DNA of 64,000 bases. Origin: Acorus gramineus (taxonomy: Eukaryota; Streptophyta; Magnoliopsida; Acorales; Acoraceae). The notes beneath the pieces are model-generated. The model saw nothing but the letters and a program-made list of their open reading frames with translations. It searched no databases and was not told where the DNA came from. Below are positions 1 to 64,000 of this stretch, in pieces. The position numbers and the translations under genes are program-made. The DNA is taken from the NCBI GenBank assembly GCA_030737835.1, contig CM060848.1, forward strand, positions 21,279,957 to 21,343,956, given 5' to 3'. Positions within the stretch are counted from its first letter, which is position 1. Every line of letters starts with the position of its first letter.

Positions 1-99
1 GGTGTTACTCATTTTTAGGCTTTACTTTTCATGGCTTTACACATCCTTCTGCCATACTTGTCAGCAACTGTATTTTATTAATTTGCTGAGAAGAATCAG

Positions 100-2333
100 A
101 ACTTTCATACAGGATTGGGCAGGATATGGTCGACTAATCAGAGTTATGCCAAATACTCCTGCCCTCATTGGTGAAGGGGCTTCTGGTAAGAGTTACATCT
201 TACTTCTTGCAGTTGTGCTCTTTGGTTAATGTTGTTCCTGAAATGTAAGATCTGGTAATGATTTTGCCTGTTTTAATTGATTATGCATTGGCATCAACAT
301 TTTCTATGTAAATAATGCAGATGAGTGTCAGCAGTCCCTAATATATTTATATATTCTTTCAGTTATGTGCCTGGGAGAAATGGCAACAAAAGAGGATCAA
401 GAACTTGTGGCAAGTCTGTTTAAAGCAGTTGGAAAGATATGGACAGCTGATGAAAAATATTTTGATGCTATCACTGGCTTGAGGTAAGTTCAAGAAATGA
501 GATGAAAAGCATCGAATCAGAGCAGTAATAATGTTTTTAATTCCTCTAATCTGCTTGAATGTCCTTGATGAACTGTGCAATTCCTTGTGTTTATCCTTTG
601 CAACTTCCTAAAATATTCAACTTTTATAAATGTTTAACTGAATACTTGTTCTAATGTGTGTTAATGTATTATTGTTATTGTTGGGTAGAGGTGGCCAGCT
701 TCAATTATTTTTTTCATTATGAAGCACTTTTGGTCATGATAAAATTCACTTTTTTAAATTTCAGTGGTAGCGGGCCAGCTTATGTATATGTTGCAATAGA
801 AGCTTTGGCTGATGGAGGAGTAGCTGCTGGTCTTCCACGGGATCTTGCATTGGGTTTAGCATCTCAAACTGTAAGTGTGAACTAATCCCACAGAACAAAG
901 ACTCTCCAACTATTGTGTAAACTCTTTTACAATAGTTAAGTTTTCACATGCTCTGTGTGACCCTGAATGAACTGCTCAAAGAAATATTGTGTGTTTTAGG
1001 AACATTTGAACTTTTTGGATGTGAAGTGTCAGAGATATGGCCAAATGTCCGTCTGTCAAATGTTTGAAAGGAGAGTCCATGTTGTTTAATTTTATGGAGA
1101 CTCCACATAATAAAGATTTTCTTCAAATTGGGAATCTGATGGAATGTAAGGGAAATGGTTCCACGTTCTTGTGCAATCGGAACATTTAGGGCTAGTTTGT
1201 TGGAACACCTGGGTAAATGACGTTTGAAACCTTCCATTTCTATGGTCATTCTTAAGCATCACTGGAAAATTTTCATTTATTTATCCTTCCCACAGAATCT
1301 ATTAGAATTAGATTCCTAGGGAAGGAGGAATTCTCCTTCTAAACCAGATATCAAACTGACCTTTACTTTAACGAAGTAGGGATATCATTATTGTACTATG
1401 AAAACGACATTTTAAACTCTGAATTACGTTGAGGTGTTTTCTTGTGACATTATGTATAGATGAGTAATATACATGTTCATCAATTTATGATTGTTAATAC
1501 AGATCCCTCGCTTGCTAATTCACCATGTTTAAAAAATTGACCCTTGATTATGATGACTGGCAAATATAAAAAAGCATTTAACTGATTCTTGTCTTGTGCT
1601 CTAATGATGTCTGATGAGTAGTGAGCGACTTTGTGAAAATTTTTAATTCATTTCGTCATTGATTATAAGAGAATTTTTTTTTCTGTTATTTGTTTTCTCT
1701 AATTTTTCTTTCTACCAGCGGGAGCTAGACTACCTCTTCTTCAATGTCCAGTATGACAGTGCAAATAGATGTAAACTTTACATTCATGGATGATCATAGT
1801 CCTACATATAGTCATAGATGCTGGTAGTATGACCAACAGTTTTCAGCCATAATTTCATCACTGTGATCATGGGCATTGTAGATGATAATCCATTATATCT
1901 CCATGGATGACTCTTGACCATACCTAGGAGTAGGCTTGAGAATTTAGATAATGACTGACAAAAGATTGGCTTTGGAAAAACATTCAAAGCTCAGTTCGCT
2001 GACCACCTACCTATCTAAAAATGAGAGTGGAATTAATGCTAGTAGCCTCACTTCATCTTTATGTCAACTTAGCATTCTATTTGATTTTCATAATGCGGTC
2101 AGTACATCCATAATTTTGTGAGATGATCAAATTTCATGGATTTACAGGTACTAGGAGCTGCAGGTATGCTAAACACGGGAAGGCATCCGGGACAGCTGAA
2201 AGATGACGTGACATCACCCGGAGGGACGACCATCGCCGGAATCCGAGAGTTGGAGAGAGGAGCATTCCGGGGGACCTTGATGAATGCCGTCGTAGCTGCA
2301 ACCGAACGAAGTAGAGAACTCTCAGAGTCGTAA
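100..2333 (+). CDS. P5CR: Pyrroline-5-carboxylate reductase, C-terminal part (5' end outside window)
   Basis: P5CR reduces pyrroline-5-carboxylate to proline with NAD(P)H, the last step of proline synthesis. Visible exons are about 100-185, 363-483, 765-870 and 2148-2333, joined by GT-AG introns with consistent phase (TAA at 2331). The translation carries [15 protein letters not shown], the [13 protein letters not shown] segment, the [19 protein letters not shown] start of the dimerisation domain, and [18 protein letters not shown], which fits the P5CR signature. About 165 residues are visible; plant P5CRs are usually about 275, so the NAD(P)-binding N-terminus lies left of the window. The acceptor of the first visible exon is uncertain (90, 93 or 99 are possible AGs). 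The last intron is long, about 1.28 kb, and holds nothing recognisable. No frameshift or in-frame stop is seen, so the gene looks functional. Identification is by family recognition. Confidence 0.93.
2020..2044 (+). repeat. 25-bp direct repeat, copy 1
   Basis: A 25-base string beginning AATGAGAGTGGAATTAATGC lies in the last intron of the P5CR gene. It recurs exactly at 6045-6069, about 4 kb downstream. It has no obvious function and may mark an old duplication or insertion. Confidence 0.7.
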
Positions 2334-2524
2334 AACCGTCCAGGGAAGGTGATGATCCATGAGGAATCAAAAGCCAGTGGCACAATTTTAGTAGAACTGT
2401 TTTAAATTTATGATGGCAGAGTCAGTGGTTTCTTTCCGCTCTGTTGTTTTTGCAATAGGATTCCTGGTATATGATTGTATTCCAGATAATTTTTTGCTTA
2501 TCACACTGAATGATCACTTTTCAC

Positions 2525-2900
2525 TAGGGATATCAATGGATCGGATTGGAGTCAGGTTTTGTGTAACCTGAATTCAACACAGTTTCACGATATCTGATTT
2601 CATACTAGTCTCATCCAGTCACGGGTTTTACATCATGAAATCCATCCTGGACCGTCCTATTTAGGACAGGTCAGATTGGATAGATCGGTTTTTATAGATG
2701 GCATGACTATATATATATAAAAAAAATTACATCACATATATATGTATTTTGTAATATAAACTGATTAAATGCTTTAAAATACATAAAAACATAAATTGTT
2801 CATTGTAACATTATCATGTAAAACAGTTGAAATTCCATTAAAAAATTCCAAAATATATAAGATGAAATAATTTTTTAAAATCAAATTTAATATGAACCAT
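2525..2900. mobile_element. Diverged, truncated hAT-type non-autonomous element
   Basis: The stretch begins TAGGGATATCAATGGATCGG, close to the terminal repeat of the intact element at 3916-4721. It continues with matching interior motifs in the same order (aaaatacataaaa, cataaattgttcat). No matching right end is found. I read it as an older, right-truncated relative of that element, and the right limit is approximate. Confidence 0.5.
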
Positions 2901-3308
2901 AATAGAGTTTGTAAAGTGAAATAATATTAGCCCAGCACATTTTAAACCAGCCAAAAGAGACATGTCTTCTTAGTTCTTATCCATCTTGAATGATATTGAA
3001 AAGAGTGTTGTTCCCCAGTTTTTTTTAGCCCCAATTTTATATATATATCGATGGAAAATCACTGAAGCATATATTTACATTAACGACATTTATGCTCCAA
3101 TAAAAATTTTTACATTTATCAAAAAATGCATCCATGAAATTCATGGGAGAATATATGTCATTTTTTATACAAACATGTACTTCATTAAATGAAGTATATT
3201 ATTATTAAAATATAAAAAATGGGTTGTATGTAATCCATCTATCTATCTACTAATGGGAAATGTTTTCAATTGCGTGTAACACTATTTTACATATTTATCC
3301 CTAATAAA

Positions 3309-3514
3309 TTTGTTAAAGTCTATTATTATCCAAAACTAATATTTAATCCCCTAATCTTATATTATAATTTTAAATAGATAATTAGATTTTATAAATCAAC
3401 CGAATTCAACTTTGTAACTCTTCTTATTTGTTAAAGTCTATTATTATCCAAAACTAATATTTAGTCTTTTAATCTTATCTTAGGATGTTAAATAGATAAT
3501 TAGATTTTATAAAT
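3309..3514 (+). repeat. Two-copy tandem repeat, period 118 bp
   Basis: A segment containing gttaaagtctattattatc and ending agataattagattttataa occurs at about 3309-3396 and again at 3427-3514, shifted by 118 bases with a few substitutions. It is AT-rich and non-coding. Confidence 0.7.
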
Positions 3515-3915
3515 TTATCTATATTCTATTCAAAATTTTAATGTCAATATACTTAAATGATAATATTAAATATTCAACAAATCTATCTTATTGAATTTAT
3601 ACAAAGGGCTTAATTAAATTTTTTTTATAGAAACATATGGTTAAGTTACACTTATAAGATTGAATTTCAACTTATAAGTGCTTTTTTAAATCTATTTATA
3701 TATTGTTTAAACCTTTTTAGCCAACTTTTTTTTTAACATTTATGTTTTTAGACATGTATATTAATAAAAATAATATTAATAAAGCATATAGATTTACTTA
3801 GATTGGATTTAAGTAAATGTACAATCAATTGGATTAGTAACCAAATCCCTAACGACGATAAAAGAAATCTTAATAACTTTCTTAAAATAAAAAATTTCAT
3901 ACGGTTTCATATAAG

Positions 3916-4721
3916 TAGGGATGGCAATGTGTCAGGTTGGAGTCGGGTTTAACTTCATTCACCCTGGATTTTACAATTTAAAATTTATATCAACTCTATT
4001 ACATTTCGAGTTTTATATCTTGAAATTCATATCCGCCCCATCTCAACCTGTTTAAAATGAGTTGGATTGCTCGGTCCCTATAATTAATATAATAAAAAAT
4101 TATATAACAGATTAAATTATTTTTTACATGAATGAGGATTACATTCATAAAAAAATTTCAATTTGTTTTTACATAAAAATGCTAAAATCTCAAAATACAT
4201 AAAACATAAATAGTTTATGACACCCATTACATACAAGATTTTGAAGTTAATTAAAATATTTTTTAATACATAATATAAATAGTTCATTCGAAATTACATA
4301 CAAGATCAAATAAATATTTTTTTTGACTTATATGTAAAAAGATAAAATATTGTAAAATATCAAACATCTTTTATTTTGAAGGTGAGACTGATTGATTTTA
4401 TTAAGGTGATGTATTTTGAATTTTCTCCCTGAGATTAGTGAGAATGAATGGATAGAGGAAAGAGAATGATAATAGTTGAGTTTTAATTTTTAACTTTGTT
4501 AGGAAATAATTTCATGTATAGTTTATAAATCCTAATGACTAAATATAGATCAGATTCACAGGTTAGGTTGGATTTTAAATATAAAAAACCCAAACCCAAG
4601 CCATGTATTACATGGGTCGGGGCGGGGTGGAGCGGATTTGAAAAACATGGAATCCAAATCTAACCCGATAGGTGCGGATCGGGTCCGGTTACCAATAAAA
4701 CCCAACCCATTGCCATCCTTA
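3916..4721. mobile_element. hAT-type non-autonomous transposon with 8-bp target duplication
   Basis: The ends are TAGGGATGGCAATG on the left and CATTGCCATCCTTA on the right, a near-perfect terminal inverted repeat. They are flanked by CATATAAG (3908-3915) and CATATAAT (4722-4729), an 8-bp target duplication with one mismatch. An 8-bp duplication and TA-GGG type ends are typical of hAT elements. The 806-bp body is AT-rich with GGGTCGGG-like subterminal repeats and no transposase reading frame, so it would depend on a transposase made elsewhere. Confidence 0.85.
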
Positions 4722-4729
4722 CATATAAT

Positions 4730-6480
4730 ATCCCATTTGGATCATGTCATTCATGGATTTTGATTCCATGTGATACCAGGAAAGTATGTAAAATCCAGTG
4801 TTTGGTTAGCGATAATCTTGATAGTAATTGTAGATCCCACTGGAATTAAAATGAAAGCACGTGAGATAATAGGGTGGTATCAAATTTCTACTCTTTTGTT
4901 GTGGTAATTTCAATTTTCACCAAGAATATTAAATTATATTATTATTCTACCATTTACATATTAATTAAATTACTATCTAAATTTTTTCTAAAATAAATGG
5001 CCTCTCTTTATTTACCCACCGTTTATATATTCGTTTTAATTTTATATAATCAGTTTTTTTTATTTATTTTCGTTAAATATTTATAAAAATATTTATAAAA
5101 ATTGACTCCTTTTTTATAATTATGATATAGATAAATAAATAAATTTTGCAAGTATATGTATAATAGTAAATGCATTTTAGACATTTAAACCAAAATCCTT
5201 ATAATTTTACCTGTGTGAACTAAACATTAGAAAATAATTCTTTAGATAAATCTAATAGCAAACCAAACAATCTGAAAAAATTATAATTCCTGATAAAATG
5301 ATTCCTGATAAAGTAATTCCATGAAAAAAAATTGACACAAAACCAAACCGGCCTAAGAAGCATATTCATTCCCCTCTCCCCATCTACATCTCCCTCTAAC
5401 TATTCTATATCCTAATCAAATGCCATTTTTTCACATTCATTTTTTTAACAAATCTCACAAAAAAACTTTCTTTAGAACAAAAAAAAACCTCTCGGATATA
5501 AATTCAAATTCATTCCTCCCTTCCCATCTATACTTACAAGCCCTCTACAAAAGTCATTCCATTTTTTTTTTTTTTTTGCAACATTATATGATATTATAGT
5601 TAGATTGGTTATATTTAATCATTTACTATATCTTTTTCAAAAATTTTGTGGGTAAATATGAATGAATGATTGTAGGACAAAAAAAAAAAAATTATTTAAA
5701 TTATGGGCATCACATCTATACATTCATTTGTTACTTGAATATATGAGTAATAGGCGACGCCACATGTGTGACTGTGGCGTCAATTGACCCTGTTCAATTT
5801 TTTTATAAATAAAACATTACCCCACTTGAACCTAAAACCTTGACTCAAAAAAAAAAGTGAGACTGGCTAGGGTAACACATGTTGTGGTGGGTCTATAATT
5901 TTTTCTTAAACAATCAACCCCACATCCGCATTGATCTAAAACCTTACCTTATTTTATAAAAAAAAAAAAACCTATTTGCTTCTAAGATTAGCGTTGATTT
6001 TACCGGTTGTGACTATAAGCCTTGAAAGAGTTTTTTCAAGAATTAATGAGAGTGGAATTAATGCTAGTAACCAAAGATCATCATTTGGTTTGAAGCCCAA
6101 AAATCTGCCCCGTTCACAAGCTAACCCAGCCCGGACTTGACCCACGGGCTGGCCCGTAGATCCATGTGGGTGAAAGAGGGGTATGTGGCTAGAATCACAT
6201 TAAATAAATTTTAATATTATAAATTTTGATATTATTTTAGTATTAATAAAAATGTACAATATGAAATTGAAAATTTTTTATTTAAAATCTGGAATCGGAG
6301 GCCGGCGTGCAGGGCCTGGGCCTGGTTGCCCGTCGCCGATGCCTGCCATTAGTCCCTGGAGCATATATATTCAAACCTCCCCCCCCCCCCCCCTTTGATT
6401 ATTATCCCACCCCATATATATATATATACCAATCTTTTACACAGTAAAATCCCACCTCACCTTTGCTGATCTTCCACATC
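4730..6480. other. AT-rich intergenic DNA, no gene recognised
   Basis: No coding signal is visible. It contains poly-A and poly-T runs, a possible MITE remnant near 4730-5350 (internal tgtttggtta and aaccaaaccggcc), the second copy of a 25-bp repeat at 6045-6069, a short GC-rich patch at 6290-6360 and a 15-base C run at 6379-6393. Confidence 0.6.
6045..6069 (+). repeat. 25-bp direct repeat, copy 2
   Basis: Exact second copy of the string at 2020-2044, in the same orientation. Confidence 0.7.
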
Positions 6481-6938
6481 GGCGCAGCCGTCCTGATTTT
6501 CCTTTCGTTTTCTATTGAAAAACACAAGTGACCCATCACATGTTCGACGATTTGCATACAAAAAGGTGTCCGCGCCCGCGCCGGAGGAGGCTGTCCACGG
6601 GCCAGCCCTGTCGGCCCACGAAAGGCTGCTGTGGAGGCACGAGGAGCGGAGGAGGAGCTATGATGCCCTTATTGGGTTCGCTACACGTCGATACCGGCGA
6701 AGACGGGACAACGGGGAGGGTTCAAAATGCCGGTCCGGCTCGGGCTGGGGAGTGGGTTCCTCTCCTTCCAAGAAACAGAATTTTCATATTTGAGAGGGGT
6801 GGGGTGAGTAAGGGGTGGAAATAAATACTGTCAGTTACCAAACAGTGTCTCCTCTCACTCACTATCATTCTTTCTGCAACACGTCCTCCTCCCCCATCCA
6901 TGCACCGTGCCACGTCATCAAACAACCAAACCCTTCTC

Positions 6939-6940
6939 TG

Positions 6941-6977
<37 letters not shown>

Positions 6978-6984
6978 AACACAC
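6939..6984 (+). repeat. (CT)n(CA)n microsatellite in the channel gene leader
   Basis: About ten CT units run straight into about fifteen CA units, ending some 38 bases before the ATG at 7022. It probably lies in the 5' untranslated leader. An ACGT-core site (CCACGTCA) sits just upstream at about 6910-6917. Confidence 0.8.
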
Positions 6985-7021
6985 TTCGAAAGGGAAAAAA
7001 AAAATAAAAAGGAGACGATCG

Positions 7022-10000
7022 ATGAACCCAGAGAGCTTGCTAGCGTCGGCGGGGATCAACATAGGGCTGGCCGTGCTCATCCTCTCTCTCTTCTCCGTCT
7101 TCAAGAAACAGCCCTTCAACGCCCCCGTCTACCTCGCCTCCTCCTCAGATGACCCGTCGTCCGCCTCCCGATTCGACTCCTGCTTCTCGCTCCGCCGGCT
7201 CCTCCCCTCCGCCTCCTGGATCAGGGACGCGTTCCGGGTGTCGGAGGATGAGGTCCTCCGGACTCGCGGGCTCGACGCGCTCGTCGTCCTCCGCCTCTTC
7301 AAACTCGGGTCAGTTACTTACGTGTCGATCTGATAATGCGTGTTTGTGTTTCTGGGTAATTTGTAAGCCCCGATTGGGTAGTAATAAATAATTATTTCAG
7401 TATAAGTAAAAAAATAAGTTTTTTTTTTTTTTTCTATTGTGTTTTTACTTTTTAGTTACTTGTTATCAGGAAATGTAATAATGAAGTTTTTATTGTTTGA
7501 TTGATAACAAAGAATGAGATGTAAATATTTATTTATAAAACATAAAAATTTAACATGTGATTTCTTTGATTTAATAGACCTGATTTAATAAAGGTGATAA
7601 CAGATGATTTGATATGTGTATCCCTTTATACCGATTGAATTAATTAAGTGGAATAATACAATTCTAAAGGGAATTGGTATATCAATACGAGCTTATTCTC
7701 ACTATTTCTAGCATAGATATACTTATTTATTCCTTGCAAACAAATAATTTTTTTGATCTTATTCTTCTCTATTCCTCTTCTACTCTCCCATCCAAACAGG
7801 GGGTTAAAAGAATAATGTTAGAGACAGCCCTGTAGATAATCTGTTTTGATTTTTTTTTTTAATAATAAACATTATATATACTTTGATAAAAAAATATATA
7901 TCATTTTATTTTAAATTAAATGACTTTTTTAACAAATGTAGATACATACTTCCCTGAACGATCATGGAGAGCAACATCACTAGAAAAAATGAATATGAAG
8001 ATCAGTGTTATTTTTGGAGGCTCCAAAGTCCAGAGAAACCCCCCCCCCCCTCCTGAGACTGGAACCCCACCCCTTTTTGTTTTTGTTTTTGTTTTTTTGG
8101 GGTGGGGGAGGTAAGGGAGGAAACAATAGAGGGAGAGAGAGAGAGAAAGAGGGGATCGGGAGGGAGGCAGAGGTGGCGGCGGCGGGTGGAGGAGGTGGCT
8201 ATCTGCCATCCTCCAGCCATCGCCCTCCCCACCACCGCTGCCCCCTCCTCTCTCTCTCTCTCTCTCCCCCCTTTCTTCTCCTGACACCCTCCACCTCCAC
8301 CATCTTCTCCACCCACCTCTGCCACCCTCTGGTCCACCTCCCCCTCTCTTCCTATTTTTTTTTCCACCCCCCTCCAAAAAATGGGGGTGGGGTGGCGTTA
8401 CATCCTTATATGCACTGGGTCTACCCTCCATTTTGTTTTGTCCTGCATGTTTAAGTGATTAAAAACATGCTTAACTGAATATGTAGATGCTCATGCAGAT
8501 AATTTAAGATGGCCACCTTCATTTTGTATTGTATTGCGTGTTTAATGTAGCTTTCGGTTCCATTTTTGGAGAGATGGATTTATAAATTCTATTTGTCGGA
8601 AATCTATCTTATGAGACCTTGAAATCTAAAATTTGCTTTTTAAGAGCCATCTTCCAATTTCCATGTTTGGGGAGATAGATTATGTTCTGTAACCACATGT
8701 TTATTGTAGCCTTTAGATTCACTTTTGGGGAGTTGGATTTTTAAATGATACTTCTTGGAAAATGTACATCTTATACACTTAGCCCCCGTTTTGGATAGAG
8801 AATTAAGTTATTATGAGGTTAATGATTATTCTAGTATAAATAAGGATAAAATGATTTTTTGTTTAGTTGTGTTTTGAATTATTTTCGTTGGAAACATAAT
8901 GATAAAGTTTTTGGTGTTTGGATAAAATGTGAATAAGATGTAGATAAGAATTTATAAATAGTGAAAAAATGATGATGGTTGATTTGACAATTGATTTATA
9001 AGAAGTGATGACAGTTGATTTAACAGTGGGTCCACATATTCTTTTGGGTTAAATATCATGTTCTATGGTTGACTGAAATCCATATATCATTTTATACAAG
9101 ACATACAAATTCTCATTTATTATAGTCTTCTAAACACTCATTTTGAGGATATTATGATTAATTTTGACTTATTCCATCCCTATTCTCCAACCAACCGTTG
9201 GCTAAAATTTTAAAATCTGCTTTCTAACAGCCATCTTCTCGTTGTCATGTTTGGAACAACTTTGAGCTAAAATCATATTTTTTTGGGATAAAGTCATATG
9301 CTAATATCAGGTTGTGGCTACATAGCAACATGAAAGTTCCTTAAACTTTTTGTGTTATTCGATATGAAGTATTACTATGGATCATAATTTCTTTCAGCTC
9401 GTGTTTCTTATTTATCAGGGACAGCAGGATAACAATTGATGTTGGTGTTAAATTGGTTGGCAAGAAAGTTATACACCCCCCCCCCCCCCCCCACAAAATA
9501 AAAATAAATAAAAAACCATTAATATTTCTTGTGATGGCTTGTCTCTGTATTCTTCCTCTCAAATTAATGTGCCTCCTCTTTTGATTATCTGCAATTTGTA
9601 ATATTGATTAATTGAATGAGTTTGTTGGTCTCCGATCTAACTTCAACTTGATTGAATGTTCGTTCGTAGGATCAAATTTTTCATGGTATGCTCTGTCGTT
9701 GGATTGGTGATTCTTGCCCCGGTCAATTGCATGGTCTACTCTGGACCATCACAGAGCAAATTGTCTCATTCCATGGATTCCTTTACTATTTCCAATGTTA
9801 AGAGCGGGTCTAATAGGTGAGGCTTTCTTGATACTTTGGCAGTGTTTGTGGATAAAGTTGACGACTTAGAATATAATTTTTTTGGGGTAGTGTTAGTAAA
9901 AAAATTATGCAGCTCTATTTTTATAATTATTGCCATGGATTTGTGGATTTATTTGTTAGTTAATGTGATTTGTGTAACTTGTGCTGCTTCCTTAAGTTGT

Positions 10001-13000
10001 TATCGTGTTTGTAAATCTTTTATTAGTGTTGATGCAGTGATTTCTTATTAGGATTCAACCTTAGCACCTGTAGGACATTGGCGAAAATAACAAAACACAC
10101 AATCAATATGCAGATTTTACTTGGTTTTGCAACTTGACTACATTTACGGAGGAAATGGTTCACTATATGAAGTAATTAAAATGCCAAAAATTGTCAGCCT
10201 CTCTCCTCACCACTCTCTTTCTCACAAAGCATCCTTGTGTGGCCACATTTATGATCATCCCCAGTAAGACAATTCTAGTGCCTTTTATGAGTGTCGCTTG
10301 GTCTTTTGGATTCAGATTAACTAGTCACTCGTGGCTGCATAGAATGCTCTTACAAAAATCTAGGTATTGTGTATCTATTTCTTATGAGATTAAACATCTC
10401 TACATATTAAACTAGACACATTTTATTCCAAGTTCAATTTACGTTTGATGGTTAATAAAATTTGTCCATTAATCACCATAGTCTTGAGATTTTTTTTTGA
10501 ATTTTTCTTACCATCTTAAAAATGTTATGCAAAGAACTTACCTGGATATCTTTCTTTTTTTTGCAGGCTTTGGGTGCATTTTTCATGCTTATATGTGATA
10601 TCTTTCTATGTTTTGTTCTTGTTGTATAAGGTGAGATTCCCATCCAGGTACTTTATGAAAAGCCACTGGCATAAAGTGGTGAAATAAAAACTTATCTACT
10701 TGCATACTAATTATTGAATGATTATTATTTGTTTTTTTTCTCTACATACAATTTGTGTCTCCTTTGGTTTGTCAAATATTTTTTCTTTATATGGCCTTCC
10801 ACACCACCTTGACACTTGGGTATGTATGCATTTCTCCTTTTGCTATAAAATGCATGAAGGCTGAATCTATAGGTGGTTAACATTTTAATCACGTGTTTGA
10901 ATTTAAAACAATACCCTACTACATCTGTTCTAGACCTATTTCCTTATCCTCAATGAGTAGCTTCTGCAACTTCTGGACAACTCATGTCTAATCATGTCTC
11001 ATGGAAAACTAAAGGTTAGTTTGATTATTAGAGTTAGGCACCCGCACCCTATGATTTGCTGAGGGATCTGAAGAATTTGATCTGCTAAAAAATTAATTGT
11101 ACTTTACTGATGGTTTTATCTATGTAGGAATACAAAAGTATAACACAAATAAGGATCCAATACATCTCTAATGTTCGGCATCGTCCCGATCAATTTACCA
11201 TATTGGTTCGTGGAATTCCAGTTTGCCTGGATCATGACGCTCGTGGATGTTCTGTGGATCACTTCTTCTCCAAGCACCATCCGTATACCTATCATTCTTA
11301 TCAAATGGTATATGATGGAAACAATATAGAGGACTTGATGGTAAGGGCACTAAATTTGCATGGGCTGAAAGTTTGTCCTTTTTTGTGTGTTGTTTAAACT
11401 TGCTGATATGGAAACATATTGCTATTACATGATGACTTTGCGCCCTTGAACTTCATATACTTGATATATTCTGAAATTCATTTTTTTTTCATATAATTTG
11501 TGTTATTTGTCCTTGTGTTTTTCTTCCTTATGAAAATTACTAACAAGATAGCCAGATCATTTTTTTGTAGAATATCCTTTTTTTTAAGAGGTTATTCATC
11601 ACCTTCAAAAATGTAGCCTATGCAGCTTTTCATTATTTTTAAATTTTAATTTGATTCCCTTCATATATTTTAATGTTATGTTTTTCAATACTAAATTGAA
11701 CTTATTGGGTATTTTCGAACCATGCAATGGCTAGAATTATCATGCATGTGTTTAGGACACACTATAGTGAACTCTCTTGTTAACATCAACATGAAATCCC
11801 TCTTGCTAATAATTCAATATGCTTCAAACCATTACATGTATTAAGTTTCTTGCCACTAGAATATTTTTCTATACCCCAATTTTCTTTTCAATTCTTCGTT
11901 CACCCAGTTGCAATTATCCCTTGCTGGTAAGAAATGGTTACATATCAGAAATATGAACAATTAGTACCAGTTCCGTGCAATGCATGTTGTTGCAATATTG
12001 ATATTGTAACTGTAAGAAATCTTGTTCCATGCACAAACCCATTGTTTCTATTCCATATTCCCTCTCGTCAGTGCATGCATTATTTTTTCCTTGTATTGTC
12101 ATATAAGAGTTAAGTTATAGAGCTTTTTTATGGATAAGCTGGGCTGCCTGGACCTGTTAGTCACCATCATGTTCTCAATTGCTGAGTTATACTCCAAAAT
12201 AGTAGGTTATAATCATCCTATAATTGGTGGTAAGATAGCTTGAGTCAAGGTCCCTTGGATGTAAATATTCTTGTCAACCATTAAAATATGTACTTCCTTT
12301 ACGTTTTTCACTATAATTCTTCAGAAAATGCAACTTTTTTTTTCCTTTTCTAGCATTTTTTTTTCCATCCCAACTCTATCACAACACCCATCATTATACA
12401 AAGATGCTCCATGCATACAACTTTTAACTGAGGAGTTGAGCCCTGGAAATCTAGACAAATTTCTCTAGGTCGTTTGATGGAAGATGTGGTAGTGAGTCAG
12501 GATAAAAGGCTCATTTCATGGCTGTACACTTATGTAGCAAATTTCCTGATGACAATAATTATGTTTCTATATTTAATTTTCAAAAACTTCCATTAGTAGT
12601 TTCTGTTGTAACGAAATGCAAATGATTCCACTATGGACATATTTTCCTTTCTATTTCATGTTTCTTTCAGAGATATTATTCAATTTTGTGAACTTTACAA
12701 ACTGCTTATATATAATTATATTTAGTGTACTGCAGCTTCCATTGAAAACAGAATTGAGAAATTGCGTCAGAGGACAGTGGCTAAAAAGAAAAATTGTGGC
12801 TCCATACTTTGTGGTTTATGCCAAGAAGACATTGGACATCTAGAAATCTTTGAAAAAAAGCTTCAAGTTATATATCATGACATATGCCTTCTACAGTGTG
12901 AAAACATACTTGAGCAGCAGGTAATTGTGGAAGATTATTTTTAGTGGCAGTGAAGTTTTTAGGTCTGCAACAAGTCCTTTCACATATGTTTTTATGAGGA

Positions 13001-16000
13001 TGGTTTATGTACTTATGATGGTTCATATCAAATAATGTTTGGATATTCTTTGTTAACTTTGCTTCTTCTTCTTTTTTAACTATGATAAAACACATGAAAC
13101 CTTGGGTAATTCACAAGAATCCGAGTATCTAAAATGTTACAAAGGTTAAAAAAAAAAAAAGTCCATTCTAGTGTCATTATTGGAGCCATCTTAGCTTATC
13201 AAATTGTAGGTTGAGGCTGTAATTACTTTGAATTTGGTTGCTTGGATGTTGTTAGATCCTGTCTAAAAGAAATCAAATGACAAAGAAGACAATGAGAAAT
13301 ATATATAACATAAACACCAATAACTTCTTTTAATATAAGCATCTTTATCTTATAGTACATTTATGTTCCTTGAGGCTACCTTAGCAAGGATTTGGCTGCT
13401 AATTATTATCTAAAACTCATCTCCAGGAGTTGCCCGCTGCTTTTGTGTCATTCAAATCTCGATGGGGTGCTGCGTTGGCTGCTCAAACTCAGCAACACAT
13501 AAATCCACTCTTATGGATAACTGAACCTGCCCCGGAACCAAGAGATGTATTATGGAATAATTTGGCGATACCATATCGTCTTTTGGCTCTCCATAAAATA
13601 TCATTTGTTATTGCAGCATCACTGCTTACAATATTCTTTACAATTCCTGTCACTGCAGTTCAAGGAATCGCACAATTCGAGAACATTAAAAAGTGGTTTC
13701 CTCCAGCGAGGGCAGTGCAGCTGATGTAAGAAACTAGTCCCTTGGGCCTTGTGAGATTTTCTTTCTTTTTTATTGTACCTGATGATTTTGTGTTTGTCAT
13801 ATACTCATATCGAATAATCCATCCTATCATACATATGATTGAAAATTTATTAATCAGATGTTAATGATTTATCTGAATTACAGATACAAATATCAGTATA
13901 CTTCCCAATTCGTTTTATATGAGACCAATAAGCTGACCATGCTTGTTTAGTGAGTTCCTTAATCTCACACTACATTTTGTAGTTCGTAGAATCTATAAAT
14001 ATTTTATCATGTAGGAAACTAGAGAGAGTAAAAAAGAGCAGATACACAAAGAATACAACACGTATAGAATCAGACATGTACTTTTATAACGGAAATATGA
14101 AGTGCCTAACATGGAAACACCACAGTACTCCATGGATATGTGGGCAATTGGAAGTACTTTGAATCATAGTTAAGGTTCCATTCCTCATATCAATGCTTGA
14201 ATTGTCTCTACTCTTCTTGCTTTTTATAAAATACTTTGTGAATATATCTCGTGGCGCTTGTCATGTAATTGGCGTCCTTATCCATTACTATTCCCTAACA
14301 CCGTGTCATTAACCCTGCAGACCAGGATTAACCTCCGTTGTGACTGGATATCTCCCCAGTGTTATCCTAAACACTTTCATATATGTTGTTCCATATGCGA
14401 TGATTGCATTGGCCACACTAGAAGGATCTGTTTCAAGGAGTAAGAGGGAGTTAAAAGCTTGCAGCATGGTTTTCTACTTTTTGGTGGGAAATGTATTCTT
14501 CCTTAGCTTGTTATCTGGATCTCTACTTTATCAAATTGGAGAATCATTTACGCACCCCAAGGACTTTCCTGGTCGACTTGCAAGCGCTGTTTCGGCTCAG
14601 GTGAGATTACTAAATTTTCATTGAGTTCATTTCTTAGAAGATTTCCGAATTTTAAAATTGAAGAAAATTATCACAGTTTACATATTTAGAGCCTTGTTCA
14701 ATAGTATAGGTGTAATACATCTTCACTGATATAGGTGATAGTTGAGTGTCACCGAAAATAAAGCTATTCATCTAGTACTAGAGAATTTGAAACTGTATAT
14801 CATATAATCTTCATCACATGTATATGATATTTTTTGAGGAAACATAGTTTTGGATCATGATCTCACACAATGTCGTGAAGGGTAGATGATGGGAATATGT
14901 CATATTTCCAAAATTTCAAGACTTGGTTAATTGGTTGTACATACAGAAATCATATTTCAGCTTACATATATATCTGCACATGACTACTATTTTAGATTAG
15001 TTTGCATCTTCATGAAAGTTGTGGGTAAACTATAATAACTTTCTTCAATTTTAGATCATATAATGCATGTACAAAATATTGATCTCCATCATGCAATGTA
15101 AAAAATTCAGCTAATGAGTGATTTCAGTTTCATTATCATTTTCAAATCTGTATTATTTATATTTCTCATATCTATCACTGCAGGCAGATTTCTTTATAAC
15201 TTATATTTTAACAGATGGATTCTCTGGATTTTCACTGGAAATTCTTCAGCTTGGTCTTATAGTCTGGCATTTCATGAGAGCTCACACATTTGGTCGTGGA
15301 TCGAAGCAAAAGCCTTATCTTTTCCCCTTCCCTTACTGTCGAGTTATTCCAACTATTTCACTTGCAATATTAATTGGGATGGTATATGCTGTCATTGCAC
15401 CACTGTTGCTTCCCTTTCTTGTTGTTTATTTCTTCCTAGGTTACGTGGTGTACGTCAATCAGGTTATTTTCTTTTCCTTCCAGAATGACTGTGGTTCCAA
15501 GTTTATTATAGCCTTAGTTTTTCATGCATGTAGCAATTGTTCCGCATGAGTTTATTTTTAATTGATAATTTTATTTTAAGTCACGTTTCTTCTTCTAGTA
15601 ACTACATGAGGTTAAGAGTTTGAGAATGTCGAGTATATATGCATAAACTAAATTCTCTTAACAAAGGTGGGGACAGTGAGACAGAAAAGAAGCAAAGCTC
15701 TATCCATTTGTACATAAAACTTAAATAATGATATCTTTCAGATTATCTGTTATTTACTTTAAATTTCATGCCTCTTTGGGTGCATTATTGATTATTTTTG
15801 TTGGCATTAAGATATCATCTGAATCATCCTTTCAAGTTTATAGCAAGTTGTGTATGTACAATTTGAAACTCAAAGAGTATGTTTTATTTGACAAATTTTC
15901 TGCAGATTCAAGATGTTTATGACATTGTTTACGACACAAGTGGGCAGTACTGGCCCCTCATCCATCACTATATATTCATCGCTATCATTCTTATGCAAAT

Positions 16001-17011
16001 CACCATGATTGGTCTGTTTGGATTGAAATCGAAGCCTGCCGCATCCTTTGCAACATTTCCACTCTTATTGTTAACCATATTGTTTAACGAATACTGCAAG
16101 ATCCGGTTCCTGCCAACGTTTTACCTCTACTCTATCCAGGTACTTTCTGAGTTTAGTAAAGAAATGTGGGCTACTTGGTAGTTGATGGATGATAGATATA
16201 CAATCATGTGATTAAGTCAATGAATTATTATGGGTATAATATATGACGGATGACCCTTGAACAATGGGTGACTGGTTCTTGTTTGGTTCGTGCCATTATT
16301 TTAAATAGATGTGCTTTACAAGTAATCATTCTACTATCAAACTGTTTAGTTTGCAGATATATTCATACCCAGATTACTTTCCATTGTTTGGTTTTTAGAA
16401 TCCCATCAATTTGGTGATATTTAAATTCAACCTTACTTCCCTTCATACCTCGATTATGAATCCAGTGGCATAGTGGCGTTCAGAGTTGCTTCCGAGAGTA
16501 CTACCAACCAAATGATGGATTTTCACTTTTTTCTTTTTCCGTAATGAATCAAAAGCCACCCTAAAAAGTATCACCAACCAAATAGGAGCTGAAAGTCATT
16601 ATGTCATGAGAACATTTTAATGTACAGTCATTTTGGTTTTCATCCTTCAGTACTATTTGGATGTGTGTTTCACCGATTGTGTCTCTTCAAATTCATCATC
16701 ATGGAGCAGTCTTGACTCTTGACTCTTAAGGCTTCTTGTCCATTTGATAAATGATATGATGAATGACCAGGTGTAGAACATATATACATATACTTTGTGT
16801 TTTCAGTATCCTGACTTATTTAAGTGGACATTCTTCTAACTATAATGCATGTTTTCAGAATGCTATGGAAATCGACGAACAAGATAAGATAGAGGGTCGA
16901 TTGGAAGAGAATTACGAGAACGCGATCGGTGCTTATCGTCCTCCTTGTTTGATTCCAATTAACTTTTCTTCAGAATCTAGCTCCATACAGCCCTTGGTCT
17001 CATCAAGCTGA
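7022..17011 (+). CDS. CSC1/OSCA-type calcium-permeable channel, RXW8-like (complete, ten exons)
   Basis: Exons: 7022-7308, 9670-9816, 10567-10630, 11128-11340, 12726-12920, 13427-13725, 14321-14600, 15184-15462, 15906-16139, 16859-17011. These sum to 2151 nt and 716 aa with all phases closing. OSCA/CSC1 proteins are membrane ion channels related to TMEM16/TMC, gated by osmotic or mechanical stress. The N-terminus (LLASAGINIGLAVLILSLFSVF) is the first membrane helix. Two more follow, at about residues 98-120 and 147-165. Residues about 170-330 are the hydrophilic cytosolic loop, with an RRM-like half (TILVRGIPV) and a Cys pair (ILCGLC). From about residue 355 there are some eight helices forming the DUF221/RSN1_7TM core, including NTFIYVVPYAM and GFSLEILQLGLIVWHF. 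The C-terminus is a short acidic, Ser-rich tail. The start fits family length, and the N-terminus resembles Arabidopsis RXW8. Exon 1 is GC-rich. Intron 1 (2.36 kb) carries two MITEs. Confidence 0.93.
7368..7803. mobile_element. MITE family A, copy 1 (in channel gene intron 1)
   Basis: It starts CCCCGATTGGGTAG and ends CATCCAAACAGGGGG, an imperfect inverted repeat. Interior motifs gtaataatgaagtttttatt, attgtttgattgataa and gatttaataaaggtgataac recur in copies at 8783, 17589 and 41031. No reading frame. The superfamily is unassigned because no clear target duplication was found. Confidence 0.6.
8039..8390. repeat. Low-complexity purine-to-pyrimidine switch block
   Basis: A 12-base C run (8039-8050) is followed by a G/A-rich half (8100-8200, GGGAGG and GAGAGA units) and then a C/T-rich half (8210-8375, CTCTCT and CCACC units). 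The halves are loosely complementary, so the block could fold back on itself. Open frames here (up to 171 codons, both strands) are low-complexity shadows. It lies inside intron 1 of the channel gene. Confidence 0.65.
8783..9203. mobile_element. MITE family A, copy 2 (in channel gene intron 1)
   Basis: The left end is CCCCCGTTTTGGATAGAG and the right end is an imperfect inverse (attctccaaccaaccg). It shares the interior tattctagtataaataagga, gaaacataatgataaagttt and agttgatttaacagtg motifs with the other family A copies. Non-coding. Confidence 0.6.
9476..9492 (+). repeat. 17-base poly-C run
   Basis: Uninterrupted C run in intron 1 of the channel gene. It is one of five C runs of 12-17 bases in the window, all on the + strand (also about 6379, 8039, 26032 and 28579). 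Confidence 0.85.
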
Positions 17012-17588
17012 GATTGCTCCAGGCTCGGTAACTGCGATTTAGTCGCAAACCCTTTGAGTCACACAGTTAGCCAGCTTTTATTCTGATTTTTTTTATAGTG
17101 TGTTTGTGATTACTGCTTCAGTTGCATTTTACCTTTGAAATTATTTCATTGTACCACAACAGGCCAAATGTCAAAATTTTCAACATGGAAAGCATAGGAT
17201 TAGATATGATTAGTTCAATGTGGGGAACACATGCAACCTAATGGAGTGTGCTTTTAGTTTCAGATGGTCTTGTAAACTGTAATAGTGACCTGGCTGAACA
17301 AGAAATAAAAAAGGCTGGTAGAAGTATAAGATATTGTGTTACATGTTTTATAACCCTACTGTGTATGTGGAAATCACATAACTATGAGTGTCATATGTGA
17401 TGCATATATTTGGATGATGTTATGTACAGCTTCACATGTAGTTCTTGCATGTTTTTAAATTTCTTTTAAAAGTGAAATTTATTGATGCAGCTGTGTAGGC
17501 TTTAGAAAGTGAAGAACCACAAAGTAGAGGACTCTTATTGCTCAACACCACAAAAAATAGTTGGAACAAAGGATCTTTTTATACTATT
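17012..17588 (+). other. 3' untranslated region and flank of the channel gene
   Basis: Non-coding sequence after the TGA at 17009. A-rich signals (agaaataaaaaagg near 17303) could serve polyadenylation. No other feature is seen. Confidence 0.4.
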
Positions 17589-17820
17589 CCCCCATTTGGA
17601 TAGATAAGTTATTTTAAGGCTTATGACTATTCTAATATAAATAAAGATAAAATGATTTTTGTTTGATTTATTTTGAATTAGGCAATAAAGTTTTTGTTAT
17701 TTAAATAAAATTTGAATGAGGTGGATAACCATTTATAAAATGTGAAAAAATGATGGACAATTGATTTAACAGTTAACAACTTTTGGATTGAATGACCTGG
17801 AATAACTTAAAATGAGAAAT
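17589..17820. mobile_element. MITE family A, copy 3 (right end lost)
   Basis: It starts CCCCCATTTGGATAGATAAG and carries the shared gactattctaatataaataa, aataaagtttttgtta and gatttaacagtt motifs. The right terminal repeat is not found, so this copy is truncated or decayed. Confidence 0.6.
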
Positions 17821-18252
17821 TTGTTTTTATATTCGTTAATAAATAGCATCTTCTTTATAAAAATGGAAAATTCATTATAGGTTTTTTTTTTTTTAAAAGA
17901 AAAATTATTTTTTTAGTTCATGGACTGTCAAGCCTTAGAAAAACTCATAATATTAACTATTTATTTTATCTAGATCCTTTGACTAATGGTCAATCTATTT
18001 TACATCCAAAGTAATTTTTGTGTTTTATAATTTAATCTTTTTTTTTTAATATAAAACCTGCTACCAATACTTTTATTGTTAAAAGAGTAGTTACAATTAT
18101 GAATTAACACTAATGATTTATCCCCTTTAGAAGGAGACACTCTTAGCTCTGGAGATATCACATCCCCGCTCGCTCTATGATGAATGAGGCCAAACTCTCG
18201 ATGTTGCCAAACTCTTTTGTGACCTGCAAACAAAAGAGACATGTAATATTGT

Positions 18253-18410
18253 TGTGAAATGTGATTTATTTTTAAGTTCCTGTAAACTATGTTATTTAAT
18301 TATTAATCCCTATATTTTATAGGAACTAATCATTAAATAACACATTTTACAGGGACTGATCACTAAATAACATAGTTTATAGGAACTTAAAAATAAATTT
18401 ACATTTCACA
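18253..18410. repeat. Short inverted repeat, arms about 46 bp, possible foldback remnant
   Basis: The left arm (18253-18298, starting TGTGAAATGTGATTTATTTT) is matched by the inverse at 18364-18410 with about three differences. The 65-bp loop holds a further 'taattattaa(t)ccctata' / 'agggactgatcactaaataa' repeat pattern. This resembles the degenerate tails of plant DNA transposons, but the family is not identified. Confidence 0.6.
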
Positions 18411-18617
18411 AATTAACGGTGTATGGACGGGGATGTTTGACAGAGGGACTAAAAATCAAATAGGCGATTGAATATAGGGTCTAAAAAAAATATGAAGAAG
18501 TGAGAGACCGATCTCTAAATACACATATATTTACGTGGACTTAAAACTAAAAATCCCTGAATAAATTTAATAAGCGAAACCGACAGAAGTCACATCAGTC
18601 TGTTTATTATACACGCT

Positions 18618-18634
18618 CACGTGACTCTCACGTG
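18618..18634 (+). promoter_or_regulatory. Tandem G-box pair upstream of the PMT gene
   Basis: Two copies of the perfect palindrome TCACGTGA (CACGTG cores at 18618-18623 and 18629-18634) are spaced 11 bp apart, about 85-100 bp before the ATG. G-boxes bind bHLH and bZIP factors in plants. A weak TATA-like TATTATAC lies just upstream, at about 18605, so the boxes sit in the core promoter or start of the leader. Regulation by light or ABA would be inference. Confidence 0.55.
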
Positions 18635-18698
18635 ATCGACTCTCTCCCGAGACACACCGAACCTCCGCTTCTCCACCAACTCACGCTCTACTCGATCG

Positions 18699-18713
18699 AG
18701 AGAGAGAGAGAGA
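18699..18713 (+). repeat. (GA)n tract in the PMT leader
   Basis: Seven to eight GA units end six bases before the ATG at 18719. GA repeats in plant leaders can bind BPC/GAGA factors; here that is only a possibility. Confidence 0.7.
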
Positions 18714-18718
18714 CGGAG

Positions 18719-21700
18719 ATGGCGATGTTGTCGGCGTTCGATTCGAGGTCGTCTCGTCTGGCTCTGGTTGCTCTAATAGTGATCATCGGCTCCTTCTACG
18801 CCGGCACCCTCTCCGGTCCCAAACCCTCCCTCGTCGTCCATCGATCCCCCCCTCTCATCTCTCTCGATCTCGAACCACAGATCAAGAACAAGGTCTCCCT
18901 CACCTACAGAGGCGAATCCCTTCGGATCCCCCCAACCGGGGTCGACGTCTGCCCCCTACCCTTCAACGAGCACATCCCCTGCCATGACTTGCCTCACATC
19001 AAGCTCTTGTTCCCCGACATGGATCTCGCCGGGACTAGGGCGCTTGAGAGGCATTGCCCCCCTTTCGAGAAGCGGTTGTTTTGCTTGGTGCCTCCGCCGG
19101 TGGACTACAGGGTGCCGATCAGGTGGCCGGTGAGCAGGGACTACGTGTGGAGGGGAAATGTGAACCATTCGCGTCTCGCGGAGGTGAAGGGCGGGCAGAA
19201 CTGGGTGCACGAGAAGGGCGAGCTTTGGTGGTTCCCCGGCGGTGGCACGCATTTCAAGCATGGGGCGGATGAGTACATCCAGAGGTAAAAACACCTTGTT
19301 GGTTTATGCAATCGTGACATGGTTGGTGTTTCTGTTCTAAGTTTGGGTTTCTATAGTTGTTTTTATATGTGATTGAAATTTGAGTGAGATGGGAGTACAA
19401 GAAAATTTGATTGCTTTTCATGTATGTTGAGCAGATATGTGGGTCAAGTTTTGCCTATTTCTTCTTTGGTGTACATGGAATGACTTCTTTTTTTGAGGTG
19501 CCAATTGAATTGGCGCTTTGGCACTTGTCCAAAGTTATATTTTGGCATCCACTATTAGTAATTTATATTTGTGTGCAATTGTTGAACATTGAGAAGGAGA
19601 TTTGAATTGACGTTGTTTATTGGTGGAAAGGTGGGATCTCAAAAGTTGAATTTTATGAAACATTAAAAAAGAAGAGGAGAACTTCAAACTGAAGAACTAA
19701 CATAATGTTTTCCTTCTTTGTGTCATGTCTCATATGTACGTAACTTCGTTGATCTGACCCATCTCAATTAGTAAGTTTTGTAGTCTGCCTTCTATGACAT
19801 GTGTTATTGCTGTGTCTAGTTGGCCACCAAGAGGATCCTTTTATGGCTAATTAGCAAACTAGATGATGAAACTTGCTCATCCCAGGGCAAGTAGCATATG
19901 GCATGATGTTTGTACCCATATTAGAGCCCTTCACTATTTCAAGATAACTAGTGTTCTTATATCATGTGGATATTGTCATATTGAGCAGATTTCAGTCCAT
20001 ATGGGTATCATAACTCATATGGCGGAGAGAAGGGTTTCTTGGGACCCGATTTATTCATGGATGAAATGTGAAGCCAATAGAATTTTCTTCAAGCTTCCTT
20101 TATTTGTAAAGTTGTTGATACTTTTTTTTTACGCTTTGTAATACAAATCAAATATTGCATTTTCCTTATACTGAGTGTAAGATTGACACAAGCTTCAAAC
20201 TTTTCATGCTTCGTCTTGGTCATATGTCTTGTTAAATTTTCTATGAAAAGTTTCACTAGCTGTCATTGTCTACTAGTCACCAAAAACTTTGCATGATGTT
20301 GCAGGTTAGGAAATATGATAACTAGTAATGCAGGAGATTTGCGAAGTGCAGGGGTCGTTCAAGTTTTGGACATTGGCTGTGGAGTTGCCAGTTTTTCGGC
20401 TTATTTACTCCCCCTTGATATACAGACAATGTCTATTGCTCCCAAGGATGGCCATGAAAATCAAATTCAATTTGCTCTAGAGCGAGGAATCAGTGCAATG
20501 ATTTCTGTTTTATCCACAAAACAGCTCCCATTGCCCAGAAGCTCATTTGAGATGGTTCATTGTTCACGTTGTCGTGTTGATTGGCATGAGAATGGTATTT
20601 AGTCCTATCTGGTTATCTTTTTTTTTTTTTGTCAGGTATATATAAAATTACATTTTTCTATCTTCTTTTGTCAGCGCACGTCATGGATGATTTCTTTCTC
20701 TCTCTGGAATTTTATGCTGATCACAGTATGCGTATCAAGTATATAAAGATAATAATCTGGGATGTTTCTTCTAAGATTCAGTGGTGAATAAAAAACTATA
20801 AGTCTGTTACATTTAATAGTTCTGGAAGTGACATCACAGATGTCATCATGTCACTATTGGTGTGGTTACCAATAAAGCTATTGATTGTAGTATCGGAACC
20901 TTATAAACAAATATAATCAGGTATGTTCTATATTGTATCCAAAGGAATCTGTGGTTATGATAAATTCTGGTACTTCATTTTTGTTGGTTACACCTGTACT
21001 TCTTCCTACTCCGCATTCTGCATAAGATATTCCTGTAAAATCTTTTAATTATGATAAAGTTTCCCTAGGATTTGAAGTATCTATACTTCATTCCCATCCT
21101 GTATCTAGCATAAATAGCATCATGCACATGCAATACACGCTGTAGTGGTGGGTCAATGATTTAGTGTTTATACAAGCATCTTGTAATATCTTATGGGATG
21201 ATGCATGTATAATGACTTTCATTTTCTTTTTTGCACAGAAGAAATAACAAGATGTAATAATAAAGTACCATGCATGATCAAGAATGTAGCATATATTCTT
21301 TTTATCGGTAACTAATTTCTCAAAGCTAATAAATTTGGGCATGTATTATCTGTGAATCTCCTCCACCAGGAAGCTTATGCTGTTTCAGTAAAGTCATTGT
21401 ATACATTGCTAATGCTTGAAATATACTCTTTGAGACAATTAGTCATGAAAGTTTTGGATTGCAGATGGTATCCTGCTCAAAGAAATAGATCGTCTATTAC
21501 GCCCCAATGGATACTTTGTGTACTCAGCTCCTCCTGCTTATAAGAAAGAAAAAGAATTCCCAATAATTTGGGAGAAGTTGATAAAACTGACAAGTGCCAT
21601 GTGCTGGGAGCTCATAGCACAGAAAGTTCAAACTGCAATCTGGCGCAAACCTGCAAATGATTCATGCCAATTGCAAAATGCAGAAAGGAAACTTTTGGAT

Positions 21701-23354
21701 ATGTGTGAAGCTATGGAAGAATCAAACCCATCATGGGAAACACCATTAATGAACTGTATAGTTCCATACAGTGAACCAGTGGATTCTCAGAAACTCCCCC
21801 CAAGACCAGAACGCCTTTCAGTGTTTTCCAAGAGACTTGAGAAAATAGGTTAGTTATTTTTTTAGCTTTGTTTGCCTTGAATGCCTATTTCTATTAATTT
21901 TTATGATTAATATTTGTATATAGCCAAATTTATGTCATCTTTTTTGTGATTGGTAATTCTTTAAGCCTCAGAGTTAAGGATGAGAAAACAATGGCTATGT
22001 TCTCCATTGCTCATAAATCGACCCGCAATATGAACTATTTCAAAATTCTATGTCGACACATTCGATGGAGTACCTAAATAAAGGTTAAGGACTTGTTTTC
22101 AAAATATTCTGCATTAGGGCCCCTAACCTGGACATGCATATTGCAAAACTTGGCATATTTATGTGTGAAATAATGGTATTAAAGTTGAGCAACTGCACTA
22201 AATATTCTGCAATATGAATTTTTCATGCATCACAATCAGCTTCTTCTTCTCTCTCTCTTTTTTTTTTTTTCATACACTATGCAAATGAATACTGTTTTGA
22301 TAGCAAATGTTATTCCCCTGCTGTTTATCATTTTCTTTATGACAATAATCATGTCTAATTGGAAGCATTTCATTTTTTTGTTGGCCTTTGGAAAGGAGTT
22401 TTTATTTACAATAATATTAACATGTTCTCAACAGGAGTTAATCTAGATACATATAACTTAAATACCAGATTTTGGCAAGAGCAAATTCAACACTATTGGA
22501 AGTTGATGGGTGTCAATCAAAGGGAGATTAGAAATGTCATGGACATGAATGCATACTACGGTGGATTTGCTGCGGCTCTGAGTTCGTTTCCTTTGTGGGT
22601 GATGAATGTGGTTCCCACGAGAATGAATAGCACACTGTCTGCTATATATGATCGTGGCTTGATCGGTGCTTTTCATGACTGGTGAGGTTCAAATTATTAT
22701 AAATATTATTATTATTTTTTATACTAATTCATTAGAAGATTGTTGGTGATGTTATGCTGTAACCCTTCACTCAGGTGTGAGCCCTTTTCGACATATCCAC
22801 GTACTTATGATCTACTACATGCCTCTCGTCTCTTTTCTCTCTATAAAGGAGGAAAGGAAGGTTGCTTAGTAGAAGATATCCTGTTAGAGATGGACCGCAT
22901 GGTTCGCCCACAGGTACTGTCTTATCAGTCATAATTTTGAATGACATTTTTATTATAGATAGAGATGGATTTTCCTTTGATTAATTGAGATACTATGGGA
23001 AATACATGGATCTATTTCCTTAGAAGACTTAAGTAGAATTATTAATGTATGCCAAGCTATTTTGGGTGAACCTGGAAGGCCTCCAAGGGAAAAGTAGTAG
23101 ACTCCCTAACTGTCGTCATACATTGGATTGTGAATTTATTGATCTATGAACATCCTTGATTGCAAGCAATTGAGCTTTCAAGTTTTGACTTGCAGGGTGT
23201 TATAATTATTCGAGATGAAGAATCCATTGTGTCCCACATCCACGATATCGCTCCTAAGTTCCTTTGGAATGTTGAATCACATACACTGGATGATGAACAG
23301 GGGAAGATGGAGCATGTCCTAGTTTGTAGGAAAACATTTTGGGCTATAGTCTAA
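18719..23354 (+). CDS. Golgi SAM-dependent methyltransferase, PMT6/PMT7 type (complete, six exons)
   Basis: Exons: 18719-19284, 20305-20594, 21465-21848, 22435-22681, 22775-22913, 23196-23354. Total 1785 nt, 594 aa, phases all close, TAA at 23352. It belongs to the plant putative pectin methyltransferase (DUF248) family: type II Golgi membrane proteins thought to methylate pectin during synthesis. A short cytosolic tail and one membrane helix (about residues 13-30, [16 protein letters not shown]) precede the lumenal domain. Family marks in order: [45 protein letters not shown], the SAM-binding motif [11 protein letters not shown] (from about residue 209), [60 protein letters not shown] and IIIRDEES. 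The short stem and C-terminal CRKTFWAIV are closest to PMT6/PMT7 as I know them. The frame stays open upstream, but the first ATG (MAML) fits the family. The substrate is not proven by sequence. Confidence 0.94.
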
Positions 23355-24759
23355 GGTATGCTATCTTTGACATTTGTTGAATGGCTTTTGTCTTGCCCAA
23401 TGTTTTTTGGTGCCTGTTGTGTGTCTGAGCTGGAGTATGGTAGATCTAGTTTAAACTTCCAATCTTTTTTTTTCCTCATTTTTAAGTTCGATGATTCATT
23501 CTATAAATTATTGTCAGACACAATCTCTTGCGAAAGCATCAATGAATTGTTCATTTATACCCAGTATGTTATATGTATTCGGCCACTTCAACCGATCTTC
23601 GACTTTGACTTTCATCTTCCTCGTGCATAATTGCTGACTAACTTTACCTCCCAACTTGATAACTAAAAAGCGCTACACTTTGAGGATGAGATCCGGTCAG
23701 TATTAGATCTCATATGTTCTCATGAGTCCTCGCATGACATGCGTCACCTCACATGTTTAACAATTGAACATTTGAGGCTATGATAATTTTTCACGTGCCA
23801 GTTTTACATTGGAGACTAAAAGAGAACTGATGAAATCCAAAGTTTGCATGTTTGCTCGTCCCAACAACACTAACAAATCAGTAACAATTCTGCATTTGTT
23901 TTTTTCAGGTTCAAACATGACTATTACTAAGAGCTAGGCTTCCTCAGATGTAAGAAACCACTTTCACTACTCAGTGCCTGGATTTTTTTTTCTTGAAAAA
24001 TTTATTTAAACCAATGATTCATTTATTCCTAAGTGCTTGTCTAAGTTACAATTTTACGAACATTTATGCATCATTCCCAAATGCTTGCTTATCAGTTATC
24101 ACCAGAGAGCTCAGTAGTAACAACCCAAGTCACATACATAACACATGAATGTTCATGTCAGCAATTTAAATTAACTGACATGGTGTTATAAATAGGTGTA
24201 CGTGAATAGTTTTTTTGTATTTTTTTATAATTTCATTGAAATGTAAAAGTTATGTCTTTGTTGTTTGGTTTATAATTTTTTAAATAACATTTTTTTTATT
24301 GTATAAGTTTGTGTTTGGAAATACGTCAGGTATATTTTAGAATGTATGTTAAAACGTGTGAGATAATTCCAGCCTTTCCTTTGAATTATTATTGAAGTTA
24401 ATGATCCTGATATGGAATGGCCAGAGTTTTATTTATTTGAATAAAAACAAGGAGCTTTTTTGAGGCCGGGTCATATCCGAAGTGTTTGCTACACAAAAAT
24501 AACGGTACTATGTGATACAAAAGAAATGATAAAAATAAAAAAAAATATTTTAAAACCAAAAACATTTATGGTAATTTAAAAGGTGTTATTTGTAATTCTT
24601 ATTTGTAGTTTTGCGTGCAATATTATATCCGCAATGGGATACATACTTTTATTAGAGGAAACACACGCACTGAGACACACACACACATATATATATACAC
24701 ACACACTTCTTAGAACAATGTTAACACACTCAATTCTTGTAGTTCACTATGGATATTTA
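23355..24759. other. PMT 3' flank and AT-rich intergenic DNA
   Basis: No gene recognised. It holds the likely 3' untranslated region of the PMT gene and a CA/TA microsatellite at about 24675-24705. The short open frames here show no family resemblance. Confidence 0.5.
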
Positions 24760-24973
24760 GGGTGTGTTTAGTTGCACGATTGCAATCGCAAACGCTGTGC
24801 AATCGTGTAACCAAACAGTTTTACTGTAACAGCTTCTTGCACACAGATTTTAGACAAATAGTGCTTAAAAGCTGTAATTTTAAAAAACTGAGAAAGTGAG
24901 TTTCTTGCAGAATCAGTTTTAAAATCCAGATTCCTACAAAATCAATTTTGTAATCACGCAACCAAACACACTC
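24760..24973. mobile_element. Tourist-like (PIF/Harbinger) MITE
   Basis: The left end GGGTGTGTTTAGTTGCACG and right end CGCAACCAAACACACTC form inverted repeats. The 214-bp element is flanked on both sides by TTA (24757-24759 and 24974-24976), the usual Tourist target duplication. The GGG-GTGTTTGG style end is typical of this group. No reading frame. Confidence 0.8.
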
Positions 24974-25003
24974 TTAAATTCAAACACCATACAATATCAT
25001 GAT

Positions 25004-25469
25004 TTGGGGTGCAACTTTGGTCGATTAAATCTGAACTGATACAAACCAATTTTTTTCGGGTTTGGGTTAATAGATTTTTTGTTTTGTTTGGATATGAATT
25101 GAGAAATTAATAAACTAATCTACTTTTATTTAGATTTACTTTAAAAAAATCTGAATTAATCGTGAATCAAATTAAATTTAAACACATAATCAATATGATT
25201 TAGATCATTTTTTTATATACTATATATTGTTATTACATCATTAATATTCATAGCAAATAAATACAAATTTATACCATCATAGTATTTTGATATTTATATA
25301 AAGCTATAACCAAACCCTAAAAAAAAAAGTACATATATGTTTATCTTTAACAGTTTGGTCCAGTTTGAATTAACCAAACAAAATTCAATTTGGTTATTAG
25401 TTTACACGTGATTATAATTTGATTCAATATGGATTTACAAAAAATCAAACCAATTGAATTGCACCCCTA
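25004..25469. mobile_element. hAT-like non-autonomous element
   Basis: The ends are TTGGGGTGCAACTT and GAATTGCACCCCTA (inverted repeats). They are flanked by ATCATGAT (24996-25003) and ATCACAAT (25470-25477), an 8-bp duplication with two transition differences. The AT-rich body contains opposed ctgaactgatacaaacc and ggttattagtttacacg style subterminal repeats and no transposase. Confidence 0.68.
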
Positions 25470-25619
25470 ATCACAATCTAAACTAACCAACTGGATAATT
25501 AAGCTAGCCACTTAAAATTAGAAACCCATTATTGTCATCAAAACAATTATCCCTTCCCTCCACCCATTTACATCAAATTTCCATCCCACCAACCCAACCA
25601 AAATAAAACCCTTGCACTG

Positions 25620-26110
25620 GTGAATGGAGGTGATGGTGCGTGAAACCGGTCACGGGTAGAGGTGGTGTGCGACGAGAAGGCAGGGAAGGAGGAGGTGACG
25701 GTAGTGGTGGTGTGCGACGACAGTGGGTGGATGTGTGATGGGGAGGTGGTAGTGGTGTTCAACAACAGGGAGAGGGAGGGAGAGGTGGTGGTGTGCAGGA
25801 AGAGATGGTGCTGGTGCTGGTGGTGTGAGCGACGACAGGTATAGGAGATGGTGGTGGTGTGCAGTGATGACAGTGGCGGATGGACACGGTGGCGGCGATT
25901 GTGGAGGGAGAAAGGGAGGGTGGAGGAGACCACCTCCATCCCCATCCACACTCTCCCGGGCTCCTCCACGCCTACCCTCTGTACACCACCCCGGTTTGTC
26001 CATTCATTTGTCGCCATCATGTCCAGCCTCTCCCCCCCCCCCCCCCTCCATGGCCTCCGGCCATTCATGCCCTCCTCTCTCTCCCATTTCCTCTCTCTAT
26101 TTCTCTGCTT
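25620..26110. repeat. Degenerate GGTGGT-type satellite with purine-to-pyrimidine switch
   Basis: From 25620 to about 25930 the + strand is G-rich with repeated motifs such as gtggtggtgtgcgacgacag and variants (about five copies). From 25930 to 26110 it flips to C-rich (CCACCTCC, CCCCATCC, a 15-base C run at 26032-26046). Long open frames on both strands are low-complexity shadows, not genes. Confidence 0.7.
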
Positions 26111-26189
26111 CCCTTAACAATCCTACCATCCAAAAAAACATTAGTGGGTGGTGGGAACAGAGATATAGGTGGTGGGGATAGATGATCCC

Positions 26190-29100
26190 AAACTTTTGTG
26201 AGTTAGAAACTGACGTTCCATTATGCATATAGCACCACTTCTATAATGAAAGTCATAAATGTTTGGCAAACACATTCACATGCCACTGCACAGACAAGAA
26301 TTGAACAAACATGACCACAAGGGGAAGAATGAACTGCTTTCCTCATGCACTTTCAAAGGGGCCTTTTGAATATTCTAATATCAAACTCTTAATTACAAGA
26401 AATTGAGGACGGCATGGGCCTTAAATGATCACAACACTGCAAGAAAAACAAAACGTACATATCAACAAGCATATTTCAGATATCAATGTATCATTTATGA
26501 AACAACAAAACAAAGTGTTCAAGGAAAAATAGAAAGCTTAGATCAAGCTAATGACCCACTTCTCAAATCCCAATAGAGAGGTACAGGGGAAAAAGCTGCA
26601 AAAGGATACCGTAATTCATTCAGTATCTTAATAAAGATCTTGCGGTTGCCCTAACAAACCGCAATCTCAATCGGCCCTTTTTTTAGTTCTAATGCAAGGG
26701 CTATCATTGATATGATGGAAACAATGAAAAAAACATTTTACTCTTAAATTTTCACATGACTCATTTAAGAACTCAATAGACTTATTGATAGAGATACCCA
26801 AAAACCAAGCCAAAACTCAACTTCTAAATGAAGCATCAACCAGAAAATAAAAGTATACAAAGTCCCATGTTTTGGCCGATGGTTTGACCCAACAAGTGAG
26901 ACCACTTCTTCCCAGGGATCTTCTTTGGATGTTCAAGCTTTCGAAAAAGTTTCCACTCGACGTGTGCTACATCAAAAACCATAGGCAAAGAGAGAACATT
27001 TCGTCAACATTGACAATTTACTTGACAATCTCAGGTGTATGCAGATGTTTATACCCTGGAGACAGCATCAAGTTCTAGCTATTGATATTAAAGAGTCCTT
27101 AAAAAAAGTCAGAGAAAATCACCCGAGTGATTCAATTTGTATAAGCAATCCATATGGTAATAAACAAGTAATTCAGTGCCCACAAGTTATCAGTGTCCGG
27201 TCAGTGGCTCATATATTAATTTTTAACAATGCTTGATGTCAAGCATTGATAGGACTAAACAGGAAGGACATAGCCAAAACAATTTATGCTGTCGTTTGAT
27301 CTGGAAAGGCAGAAAAAAGGGATTTTAAAGGTGGGCCCCATATTGACATGAAAAGGTGAAATTTGCTCATAGCAATTCATGATGAATGTTTATTCATTTT
27401 TCAATAAAAGAGGATGGATATTTATTGATTTTAAACTGAGTAACTAAATGGCTGACCTTAGTTGTAAATAATTTTATATGCCTACAACATATCATCCAAG
27501 ATCAGGGTACCTCTTCCTATTACCATCATCTAGAGCAGTCACACATATACCAGGGTTCTGGGAGGGAAGAAGGGATACAGTCCTAACCTTGGGCTTTTTT
27601 TTTAAACAAAGTGGCCATCTCAGGAGTTTATCGAGAACTTTACTATTGCTATTGCTCATAGCAACGTCTCTTCCTTTTACCATCAGATATAAAAATATTT
27701 TAGAAAAATTATTCTTCTGTGAATCAACCAAGTTTCAAACTCTGTATTTATAGAGAACCAAATGAGCAAAACAACAATAATGATGAATATGGGTAGACAA
27801 TGAGCCAGAGTTCATGTACTATTAAGTCATTCGTACAAGAAATGTCCCCAAACTCCAATCTTAAATTTCATTTCTGGGCACAGTGTGAAAGATTCTTTAT
27901 ATACAAAGAATTATTTTTATGTTGGTCAAATGTTTTAGTTCATATGTGGAAAGTAAGATGCATGCAATATCTTTCTTTCAGATTAGGTAAAAAGACTAAT
28001 GAATCACTGGAGAACAATGATTGGCAAAGAAAATTGAATAAAAGAACAAGTATACTTTGATAACAACAATGATAAAGCCCACAATTAGACATAAATCAAT
28101 GATGTCCTCTTTTCATAGAGGATTTTGGGTTTATTTATTTATTATTTATTTATTGGAAATGGTGTTACATCCCAACCCAAAAGAAATACAGGGTTCGTTG
28201 CACCTTACTGCATTCAGAAACAGGCTTCCCATACGTCAAAGATGAAAATGACAGGATTGGCAGGGGAACTAAAATTATCTGTGACCATTCATCTTGCACA
28301 CACCTTTAGTTATTTCACTCAATGGTATCATTATAAGCATTCAGACTGGATAAGGTAAATGAATATTTCTATCAAGTTTACGCGTGGAATATGCGCAGGC
28401 TACATTGTAGTAAAGAATTATTCTGTTAGTTGTTTGAGGTTTCCCAAATTTTTGCCACACACAAATTCAAACATTCTCTTCTGTGTTATTACTAGAATAA
28501 ACAAATGGTCTAGTTCTAATTTAGATCTGCTCTGATGATGTACGGCAAAAGATGGTGGGGATATATCATGAGGAACAACCCCCCCCCCCCCTTCCCCAAC
28601 ACACACACATCCCATTGTCTTTTCAACCTTTCACCTACAGCTATATATGATATGTCATACTGGCAATCGGATGGATGTCCATTGCCCAGTATTTAAAAAC
28701 TCAAATCGTGCCTTTTAGAGTCACATGACCAAATGTTCATTAAATATAATTGCGTAGAGATCCCCATTATTATATTAAAACAAATCAAATGAAAGCAAAT
28801 TTCCTTTTGATATTTTTTTTTTTATGAAAGGTGGATATTCTACCTCACAATAAAAGATTATACGCAATACAAATCCACTCTATAAAGGCAAACCTTAAAT
28901 GCACTGAAGGGAAGGAATCCCAATTGATGTCTGAACAGTGAAAAGGCATAACTACAAGTCTACAACAGAATGGAACTGCATATTATTTGCCTAGTGGCAT
29001 TAATTGGTTGAATCCAATACATAATCTTCAGTAGAAAGCAAGCATGATGCTTTACATTCACCCAAGCTTCTAAGACACCTCGCACACTATCTAAGCACTA

Positions 29101-30070
29101 TTATTGGGTCCAATTCTAAGAATGCATAAATACATAATTACACATCAACAGACAACCAGGCTATACTTCTTCACCAAGACAGCTAACTGCTAACTTACAA
29201 GGTCCCATTGTTTCCCAAATGATGGAGCACTATAAGAAACTTGTCATCACAAGTGGGTGGTATTATCAATATGGGAGCCATTTTACCAGTTATCTCAAAA
29301 AAAGAAAAGAAAAGAAAAAGCGCCGTTCTCTGAAAACTTGAGTACGTATCATATTCACTGGCCATTTATAATCCATCATTTTTTCAGTAGATATTTCCCT
29401 GTAAAAATAAGTGTCTGTCCTATAATAATCAAGCTTCCTTATCTTAAACTATATGATTCAAACCTTGATGGCTTAATCTTGAATTATTCTAAAACCTTTA
29501 CAAGTTCCCATGGTTCAAAAAGAAGCATTAAAAGCGAATTGTTCCTCATCCAAATGCAATATATAAAGCAGAGCTGATAAAATTGATTTTATAACCGCGA
29601 ATATCAGGCCTATGCTTTATGCCAAATTATCTTAATAAAAATTAAGTTTCCTTTTACATGACATAATTGAAAAGTTGGCTGGAATTACAAATCGGGGGGG
29701 AGGGGGAATTAAATTCCCAGTGGGTTGGCCAATCAATAAAATCATTGATAAATCTTAAACCTGACTTATTTTCTTTTAATTTAAAAACATAAAGAAGGAA
29801 ATCGGAAACAGATTCACAATCTCTACCGATGGACCACTATCATTATTTTGGGGCTACAAGTGCATGAGTTTAACAGATAAGCGTCCAACTATGCCCAACT
29901 ACAGACTGAAGAAAACAACTTATAGGCTGCACTGAAATGCAAGAGTGCAAATCATTGAGTAATCAGGAAATATTTACTCTTCAATTGAAAGCCACACAAG
30001 TTCATCATTCTGTACCGCATCCTATCAACTACATCAGATCTCTTCCGTTTTATATAACTCACCATGAATT
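26190..30070. other. Long unassigned region downstream of the minus-strand small ORF
   Basis: No exon of a known family was recognised on either strand over nearly 4 kb. Open frames are short (under 110 codons) and have no supporting motifs. It contains a 13-base C run (28579-28591) and an AAAGAAAAG run near 29300. Given the 48-codon ORF at 30473-30619 on the minus strand, part of it could be a spliced 3' untranslated region or a non-coding RNA. Confidence 0.4.
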
Positions 30071-30075
30071 CACTT

Positions 30076-30135
30076 CATAGAAAATCAGAACAAAGACACC
30101 CAAAGCATAGAAAATCAGAACAAAGACACCCAAAG
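30076..30135 (+). repeat. Exact 30-bp tandem duplication
   Basis: The unit beginning CATAGAAAATCAGAACAAAG occupies 30076-30105 and is repeated without change at 30106-30135, indicating a recent slippage event. Confidence 0.9.
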
Positions 30136-30418
30136 CCGAAACATTCGTAGAAACTAATCCATCCTAAAAAGGCCCCCAAAACGCATTACTGTTAGATGTG
30201 ATGCCAATAGAAGACACTCTTCTGATTGCTTCACAAATCTGGTTAGAAACAGAATTACAACAATATCAGTCCCCAATTGAAATTCTAAAAGGCCATAATT
30301 TCAGCGAGATCATCAAAATACAACGGCACTATCAACAATTCAAGAAACAGAAAGAACAAAAACAGAAAACTTTGGCTGTGATCATCAAGAATTCAATCAG
30401 AACCCAAGAGAGACTGTA

Positions 30419-30438
30419 GAGAGAGAGAGAGAGAGAGA
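30419..30438 (+). repeat. (GA)n microsatellite
   Basis: Ten GA units about 35 bases beyond the stop codon of the minus-strand small ORF, so CT on the sense strand of that ORF. Confidence 0.85.
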
Positions 30439-30472
30439 TGTGACCTTTCTTTCCGGTTTTGGAGGAGTTGGA

Positions 30473-30619
30473 TCAGCCGACGGGGAAGGGACCGACGTCA
30501 CCGGCGCGGAGGGCGCGTGCGATCTCGTCTGCGACGGTGAGGCAGGAGGAGACCCAGCCGTGGAGGACCATCCAGACCACCTTCACAATGTATATCGCCA
30601 CCCTCCATGGCATTGCCAT
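30473..30619 (-). CDS. Small 48-aa protein, probably membrane-associated
   Basis: Read on the minus strand, an ATG at 30619-30617 opens a 48-codon frame ending in TGA at 30473. It starts MAMPWRVAIYIVKVVW, has a hydrophobic N-terminal half (about residues 6-28, ending HGWVSSCLTV), then an amphipathic ADEIARALRAG and a C-terminal GDVGPFPVG. The layout (Trp-rich hydrophobic segment, then SSCLTVADEIA and a terminal GPF-VG) resembles short conserved plant proteins I believe exist without a known function, but I cannot name one reliably. The frame is GC-rich compared with its surroundings. The leader upstream on the sense strand has long GA runs and an AGGGTTT (telo-box) motif just before the ATG, as in many plant promoters. 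The function is unknown. Confidence 0.5.
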   Translation of the reverse strand: MAMPWRVAIYIVKVVWMVLHGWVSSCLTVADEIARALRAGDVGPFPVG

Positions 30620-30640
30620 GAAACCCTAATCTCTCTCTCC

Positions 30641-30642
<2 letters not shown>

Positions 30643-30679
<37 letters not shown>

Positions 30680-30751
30680 CAAGCGCGGGAAAACCTAGGT
30701 CGCGATTCGACTAGGGTTTTCGGTGCTCTCTCTCTCTCTCTCTCTCTCTCT
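30643..30751 (-). promoter_or_regulatory. GA-rich leader/promoter of the small ORF
   Basis: Two (CT)n runs on the + strand (30643-30672 and 30726-30751) read as GA on the sense strand of the small ORF. Between them and near the ATG are AGGGTTT/AAACCCTA motifs (about 30621-30629 and 30711-30719). GA tracts plus telo-boxes are common in promoters of broadly expressed plant genes. The transcription start is not visible. Confidence 0.45.
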
Positions 30752-30959
30752 GACGGGAAGGAACGAAGTTTATCGTGCGAGATGTAGAGTTTTGACTTGC
30801 TGTAGACGAATGTTTTGTTTTTTCGGCCGTCCGATGTGTCACCCTTGGAGAAATGGACGGTTGATAACATGTACAGCTCAGCTGCGAAGGACGATCGTGA
30901 GCTATGTCTTGGATGAGATGCCGGTGATGGTAAAAAAAAAGTCATAAATAATAGCAATT

Positions 30960-32968
30960 CAAAATTTTATTTACATGATCTTAAACTAGTGACGAAGATA
31001 TAATAATAGTCTTTTCCCAAGCTGGGTATCAGTTGACCTTGCCTAGGTATGTTCTTGGGACTGGGACTCTTGTTTCATACCGACCTTTATATCTGAATAT
31101 ATGTATATAATAATAACCTTCGGTTGGCTCATATATAGATTCAAAAATTTATTTCACGGAACAGTCTCATGTACACATTTTAAAAATTATCACATTTATC
31201 AAATCAGTTATACATCTCTCACACTTATTCAAGGATATTGTTTTTGAGGAAATGTTAAACTATATAACTTTATATAACAATAGTCTGAATCTTGTCTCAA
31301 AGCAAGGATGGAGAGAATAGACAAAAGATCTTATGAACTGATTACTCACACAAGAAAGGTAAAGGAGTCAATGTCCCCAAATGCAAAACAAAAAAGCAGG
31401 CTAAGTAGCCCACAAAGGAAAAACATAGAGCTCCCTAGTTCAGATTGCTCTACAGACCGGTCGACCCACTAAATAACTAGCCGCGGTCGATATTCAAGAA
31501 TATTGTTGTTAATTAAAAAGTCATAAACTCTTATCTATATTTTATCCATCACTTACCATTACTTTATCCAAGGTGAATCAAACAACAAAAATGTCATTTT
31601 TATGTTTCATAATGAAAATAACAGAAAAAATTACCTAACAAAAAATTGTGTTATTTAGTATGGATTATTTATCCTGATATAGCTATCATGCAAATAAACC
31701 TATGTTACACCCCTGTATATATATATATAACTAGTTAAAAGAAATTATATGTTATCAATACAGTTAAATTAAAAATGGAACAGGAGATGGAGCCATGAAT
31801 AAATGGATCCGTGGATGAACCTCCAATCTTCTTCGTTTATCCTACAGGTATTAATGAGAATTTTATTAATACATACTGTGATGGATAACAGTTTTTTTAT
31901 GAGCATTATTGATGAATTTATATCAATTGTTTTTTAAATGATAGAGGCTATTTTGATTTATTTTATTTTATTGACATTTGTTAACCATCCACACGTCCAC
32001 TGACCATTATAATATTGGTTGTCCTCAGTTATTTTCGCCATCTTAACTTAGTACACAATCTGAAAAATATTAATGTATATAAATGTTATGGGTAATACAC
32101 GAAAATGTGATGAAATTAAAAGTAATTCAACAAAAATAAAATACTGAAATAGAAGAATGGATGAAGAAGCTCGCTACGAATCATAAGGCGTTATTTAGCT
32201 CCTCTCAATACAGAAGTCACGAACCGAACCGCCCTAAGGATTCAGCAAGCTCACACATAGTGATATTAGATATTGACTCAGAACACTGTCACCATAAAAG
32301 TATTTTGGCTACTAGACTAATAAGACATTAAACTCACTCTCAAAACTCTCACAAGAGACTTTTTCTCTCTTTTTCAGTCACTTCTCACTTTCTGAGTTGG
32401 ATAAGAAGATTGACATTCATGGAATCCTTAGACAATCAGGAGTTCTCTCCCATCAAAGTCCCAATTTAATTAAAAATAATAGACTTATAATTATTTCATA
32501 CATGGTACATTGTTCCATAGTCAATGGTGATGGTAAGTTCAAGATACATTGCGAACTTCTTTATTGTTAATTCATGTATCCAATCTACGTGCATCATTGA
32601 AATGTGAAGCATGCATATTTAATGACTTGAATAATATTCATTCCGACCTAGTTTCATCATGGGAATCATACATGAACTTTGCATAGTTAAGCTTTAAATA
32701 TAATTCTTTCCAACTTATGTATATCTATGAATCTTACACACATGAATCTTTCATATTTAATTCCACAATTAGAGTATTCCAATTTACCTATTGCATTTGC
32801 CAAAATACATGAATCAGGCTAAGTCCATACTCACATGTCAAATACACATCCACACCCAATTAAAGTCCTTTGTCCATGTTATATCTAAGCTCTACATTAT
32901 AAATATATTAGATCCTTAAATAGATACGAAGAAGAGAATGATCCACTACTAAATAGCATAGTTTATAA
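30960..32968. other. AT-rich intergenic DNA
   Basis: No gene, RNA or bounded transposon was recognised. Open frames are very short. The (TA)n patch near 31716-31730 is the only simple repeat of note. Confidence 0.5.
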
Positions 32969-33520
32969 TAGAGCTGCAACTTGGGTCATATCCAACTCGA
33001 ACCTGACCAGTCAAACCCGATTTGCATGCAGGTTGGGTTCTAAAAACTAGGATCAATTTTGGGTTGATAAACTCGGGTTGTCTATAAAATTGGTTGGGTT
33101 CGGGTTATCATCATAGACAACCCGAGTCACCCGACCAAACCCGAACTCATAGTTGACACCCATATGATATTCTAAATGGACCATGTGACATTGATAATTG
33201 ATTATTTACTCTAAATTTCTATAATTAGATCACAACCCCTTCTTTTTTTTTGGTGGATTTAGATTATTTAGTGGGTGACTTAAAATTTGTGAAATATATG
33301 TGTGCGTTTTTGTCTTTAAAAATATATACCATTTATTTTAGAATTTATCTTTGTGAGCTTGGCTTGAAACTCGGGTTTTACGGGTTGGTTCAGGTCGGGT
33401 TCAAGTTACCATGGGTCGTGTTCAGGTTAGAGTCATCGAATTGAAATTCAGGTTAAAATAGAATAATATTGTACACCTTAAAATTCAGGTTAGGGCCAAC
33501 CCGTTCGAGTTGCAGCCTTA
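32969..33520. mobile_element. hAT-like non-autonomous element with GGGTT-rich interior
   Basis: The left end TAGAGCTGCAACTTGGG and right end CGAGTTGCAGCCTTA are inverted repeats. The subterminal regions carry many opposed cgggttg/caacccg motifs, a layout common in hAT-type elements. The flanking 8-mers (GTTTATAA and CTCTATAG) match at only five of eight bases, so the target duplication is weak. No transposase frame. Confidence 0.55.
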
Positions 33521-33744
33521 CTCTATAGAGACTTAAAAAATCCCTATAAATCAAAAGAACGGGTCCATCAACTTCTTTTTGATCCAATATATTCAATAAA
33601 TTGGATAATAAATAGCTCAAACTTGTCTATTTATGTTTTAGTGACAGTGTACCATTTTCTTTAAAATAAATAAATAACAGAATAAAACTTTGTTGTGTAT
33701 CACCTTCTTAAGCCCACAACCTGCCATTTAATAAATCACCAAAT

Positions 33745-33815
33745 CCAACACCATATATAAACCCCTTACCAGTCCCACCACCCTTCACATTTTGTGATAG
33801 ATTCCTCTCTTCTCC
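33745..33815 (+). promoter_or_regulatory. Orphan promoter-like segment
   Basis: A textbook-looking TATA box (catatataaacccc, about 33750-33763) is followed by CA-rich and CT-rich leader-like sequence (ttcctctcttctccc, about 33801-33815). No coding region follows on the + strand before the next transposon. It may be the relic of a lost gene or drive a non-coding RNA. Confidence 0.35.
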
Positions 33816-33963
33816 CTTTTTTTATTTTTTTCCTATTTTTGTGATATTTCATATTTTTATTATTAATGTTAAAAATTAGAGATTTTTGCATATATACTCC
33901 TGTTAAAACTCAGTATTATGAAAATATCCCTGTTAAATTTCATAATGCAAAAATGTCTCTCGA

Positions 33964-34441
33964 AGACCTTTAAGTTGCGTAATCGTGCCCCTATCGCCGA
34001 CGTCGTTAAGAACCCTAATTTACCTATGGTTAGAAACCTTAACCTAAAATAAGAAATGATCGAAACACCCTAACTAATGTTATGAAAGAAAAACTAACTC
34101 TATTTCATTAAGAACCTTAGCCCCCATTTGAACCTTTTGGGAAGAAGAAGATGAGATATTTGTGAAGAAATGTTCATTGTTGGACCTTTTGGGAAGAAGA
34201 GGATGAGGGATTTGATGAAAAATGAATATATAATGTGTTTGAGAGATTTTGGAGATGGGTGAAATGGTAGAGAAGAAGAAAAAGAAGAGAGGTTTTGAAG
34301 AGGGGGTGTTTAAGATGTTAAAATGGACTACAAAAAGGGTAAAAGAGTTATTTTCAATTCACTATCGTTGAGCAAACAATGAAAATCAGGTAGAGTTGAC
34401 AGAATTTTAACCCAAGAGCACGGTTGCACAACTTAAGGCCT
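33964..34441. mobile_element. Possible MITE with imperfect 27-bp inverted ends
   Basis: The left end (agacctttaagttgcgtaat, 33964 onward) is matched in inverse by the right end (ttgcacaacttaaggcct, to 34441) over about 27 bases with several differences. No target duplication was identified, and it may abut the next repeat at 34437. Confidence 0.4.
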
Positions 34442-34605
34442 AGTTTGGTAAATGGATAAATTTTTAGGATAAGTTAACCTAATTTATAGGGATAAAAAAA
34501 CTACTATTTTTATCCAGATTTGCATATGGTAATGTTTTTTATTATCCTTATTTTTTGTGTTCTTATCCTCAATCTTGTATTTGGATCAAATATGGGATAA
34601 CTTTA
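34437..34605. mobile_element. MITE family B, truncated copy
   Basis: It starts ggcctagtttggtaaatgg with interior ggataagttaacctaattta and tattatccttat, as in the more complete copy at 47922-48195. The right end is not found. Confidence 0.4.
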
Positions 34606-34653
34606 AATTTTTTTAAAAAATACCAGATCTATCCTTCCTATTAATGAGTCATC

Positions 34654-35010
34654 AAACGGAATGTCGATATTAGCAGATTATTGAAAAATAAAAAAATAAG
34701 TATCGGTCGGCATATAAGAAGTCAAGAAAAATGCTAATGGCTAACAATGATAGTGTCGATACTAGCAGATAATTGCAAGCTACTTCTTATGGATATGCTT
34801 GGACTTCATCATCTCGAGAACTCGATGCCATGTCCTTAGAATAATTTTTTCGATTGAAAGCTGTAGATCGAATACGTTTATTGGGAGTCATACTACACTG
34901 TAAAAAAATTAAGTAAATACTCAATTATATATAAGAAATTAAGAGTTCTATACACACAAAATAAAAGAGTCTCATTTGAATATAGATAAAAAAAATTAAT
35001 ATATTTATTA
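34654..35010. repeat. Partial second copy of the 35.1-36.2 kb element interior
   Basis: About 320 bp (34654-34972) matches 35362-35682 in the same orientation at high identity, for example gctaatggctaacaatgata and atgcttggacttcatcatct. The match resumes at the tttgaatatagataaaaa segment, skipping about 70 bp that the other copy has. It is a truncated direct repeat of the element to its right. Confidence 0.75.
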
Positions 35011-35080
35011 TATTATAATTATATCAAAATTCAAATTCAGTTGATAATGATTCACTTTTAAAGCATTGAGTGAATTAATA

Positions 35081-36188
35081 ATTTTGGGGGTGAAAAATAT
35101 AAGGGGAGTTATATACCCACCCCATACAATTAGAAAACCACCCCGTGATTAATCATTTTTATGCATCCGAAACCAAAGGAAAACCACCCCTACCAACCAC
35201 ACCCCATTTTGAACCAAGCCCACCCCTTGTATTGTTCGACAAACGTAGTGTCGACCGATGCTATATACATCGACACTTGTAGTGTCGAACTGAAGGGTTA
35301 CACAAATATTTTTTTTTGTTATAATATCGATACATGTATTATCGATATATGTTAAATATGTCGCCAAACAGAATGTCGATACTAGCAGATTATTGAAAAA
35401 TAAAAAAATAAGTATCGGTCAACATATAAGATGTCGAGAAAAATACTAATGGCTAACAATGATAGTGTCGATACCAACAGATAATTGCAAGCTACCTCTT
35501 ATAGATATGCTTGGACTTCATCATCTCAAGAACTCGATGCCATGTCCTTAGAATAATTTTTTCGATTGAAAGCTGTAGGTCGAATACATTCATTGGGAGT
35601 CATACTACACTGTAAAAAAATTAAGTAAATACTCAATTATATACAAGAAATTAAGAGTTATATACACACAAAATAAAAGAGTTACGCTTTTTAAACTAAC
35701 ATCAATCACATATTTGAATAAAATGAGTAATTGTTAGTTTATATTACCAGTCTGATTTGAATATAGATAAAAAATAAATTATATTAAACTAATAATTAGA
35801 AAATGAATTAAAATCATTGGCCAACGAGGATTTCAAAAGACAAAATATAACAAAAAAATAAAATAAGAAGAAGATATTAGTTTGAAAAGCATAATTCTTC
35901 CGCTTGGCAACATATTTAACACATATCGACAATACATGTGTTGATATTATAATAAAAAAAAATGTTTGTGTAACTCTTCAGTTCGACAATGAAGTGTCGA
36001 TGTGTGTAGCATTGATTGACACTACATTTGTCGAACAGTATAGGGGATGAGCTTGACTCAAAATGAGGTGTGATCGATAAGGATGATTTTACACAATAAT
36101 ATTTAGTCAGGATAGTTTTATAAATTTTTTTCTTTTCAATTGGGGTGGTTTTCCACCAAAGAGGGGTTTAAATAACCGTCCCCAAAAT
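35081..36188. mobile_element. Non-autonomous DNA transposon with long terminal inverted repeats
   Basis: The left end (ATTTTGGGGGTG) and right end (cCCCAAAAT) are inverse, and similarity continues inward for about 280 bases. The best-conserved part is 35228-35360 against 35909-36037, for example cattttgaaccaagc/gcttgactcaaaatg and ttcgacaaacgtagtgtcga inverted at the other end. The interior holds a 320-bp segment also present at 34654. Long inverted ends are typical of Mutator-like elements, but no 9-bp target duplication was found, so the class is open. No transposase. Confidence 0.65.
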
Positions 36189-37700
36189 ATCGGTACCAAC
36201 CCGTGCCTCCCATAAAGCGGGGATGGAAAAAACAGATAAACATGAAACTCACGAAATCAGCGACCACTGCCCCCAGACATTATCGACCCCCCGTTTTCTT
36301 GTGATCCGCCGCAACTACCGCCTCACCCCTCGGTAAGTTCACCTCCCCATCCGGACAAACCCCTGCCGTACTATACAACGGCGCTATCCGGGGGAGCAAA
36401 ACGAGTATAACATAGCCGAGTGTTAACAAAACTAAAACAAATGTTTAAAAAAATAAAAGGATGTTTTATTATTAGGTCCCTAATGCTTTCTAGCTTAGGA
36501 AAAAGTGCACATTTTTTAATGTATGGATAGCTCTACACGTGACCACTCCAATTGGTTTCTATGGTTTGATATGACAGATTTAAGAATTTGTTTTTTTTTT
36601 TATTATTTTAAAAGGGAAAATAAAATATCTAGTGAATTTTTAATATTTTACCAAAAAAAAAAAAAAAAAAAATGTTCTTTCACCGTTTTATCATTTAAAA
36701 TGACCTAAATATCTTTATCTTATTTAATTGTTATAATAATTATTAATCTATTTAGATTTTTCATAAAATAATTATTTTTACATAATATTAAATGAAGAAA
36801 GGTAATAGATTATTACATGTTTTATTTTTCACAACTAATATTCGACATTATCTATCTATGATATAAACATGGTACAATATAATAAATTCTTGACTACGAT
36901 ACAAATAATTTTTAATTCATTTTTCAGTTTCGAGCAAGAATTCTTGATTCTGATAGGTACATTTAATTAATTGCACCCGATTCTGGTAATTTTTCAATGA
37001 TTTTCTCATCTTCTTCTTCTGAGGTACATAGAGTCAATGGATATGTTTCACTAATGAGATATATGCTTTTGATTAAAAATGTATATCATCTAATGAGATA
37101 TATGCTTTAATTAAAAGTGTATATCATTTTATTTTGAGTTAAAAAAGGTTTATTTTTAATAAATATAAGGAAAAAAATTGATATGTTTGACTAATGAGAT
37201 ATATGTTTTTAATTAAAAATATATCACCTAATAAGATATATATTTTAATTAAAAATACATATAAATCTATATTGAGTTGAATAAATTTATTTTTAATAAA
37301 TGTATAAAAAAATTAATAAGATATATACATCGTTAAATGATGTATACATGTTTCACTGGATCTTTAACAAAGTATAAAAAACTGTAATTTGAAATATAAA
37401 AAAAAGTGTAACATCGCCCATAATGGAAAAAGTGTTGTTACACTTATTTTTTTTATAGTTCAAAATACAATAATAACAATACTACATATTTCGAATATAA
37501 TTAGACGATGTATATATCTCATTAAATATTTTTTTAACTTACTAATAATGAATTCATTCAACTCAAAATAAAACGATACACACTTTTTATCAATATAAAT
37601 ATACGTGTGGTATGAGTTTTAGTTGGTAAAAATAACTGAGTGTAACATTTCCCTAATGAAAATGAATGCCAACCCAACCTAGCAAGAAAAATATGGAGGA
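36189..37700. other. Intergenic DNA upstream of the CML gene, with degenerate repeats
   Basis: A short GC-rich patch at 36190-36410 is followed by very AT-rich DNA. At 37045-37345 the phrase ctaatgagatatatg with (t)taattaaaaatgtatat recurs about four times imperfectly. No gene recognised. Confidence 0.45.
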
Positions 37701-37940
37701 GCCATTTCTAAATAAAACCTTAAAAAGGACCAAAAAACAAAAAACCCAAAACCAAAATAAATAAATAAAACAACCATAAATGCAAAAACCATGCACTCAC
37801 CTCTACGAAACTTCGAGGAAGCTCACTCTCCTCTTTTTAATAGCTCCTCCGCTTCTTCTCTCTCAAATCGAAATCCTCGCATTCACGGATCTTTCAATCT
37901 TTTCGTTTCTTTCAAAAAAAAAAAAAAAAAAAATCCCCAA

Positions 37941-38588
37941 ATGAAGTTCTCACTGAAGCCTCTCGTCCCCTTCAAATCCAAGGCGAAATCCAACAAATCC
38001 TCCTCCGACGTCGTCGCCCGGCACGACCCCAACTCCGCCTCCCTCGGCTCCCAAACCTCCTCCGCCTCCGCCGCAACCACTCCTCGGACCGTCCTCCGCG
38101 CCTCCTGCGACTGCTCCGTCTCCGCCTTCTGCGAGATCTCCGAGATCTTCCGCTTCTTCGACCTGGACGGGAACGGACTGATCACTAAAGAGGAGCTCGT
38201 GCACGCCCTCGCCCGGATCGGGCCGTCGCCGCCGTCGGAGGAGGAGGTGGAGTTGATGATAGCGGAAGCCGACAGGGACGGCGACGGGTGCATCAGCTTC
38301 GACGAGTTCGGGACGATCGGGCCGGAGCTGTTCTTCGGCGGTAGAGGCGCGGCGGATCGGGCGGAGGAGCTGAGGGGGGCGTTCGAGGTCTTCGACGCGG
38401 ACGGCGACGGGAAGATCTCGGCGGAGGAGCTGATGAGGGTGTTCGAGTCGATCTCCGGGGGAGGCGCCGGTGGTGGTGGGGGGTGTAGCATCGAAGAGTG
38501 CCGGAGGATGATCGGAGGGGTGGACAGCGACGGCGACGGGCTTGTTTGCTTCGAGGATTTCGCGAGGATGATGGAGAGGGTTTTTTGA
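37941..38588 (+). CDS. Calmodulin-like calcium-binding protein, CML35/CML36 type (intronless)
   Basis: 215 aa from the ATG at 37941 to the TGA at 38586. It is a calcium sensor with four EF-hand loops: DLDGNGLITKEE (residues 74-85), DRDGDGCISFDE (111-122), DADGDGKISAEE (152-163) and DSDGDGLVCFED (195-206). The fourth loop ends in Asp, not the usual Glu, at position 12, which can alter calcium/magnesium selectivity. The N-terminus is a basic, Ser-rich extension of about 60 residues (MKFSLKPLVPFKSKAK), as in the CML35/36 group; it has no obvious organelle targeting signal. A glycine run (about residues 173-181) lies between hands 3 and 4. The gene is very GC-rich and has no intron, usual for plant CMLs. 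An in-frame ATG at 37791 would add 50 residues, including a lysine run encoded by poly-A. I chose 37941 because it matches family length. Confidence 0.92.
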   Translation: MKFSLKPLVPFKSKAKSNKSSSDVVARHDPNSASLGSQTSSASAATTPRTVLRASCDCSVSAFCEISEIFRFFDLDGNGLITKEELVHALARIGPSPPSEEEVELMIAEADRDGDGCISFDEFGTIGPELFFGGRGAADRAEELRGAFEVFDADGDGKISAEELMRVFESISGGGAGGGGGCSIEECRRMIGGVDSDGDGLVCFEDFARMMERVF

Positions 38589-41030
38589 GGGAGGGGTATA
38601 ATGGGAAGATTTTTTTTTTCAGAGGGGTGTTTTGTAAATTGTATAGAATTTTGGTGTGTGTTTCTCAGTGTTTGTGTGTATCTTGGTCGTTTGTTTGTTT
38701 ATAATATATATTTTTTTGTTATTGTGAATGAATGAAGTATTAATGGTTCTTTTTAATTGATTATTGCTCCCGTGATCCAGTCTCCAAGAAAACGATTATA
38801 TATATTATATATATAATCAGGGGCTTTTCCATGCGAGTTTGAAAAGATTATGGGTGCGGAGGAATTTGATTTTTTTAAATTTATTTTTTAATAGAAAAAA
38901 AAAATCTGATTTTTCAAACTCGTTTTAAACAAAAAAAAAAAAAAAAAAAACTAAAGCTTAGTTAAAAATTTTTGCAAACATGTGAAGGAAAAGTTAATTT
39001 TCAAATAAAGATATCTTCATAAATTATGAATTGGTATAATTAAAAGTTAGACTAAAAATTAGGGTGGAGATAATTGTGGGCACATGGGGGGGTGGCGTGG
39101 GGTTGAGTGGAGGTTGCTTAGATAGGTGTGATAGTTAGGGCACATGTGGGACCATGGGGTTCGGGCAAAGGTTACTTACATTTTCGTACATCTTTAGAAT
39201 GTGTATTTCATATGTAGAGAATATTTGAGAGTTGGACGGTAATGAGTATATGAGTATATAGGATTGGGGAAAAGATGAATGAGGACAAAAGTCTAATTTC
39301 ATCTTAAAAAAAGAAGAAAAGAAAAGATGAATGTAAGATTTTTTTCTAATTATAAATTTATAATTGATTGATACGACACACCAAAATGAAAATCGATTAA
39401 TATTATGTTTTTATACATGATACAAATCTCATAGCAATATTTTTATATCAATATTATCTTTTACATGCAAGACATCCACTGATAAATACAGAAACACATT
39501 TACATGGATTGTCTCATACATGCGGGCATCAACTTCAACAGGTCATTCAATCAACTCCTACCTCCACTGACAGATCTCCATCAGACGGTAATAGATGCAG
39601 ACCCCTCCAGGCCTCCACTCAAGGGAAACAGTTCTAATCCAACCAACTCTCTTGTTTCTAGTCAGTGTCACTAATGTCTGTCTTTAGTAGATGATATTTT
39701 TTAGCTGTAGTTTTCCACTCAATTCCATTTCTTAGTTGCATGATCACAGGGCATTTCAAAATAATACAATAGTAAAAATAATCAAATTTAATTTAATATG
39801 ATCATCAATTTGGTCACTGGATCAGAACCCTTTAAAAAATTCAATGACAAGTTGGATACGGGGTACCTCCTTTGTTTATTGACTGAATAAGTTACTATAT
39901 TAGTATATTTGACATTATTCAAAGGGGGCGTGGATGATTTGGAAGGTGCGCAACGAGATCGTATTCAAAGGGACGAGAGTGTATCAAGAAAACATGTGGG
40001 ACATGTTTTGAGGGTGTATGTCAGATTGAGGGTGACATATTGCGAGGGCAGGGGATGTCCAATTTGGAGAAGGGATCATGCACATCACAAGGTGACTAGA
40101 TGGGCGTTGGCTTTGCTTGGTCGATTAGATGCCTCTTCTAACCCGGGCCGTGAGTTCACTCTTTTTTTTTTATGAGCTTCTTGCTTGCTCTTTTTACTAT
40201 TTTTTTTCCCCATTCAGAATTTGTAATTAGAGTTCAGGAATGCAATCGAGTAGCAAACATCTATCTTTTTATAAATAAAAAAATGTTAGAACATTGTTTT
40301 CCATAATTATATATATATAAAAATTTAATCCTCTATTTGGCATTGTTATTTTTGCATTCCACATAATAGATGTTTTTACTTGTATATCTCGTACTAATGA
40401 TAAGAATGAATTTTAAAAATAATTTTAATTTATTCAACTAAGAATTTTAATTTATTGTTTTTATGTGAATGGGGAACAATATGTTATTGTCATATGAGAA
40501 TATATGGTCTCATTGGACATTTTACTTTATCTACTTAATTTATTTTAATTTATACAATTAAGTCTCGATTTGAGGATAAAAAGTCAATTAACATTATCTA
40601 TATTCACATTTTTATAATCAAGATGAAAAAAGATAAATGTTATTCTAACATCTTTAAACCTAATTGTTAAGGGGAAAATCCAGGGAAATTTACCGCTTCA
40701 ATAATAAATTAAATAATCCTTATCTTACATTTAAAATTAAACAGTTGTTCAAATTTTATTTTGATTGTTTTTTTATGATAAAAATGTAAGTTACTCTTTA
40801 ACCAATTTTTTTTCTTCTGTCCATCACTTATGCCATAATCTAGAAACTTATCCCTCTATCAAACTTAAGTGTTAAGTGTTGATATGTCTAGCTCTAGCCC
40901 CATTTATAGCCTTAATTGATTGCGGTTTTCAGCCATTTTGAATTTTAAATATATACTTGCATAATAAAATACATTTTTTAATTTTTATAAAAAATAAAAA
41001 GATTTTTAACCAAGCATACACTACACTAAG
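38589..41030. other. Intergenic DNA after the CML gene
   Basis: It holds the CML 3' untranslated region, poly-A runs (38931-38950), a (TA)-rich palindrome at 38798-38815 and, at 39910-40170, a possible LINE fragment listed separately. Otherwise AT-rich with no gene seen. Confidence 0.45.
39905..40175 (+). mobile_element. Possible LINE (reverse-transcriptase zinc-binding region) fragment
   Basis: At 39928-39972 the frame reads AWMIWKVRNEIVFKG, which fits the W-x-I-W-x-x-R-N-x-x-x-F pattern after the zinc-binding domain of plant non-LTR retrotransposons. The frame breaks soon after. The patch is GC-richer than its surroundings. It is a short decayed remnant, and the identification rests on this one motif. 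Confidence 0.4.
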
Positions 41031-41426
41031 GTATGGTTTGGAAAGAGATATACTATTTTGGGGTTTATGACTATTCTAGGAATAGATAATTATACCACTG
41101 GAATAAATTATTTTTTGTTTGGTTGTGTTTTTAGTTATCTTCATAGGGAAACATAATAATAAAGTTTTTTGTTGTTTAATAAGCTATAGATAAAATGTGA
41201 ATAAAGATTTATAAAAGAAGATAAAATCATTTGCATCGTGGGTTTTATGATTTATTGATTTATAAGAGGTAATGAAAGTTGATTTGACATGTGAGCCACT
41301 TATTTCAGTGGAATAGATTGAAAGAAAATATAACATAATTTTATGGAAGATTTAAAATACAAATATCAACTTATTCTCATATATTCTGACACAACTATAC
41401 CTATCTATTCTTCCTCAACAAACCAT
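41031..41426. mobile_element. MITE family A, copy 4
   Basis: It starts gtatggtttggaaagagata and carries the family interior gactattctaggaatagata, gggaaacataataataaag and aaagttgatttgacatg. The right end (cctatctattcttcctcaac) resembles that of copy 1. Terminal repeats are worn. Confidence 0.55.
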
Positions 41427-41679
41427 TTTTTTTAACTTTTGAGATAAAGTTTATAATCGACTAGGAGACCGTCTTCAGACCACACATTCCAAGATTTAAT
41501 TTATTGATTGTAGAGGCAGACATGTGAATGATATTCTCTTGGGTTTGGTACAATCGTACAGCATATTTATATTTTCTTGATATCAAAGTGTTTCCAAAAA
41601 GACAAAGGCGCAACTTCCTCACACTTTCCTGCAATGTCCATTGAATTTAAAATGTATATTTACATATATTATATAATAT

Positions 41680-43342
41680 ATATATATAGAGAAGTGATTG
41701 CATGCGGACGAACGGCAGGTGCGGACTGAATATCCGTCGTCAGATTGGGGTCCATCGAATCTTACGGTGGAGATTAATCCACTAAAAAAAAACTCAACCG
41801 GATGTACCCGGTGAGTGAGAGAGACCCAATCGAGGGAAAAAAAAAAAAACGTTGCATCTCTCTCTTTCCCCTTCTGTGAAACCCTCCTCCCTACACTGCT
41901 AAATCAGATCCAAAACCCTCGAAGAACCAGATCTAAGTCAAAATCTACCAAAAAAAAATATAAAAAAAACCTCTCTCGATTGCACTCTGTTTCCCTCTCT
42001 CATCTCCTCGGTCTCTCCCTGCGGCCCCTCCTCCGTCTCCCCCAGCGTCTCCTCCGTCTCCCCACGCATCCCCCGTGCGGCCCCTCCTTCGTCTCCACCT
42101 GCGGCCCCCCCCGCGGCAACCACTGCGGCACCCTTTCAGATCGTGAGGTACGAACCCTTCTCTCTCTCTCTCTCTAAAAAATCTAGGGTTTTAAGAACTT
42201 TCTTGACATTTTTTTTCTAGGGTTTTGAAATCTAAGGTTTGAAATAATAATGTTGTCTTTATATGTTTTTATTTTGAAATCTAGGGTTTTGATTTCTATT
42301 TTTTTAGATTGATTAGATGATATGTATATTCAATCCGCACCTTGGTAATTTGGAACACAAAGTCATAATGTATGCATAGGAAACACTATATGCAGATTTC
42401 TCTGACTTGGTATTGATCCCCTTAATGGCTTCACTGCTTCCCCATTGGTGAATATTATAAATTGCATTTTTTGTGTCTAGCCATTTATTACGAATTACAT
42501 AGATTTATTCTATTTATTCTGAATGAGGGATGATTAATTCGGGTAGTATGGGGGATAATAAGGAATTTCTACCTAGTTGTTTTTGTACTTAGGCTTAAGA
42601 CATTTAAATATGGATAATCTTATCTTACAACCATTTAAAACAGGGTTATCATGGTTGGGTGAGTTCATTGTTGGTAGTTACACTGATTATTATTGTGTAA
42701 AATCTAATGTGAAATCTAATTTATCTAATTCAATATATGTTTTGCCAAATGAACATATAATTTTTGTGAAAATGGATGTTTTAATCCATAAAGTGTACAT
42801 TTAAAATAATAAAAAAAGGATGTAAGTGTAAAGTGAAAATGAATGTTGTAATTTTTCTTTGTATTCAGAGCTTTTGTATAGCTTTTGCTGTCTAGTTCAG
42901 TTATGTTTCTGTTCAGGGACATGCATTGTTGAGATTGGTCAAAGTTCCATTAAAAAAAAATTCCTTTGTTCATACTCTCTTGTTTTCTACTATGAAATAT
43001 TGAGCATTCTTTTTTTCTTCCAGGCTTGTATGATATGAGCTGAACTGTTTTGTTCTGGGCTTTCTTTTTATGCTTGGTGATTGGTGACTGAGCTATTAGA
43101 TCCTACTCAGTAATGATCTTAAATAAACATGTGTTTAGGAATTACTCACAAGGATATTTATATTTAGGAATATCCTTTCTACCTCCATATGTATGAAATG
43201 AAGCTCCATGAAATGGGGTTGTGGGAATAACTTGCAGTGTGTCTATGAAATTATTTGAATCATCTATCCTTACAAATTATTCACTCTCTTTGTTCTCTGT
43301 TTCAGGTTTAGAAGAAGGTGGTTCTGGAAGTGGTCCACATGT
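41680..43342 (+). repeat. Left arm of a 4.1-kb giant inverted repeat
   Basis: About 1.66 kb that is repeated in inverse at 44131-45790 with only scattered substitutions and short indels. From outside in it contains: an outer segment (gaagtgattgcatgcggacg, then gggtccatcgaatcttacgg); a leader-like CT-rich stretch; a GC-rich exon-like segment with repeated ctcctccgtctccc units (about 42010-42110); a possible splice donor at 42147 (gag/gtacga); a T-rich intron-like body; and an exon-like end after ctgtttcag at about 43306. A 75-codon frame (42577-42804, starting MFLYLGLRHLNMDNL) is preserved in both arms with two amino-acid differences, but I see no family. It looks like a captured gene start. 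Confidence 0.88.
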
Positions 43343-44130
43343 TTTTTTATCATGAAAATTCTTCACAATATAAACAGACCGTCAGACTTCTCCTCAGCAA
43401 CTGAACATATTCATGGAAATATTTTTCAACACGAGAAAGTGAAGATCCCCGTGGGATCATGTTCAGTTTGCTGGACATTTCATTTCAGTTTGCCCCTTGC
43501 AAGTGTTCAGCCCTTTGTGACCTTCTGCTGCTCTCTGTATACTGTTTAGGTTTAACTCTTTTGGCTTTCTGCCCTGGATTCAACTGTTATGTTCTTCTGG
43601 CTTCTATACTTTTCTCCACGAGTTCAGTTCGTTTATATCGGCAAACCGGATTGGACGGTACGTGATCGATTGGAGGTCCATCTGACGGTTTGGATTCGTT
43701 TGCGTCCATTGAAACCAAAACAATAGAACAGACAGAGAAGAAAATGGAATCCCTGAAAGAAGAATTAAAAGAGTACTTGGAGGGGAGGACTCTTTCACAG
43801 ACAATTTATATAGTCTGGACATTATTATTATTTTAGGCAATCACAAAAGAGCACTTGGAGAGGACTCTTTCACAGGCAATTTATATAGCCCGGACATTAT
43901 TATTATTTTAGGCAATCACAAATAGTACTTATTAAACTTGAAAAATGACCAGGTTAAGCATCACTTGTGAGTAAATTTTGAACAAGTGATCCCAACATTT
44001 GATAGACACACTGCAAGTTGAATCCAAAATTTAACTTTCTTGTTCAAAATCCAAAATGACCAGGTTTTAAGAACTTTCTTGTTCAAATTTTACATCAACC
44101 ATTACAAGAAGTTCTACATTGGAACTTTGC
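43343..44130. other. Spacer of the giant inverted repeat, with templated fragments
   Basis: A 788-bp spacer between the arms. It contains a two-copy tandem repeat (43771-43848 and 43849-43922, unit starting gagtacttggaggggagg). It also has short exact matches to the arms: atagacacactgcaagtt at 44002-44019 equals 44228-44245, and ggttttaagaactttcttg at 44063-44081 equals 42187-42205. The phrase aaaatgaccaggtt occurs twice within the spacer. No gene or transposase was found. Confidence 0.75.
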
Positions 44131-45790
44131 ACATGTGGACCACTTCCAGAATCACCTTCTTCTAAACCTGAAACAGAGAACAAAAGAGAGTGAATAATTT
44201 GTAAGGATAGATGATTCAAATAATTTCATAGACACACTGCAAGTTATTCCCACAACCCCATTTCATGGAGCTTCATTTCATACATATGGAGGAAGAAAGG
44301 ATATTCCTAAATATAAATATCCTTGTGAGTAATTCCTAAACATATGTTTATTTAAGATCATTACTGAGTAGGATCTAATAGCTCAGTCACCAATCACCAA
44401 GCATAAAAAGAAAGCCCAGAACAAAACAGTTCAGCTCATATCATACAAGCCTGGAAGAAAAAAAGAATGCTCAATATTTCATAGTAGAAAACAAGAGAGT
44501 ATGAACAAAGAAATTTTTTTTTAATGGAACTTTGACCAATCTCAACAATGCATGTCCCTGAACAGAAACATAACTGAACTAGACAGCAAAAGCTATACAA
44601 AAGCTCTGAATACAAAGAAAAATTACAACATTCATTTTCACTTTACACTTACATCCTTTTTTTTATTATTTTAAATGTACACTTTATGGATTAAAACATC
44701 CATTTTCACAAAAATTACATGTTCATTTGGCAAAACATATATTGAATTAGATATATTAGATTTCACATTAGATTTTACACAATAATAATCAGTGTAACTA
44801 CCAACAATGAACTCACCCAACCATGATAACCCTGTTTTAAATGGTTGTAAGATAAGATTATCCATATTTAAATGTCTTAAGCCTAAGTACAAAAACAACT
44901 AGGTAGAAATTCCTTATTATCCCCCATACTACCCGAATTAATCATCCCTTATTCAGAATAAATAGAATAAATCTATGTAATTCGTAATAAATGGCTAGAC
45001 ACAAAAAAATGCAATTTATAATATTCACCAATGGGGAAGCAGTGAAGCCATTAAGGGGATCAATACCAAGTCAGAGAAATCTGCATATAGTGTTTCCTAT
45101 GCATACATTATGACTTTGTGTTCCAAATTACCAAGGTGCGGATTGAATATACATATCATCTAATCAATCTCAAAAAATAGAAACCAAAACCCTAGATTTC
45201 AAAATAAAGACATATAAAGACAATATTATTATTTCCTAGATTTCAAAACCCTAGAAAAAAAATGTCAAGAAAGTTCTTAAAACCCTAGATTTTTGAGAGA
45301 GAGAGAGAGAAGGGTTCGTACCTCACGATCTGAGGGGGTGCCGCAGTGGTTGCCGCGGGGGGCCGCAGGTGGAGACGAAGGAGGGCCGCAGGGGGACGCG
45401 TGGGGAGACGGAGGAGGAGACGCTGGGGGAGACGGAGGAGGGGCCGCAGGGAGAGCCCGAGGAGATGAGAGAGGGAAACAGAGTGCAATTGAGAGAGGTT
45501 TTTTTTTTTTTTTTTTTTGATAGATTTTGACTTAGATCTGGTTCTTCGAGGGTTTTGGATCTGATTTAGCAGTGTAGGGAGGAGGGTTTCAGGGAAGGGG
45601 AAAGAGAGAGATGCAGCGTTTTTTTTTTTTTCCCTCGATTGGGTCTCTCTCACTCACCGGGTACATCCGGTTGAGTTTTCTTTCAGTGGATTAATCTCCA
45701 CCGTAAGATTCGATGGACCCCAATCTGACGACGGATATTCAGTCCGCACCTGCCGTTCGTCCGCAGGCAATCACTTCTATATATATATAA
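44131..45790 (-). repeat. Right arm of the giant inverted repeat
   Basis: Inverse copy of 41680-43342. Its inner edge is acatgtggaccacttccaga at 44131 and its outer edge is ggcaatcacttctatatata. Most differences from the left arm are in the A-rich and GC-rich tracts (poly-A length at 45500-45520, GC units at 45350-45460). The intron-like part is almost identical. The preserved 75-codon frame is at 44671-44898 on the minus strand. Confidence 0.88.
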
Positions 45791-46920
45791 TATGTACACA
45801 TATTTATTTATATATATGTCAAAGGAAATGAAGAGTCTGAGTAAAAATATCTTTTTTTTTTCAATCCATCTAGATTGGGATAAGGGAATACCACCTCATG
45901 AGTAAGATTCCAATCCCCTTAATCAAAGATTTCCAATCCCAATCTCTCAATTCTAATCTCCCTTTTAAAATTTAGAAAAAAATCTTCTTAACTCCGTGAA
46001 ATCTTTTTGAAATCACAAAAGTTCCTCTAAAATCAGAAAATCATCCTAGATCCCCATAAAATGTATATGGTTAACAAATTTAGTCTCCCAGTCAAGATTA
46101 TATTGAATAAGTCCTCAAAAACTTACTAAAATTTGATTCAATCCCTATAAACTTTATAAAATCAGATTTAGTTCTTTTGTAAGACAAAAATACCCCTGTC
46201 ATTTTTCAACATCTCAATGTCCTGAAATGTCATTCTCGTCTGAAAACAAAACTATGTTGAACCTCAATTGATTTACAAAATTGAGTCATTTTTCAATATT
46301 TTTCCCTTTTCAATCTCATTACAGAGATTTAAAAAAAAAAAATTACAGTTTCATTAACTCTATTAAAAAATCAGTAAAGAAAACAATTTAAAAACCAAAT
46401 CAACATTCTATAATACATTCTTAACTTAAAATTACTATCAATAAAAAGCATAATACCTCGAGTATAAAACTATAATTTGTTTAAGAAAATTTAAATAAAT
46501 CAATATATATTTTTAGATAATCACATGGATTTTTTAAGATTTTAAGAAGATTTCAGGTAGTTAAGATGATTTTTAAATTTTACAAGGATTTTTATCGATT
46601 TTCATAAATTTTCAAGGAGTTATATTGATTTTTTCTAACAAAGAAAATAATAAATTTTAAAAGGGTATAATAGTAATTTACCATGCATAGTTAGGATTAA
46701 CCACACATTGATTAGTTATATGGACTAAAATAAATATTATCTAATAAGATAGAGAGATTTGAGGGGATTTATCAATTTTATAGAATTTTTTTTTTATTTT
46801 CATAAATTTCAGAGAGATAGATCGAATTTTTTCTTAAAATTTATTTAAACAATTTATTTACTTAGGATTATGATTCTTAATACCAATCCATGCACTCAGT
46901 ACTCCTCTTCAAACAGGCTC
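45791..46920. other. AT-rich intergenic DNA and promoter region of the TFIIIC gene
   Basis: It contains (TA)-rich sequence at 45780-45830 and degenerate phrases such as ccaatcccaatctctcaattc and caaggatttttatcgatt. No gene seen. The last 150 bases presumably hold the promoter of the gene starting at 46965, but no clear TATA box is visible. Confidence 0.4.
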
Positions 46921-46956
46921 GTCTCCTCCGCTTCATCAGAATTTCAAGGTTCAATT

Positions 46957-46965
46957 AAACCCTAA
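46957..46965 (+). promoter_or_regulatory. Telo-box touching the TFIIIC start codon
   Basis: AAACCCTAA, the plant telo-box, occupies the bases directly before and into the ATG (46965-46967). Telo-boxes are enriched near the transcription start of plant genes for ribosome and RNA production, which suits a Pol III factor. Function here is inferred from position only. Confidence 0.5.
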
Positions 46966-49593
46966 TGTCGGACATTCGAGAAGCTCTAATGGCGGAGGGA
47001 GAAGGAGGAGAAGCGTTTGACGGAAAAGATGATGATGAAGAAGAAGATATCGATTACGAAGTCGGAGAAGAAGAAGAAGAAGAGGAAGAGGATGACGTTG
47101 AGGACGGAGGTTACACCTTCCGTTTCGATGGAGGAGTGGACCCTCTGGACTTCGTGGAGGGCGACGGGACGGCGGAGGGTGGTCTCCAGCTCTACGAGAG
47201 GCTCGAGCGCCTCGAACACGAGCAGAGGAAGCGAAAGGCCCTTGACGAACTCCGGCAATGGTAAAGTCCCCCCTTTTTATTTTTATAAGAAAAATTGAAT
47301 CATGTGAAGAAAAGTGAATATAACAGTCAGATTTTTATCCATAATTACATAACTACTATCTGATATTATTTAATGGAATAATCGGATGAATCTTTTGTAG
47401 TGATGAGTCTGTGAAGAAGCCTAGGCAAGAGGATTTTTTTGGTGCAAGCATGGATGAAATAATGGAAGCCATGGAGCTTGGATCACACAGGAGAAGATCA
47501 GGCAAGGTATCATTTTCTACTTTATCCTTGGTTTTCCAACCATGAGTCACTTTAGCTGGTCCTGATTTTTCATTGGACGAACACTTTACTAGTGATGAAA
47601 GTTTTTCCAATCGGTTTTTATCAATTTTGATGGTGTAACATGTTGTCTATGAGTCCCCATTGGCCATAGCACAACGGTTCAAGGCGTAACCTATGCTAAG
47701 GTAGGTTTAGAGTTCGAGTCTTGATACTGACTTACCCACCTGTTGGGTGGTGATTATTATAAAGAATTTTCCGTGAGACCGGGACAAACAGGCGGAGGTA
47801 GTCTTCCCAGCTTGACTGGACGATCAGCCATGGGGGGTCTCTCCGAAAAAAAAAAAAAAACATGTTGTCCATGAACTTCCCAAAAAATAATAAATAATTT
47901 TTTTTTGTCTATGAACCTTACGGCTAGTTTTGGGAATAGGATAAGATTTTGAGGATAATTTGTCCTGATTTTAGGTGATAGAGTCTATCAGTTTTTTTCT
48001 TGTTCATATTTGTCAAAACCAAGATAAAAAGAATGGATAAATTTTATTCTGATCTATAGGTTGAACAAAATATTCTTATTTTCATTAAAAATTTGGATAA
48101 CTGTCCCCTCTTTATCTTGATTATTTTTTATAACAAACATGATAAGTTGTTCTTCAATGATATATCCCTCATTTATCCCCTTGCCAAACCAGCCCAAGTC
48201 TTTCACGAGAATATAGTGAGAGTTGGTGCTCCTGAACTTGACATTCTAACATTGACACTTGACACCGATGATACAAATGTTTGTATGAAATATTATATAC
48301 TTTGAACTGTCCTGCACAAGTATATTACTAAGCCTCATATATCTACAACTACTTTGGCAGATCTATCTCATGATGCAATGCATCACTAGACCTTTCCTGT
48401 ATTGCATTGATACAATGTTTGTACTTGTTTATTGAGATAATTAATTCATGAATCCTTGCTCTTCTTTTTGCAGCTAAAGAAAAGGGGAAGAAGGACAGGT
48501 TCAAGGAATAAACTGAACCCTGAAATCACTAGAATGCTTCGTGATGCCACCCTTCATTATGCTTCTGGGCTCTACGATGAGGTGAGATGAACTAATCCTA
48601 CAATTTTCATATTCTATGCTTGCAAATCCTAAGCCAAGGTTTTAGTTGGAAGTTGGTTGTTTGTCCTAGGAAAAAAGTACACGTGCTTGACATGTGTTTT
48701 ATACACATGCTCTCCGACATTTGGAAGTTAACTTTAATAGTCCTTAATGGGAGCTTCTGCTCTGTTTTTCTTTTATTTCCTATAGAATTTAGGTAGTGAG
48801 CTCCCTCTTTTTCTCAAAGAAATTTAGCTATGATATTTCATCAATGTGTGGTTACAATTTTTTGTAGGAGCATTCTAATTACAGAAGAATGCCCTGAGGG
48901 ATCTCCGTACAAACTTAACTTAAAAAATAATAATGCATCAAAGAAGGCCAAAGAATAGGATAGCCTGCACACTCGCAAAATAATAATGTGTGCCTCCACA
49001 CACGCAAAATAATAATGTGTGGTTACATTTAAATTAAAGAACAATGGCAACTGTGATAAAACAATCATGTGATGATTACGAGCGTCTGATGATCTCTCAC
49101 TGTATAGAAAACTGGAGCCATTCTTACTTCCCCTAATTGCTTTGACTTGCACCTACAAATTCACATTCTGTTGGCACACTATCCTTCTCCATTCACCTTA
49201 TGGAACATTGTGTGTTGCTTTATGAGCAACATGCTTGAGGCACAAGGTTATACCATGTGTGGCCCCAAGTTTAAATGATCATGTGCTTAGTGAACAAATA
49301 AATAAATTGCAGAGTTTGCTGAATACCATCATTCAATTTGAGATGCAGGCTATTCGTTTGCTGAAAAATGTCGTACAGCTGGCGCCAAATTTGGCTGAAA
49401 CGTACCATACACTTGGTTTTGTCCATAATGCTAAGGGAGATAGAAAAAGGGCGCTGAATTATTGCATGATTGCTGCCCTTCGTTCGACTACCAAGGATCC
49501 ATCTTTGTGGAAGTTGCTTGTAACCTGGTCCATGTGAGCTTCGGAAAAGATTCTTAAATAAATATATTTTATGTACATTAAATATTATTTGTC

Positions 49594-49635
<42 letters not shown>

Positions 49636-52600
49636 GTCTTTCATGAAATTCTTTGATAATATCAGTTTGCAGGTAAGGAACTGTCCTCAATGGATGTGTA
49701 TTTACACTCATGTAAACAGGGAGTAACCTAAACTTCCCTTGACTTGGATAGTGTTTTAGACGAGGAGTCCAGGAGGTATGAAGGCATATTTGATATAGGA
49801 TTGACATCTCTTTGACTATCCAATAAAAAATTGGTTAATTGTTTTATTTTTGAGTCAAAATAGAATATCTATTGGGGAATTAGAAAGTGCATATCTGGGA
49901 TTGTGTGGTTTTCCCTTGTATTGAAAGTTACATGAGCAAACTACTAAAATAGATACATTGACAGAATTATAACTCAAGGGGACTGAGTTTTTTTCTTGAT
50001 GCCAATGCAAAGACAAAATCACAATTTGGATGAGCTTTCTTCCCCTCCTTGCTAGAGAATCTGCCATTGCATTCCCTTTATTTGTACATGTTGAGTTGTT
50101 TTCAACCCATGTTCTCATCTTTATCATGTACAGGAATAAGGATTCAGCTTTTGTGTTAAATGGAAATCTGTGCATCACCTCTGATATCTGTTTTTTTTTT
50201 TTTCTAATGCAGAGAGCAAGGGAATATTCGTCAGGCCAGGTGGTGCCTTTCTAAAGCAATTACAGCAGACCCTAAAGACCTGACCCTTCGATTCAATCTT
50301 GCTAAACTATATTTTGAACTCGGAGATTATCAAAAAGCCGCAAAGACCTATGATCAAATAATAGGGATATGTCCTGCGAATGTTAATGCATGCAAGATGG
50401 CTGCAAAGGTTCCTTTTTCCTCCATTATATTATTAATATAATGTCAGATTTAGCTTGCTGTTGGTGACGAAAGTTAACATGTGAAACATTGTTGTTTGCA
50501 CTTTCCATCTATGGACTACTGTATATTTGCAGAAAGCTGCAAACTTGTTCATGATAAATATTTATGTACTTGTGTGCATGTGCCTCATAGGAGGGGATTA
50601 TATGAAGAACATTGGCAACTTTTGTCTTTAATTTGCTTATGCAACGAAAATGGCTGCATTGACATGTTGTAGAATTTCATATTTTTTTATATTCTTCACC
50701 AAGCTAGAAATTTTTTTCTACATATATATTATTCTACCCCGGGCCGTCTGGTACTGCATATGTGCCAGGGGAAGGAATGATGGTTTGGGGAGGAGGAGAA
50801 AACCTTTTCAACAAATTTTGCTCGGCACTGAATTTTTTTCATATGGCTTGTTCTTACTGAAAGATATATCATTTTCATTCATTGATGGATCCCTTGAGGT
50901 GAATCTGTAGCAGTATTAGCCTTAGTGGTGATATTTAGATTCAACTTTGAAACCTTCCCTTTGCTATGTTTTTGCATCTCCAGTTAGCATAGAATGCTCC
51001 CATTAACGTCATGAACTTCCTAATTTCTTGCTCATTTTATGAATTCTGTTTCAATTGCATTCTCATTCTGTCAGGGTGCAGAATTGGTATCCAGGAAAAT
51101 TTTATTTTAATAATTTTTAATTGTCTTGCTGACCTTGATTGGAAATCTCACAAATTCTGATATGCCAAAGATAGCCAAAGTAGACTTTAGAAATGTTTAG
51201 AAGATGGTAGAGCATCATTGAAGAGGATGGAAATAATTGTACCATATCATTTTTTTATTATAGAAATTGCATGAATACATGGTTGTGTGGAGTTATGATA
51301 GATTCTGTTTTTGTTTTTGATTATATGATTTTTCACTCTGATGATGTTCTAATCTTTTTTTAACTTAAATGCACATATCATTTTTTTTTTGTTTTTGTAA
51401 TTTTTGGAGAAAAAGATGGGAATGCGACCAGATTTTATAAAAAACAGTAAACATCCATGTAAACCAGTGGATACTATGTTTCTCCAAAGTGTAAAAGTAC
51501 CCATCGTTTGACTCATTTTGCTCCTCCAGTTGCTCAGTCTACCTTTGGTTATTCATTGTAGATTGGAGGGAAATAAATGACTGGCATTTCTAAATTTTTA
51601 GGTCATAGGTATAAATGCATCAAATTGTTCTGTGTACCAAAATACTAGCATGATTCCTTTACATGCATATAATAATGCATTTTTTATGCTTTATTGCACT
51701 AAATTGAGGTTTGTAATATTATTTTGAACATATTACATCTTATGTTATTGCATAGTCATTCATCTGACATATACTACATTATGATTAGTTACTATAATAT
51801 ATTTTGGCTTCTCGTGTCCATAAAATTTTTGGAAGTATGGTGTTGGGTATCTGGCACAAATATGTTATTACAGATTACCATGCATCACAGCTTCCCAATC
51901 TTAGCAGGACTAGAACCTTCTGCCAATGCCTAAATCTGAAAATTGGGTGACTATTTTATTTTTTCAGTTCACTGGTTTCTGTTAGATAGAATAGTTTGTA
52001 TTCCTAGATAAATTTAAGCATTGTACAGTGATAGAAATGAGTATTCTCTCATTGATTTCTTTCAGATGCACAGAACCTATGGCCAGATTGATAGAGCAAT
52101 TGGTATTTTGGAGGATTATGTTAAAGTTCATGCTTCAGAAGCTGACCTTGGTGTAGTTGATCTTCTTGCTGAGATGCTCATGAAAAATAAAGAGCATCTT
52201 AAAGCGCTTCAACACATTGAGTATGCTGGATCAGTGGTTTGCTCTGGCAAGGATTTACCATCATATTTGACTGTTAAGGCAGGAATGTGCCATGCTTGCC
52301 TTGGAAATCTTGAGGAGGCTCAGGTTGGAGGCCTTCTATCTTTACTCTTTATATCAATATTATTTTCTTCAGACAAGTTTGCCTACATTTCCCATCTTCT
52401 GCTAGGTGTGCTCAGTTTTCATGCTCCTTGCCAGTGTATTATGTATTCTATTCATTGTTGTGGTAACTAGACAAGCAATGTTGTATGTGCATTTACATTC
52501 TTGTGTATATGCTTACACATACCCAATGATGCGCCTGCGGTTATTCATTTATTGTGTGGATGATATTTGAGCTTGAATAGTTGATAATGAGAATTTCTTT

Positions 52601-55600
52601 TCTGATGCATGTAACATGTCAAACTGGTTATGGGTTACTTTATGTTAATAAGACTGCTTTTCCAGCTCCATTTCAGGGATCTGCAAGTAGAGAATGCTGG
52701 AAGAGATGGCAAGCGGATTACTGAAGTTGCTGACTTGTTTTTCGAACTTGGGCATTTTGATTATGCACTGAAGTATTATTTTATGCTAGAAGTTGCAAAT
52801 ATACATGAGAATGTAAGATGAGATGTGCAATATCTAATCGATCTCTAAGCTTTTCTTTTTCCTGCCATGACGTCATGATATGCCTTTTAATTTTTACCAA
52901 TATTGGCTTCTGAATGATGTATTGTTTGATAGTGTATCTGACTTCACCTTCCTCTAAAATATATATAGTTTGATAAATTTAGCTGATTTCATCTAATTCT
53001 TGCAAAACATTATTGGCATCTGTACATTTTTTTTAGAGTTCAGACACAGGTAGGCATGAATAAAATTGAATTCTTCCTGGCTCCTTCAACATTATAACCC
53101 TTTTCCGATTTTTCTATATGCTGAGATTTTGTCAGACAAAAATCTTTTACTTTGCTATTTGTGGGAAGGTAGTATCGTCATCGTGCCTATTGTTAGTTTA
53201 ATTTTGTCTGTTGATTGTCAATGGAATTATAGATATTTCCTCGACAAAGTGTGTTGATTTATGTTAATTTTTCTATTTCAATCAATTCCCTTTAACATCT
53301 CAACTATAGGAAGGATAATGATGGTGATCATTGTACTTTGTTCCTGATGAGGAAGTAATATCATAAAAGTAGCACAACTTTTTTTTTTTTTAAAGAAAAT
53401 AAAACTAGCACAACTTAAAATAGCTCTTTCCTATTTCTTCGTGATTCTGTAAAATATACTCAAGCATGCCTATGTTCCAACATAGGCATGAGATGTTGGA
53501 CACGAGGTTGTAACACTTGGTTTAGTTGTATATTATTTTGTTGAATAATTAAGCATCATGCTGATTAGTGAGGTACATTTCAATTTTTGCAGGGCAATGT
53601 ACATTTGAAAATTGCTCAGTGTTACTTATCATCGAAGGAACATGCAAAAGCAACCCCATACTTCTATAAAGGTAGTCTGCCTCAATTAACATTTGTGAAA
53701 GAAATTGAGTATGATAATGGTTATTTGGCCATTTGTTTCCTGATTTATTGAAAATAAAAAATGAAACTTGTTTCAGTTTTATTTTCAGATATTGTTGAAA
53801 CAACCTTCAAGGCTTCAACAATGTAATTTCATGCTTTATGAAACTTGTAATTTTGTACTATTACCATAAAGTTCTTTGGCTTTATGGTTGGGGGAAATGG
53901 AATCATGCAAGTTTCTTTCTGTTTCTAAAAAGAATTACTAGCTCTTTTTTTTTCCCCAATGAATGATGGGAAATGACAAAAGAATTTATTTATTTATTTG
54001 TTAGAAATCCATCTTTTCTATCGAATTAATCACCCTTTATACAAAAGGTTTGTGGAAACTTTAAAATACATGAATAGTTGAATACAAATTTGCTTATAGA
54101 GTTATAGTTTTTTTCCATTTTGATGAACCTATAATTATTTTAAGATTATTTTCTTATATCTTATTCACATGACAACTTGGCCTTTTTAAACACTGGTTCA
54201 TCCAGCTGTCTCAAATGACTCAACCTAAAATTGGGGTGAATCCCATAGCCTGGCCAGTTCAGGTGAGTTTTCTTCCCTGAGAAATTGCATTGCTGTGATT
54301 TGATGCAACTTATGAAACTGATTCAAAAATGAAAATCCGAAATAACTCAATGGAGTTGAATCAACCTGTTGTGCACCAAGTCAGCCATACTCTTTTTCTT
54401 TACCAATTTGGTCTATTATAGGTCTGAAAATAAGAAAATATACAAAGAATTAAACTATAAGAAAATTTCGTCAAATTCTAAAAAGACAAATTATATATAT
54501 TTATTAAATAATCAACACATCATTCATAGTTGATTATGATGAGCTATAGAAATATATAACATTGCACATGTGAATATGTGTTTTGTGCAATAAAAATTTG
54601 CAAACTACAACATTCTTTTAATTGATAAGTTATCTTGAATTGAAAGGCTTCAACCCTTCAGCCAAAAACCTGAGCATTCCTGGGAGAGATAGCCCCCAGC
54701 TCATCGATTCAAACACCCATTGTACTCTCCTTTTCAAATCATAAAGTTTCAAGTTATGTTGTTATTCTTAATTCAAAAATATGTTAAATGATGTATTCTG
54801 GACATCCCTGCCAATTATGCTTGTTACTCCATCATAGTTGGTTTTCGGCTTTTTTTTTTTATCATCTATTGCACCTAATTGTTACATTTTTGGCAGAATA
54901 ATTCCAAGTATGATAAATGATTCTAAATTACTCTCCTTTCTTGCAGCTCTGTCTAAAATGGAGAACAGTGTGGATGTACGTCTAATCCTGTGTTCCCTTC
55001 TTATTGAAGAGAAAAAAGAAGATGAAGCAATCAGTTTGCTTTCGGCCCCTAAAGATTTAGGTACTTTGCCAATACTTCACAATTCACATTTGGGGCCTTT
55101 ACAATGGTATACAAAGAAATCTTTGGCCTTTTGTTTTCTTCTGATTTTGAATGGAATCTGGTGTAGACCGAAATTCATGGGGCCCCAAACCCTTCTGGCT
55201 ATGTGGGATAATAAGAATGCGCCTTGCTCAAATTTATCACTCAAAAGGAATGCTTGAGAACTTTGTTGATGCAATCTTGTCACCTGTTCGTGAGACATTG
55301 TTTGTTGAAACTCGAAATCAAAAGGTAATAGCATAATTGCATGATTACTTAAATTGCATGGATTTTCTATATGCACGATTTGTGTTTTTTTTTTCTTTCT
55401 AAAGATGAAAGTGTAAGGCAACCTAATTCTGCCAACGTGTGGTGATTCGGCCAAATCTTTGTTTGGCTCTTTTCAGCCGCTCTTTCAATTATTTGTCATC
55501 CTCCCCCACACCAACAAAAAATAATAATAATAACCATTATCCCATTTCATATTATAGTTTGGTGATTGCTGAGTGTCCTATTGCTATTCACCTCATATTC

Positions 55601-58600
55601 CTCAAGATTGTCGTATATTTAATAACCGGTATTATTTGTTCTTAATTACTCCCAACAACTGTTGCGTTTTGGGAAGTGGGTGTCTTTCAAGATTCTTCAT
55701 CATACATGGAGTTCTTTTGCTCATCAACAAAATGGATAATGGGCAAAAAATAATTCTACATGCCTTATGCTGGAATTGGTTGACTAACAATGAAAAAGTG
55801 TTTTAAGGGGAGGCAAGTGTACATGGAAAAACATGTTGGAGGAATCCTTGGGTGCCTCAAGGTTTGTGGAATTCAATTGGTGAGGATTGGTGTTTCTTTA
55901 TGGCATTGGCCCTATTGGTTTCCGAGGTTCCCTAACTTGTGGTTGTGGGGGTTATTTTCCTTTTCTTGTTCATGCAAAACTCCTTGTTTCCTAGATTTTT
56001 TTTTCCTTTCCTTTTTCTATGTTTCAACCTTAAAACTTCAGTGGTGCACTCCCAACCATGGTCATAAAAGTGATGTATATAATGTTGTATGTTACATCTT
56101 TGAATGATTGGATGGTCATAATGTTTTGGGCATATAATTTTGTGAGCTGCAAGAAAAGTTATAGAAAGATGACACGTCTCCAAATGAGGCCTTCTAATGA
56201 TCTAGTTGGAAGTATGTTATCAGTCGAACACTTTTCCAATTACATTTGGTCTCCAAAAAAAAAAAAAAAGGATGAAGAAGAACATGAATTTTGGCCATTT
56301 TTTGAATACTCATTGAACATTGGATGGTGGAGCATTTTCATGTAATTGTGTTTTTTTTTTTTGGTCAATATGTAATTGAGTTTTTACGTATGCATACAAT
56401 TATATATTATGATATCATTTAATACTATGTAGTATTCTAGTTGTATAGTGGGCAATAAATCACCTAATTCTAAATTGTTGCAGCATGTCTCACCTATACT
56501 GTTCGACTCCTACAAAACATGATTAAAAGGCTGTTTAAAAGTCTCAAGTGTTCTTTTAGTCCAAAGGAAAATGATGGTAACTACAAATTCTTAAATTGTC
56601 TGGTTTTGTTTTCTCATTGTCATCTCAGTGTTGCTTGTCCTATTGCTTCAATCAAATTCTCAATCAGATCGGTTGCAATCTGGTTGTTCCCGTGCTTGAT
56701 TGCGATATGTACATCACCTCCTAGGTTTGAGAAGATTGCTGCTGTATCTTCCGTCTCCACTTAAATATGGAAATAATAAGGCGAAAGAAGAGAAGAAACA
56801 TGTATTCATTGGATGAGGTAGGTAGGTTTTGCCAATTCCAGATGGCCATCAGATATGGATCATTGGAGGAATGAGAAGCACCAAACCTGAGAGAAAATAT
56901 TTCAAATCATTTAATGTAAGACAACAAAACCCTGATTGTTTGCTGCTCAAGGTGCAGAAGTCATGTCCGTTTGGGATAAATACCTTTACCAATCTTTGGA
57001 AAAGTAATGATGGCTTCACAGAGCAGCGAAAACCTCTCGCTCTTGACATTGAAAGGATCATGGGCCATCCAATTTTAGAAATGGGTGCGATCATTCCAGC
57101 ACTAATGTACCGGATCCCATCAAAAGATTCTGAATTTCAAAGTTAAGCGTGTTTGGGTTAGAGTAGTGAGATGGATGATCTCCTGGGAAGTCCTCGCAAA
57201 ATTAATGAAGGATGCATTGCTTATTTTTTTGCCTCAGTAGATGAATATTTGAGGAACATTGGCTCTGGAAAGGTTTCTGATGGGAGTTGATTTGTTCATT
57301 GTGAGAACGTTTCTGTAATTCAAAAAGTTATTTTTTGTTATATAGATTTGCATTCTTCCTAGATATATTTCTGAAATTATTATGGTGCCCCATTGTTGTT
57401 TTGTCACTCTATATTCTCACTGGATGCAGGTTAGAACAAAGAAAAGGCTTACTAGAAGTGTCTTAATTGAAAGGTCAAAATTGTTGGATGATCATCAAGA
57501 TGATGATGTATTTGTTGGATTCACTCCAATTGCACATCCATCGGATAAGTGAGTTTCTACCCGACTATATCTGAATTTTAATCTGAAGGACATTCTTTAA
57601 CTAAAGCCTTTTCTTTGTGAGTTCTTTTTGTTAATGTGGAAGAAGTCTTTATTTTATGACAAATTCCCTAACAAATAGAGGTGATGATAGATGATGCCAT
57701 AAATTGAAGAGCTATTCTCTTTACGTTTTGGCGATATGGAAATGTATTTTTTTTTCAAAAAAAAAGAAAAAAAGAAAGGGAAATATATATGTTTTTTTAT
57801 TAAAAGAAAGAAATGTATGCTTCTCAGGCACGGAGTCATATACAGCACCTTTTGGAGGCATGATGTTGTAATGAAATAATTGTGTGAATCTGCATTCCTG
57901 TCAGTCATGGATAGAGTTCAACATGACTTGAAATCCAGGAAATTATATATAACCTTTATATGGCTCATCTCTCATTCTCAAAGTGGTTCGTGATGTGAAC
58001 AAGATGTAAGTTTAAAGTATGATATTTGCAAACTTGACTTTGGAATGGTTACGATGAAAGTGATAGAACCTTTACCAGTTTCAGAGTGCTACCCAATTTA
58101 TATCCTAGTTTCATGAGAATGCTTTTCTGAATGACTTAAGCCATATATATAAGCAGAGTTATGTTGTTGTGTTGGACTCACATTGGTTGGGTACCTATAG
58201 GTATCATTAAATACCTGTAGGTATTGTTTCACAATTATAGGAAATGGTGTATCATTTGACACTTCTGATATGTAGTTTCTCTGGGTTTTTTGTTCTACAG
58301 CAGAGTTAACAAAGTAAAAGGAAAAACAAAATTACATGAGAGGTTTGTGGATATATGCTTTTATTGTGTCTGACCGGCTTTCCCCACACTGAAGGTATTT
58401 TGGTGCCCCATCTGGGTGCTTTTCTTAGACAAATCATATGACAAGTTCAAGAAAAACGACTGTAGTAATTCTTCCAAGATAAAATTTTGAATGGTTTAAG
58501 AATCTATGGTGCTGGTACCTTGGAACATGGTTCACACTTTTTTATTGAATTTCTAAGATGTAGTAATAGGACTGGCAAGGTCATCTGTTACCAAAAGTTA

Positions 58601-61600
58601 TATATTACAATGATTTTTTTTTTCTGAAAAGGGGATAGAGCAATTCATATGCTCCTCAAACAAAAGGAGATGAGGGATCTTCAATTACAAAGAAAGAAAA
58701 AACTGTGGAAACCCAAAGGTGTCTTAACACCTTACCCTCGTGCAATACAATTACCCTCTCCAAGTTAGTCCCCATTACAGAAGGTACTTTTTCTTCTCTT
58801 AGAATCACTGATACCAAAGCCCTATGAGATGCCATGATGATTTTCCAAACATTTCTACATATGGTCGTTTCTTTTGAAAAATAAGCTTGTTCCACGAGTG
58901 CCAAATTGTCCAACATGCCACATGAGGTATAAGGCCTTGAAAGTTAGCCTTATTAGAATGGCCTCATCTTTTCCTTCTCTAACCACTCCCACATGCCTTC
59001 AAGGTTGATAAAATTGCATGGTTAGCCGAGAGCTAAACCCCCCTTTAGCCAATTATGAGAGCCAAAAGAGCAACCAAAGAACAAGCGTTCTTTAGTTTCT
59101 TCACTAGTGGTGTTATCGTCATTATCCCAAATGATTTGATTTGTTGATGACTTTACCCATGGAGGGAAGCTGTATAAAACATCTAGTCTTTAAGGGAGAG
59201 GGAGCTTCACAAATTAGTTGAGAAAATCGAGAAGAGGGAATCCTGCGCACCGGGTCTTCATTCAGCCTCTGATATTACAATGTTGGAAGTTGTTTGCATT
59301 ATGTTACCGCTATCTTTTTAATATGCTTTATGAGCTCTAGTATGTATCTTTTGCATATCTTTTTTTTTTTACATGAGTGCGTACATGTTGATTATATGAG
59401 CTATTTCTTCAGGGTCAGGGCATATAGAGCAAAGAAATCATTGAAGAAAATAGAAGCTATTAAGGAAGAAAAAAAGGCTGCAGCATTGGCTGCTGGGCAG
59501 ACTTGGCATAGTGATGAATCTGAAGATGAGAAATCGGTATCTTACAATATCTTTTGGCTTTTCATTATTGTTTTTATAGTGAATCCTTTTGTCATCACTC
59601 TTGGTTATTTTACTCCTTTAATACTTCTGAACAGGAAGCATTATGGGAACCTCCCCTGCCTAAACTCTTGAAGGATGAGGAACACTATCAGCTTATTCTT
59701 GCGGTTGGTACTCAGTAATGTCATCTATTTCTTATCAAATAGTCACAAATGAGTATTAGTGTTGGACATGGTCATGTAGTGTCTGTAGCAGAAATACATG
59801 TTTTCAAGAATCCTCCATGGGATACTCGTATTTGTGTAGTAGCGTGAGTTGGTTGTTTTGGTTGGTGTCAGTCCACGGCCAAGAGAAATAGCAGAGAGGG
59901 ATTGGAAGATTCCTACAAATTATCAGGAGCTTTCTGGAGTCTGGAAATCCATTTCATGCTTCACAGAAACTAGGGAATCCAACAAGATGCATATTATCTA
60001 CAAGTCATCTAGTAAGGTCACCTTGTGCCATTGTTGTCTTGTCAGATTCCCGCAGGCAATGGCTATAAGCTTTCTTTGGGTATCCATGACCAACATTCTC
60101 TATTGCATTTCTTCCATACAATATGAAATTGTATGTGGACAAATTCGCCAGATCTCACATAGACCTCGAGAGGGGTGCAAGTATCTCGGGAAAGAGTGAT
60201 CTGAGTTGGTAGAGAGCTTTGAAAGAGAGGTTTAAGTGAGTGTATAGATTTTATAGAGTTGATGTTATTTGATGTTTAGGGGTCCAAATGGACTCTTATT
60301 TATGGCCAAATCCCTCCCCTTTCAAGCTTCAATTTCTAGAAACTTCAGGTAGAAACTAGCAGATGCACTGCACTCGCCACACTTGGATGACATATGGTGT
60401 GCATCTGTCACATCAAGTGTGGCCAGAGGGTTGAAATGACATGTGTTCATGGTCATGCTTTAATCTATTGTTTGGAGTTCAAAAATTTTGCATTCAATAT
60501 GCCTCTTGGTGCAGTTCTCTGAATAAAACTTGAATATGATTGATGAAACAAGTTTGGGGAGAGAAGTTTGGAAGGAGAAAAAGGAAAATACACAGTTGCA
60601 AATAAACCCTCCTATATGCTTGACAAATTTGTACGATTGAATATTCTGGATTGATATTTTTAATTCATATGGATATATTGCCTCCCAAAGAGAATCTTAA
60701 AGGCACAAGTAAGTTACAACTCGTCAGTATGACATGACTTCTGTAAAACCTCCGAGAAATGCTTTATTTTTTCTGGATTTATATGTTATATAAGACTTGA
60801 CCACAAACACTGTTCACTGCCGTGGAACCACAAACAATAACGATGAGTTCATTAGTAGAATGGTCAATGCTTGGTTAAATGGAAATCCATATAAATGGGC
60901 TATTAATAGGTTAGTGGACTATTCGGGCTGATAGGTTTGAAAAATATATGGGATGGGCTTGAAATTTCGTCAAAAATTGGGCGAAGTTCGGAGCCGGAGC
61001 TCATGCTGTGCACATGAACCAGGGAAGACTAGTGATTGAGGAGGAATGATCATCTGAGTTATAACCATTTAGAGCCCATGCATTAGTTGCGGTCTCTTTA
61101 GACAGCTTATCGAGAGTTCTTTTTCCTTCATTTTCCTTTTCATCTTTAATTTTGCTATTTTTTTTCTAATCCTGGCTCACTTTTCAGAAATGAAATTTGG
61201 TGGTGGGGTTCTTACCCTTCTCTCAAAAATATATAGGCTCATGGACTGGACTGATTATGGCCTGTTGGGATGGACACTGCCTCGTTTTTAAATGAGAATC
61301 AGCTGCTCTGTGTGTTGGTTGGCTTCGGTTCATGTCTATCTTATATCTTACTGGCCAGCTTTGCCCCAAATCTTGTAAAATTGGTATCAATTTGGGAAGG
61401 TCATTGTACACACCCAAGTTACAATACTGTTTGTAATATTTACTGGCCAACTTTTACCCTACTCTTCTAAATTCTATAAGGTCTGGCAGGTCATTGTACG
61501 GACCTAAGTTCCAATCCTAAGCATTCTCGGACCGGGGGCATTTTTTCCACTGCTGCTTCCACTATCCAAATCGAGTGGGGAAAACTCTTATTTTGGAATA

Positions 61601-64000
61601 GTTTTTTTTTTTTTTTTTCCGGCCTTTGAGGGGTGCAGTGTTGTCATCGTCTTCCTCTATATCCTTCTCATTTTTATTTTTCTTTCCTTTTTCCTTGGGC
61701 TATGTACTACTTCTTTAACTAGTAATGACCAACCTTTTTTTCCAACAACAAAAAAAATATAAGTATTCTCAGACTAGAATATTATAAGTTCAATTGCAAG
61801 AATTCTTTTCTGATAGGGTTGCCCGTATTACTTGTTCCGTACCTCCAAATGCTTCCTCTGTTAATCTCAAATCATGTTCCCTATGATAAGTAAATTATCT
61901 GTTCCAAGATCTGGACAATAAGCATTTCATTGCTTGGCTTTCTTCCCATCTCCTAGTTCACTCATACTCGGTGCGTGCAACTATGATTGGAATGTATTCC
62001 CTACCATGTGAATTTTCATTGCTTACTTGCAATACACATGGCAATTTCTCTGATTTGAATGTTCTTCTCGTGGTTAAAATATGATCTTCAGTTTGATTGG
62101 GTATCTTCAGTGTTGATGGCATTACTTATTGCACACACTTCAATGGTGATAACTTCGCACTGTTTTTATTGATCTTATTACCCTCACAATAAATTTCTCT
62201 TAACTTGCTTATTGTGTATAATATGCAGCTATGCAAAGCACTTGCATCCCTGAAACGTTATTGGGAAGCATTGGAGATAATTAATCACTGCCTAAAATTT
62301 GTAAGCAATACAATTCCAGTTGAGAAGGAGGAGCTGCGGTCATTGGGTGCCCGTGAGTACTAGAATTTACTTGTATAATTGTTTTTACATGTCTACAATA
62401 TTTGGTTTGTGTTGTAGATTAACTAAAGTGTATCTTATGGGTATGTGTGGATAGTAAGCTTGCCTTCCCACTAAAACGAATTTACAAGGGGAAACAATGT
62501 GATTGATTTGGAGTTTTACCTTTTAAATTTAAAAATTTTCAGAGGATGATTTAATCTATTGTTTGTTTCTGTTTCTTAATTTTTTTTTTATTAACAGAAA
62601 TTGCATACAAGACTACAGATCCCAAACATGGGTACGATTGTGCCAGATATATGGTTCAACAACGTCCTTACAGTGTCGCTGCCTGGAATTGCTATTATAA
62701 GGTTGTCTCCAGGTATTGAACCATACCCTAACCATTTAATATGCCAATTGAAAAAAAATTTGATACATATTTTTTTATGGTGCTTATTTTAGTTTTTCTA
62801 AACTCATCAGATTTCAGTATCTGTATGGTTCTTTTTAACTTGGAGAACAGCACAGAGGCCTTTTCCAAGCGAATTATGCTATATTAAATGAAAGTAGAAA
62901 GTGACATTCATTATTAGGAGGAAAAAGTGTATTTTCATTGAAATAAAGACACATTATATAAAGGGGTTTGTTATATTATTTTCCGTGTGATGAATTGCAA
63001 TCAATGAGCCATTTAATTTTCTTTGCTCTTCTCTTTTCTCTTTCCTAAATTTTCTAGAATTTGATTTAAGATTTTTATTGTACTCATGTCACTTTTGAGG
63101 AATGAACAAGCCTCAGTACGCTCATTTCTTTCCATTGTGTTAACAGTGATCATTTCAACAGAATCGTTTTACTAGGGTTTATCGCTTCACAGATCATACT
63201 AGGATGACGCTGGCAAACTTGTTTGTCGATAAACAAGAGGCTAAGAGTTGTATTAATGGTGTATTAACTTTTGTTTCAACCATTAAGACTTCCATATCTT
63301 GTTATTGTTTTGCTGTTTCTGTTCTGTCCCTTTGGGCCACTTCCTTAAATTTATTAAAGGGCGCTGGCCTATCATTTCATAAAAAAAAAAAGACTTCCAT
63401 ATTTTGCTGATAGCATACCCTCATTCTCTCTCTTTTTTAAGTTCTACTAGATTTGGATGCATTTTCCGCCCAAAGCCATTCATAAATGTGAGGATCTTGT
63501 GATTTATTTTTTAATTTAAAGTGAAATGTTGTTGTTTCCAACATGGTTTTTGTTTCGTTGTGAAAAGATGACAGACTTAACAGTTTCCCATAGGATTGAA
63601 CTGATTTGATATTCACATTTGTTTTTCTCAAAAACTCTCTGTTCCTCTGTGATGCAGATTAGTTGGCAAATATGGGAAGCATGCCAAGTTTTTGAATGCT
63701 GTGCGCAATAAATACCCAGATTGTGTACCCCCAATGATTATTAATGGGCATCAATTTTCCATGATTAGCCAACATCAAACAGCAGCTAGAGAATATTTGG
63801 AAGCTTATAAAGCACAACCAGACAATCCGCTGATCAGCCTCTGTGCAAGTATGAAATCTCTGAGTTTCATTGCTGCTTCCCTCATGTCGAGGACCCTTGC
63901 TAATTAGTATCCTCTATTGCAGGCACTTCCTTAATCAATTTAGCCCTTGGATTTAGAGTCCAAAATAAGAACCTGTGTATGGTACAAGGCTTTGCCTTCC
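46965..64000 (+). CDS. TFIIIC TPR subunit, GTF3C3/Tfc4 (tau131) type, 3' end outside window
   Basis: Exons: 46965-47260, 47401-47506, 48474-48581, 49349-49533, 50213-50408, 52066-52323, 52666-52812, 53593-53671, 54947-55060, 55167-55324, 57430-57548, 59413-59536, 59635-59703, 62229-62352, 62598-62712, 63658-63848, 63923-64000+. All seventeen join in phase (822 codons). TFIIIC binds the internal A and B boxes of tRNA-type genes, and this subunit recruits TFIIIB for RNA polymerase III. The N-terminus is strongly acidic (residues about 20-50, EEEEEEEDDVED). A basic KKRGRRTGSRNK segment (about 136-147) leads into TPR repeats from about residue 160: YASGLYDEAIRLLKNVVQLAPN, then NLAKLYFELGDYQKAAKTYDQI, and further helical pairs to about 550. 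A charged linker (VRAYRAKKSLKKIEAIKEEKK) splits these from C-terminal TPRs (CKALASLKRYWEALEIINHC). About 100 residues are probably missing at the right edge. No frameshift seen. Confidence 0.92.
47653..47859 (+). mobile_element. tRNA-derived SINE in TFIIIC gene intron 2
   Basis: The element has an A-box-like TAGCACAACGG near its start, a B-box-like GAGTTCGAGTC at about 47711-47721, a non-tRNA body, and a terminal A-run ending at 47859. It is flanked by ACATGTTGTCTATGA (47638-47652) and ACATGTTGTCCATGA (47860-47874), a 15-bp target duplication with one mismatch. This is the full signature of a Pol III-transcribed retrotransposed SINE, about 207 bp, in the same orientation as the host gene. Confidence 0.85.
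47922..48195. mobile_element. MITE family B (in TFIIIC gene intron 2)
   Basis: The left end ggctagttttgggaatagga and right end ttatccccttgccaaaccag/ccc are inverted repeats. The interior has opposed gataa/ttatc motifs. A truncated relative is at 34437-34605. The target duplication is not clear. It lies about 60 bases from the SINE. Confidence 0.6.
49599..49632 (+). repeat. (CT)n microsatellite
   Basis: Seventeen CT units in an intron of the TFIIIC gene, about 65 bases after the exon ending at 49533. Confidence 0.85.
55325..57429. other. Intron 10 of the TFIIIC gene, with unassigned open frames
   Basis: A 2.1-kb intron. An open frame at 56829-57146 (105 codons, MPIPDGHQIWIIGGMRSTKP...) is the longest and has no family I recognise. 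A GC-richer stretch at 55660-56060 might be a decayed retroelement. An AG at about 56485 is followed by an in-frame stop, so it is not a coding exon. Confidence 0.4.
58660..59260 (-). mobile_element. Decayed LINE remnant (zinc-binding reverse-transcriptase region)
   Basis: On the minus strand, 59099-59049 reads ETKERLFFGCSFGSHNW, the zinc-binding domain pattern (E-T-x-x-x-L-F-F-x-C-x-F-x-x-x-W). After a frame change, 58915-58866 reads CWTIWHSWNKLIFQKKR, the following W-x-I-W-x-x-x-N-x-x-I-F motif. Both are in the order expected for the 3' end of a plant L1-like element. Stops and shifts show it is dead. It sits in intron 11 of the TFIIIC gene, opposite to the gene. Confidence 0.65.
59704..62228. 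other. Intron 13 of the TFIIIC gene
   Basis: The longest intron seen (2.5 kb). It holds a 116-codon open frame at 59849-60199 without recognisable family, and a repeated phrase ggtcattgtacacacc/ggtcattgtacggacc at about 61400 and 61491. Nothing else is assignable. Confidence 0.4.

Follow-up and report, generated by a model that had tools for sequence, protein, structure and literature searches.

A 4.1-kb inverted repeat in Acorus gramineus is probably a non-autonomous foldback Mutator-like transposon inserted in a TA microsatellite

Results

The window analyzed here is a 64,000-nucleotide stretch of the Acorus gramineus genome that contains two long inverted arms separated by a spacer. A repeat search returned nine inverted pairs, eight of which (96–99% complementary) chain into arms at 41679–43342 and 44131–45789; the remaining pair (71%) reflects an offset register within one arm. 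Aligned against each other, the arms are 97.36% identical over 1669 columns with BLAST (41680–43342 versus 45788–44131) and differ by 30 substitutions at 1652 aligned sites with MAFFT. Their longest exact complementary runs are 195, 167 and 161 bp, and the length of the arms excludes a chance origin. These values bear out the near-perfect inverted repeat described in an earlier note on this DNA, as well as its remark that the intron-like part holds few differences: 7 of 963 sites differ past arm position 700 versus 23 of 689 ahead of it. Conserved termini mark the start of the element at 41689 and its end at 45777, outside which the sequence is a TA repeat; the first 9 bases of the left arm as originally quoted (from 41680) belong to this flanking repeat. 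So bounded, the element spans 4.1 kb, with terminal inverted repeats (TIRs) of ~1.65 kb that are 97.4% alike.

The left arm (41689–43342, plus strand) opens with the conserved terminus GAGAAGTGATTGCATGCGGACGAACGGCAGGTGCGGACTGA (41689–41730, plus strand), recognized by comparison of terminal motifs, and contains a CT/GC-rich leader (41870–42147, plus strand; start approximate) that, from its sequence and a match to a relative (L018), is a putative 5′ untranslated exon of a lost transposase gene. A splice-donor-like motif, GTGAGGTACGAAC, lies at 42143–42155 (plus strand), 448 bp from the terminal motif, and leads into an intron-like body (42148–43305, plus strand). Behind an acceptor-like TTTCAG stands a second exon-like stretch (43306–43342, plus strand) that recurs at four other loci (L025, L050, L052 and L057). 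The right arm (44131–45777, minus strand), delimited like the left by repeat search, BLAST and MAFFT, has its own GTGAGGTACGAAC at 45314–45326 (minus strand). The donor-like GTGAG followed by GTACGAACC therefore occurs once per arm, at 42143 and, on the minus strand, at 45326, and the acceptor-like TTTCAG followed by GTTTAGAAG (43300–43314) is likewise present in both arms. The leader, GC-rich exon and splice-site-like motifs reported earlier are present in both arms; the splicing itself is predicted.

The spacer (43343–44130) is 95% identical to that of the copies on contig C30 described below, its first 544 bp being 96% identical to a relative on C4, and it holds a direct repeat (43782–43922), the two copies of which lie 75 bp apart and agree at 94% over 66 nt. 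The right arm carries on into the last 48 bp of the spacer; relative to C30, the left-hand counterpart of these 48 bp and ~290 bp more are absent from the left side of the window copy's spacer. An ORF with its ATG at 46965 begins 1.19 kb after the element, in agreement with the ~1.2-kb gap to the next gene given earlier. The TFIIIC identity proposed for that gene was not established: an ORF at 49235–49537 matched TPR repeats alone, and a second stretch, at 52060–52350, gave no hit.

Judged from its flanks, the window element is inserted in a (TA)n microsatellite. The left flank (41643–41688) runs into (TA)n, and a (TA)n tract occupies the right side of the insertion (45778–45790). This setting is common in the family: among the loci examined, a run of (TA)4 or more lies no further than 40 bp beyond the terminal motif at 25 of 27 distinct family ends; the C4 end and one end of L056 are the exceptions. 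The background rate of (TA)4 or more is ~1.2%, estimated from 20,000 random window 40-mers with draws inside the element skipped. On C3, an empty copy of the target (L060, minus strand) joins the 42 bp left of the element to right-flank sequence through one TA run. The left flank, which borders this empty site too, matches it at 97.6% over those 42 bp and, compared by eye, differs slightly in TA length; the right flank matches this locus (C3:7788772–7789770) at 96% over 1001 bp. The empty site is paralogous, not orthologous, and the right flank is mostly high-copy repeat. Further left, 40437–41642 is duplicated at ~97% on C2 (L059), ~60 kb off, in a copy that diverges at 41643. Because the insertion lies inside TA repeats, an 8–11-bp target duplication cannot be delimited.

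The earlier note had advised a search for other foldback copies, and the arm was compared with the assembly (398.6 Mb, 137 contigs), with 40 of 54 candidates scored and part of the 51 matches inspected. Among the scored matches, the full arm occurs at six places besides the left arm, namely the right arm, four on C30 and one on C102; most of one arm is present on C4. The four on C30 make up two complete foldback elements, A (16714–21170) and B (21169–25616), which lie back to back and share one TA run. They are mirror images (98.3% over 4462 bp) with arms that reach ~1.72 kb, and they resemble each other more than they do the window copy (~96.5% in the longest shared block). No larger palindrome was found around the pair when ~6 kb of flank on each side was compared, the flanks giving no match to each other. 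This is a single case of mirror copies at 98.3%, so the end-to-end arrangement could possibly reflect duplication.

The relatives on C102 and C4 are asymmetric. On C102, a single full arm is paired with an ordinary far end, the inverted ends of the element measuring 382 bp at 83% identity, and the C4 element likewise combines a long arm-side end with an ordinary far end. Two insertions break the C4 element: a long one, bordered by TG...CA ends and the 5-bp repeat ATATA and judged by eye to be an LTR retrotransposon, and another of ~960 bp within the arm. The C4 element is collinear with the C30 element to about position 2621 and thereafter with the C102 interior; the inverted arm of C30 starts at 2736, which places the exchange point between these two positions. 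We consider the asymmetric C102 and C4 elements the probable progenitor form of the foldback.

The terminal motif defines a wider family, with 59 genome sites at no more than two mismatches versus zero when the pattern is reversed. Counted by eye, the sites form 18 plus/minus pairs no more than 20 kb apart, which span from ~215 bp (MITE-like, on C1 and C120) to 19 kb (on C58). Members of the family carry transposase remnants. L055, bounded by the terminal motif and TA runs, encodes a piece of the MULE domain (PF10551, E 2.2e-21). The two main blocks of L058, the right end of which is masked, are 92–95% like L055, and its N-terminus is of the FAR1 type. A more decayed relative, L018, with a degenerate terminal motif (7 mismatches in 31), retains a FAR1 piece at E 3.8e-4, below the Pfam cut-off, and a SWIM piece at E 1.8e-5; as a control, its FAR1 piece matches L055 and L058 at 81–83%. 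The PF10551 search scored 150 of 1162 candidates and the P0001 search 150 of 802. In the inspected parts of the relatives on C69, C58 (covered mostly to 477000) and C5, retroelement-like ORFs and no MULE transposase were seen by eye, and a 3.1-kb relative (L054) likewise shows no transposase ORF by eye.

Eight transposase pieces were compared with the window element itself, and not one gave a match at E 1 or better; outside the transposase carriers, the only matches were two short ones in C102 and C30B (E 0.20 and 0.69). The ends of the transposase carriers are 83–85% identical to the window arm over 52 bp (82.7% and 84.6% for L055), and the arm search, with 40 of 54 candidates scored, yielded no carrier with closer ends, so that no transposase able to move the foldback subfamily was identified.

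The gene-like anatomy of the arm can be followed into these relatives. Of 25 sources scanned, 10 have a GTGAGGTACRAAC-type donor motif behind a GC-rich leader (15 rows at 13 distinct sites; L009 and L010 overlap), comprising both window arms, the C30, C102 and C4 arms, L026, L049, L055, L058 and L018, at 357–495 bp from the terminal motif in the 12 rows measured. The pattern is strict, and it was not found in L025, L050, L052, L053 or L054, all of which have the terminal motif. In L055, L058 and L018, the donor-like motif lies upstream of the transposase remnants on the same strand; the arm leader and donor are therefore most likely the 5′ part of the transposon's own transposase gene. This departs from the proposal that a host gene start had been copied head to head, and no host parent gene for exon 1 or exon 2 was recognized in the inspected part of the 51 arm matches. 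Besides matches on C77 and at C3:13254243, the exon-2-like stretch has four that were inspected: three (L025, L050 and L052) belong to elements that bear the terminal motif, and the fourth (L057) is unclassified. Exon 2 was also considered as the start of the transposase frame, but L018 and L058 start differently (MSSAH...), and any coding role of exon 2 is putative.

One part of the intron-like body resembles host DNA. Arm positions 1169–1391 (223 bp; window 42848–43070, plus strand) are 85% identical to DNA ~0.6 kb past the end of a duplicated host ORF, outside the ORF itself (L016 and L017). The two ORF copies are 98% alike, and a Pfam search of two ORFs of this host locus found no domain. 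Overlapping parts of the 223 bp are present in two further elements with inverted ends (L014 and L015), and the inner arm region 1162–1663 is 90% identical to the interior of L014, the inverted ends of which are 470 bp. The captured gene fragment suggested earlier is possible for these 223 bp; the leader and donor are most likely the transposon's own.

A tree built from eight arms splits those of C102 and C4 from the six of the foldbacks with support of 100/98, without resolving the six among themselves. The arms of one element differ by 30, 33 and 27 substitutions in the three foldbacks, compared with 15–39 (mean 30.7, 12 pairs) between elements. When sites were polarized with C102 and C4 as outgroups, none was derived in exactly the two window arms and one was derived in exactly both arms of C30 element A; at two unpolarized sites the window arms agree with each other and differ from all four C30 arms. 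Private polarized substitutions number 12 in the left window arm and 5 in the right, the indels of the two arms differ too, and the low inner divergence is seen between elements as well. From the tree, the substitution counts and the polarized sites, it is most likely that the inverted duplication arose once and that the arms then diverged largely independently. The idea that gene conversion keeps the arms alike is not supported, since two arms diverge to the same extent whether they belong to one element or to different ones.

At 26 loci, we counted the exact 21-mers in common with the window arms after removing low-complexity words. L009, the C30 locus, shares 4584, C102 1016, C4 975, L014 73, L018 30, L015 14, L016 and L017 10 each, L025 6, L049 and L026 5 each, L024 4, L057 2 and L019 1; the other 12 loci, including L055 and L058, share none.

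Discussion

We conclude, with a probability of about 90%, that the window repeat is a non-autonomous, microsatellite-targeted Mutator-like (MULE) foldback transposon. The other copies, the shared terminal motif, the TA target, the empty site and the FAR1/MULE remnants in motif-sharing elements all point this way, in favor of the foldback or Mutator-like element that the earlier note had offered as an alternative. Its ancestor may have resembled the C102 and C4 elements, in which a long transposase-side end is paired with an ordinary far end (~380-bp TIRs in C102). The far end would then have been lost and an inverted ~1.7-kb copy of the transposase-side end, comprising terminus, leader, intron-like body and exon-2-like stretch, put in its place, for instance through a template switch while a gap was repaired. 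A transposase acting in trans would subsequently have mobilized the foldback. The two arm promoters, if any exist and are active, would face inward, and read-through would produce a hairpin RNA.

The close similarity of the arms, above all in their inner part, would also be expected of a gene start duplicated locally in inverted orientation and homogenized by gene conversion, to which the two unpolarized sites that unite the window arms and the one polarized site that unites those of C30 element A would lend themselves. We give this account almost no weight, however, because the other copies and the empty site already contradict it: the same structure stands on C30 in different flanks, and the target exists without the insertion. 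Moreover, arms are no closer within than between elements, the inner similarity spans elements and no polarized site shows a derived state shared by the two window arms and no others. An assembly artefact, in the form of a chimeric foldback read or a collapsed repeat, is scarcely more credible. Misassembly is unlikely given the flanks joined at an empty site elsewhere, the copies at separate loci in different contexts, and the private polarized substitutions and different indels of each arm.

Other readings concern what the element carries and does. The inner arm could be a host gene fragment carried by a MULE, as in Pack-MULEs; the 85% match to DNA near the host ORF and the 90% match to the L014 interior are in its favor. 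Even so, we think it rather doubtful, as the host match covers only 223 bp, outside the ORF, with gene membership and direction of transfer putative, and three of the four inspected exon-2-like matches lie in terminal-motif elements. Less probable again is a mobile silencer akin to Mu killer, in which small RNAs derived from the hairpin would act by way of the common terminus and leader to silence related MULEs. Its architecture fits that of Mu killer, an inverted duplication of a transposase-adjacent terminus with a proposed hairpin of ~4 kb (PMC3440606), and the long exact complementary runs in the arms and the 21-mers shared with C102, C4 and the L018 leader are consistent with it. Against it, L055 and L058 share no exact 21-mers with the arms (~0.7 kb of L058 being masked), the arms have no recognizable transposase coding, unlike Mu killer, and silencing by Mu killer is tied in the available text to two short antisense transcripts, with the long hairpin not excluded (PMC3440606). 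The fullest version, in which the transposase promoter and leader of a MULE family became a transposing inverted repeat, a mobile Mu-killer-like parasite with small RNAs directed against its own family and the 223-bp host locus, strikes us as slightly more improbable still. If small RNAs exist, their best targets would be the foldback subfamily with C102 and C4, followed by L014 and the L018 leader, the host locus being marginal.

The foldback MULE reading has value beyond this locus. An unusually large foldback, its asymmetric probable progenitors and an empty site occur in one assembly, and the path from an ordinary to a hairpin-forming MULE could thus be traced stepwise. If transcribed, the element would offer a natural setting in which to test how Mu-killer-like silencers originate and whether they can spread as transposons.

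Microsatellite-targeted MULEs are already known from MuTAnT (PMC4486113) and SaTar (PMC5907723). Going by the available text of its source, the non-autonomous SaTar of guayule and rice is like the window element in having TIRs, (TA)n flanks and a terminus related to transposase-bearing MULEs, and its end-to-end, non-nested arrays (PMC5907723) may have a counterpart in C30 A and B, a single case of mirror copies at 98.3% that duplication could also explain. Guayule copies measure 380–1120 bp with TIRs of 40–250 bp in the table and ~400 to 1700 bp in the text, and rice copies 380–1900 bp (PMC5907723). The window element, 4.1 kb long, exceeds the published maximum of ~1.9 kb, and its TIRs reach ~1.65 kb (those on C30, 1.72 kb); a term search found neither 'foldback' nor 'hairpin' in the main text of that paper (PMC5907723). 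MuTAnT of Medicago is likewise a MULE with foldback arms and a (TA)n target, with a related element that has a Jittery-like transposase; 90% of its copies are 200–300 bp, with a mean TIR of 47 bp (PMC4486113). Its terminal mask as given there, GGGGTTTGCTAGAACA (PMC4486113), is not matched by the window terminus, GAGAAGTGATTGC..., when the two are compared by eye.

Duplicated MULE ends provide a second comparison. Mu killer of maize is an inverted duplication in which both ends come from the transposase-side terminus; its proposed hairpin is ~4 kb and the locus silences related transposons (PMC3440606). We assign both window ends to the transposase-adjacent terminus because their leader matches that of the transposase carriers. 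Unlike Mu killer, which as described holds partial mudrA copies (PMC3440606), the window arms have no transposase coding, the element has several copies and any silencing is putative. MULEs with multiple long TIRs, from tomato and others, also have a duplicated end, and MULE TIRs are said to hold promoters (PMC3310237). There, according to the text available, the whole TIR is duplicated, whereas in the window element the opposite terminus has apparently been replaced by the inverted long end. The MULE of a barley paper, as far as its available text describes it, is not close to the window element. FARE/Foldback elements have long palindromic ends made of repeated modules. Compared by description alone, they share long palindromic ends and the MULE class with the window element (as cited in PMC4486113). 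Among the best-ranked open-licence papers, judged by title and start of abstract, none described a kilobase-scale foldback MULE in TA microsatellites. The large TA-targeted foldback form is a novel variation on the known microsatellite-targeted foldback MULEs.

Host sequence, relatives and surroundings of the element

The arms of the foldback element share 223 bp with DNA lying beyond a host ORF, which is present in two copies on contig C5, at L016 (from C5:7111500) and L017 (from C5:6939500). These loci are separated by ~172 kb and are 98% identical over 7 kb, and a Pfam search of their host ORF returned no match.

In the asymmetric relative on contig C4, the arm is interrupted by an insert of ~960 bp (L012:1825-2781) with arm positions 1485-1493 present at either side, a repetition that would be a 9-bp duplication. 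Contig C30 carries two foldback elements (C30:16714-25616, in the overlapping loci L009/L010) that are mirror images of each other at 98.3% identity and meet at a single short TA run, the whole forming a palindrome of ~9 kb; this pair may have arisen from either two insertions or a duplication. Two further relatives, L052 and L050, bear a tandem repeat of ~141 bp (L052:5344-5652 and L050:4892-5059) immediately past the exon-2-like stretch, and the element's terminal motif also occurs in MITE-like relatives of ~215 bp (L056 and C120:49284-49498).

Around the window element, the contig carries the left flank (40437-41642) twice: a second copy, ~97% identical, sits ~60 kb further downstream (L059, from C2:21381700), and the likeness stops at 41643. 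Close by on the element's right side, before an ORF at 46965, lies a high-copy repeat (45978-46800), for which a first look gave 1393 candidates, 40 of them scored.
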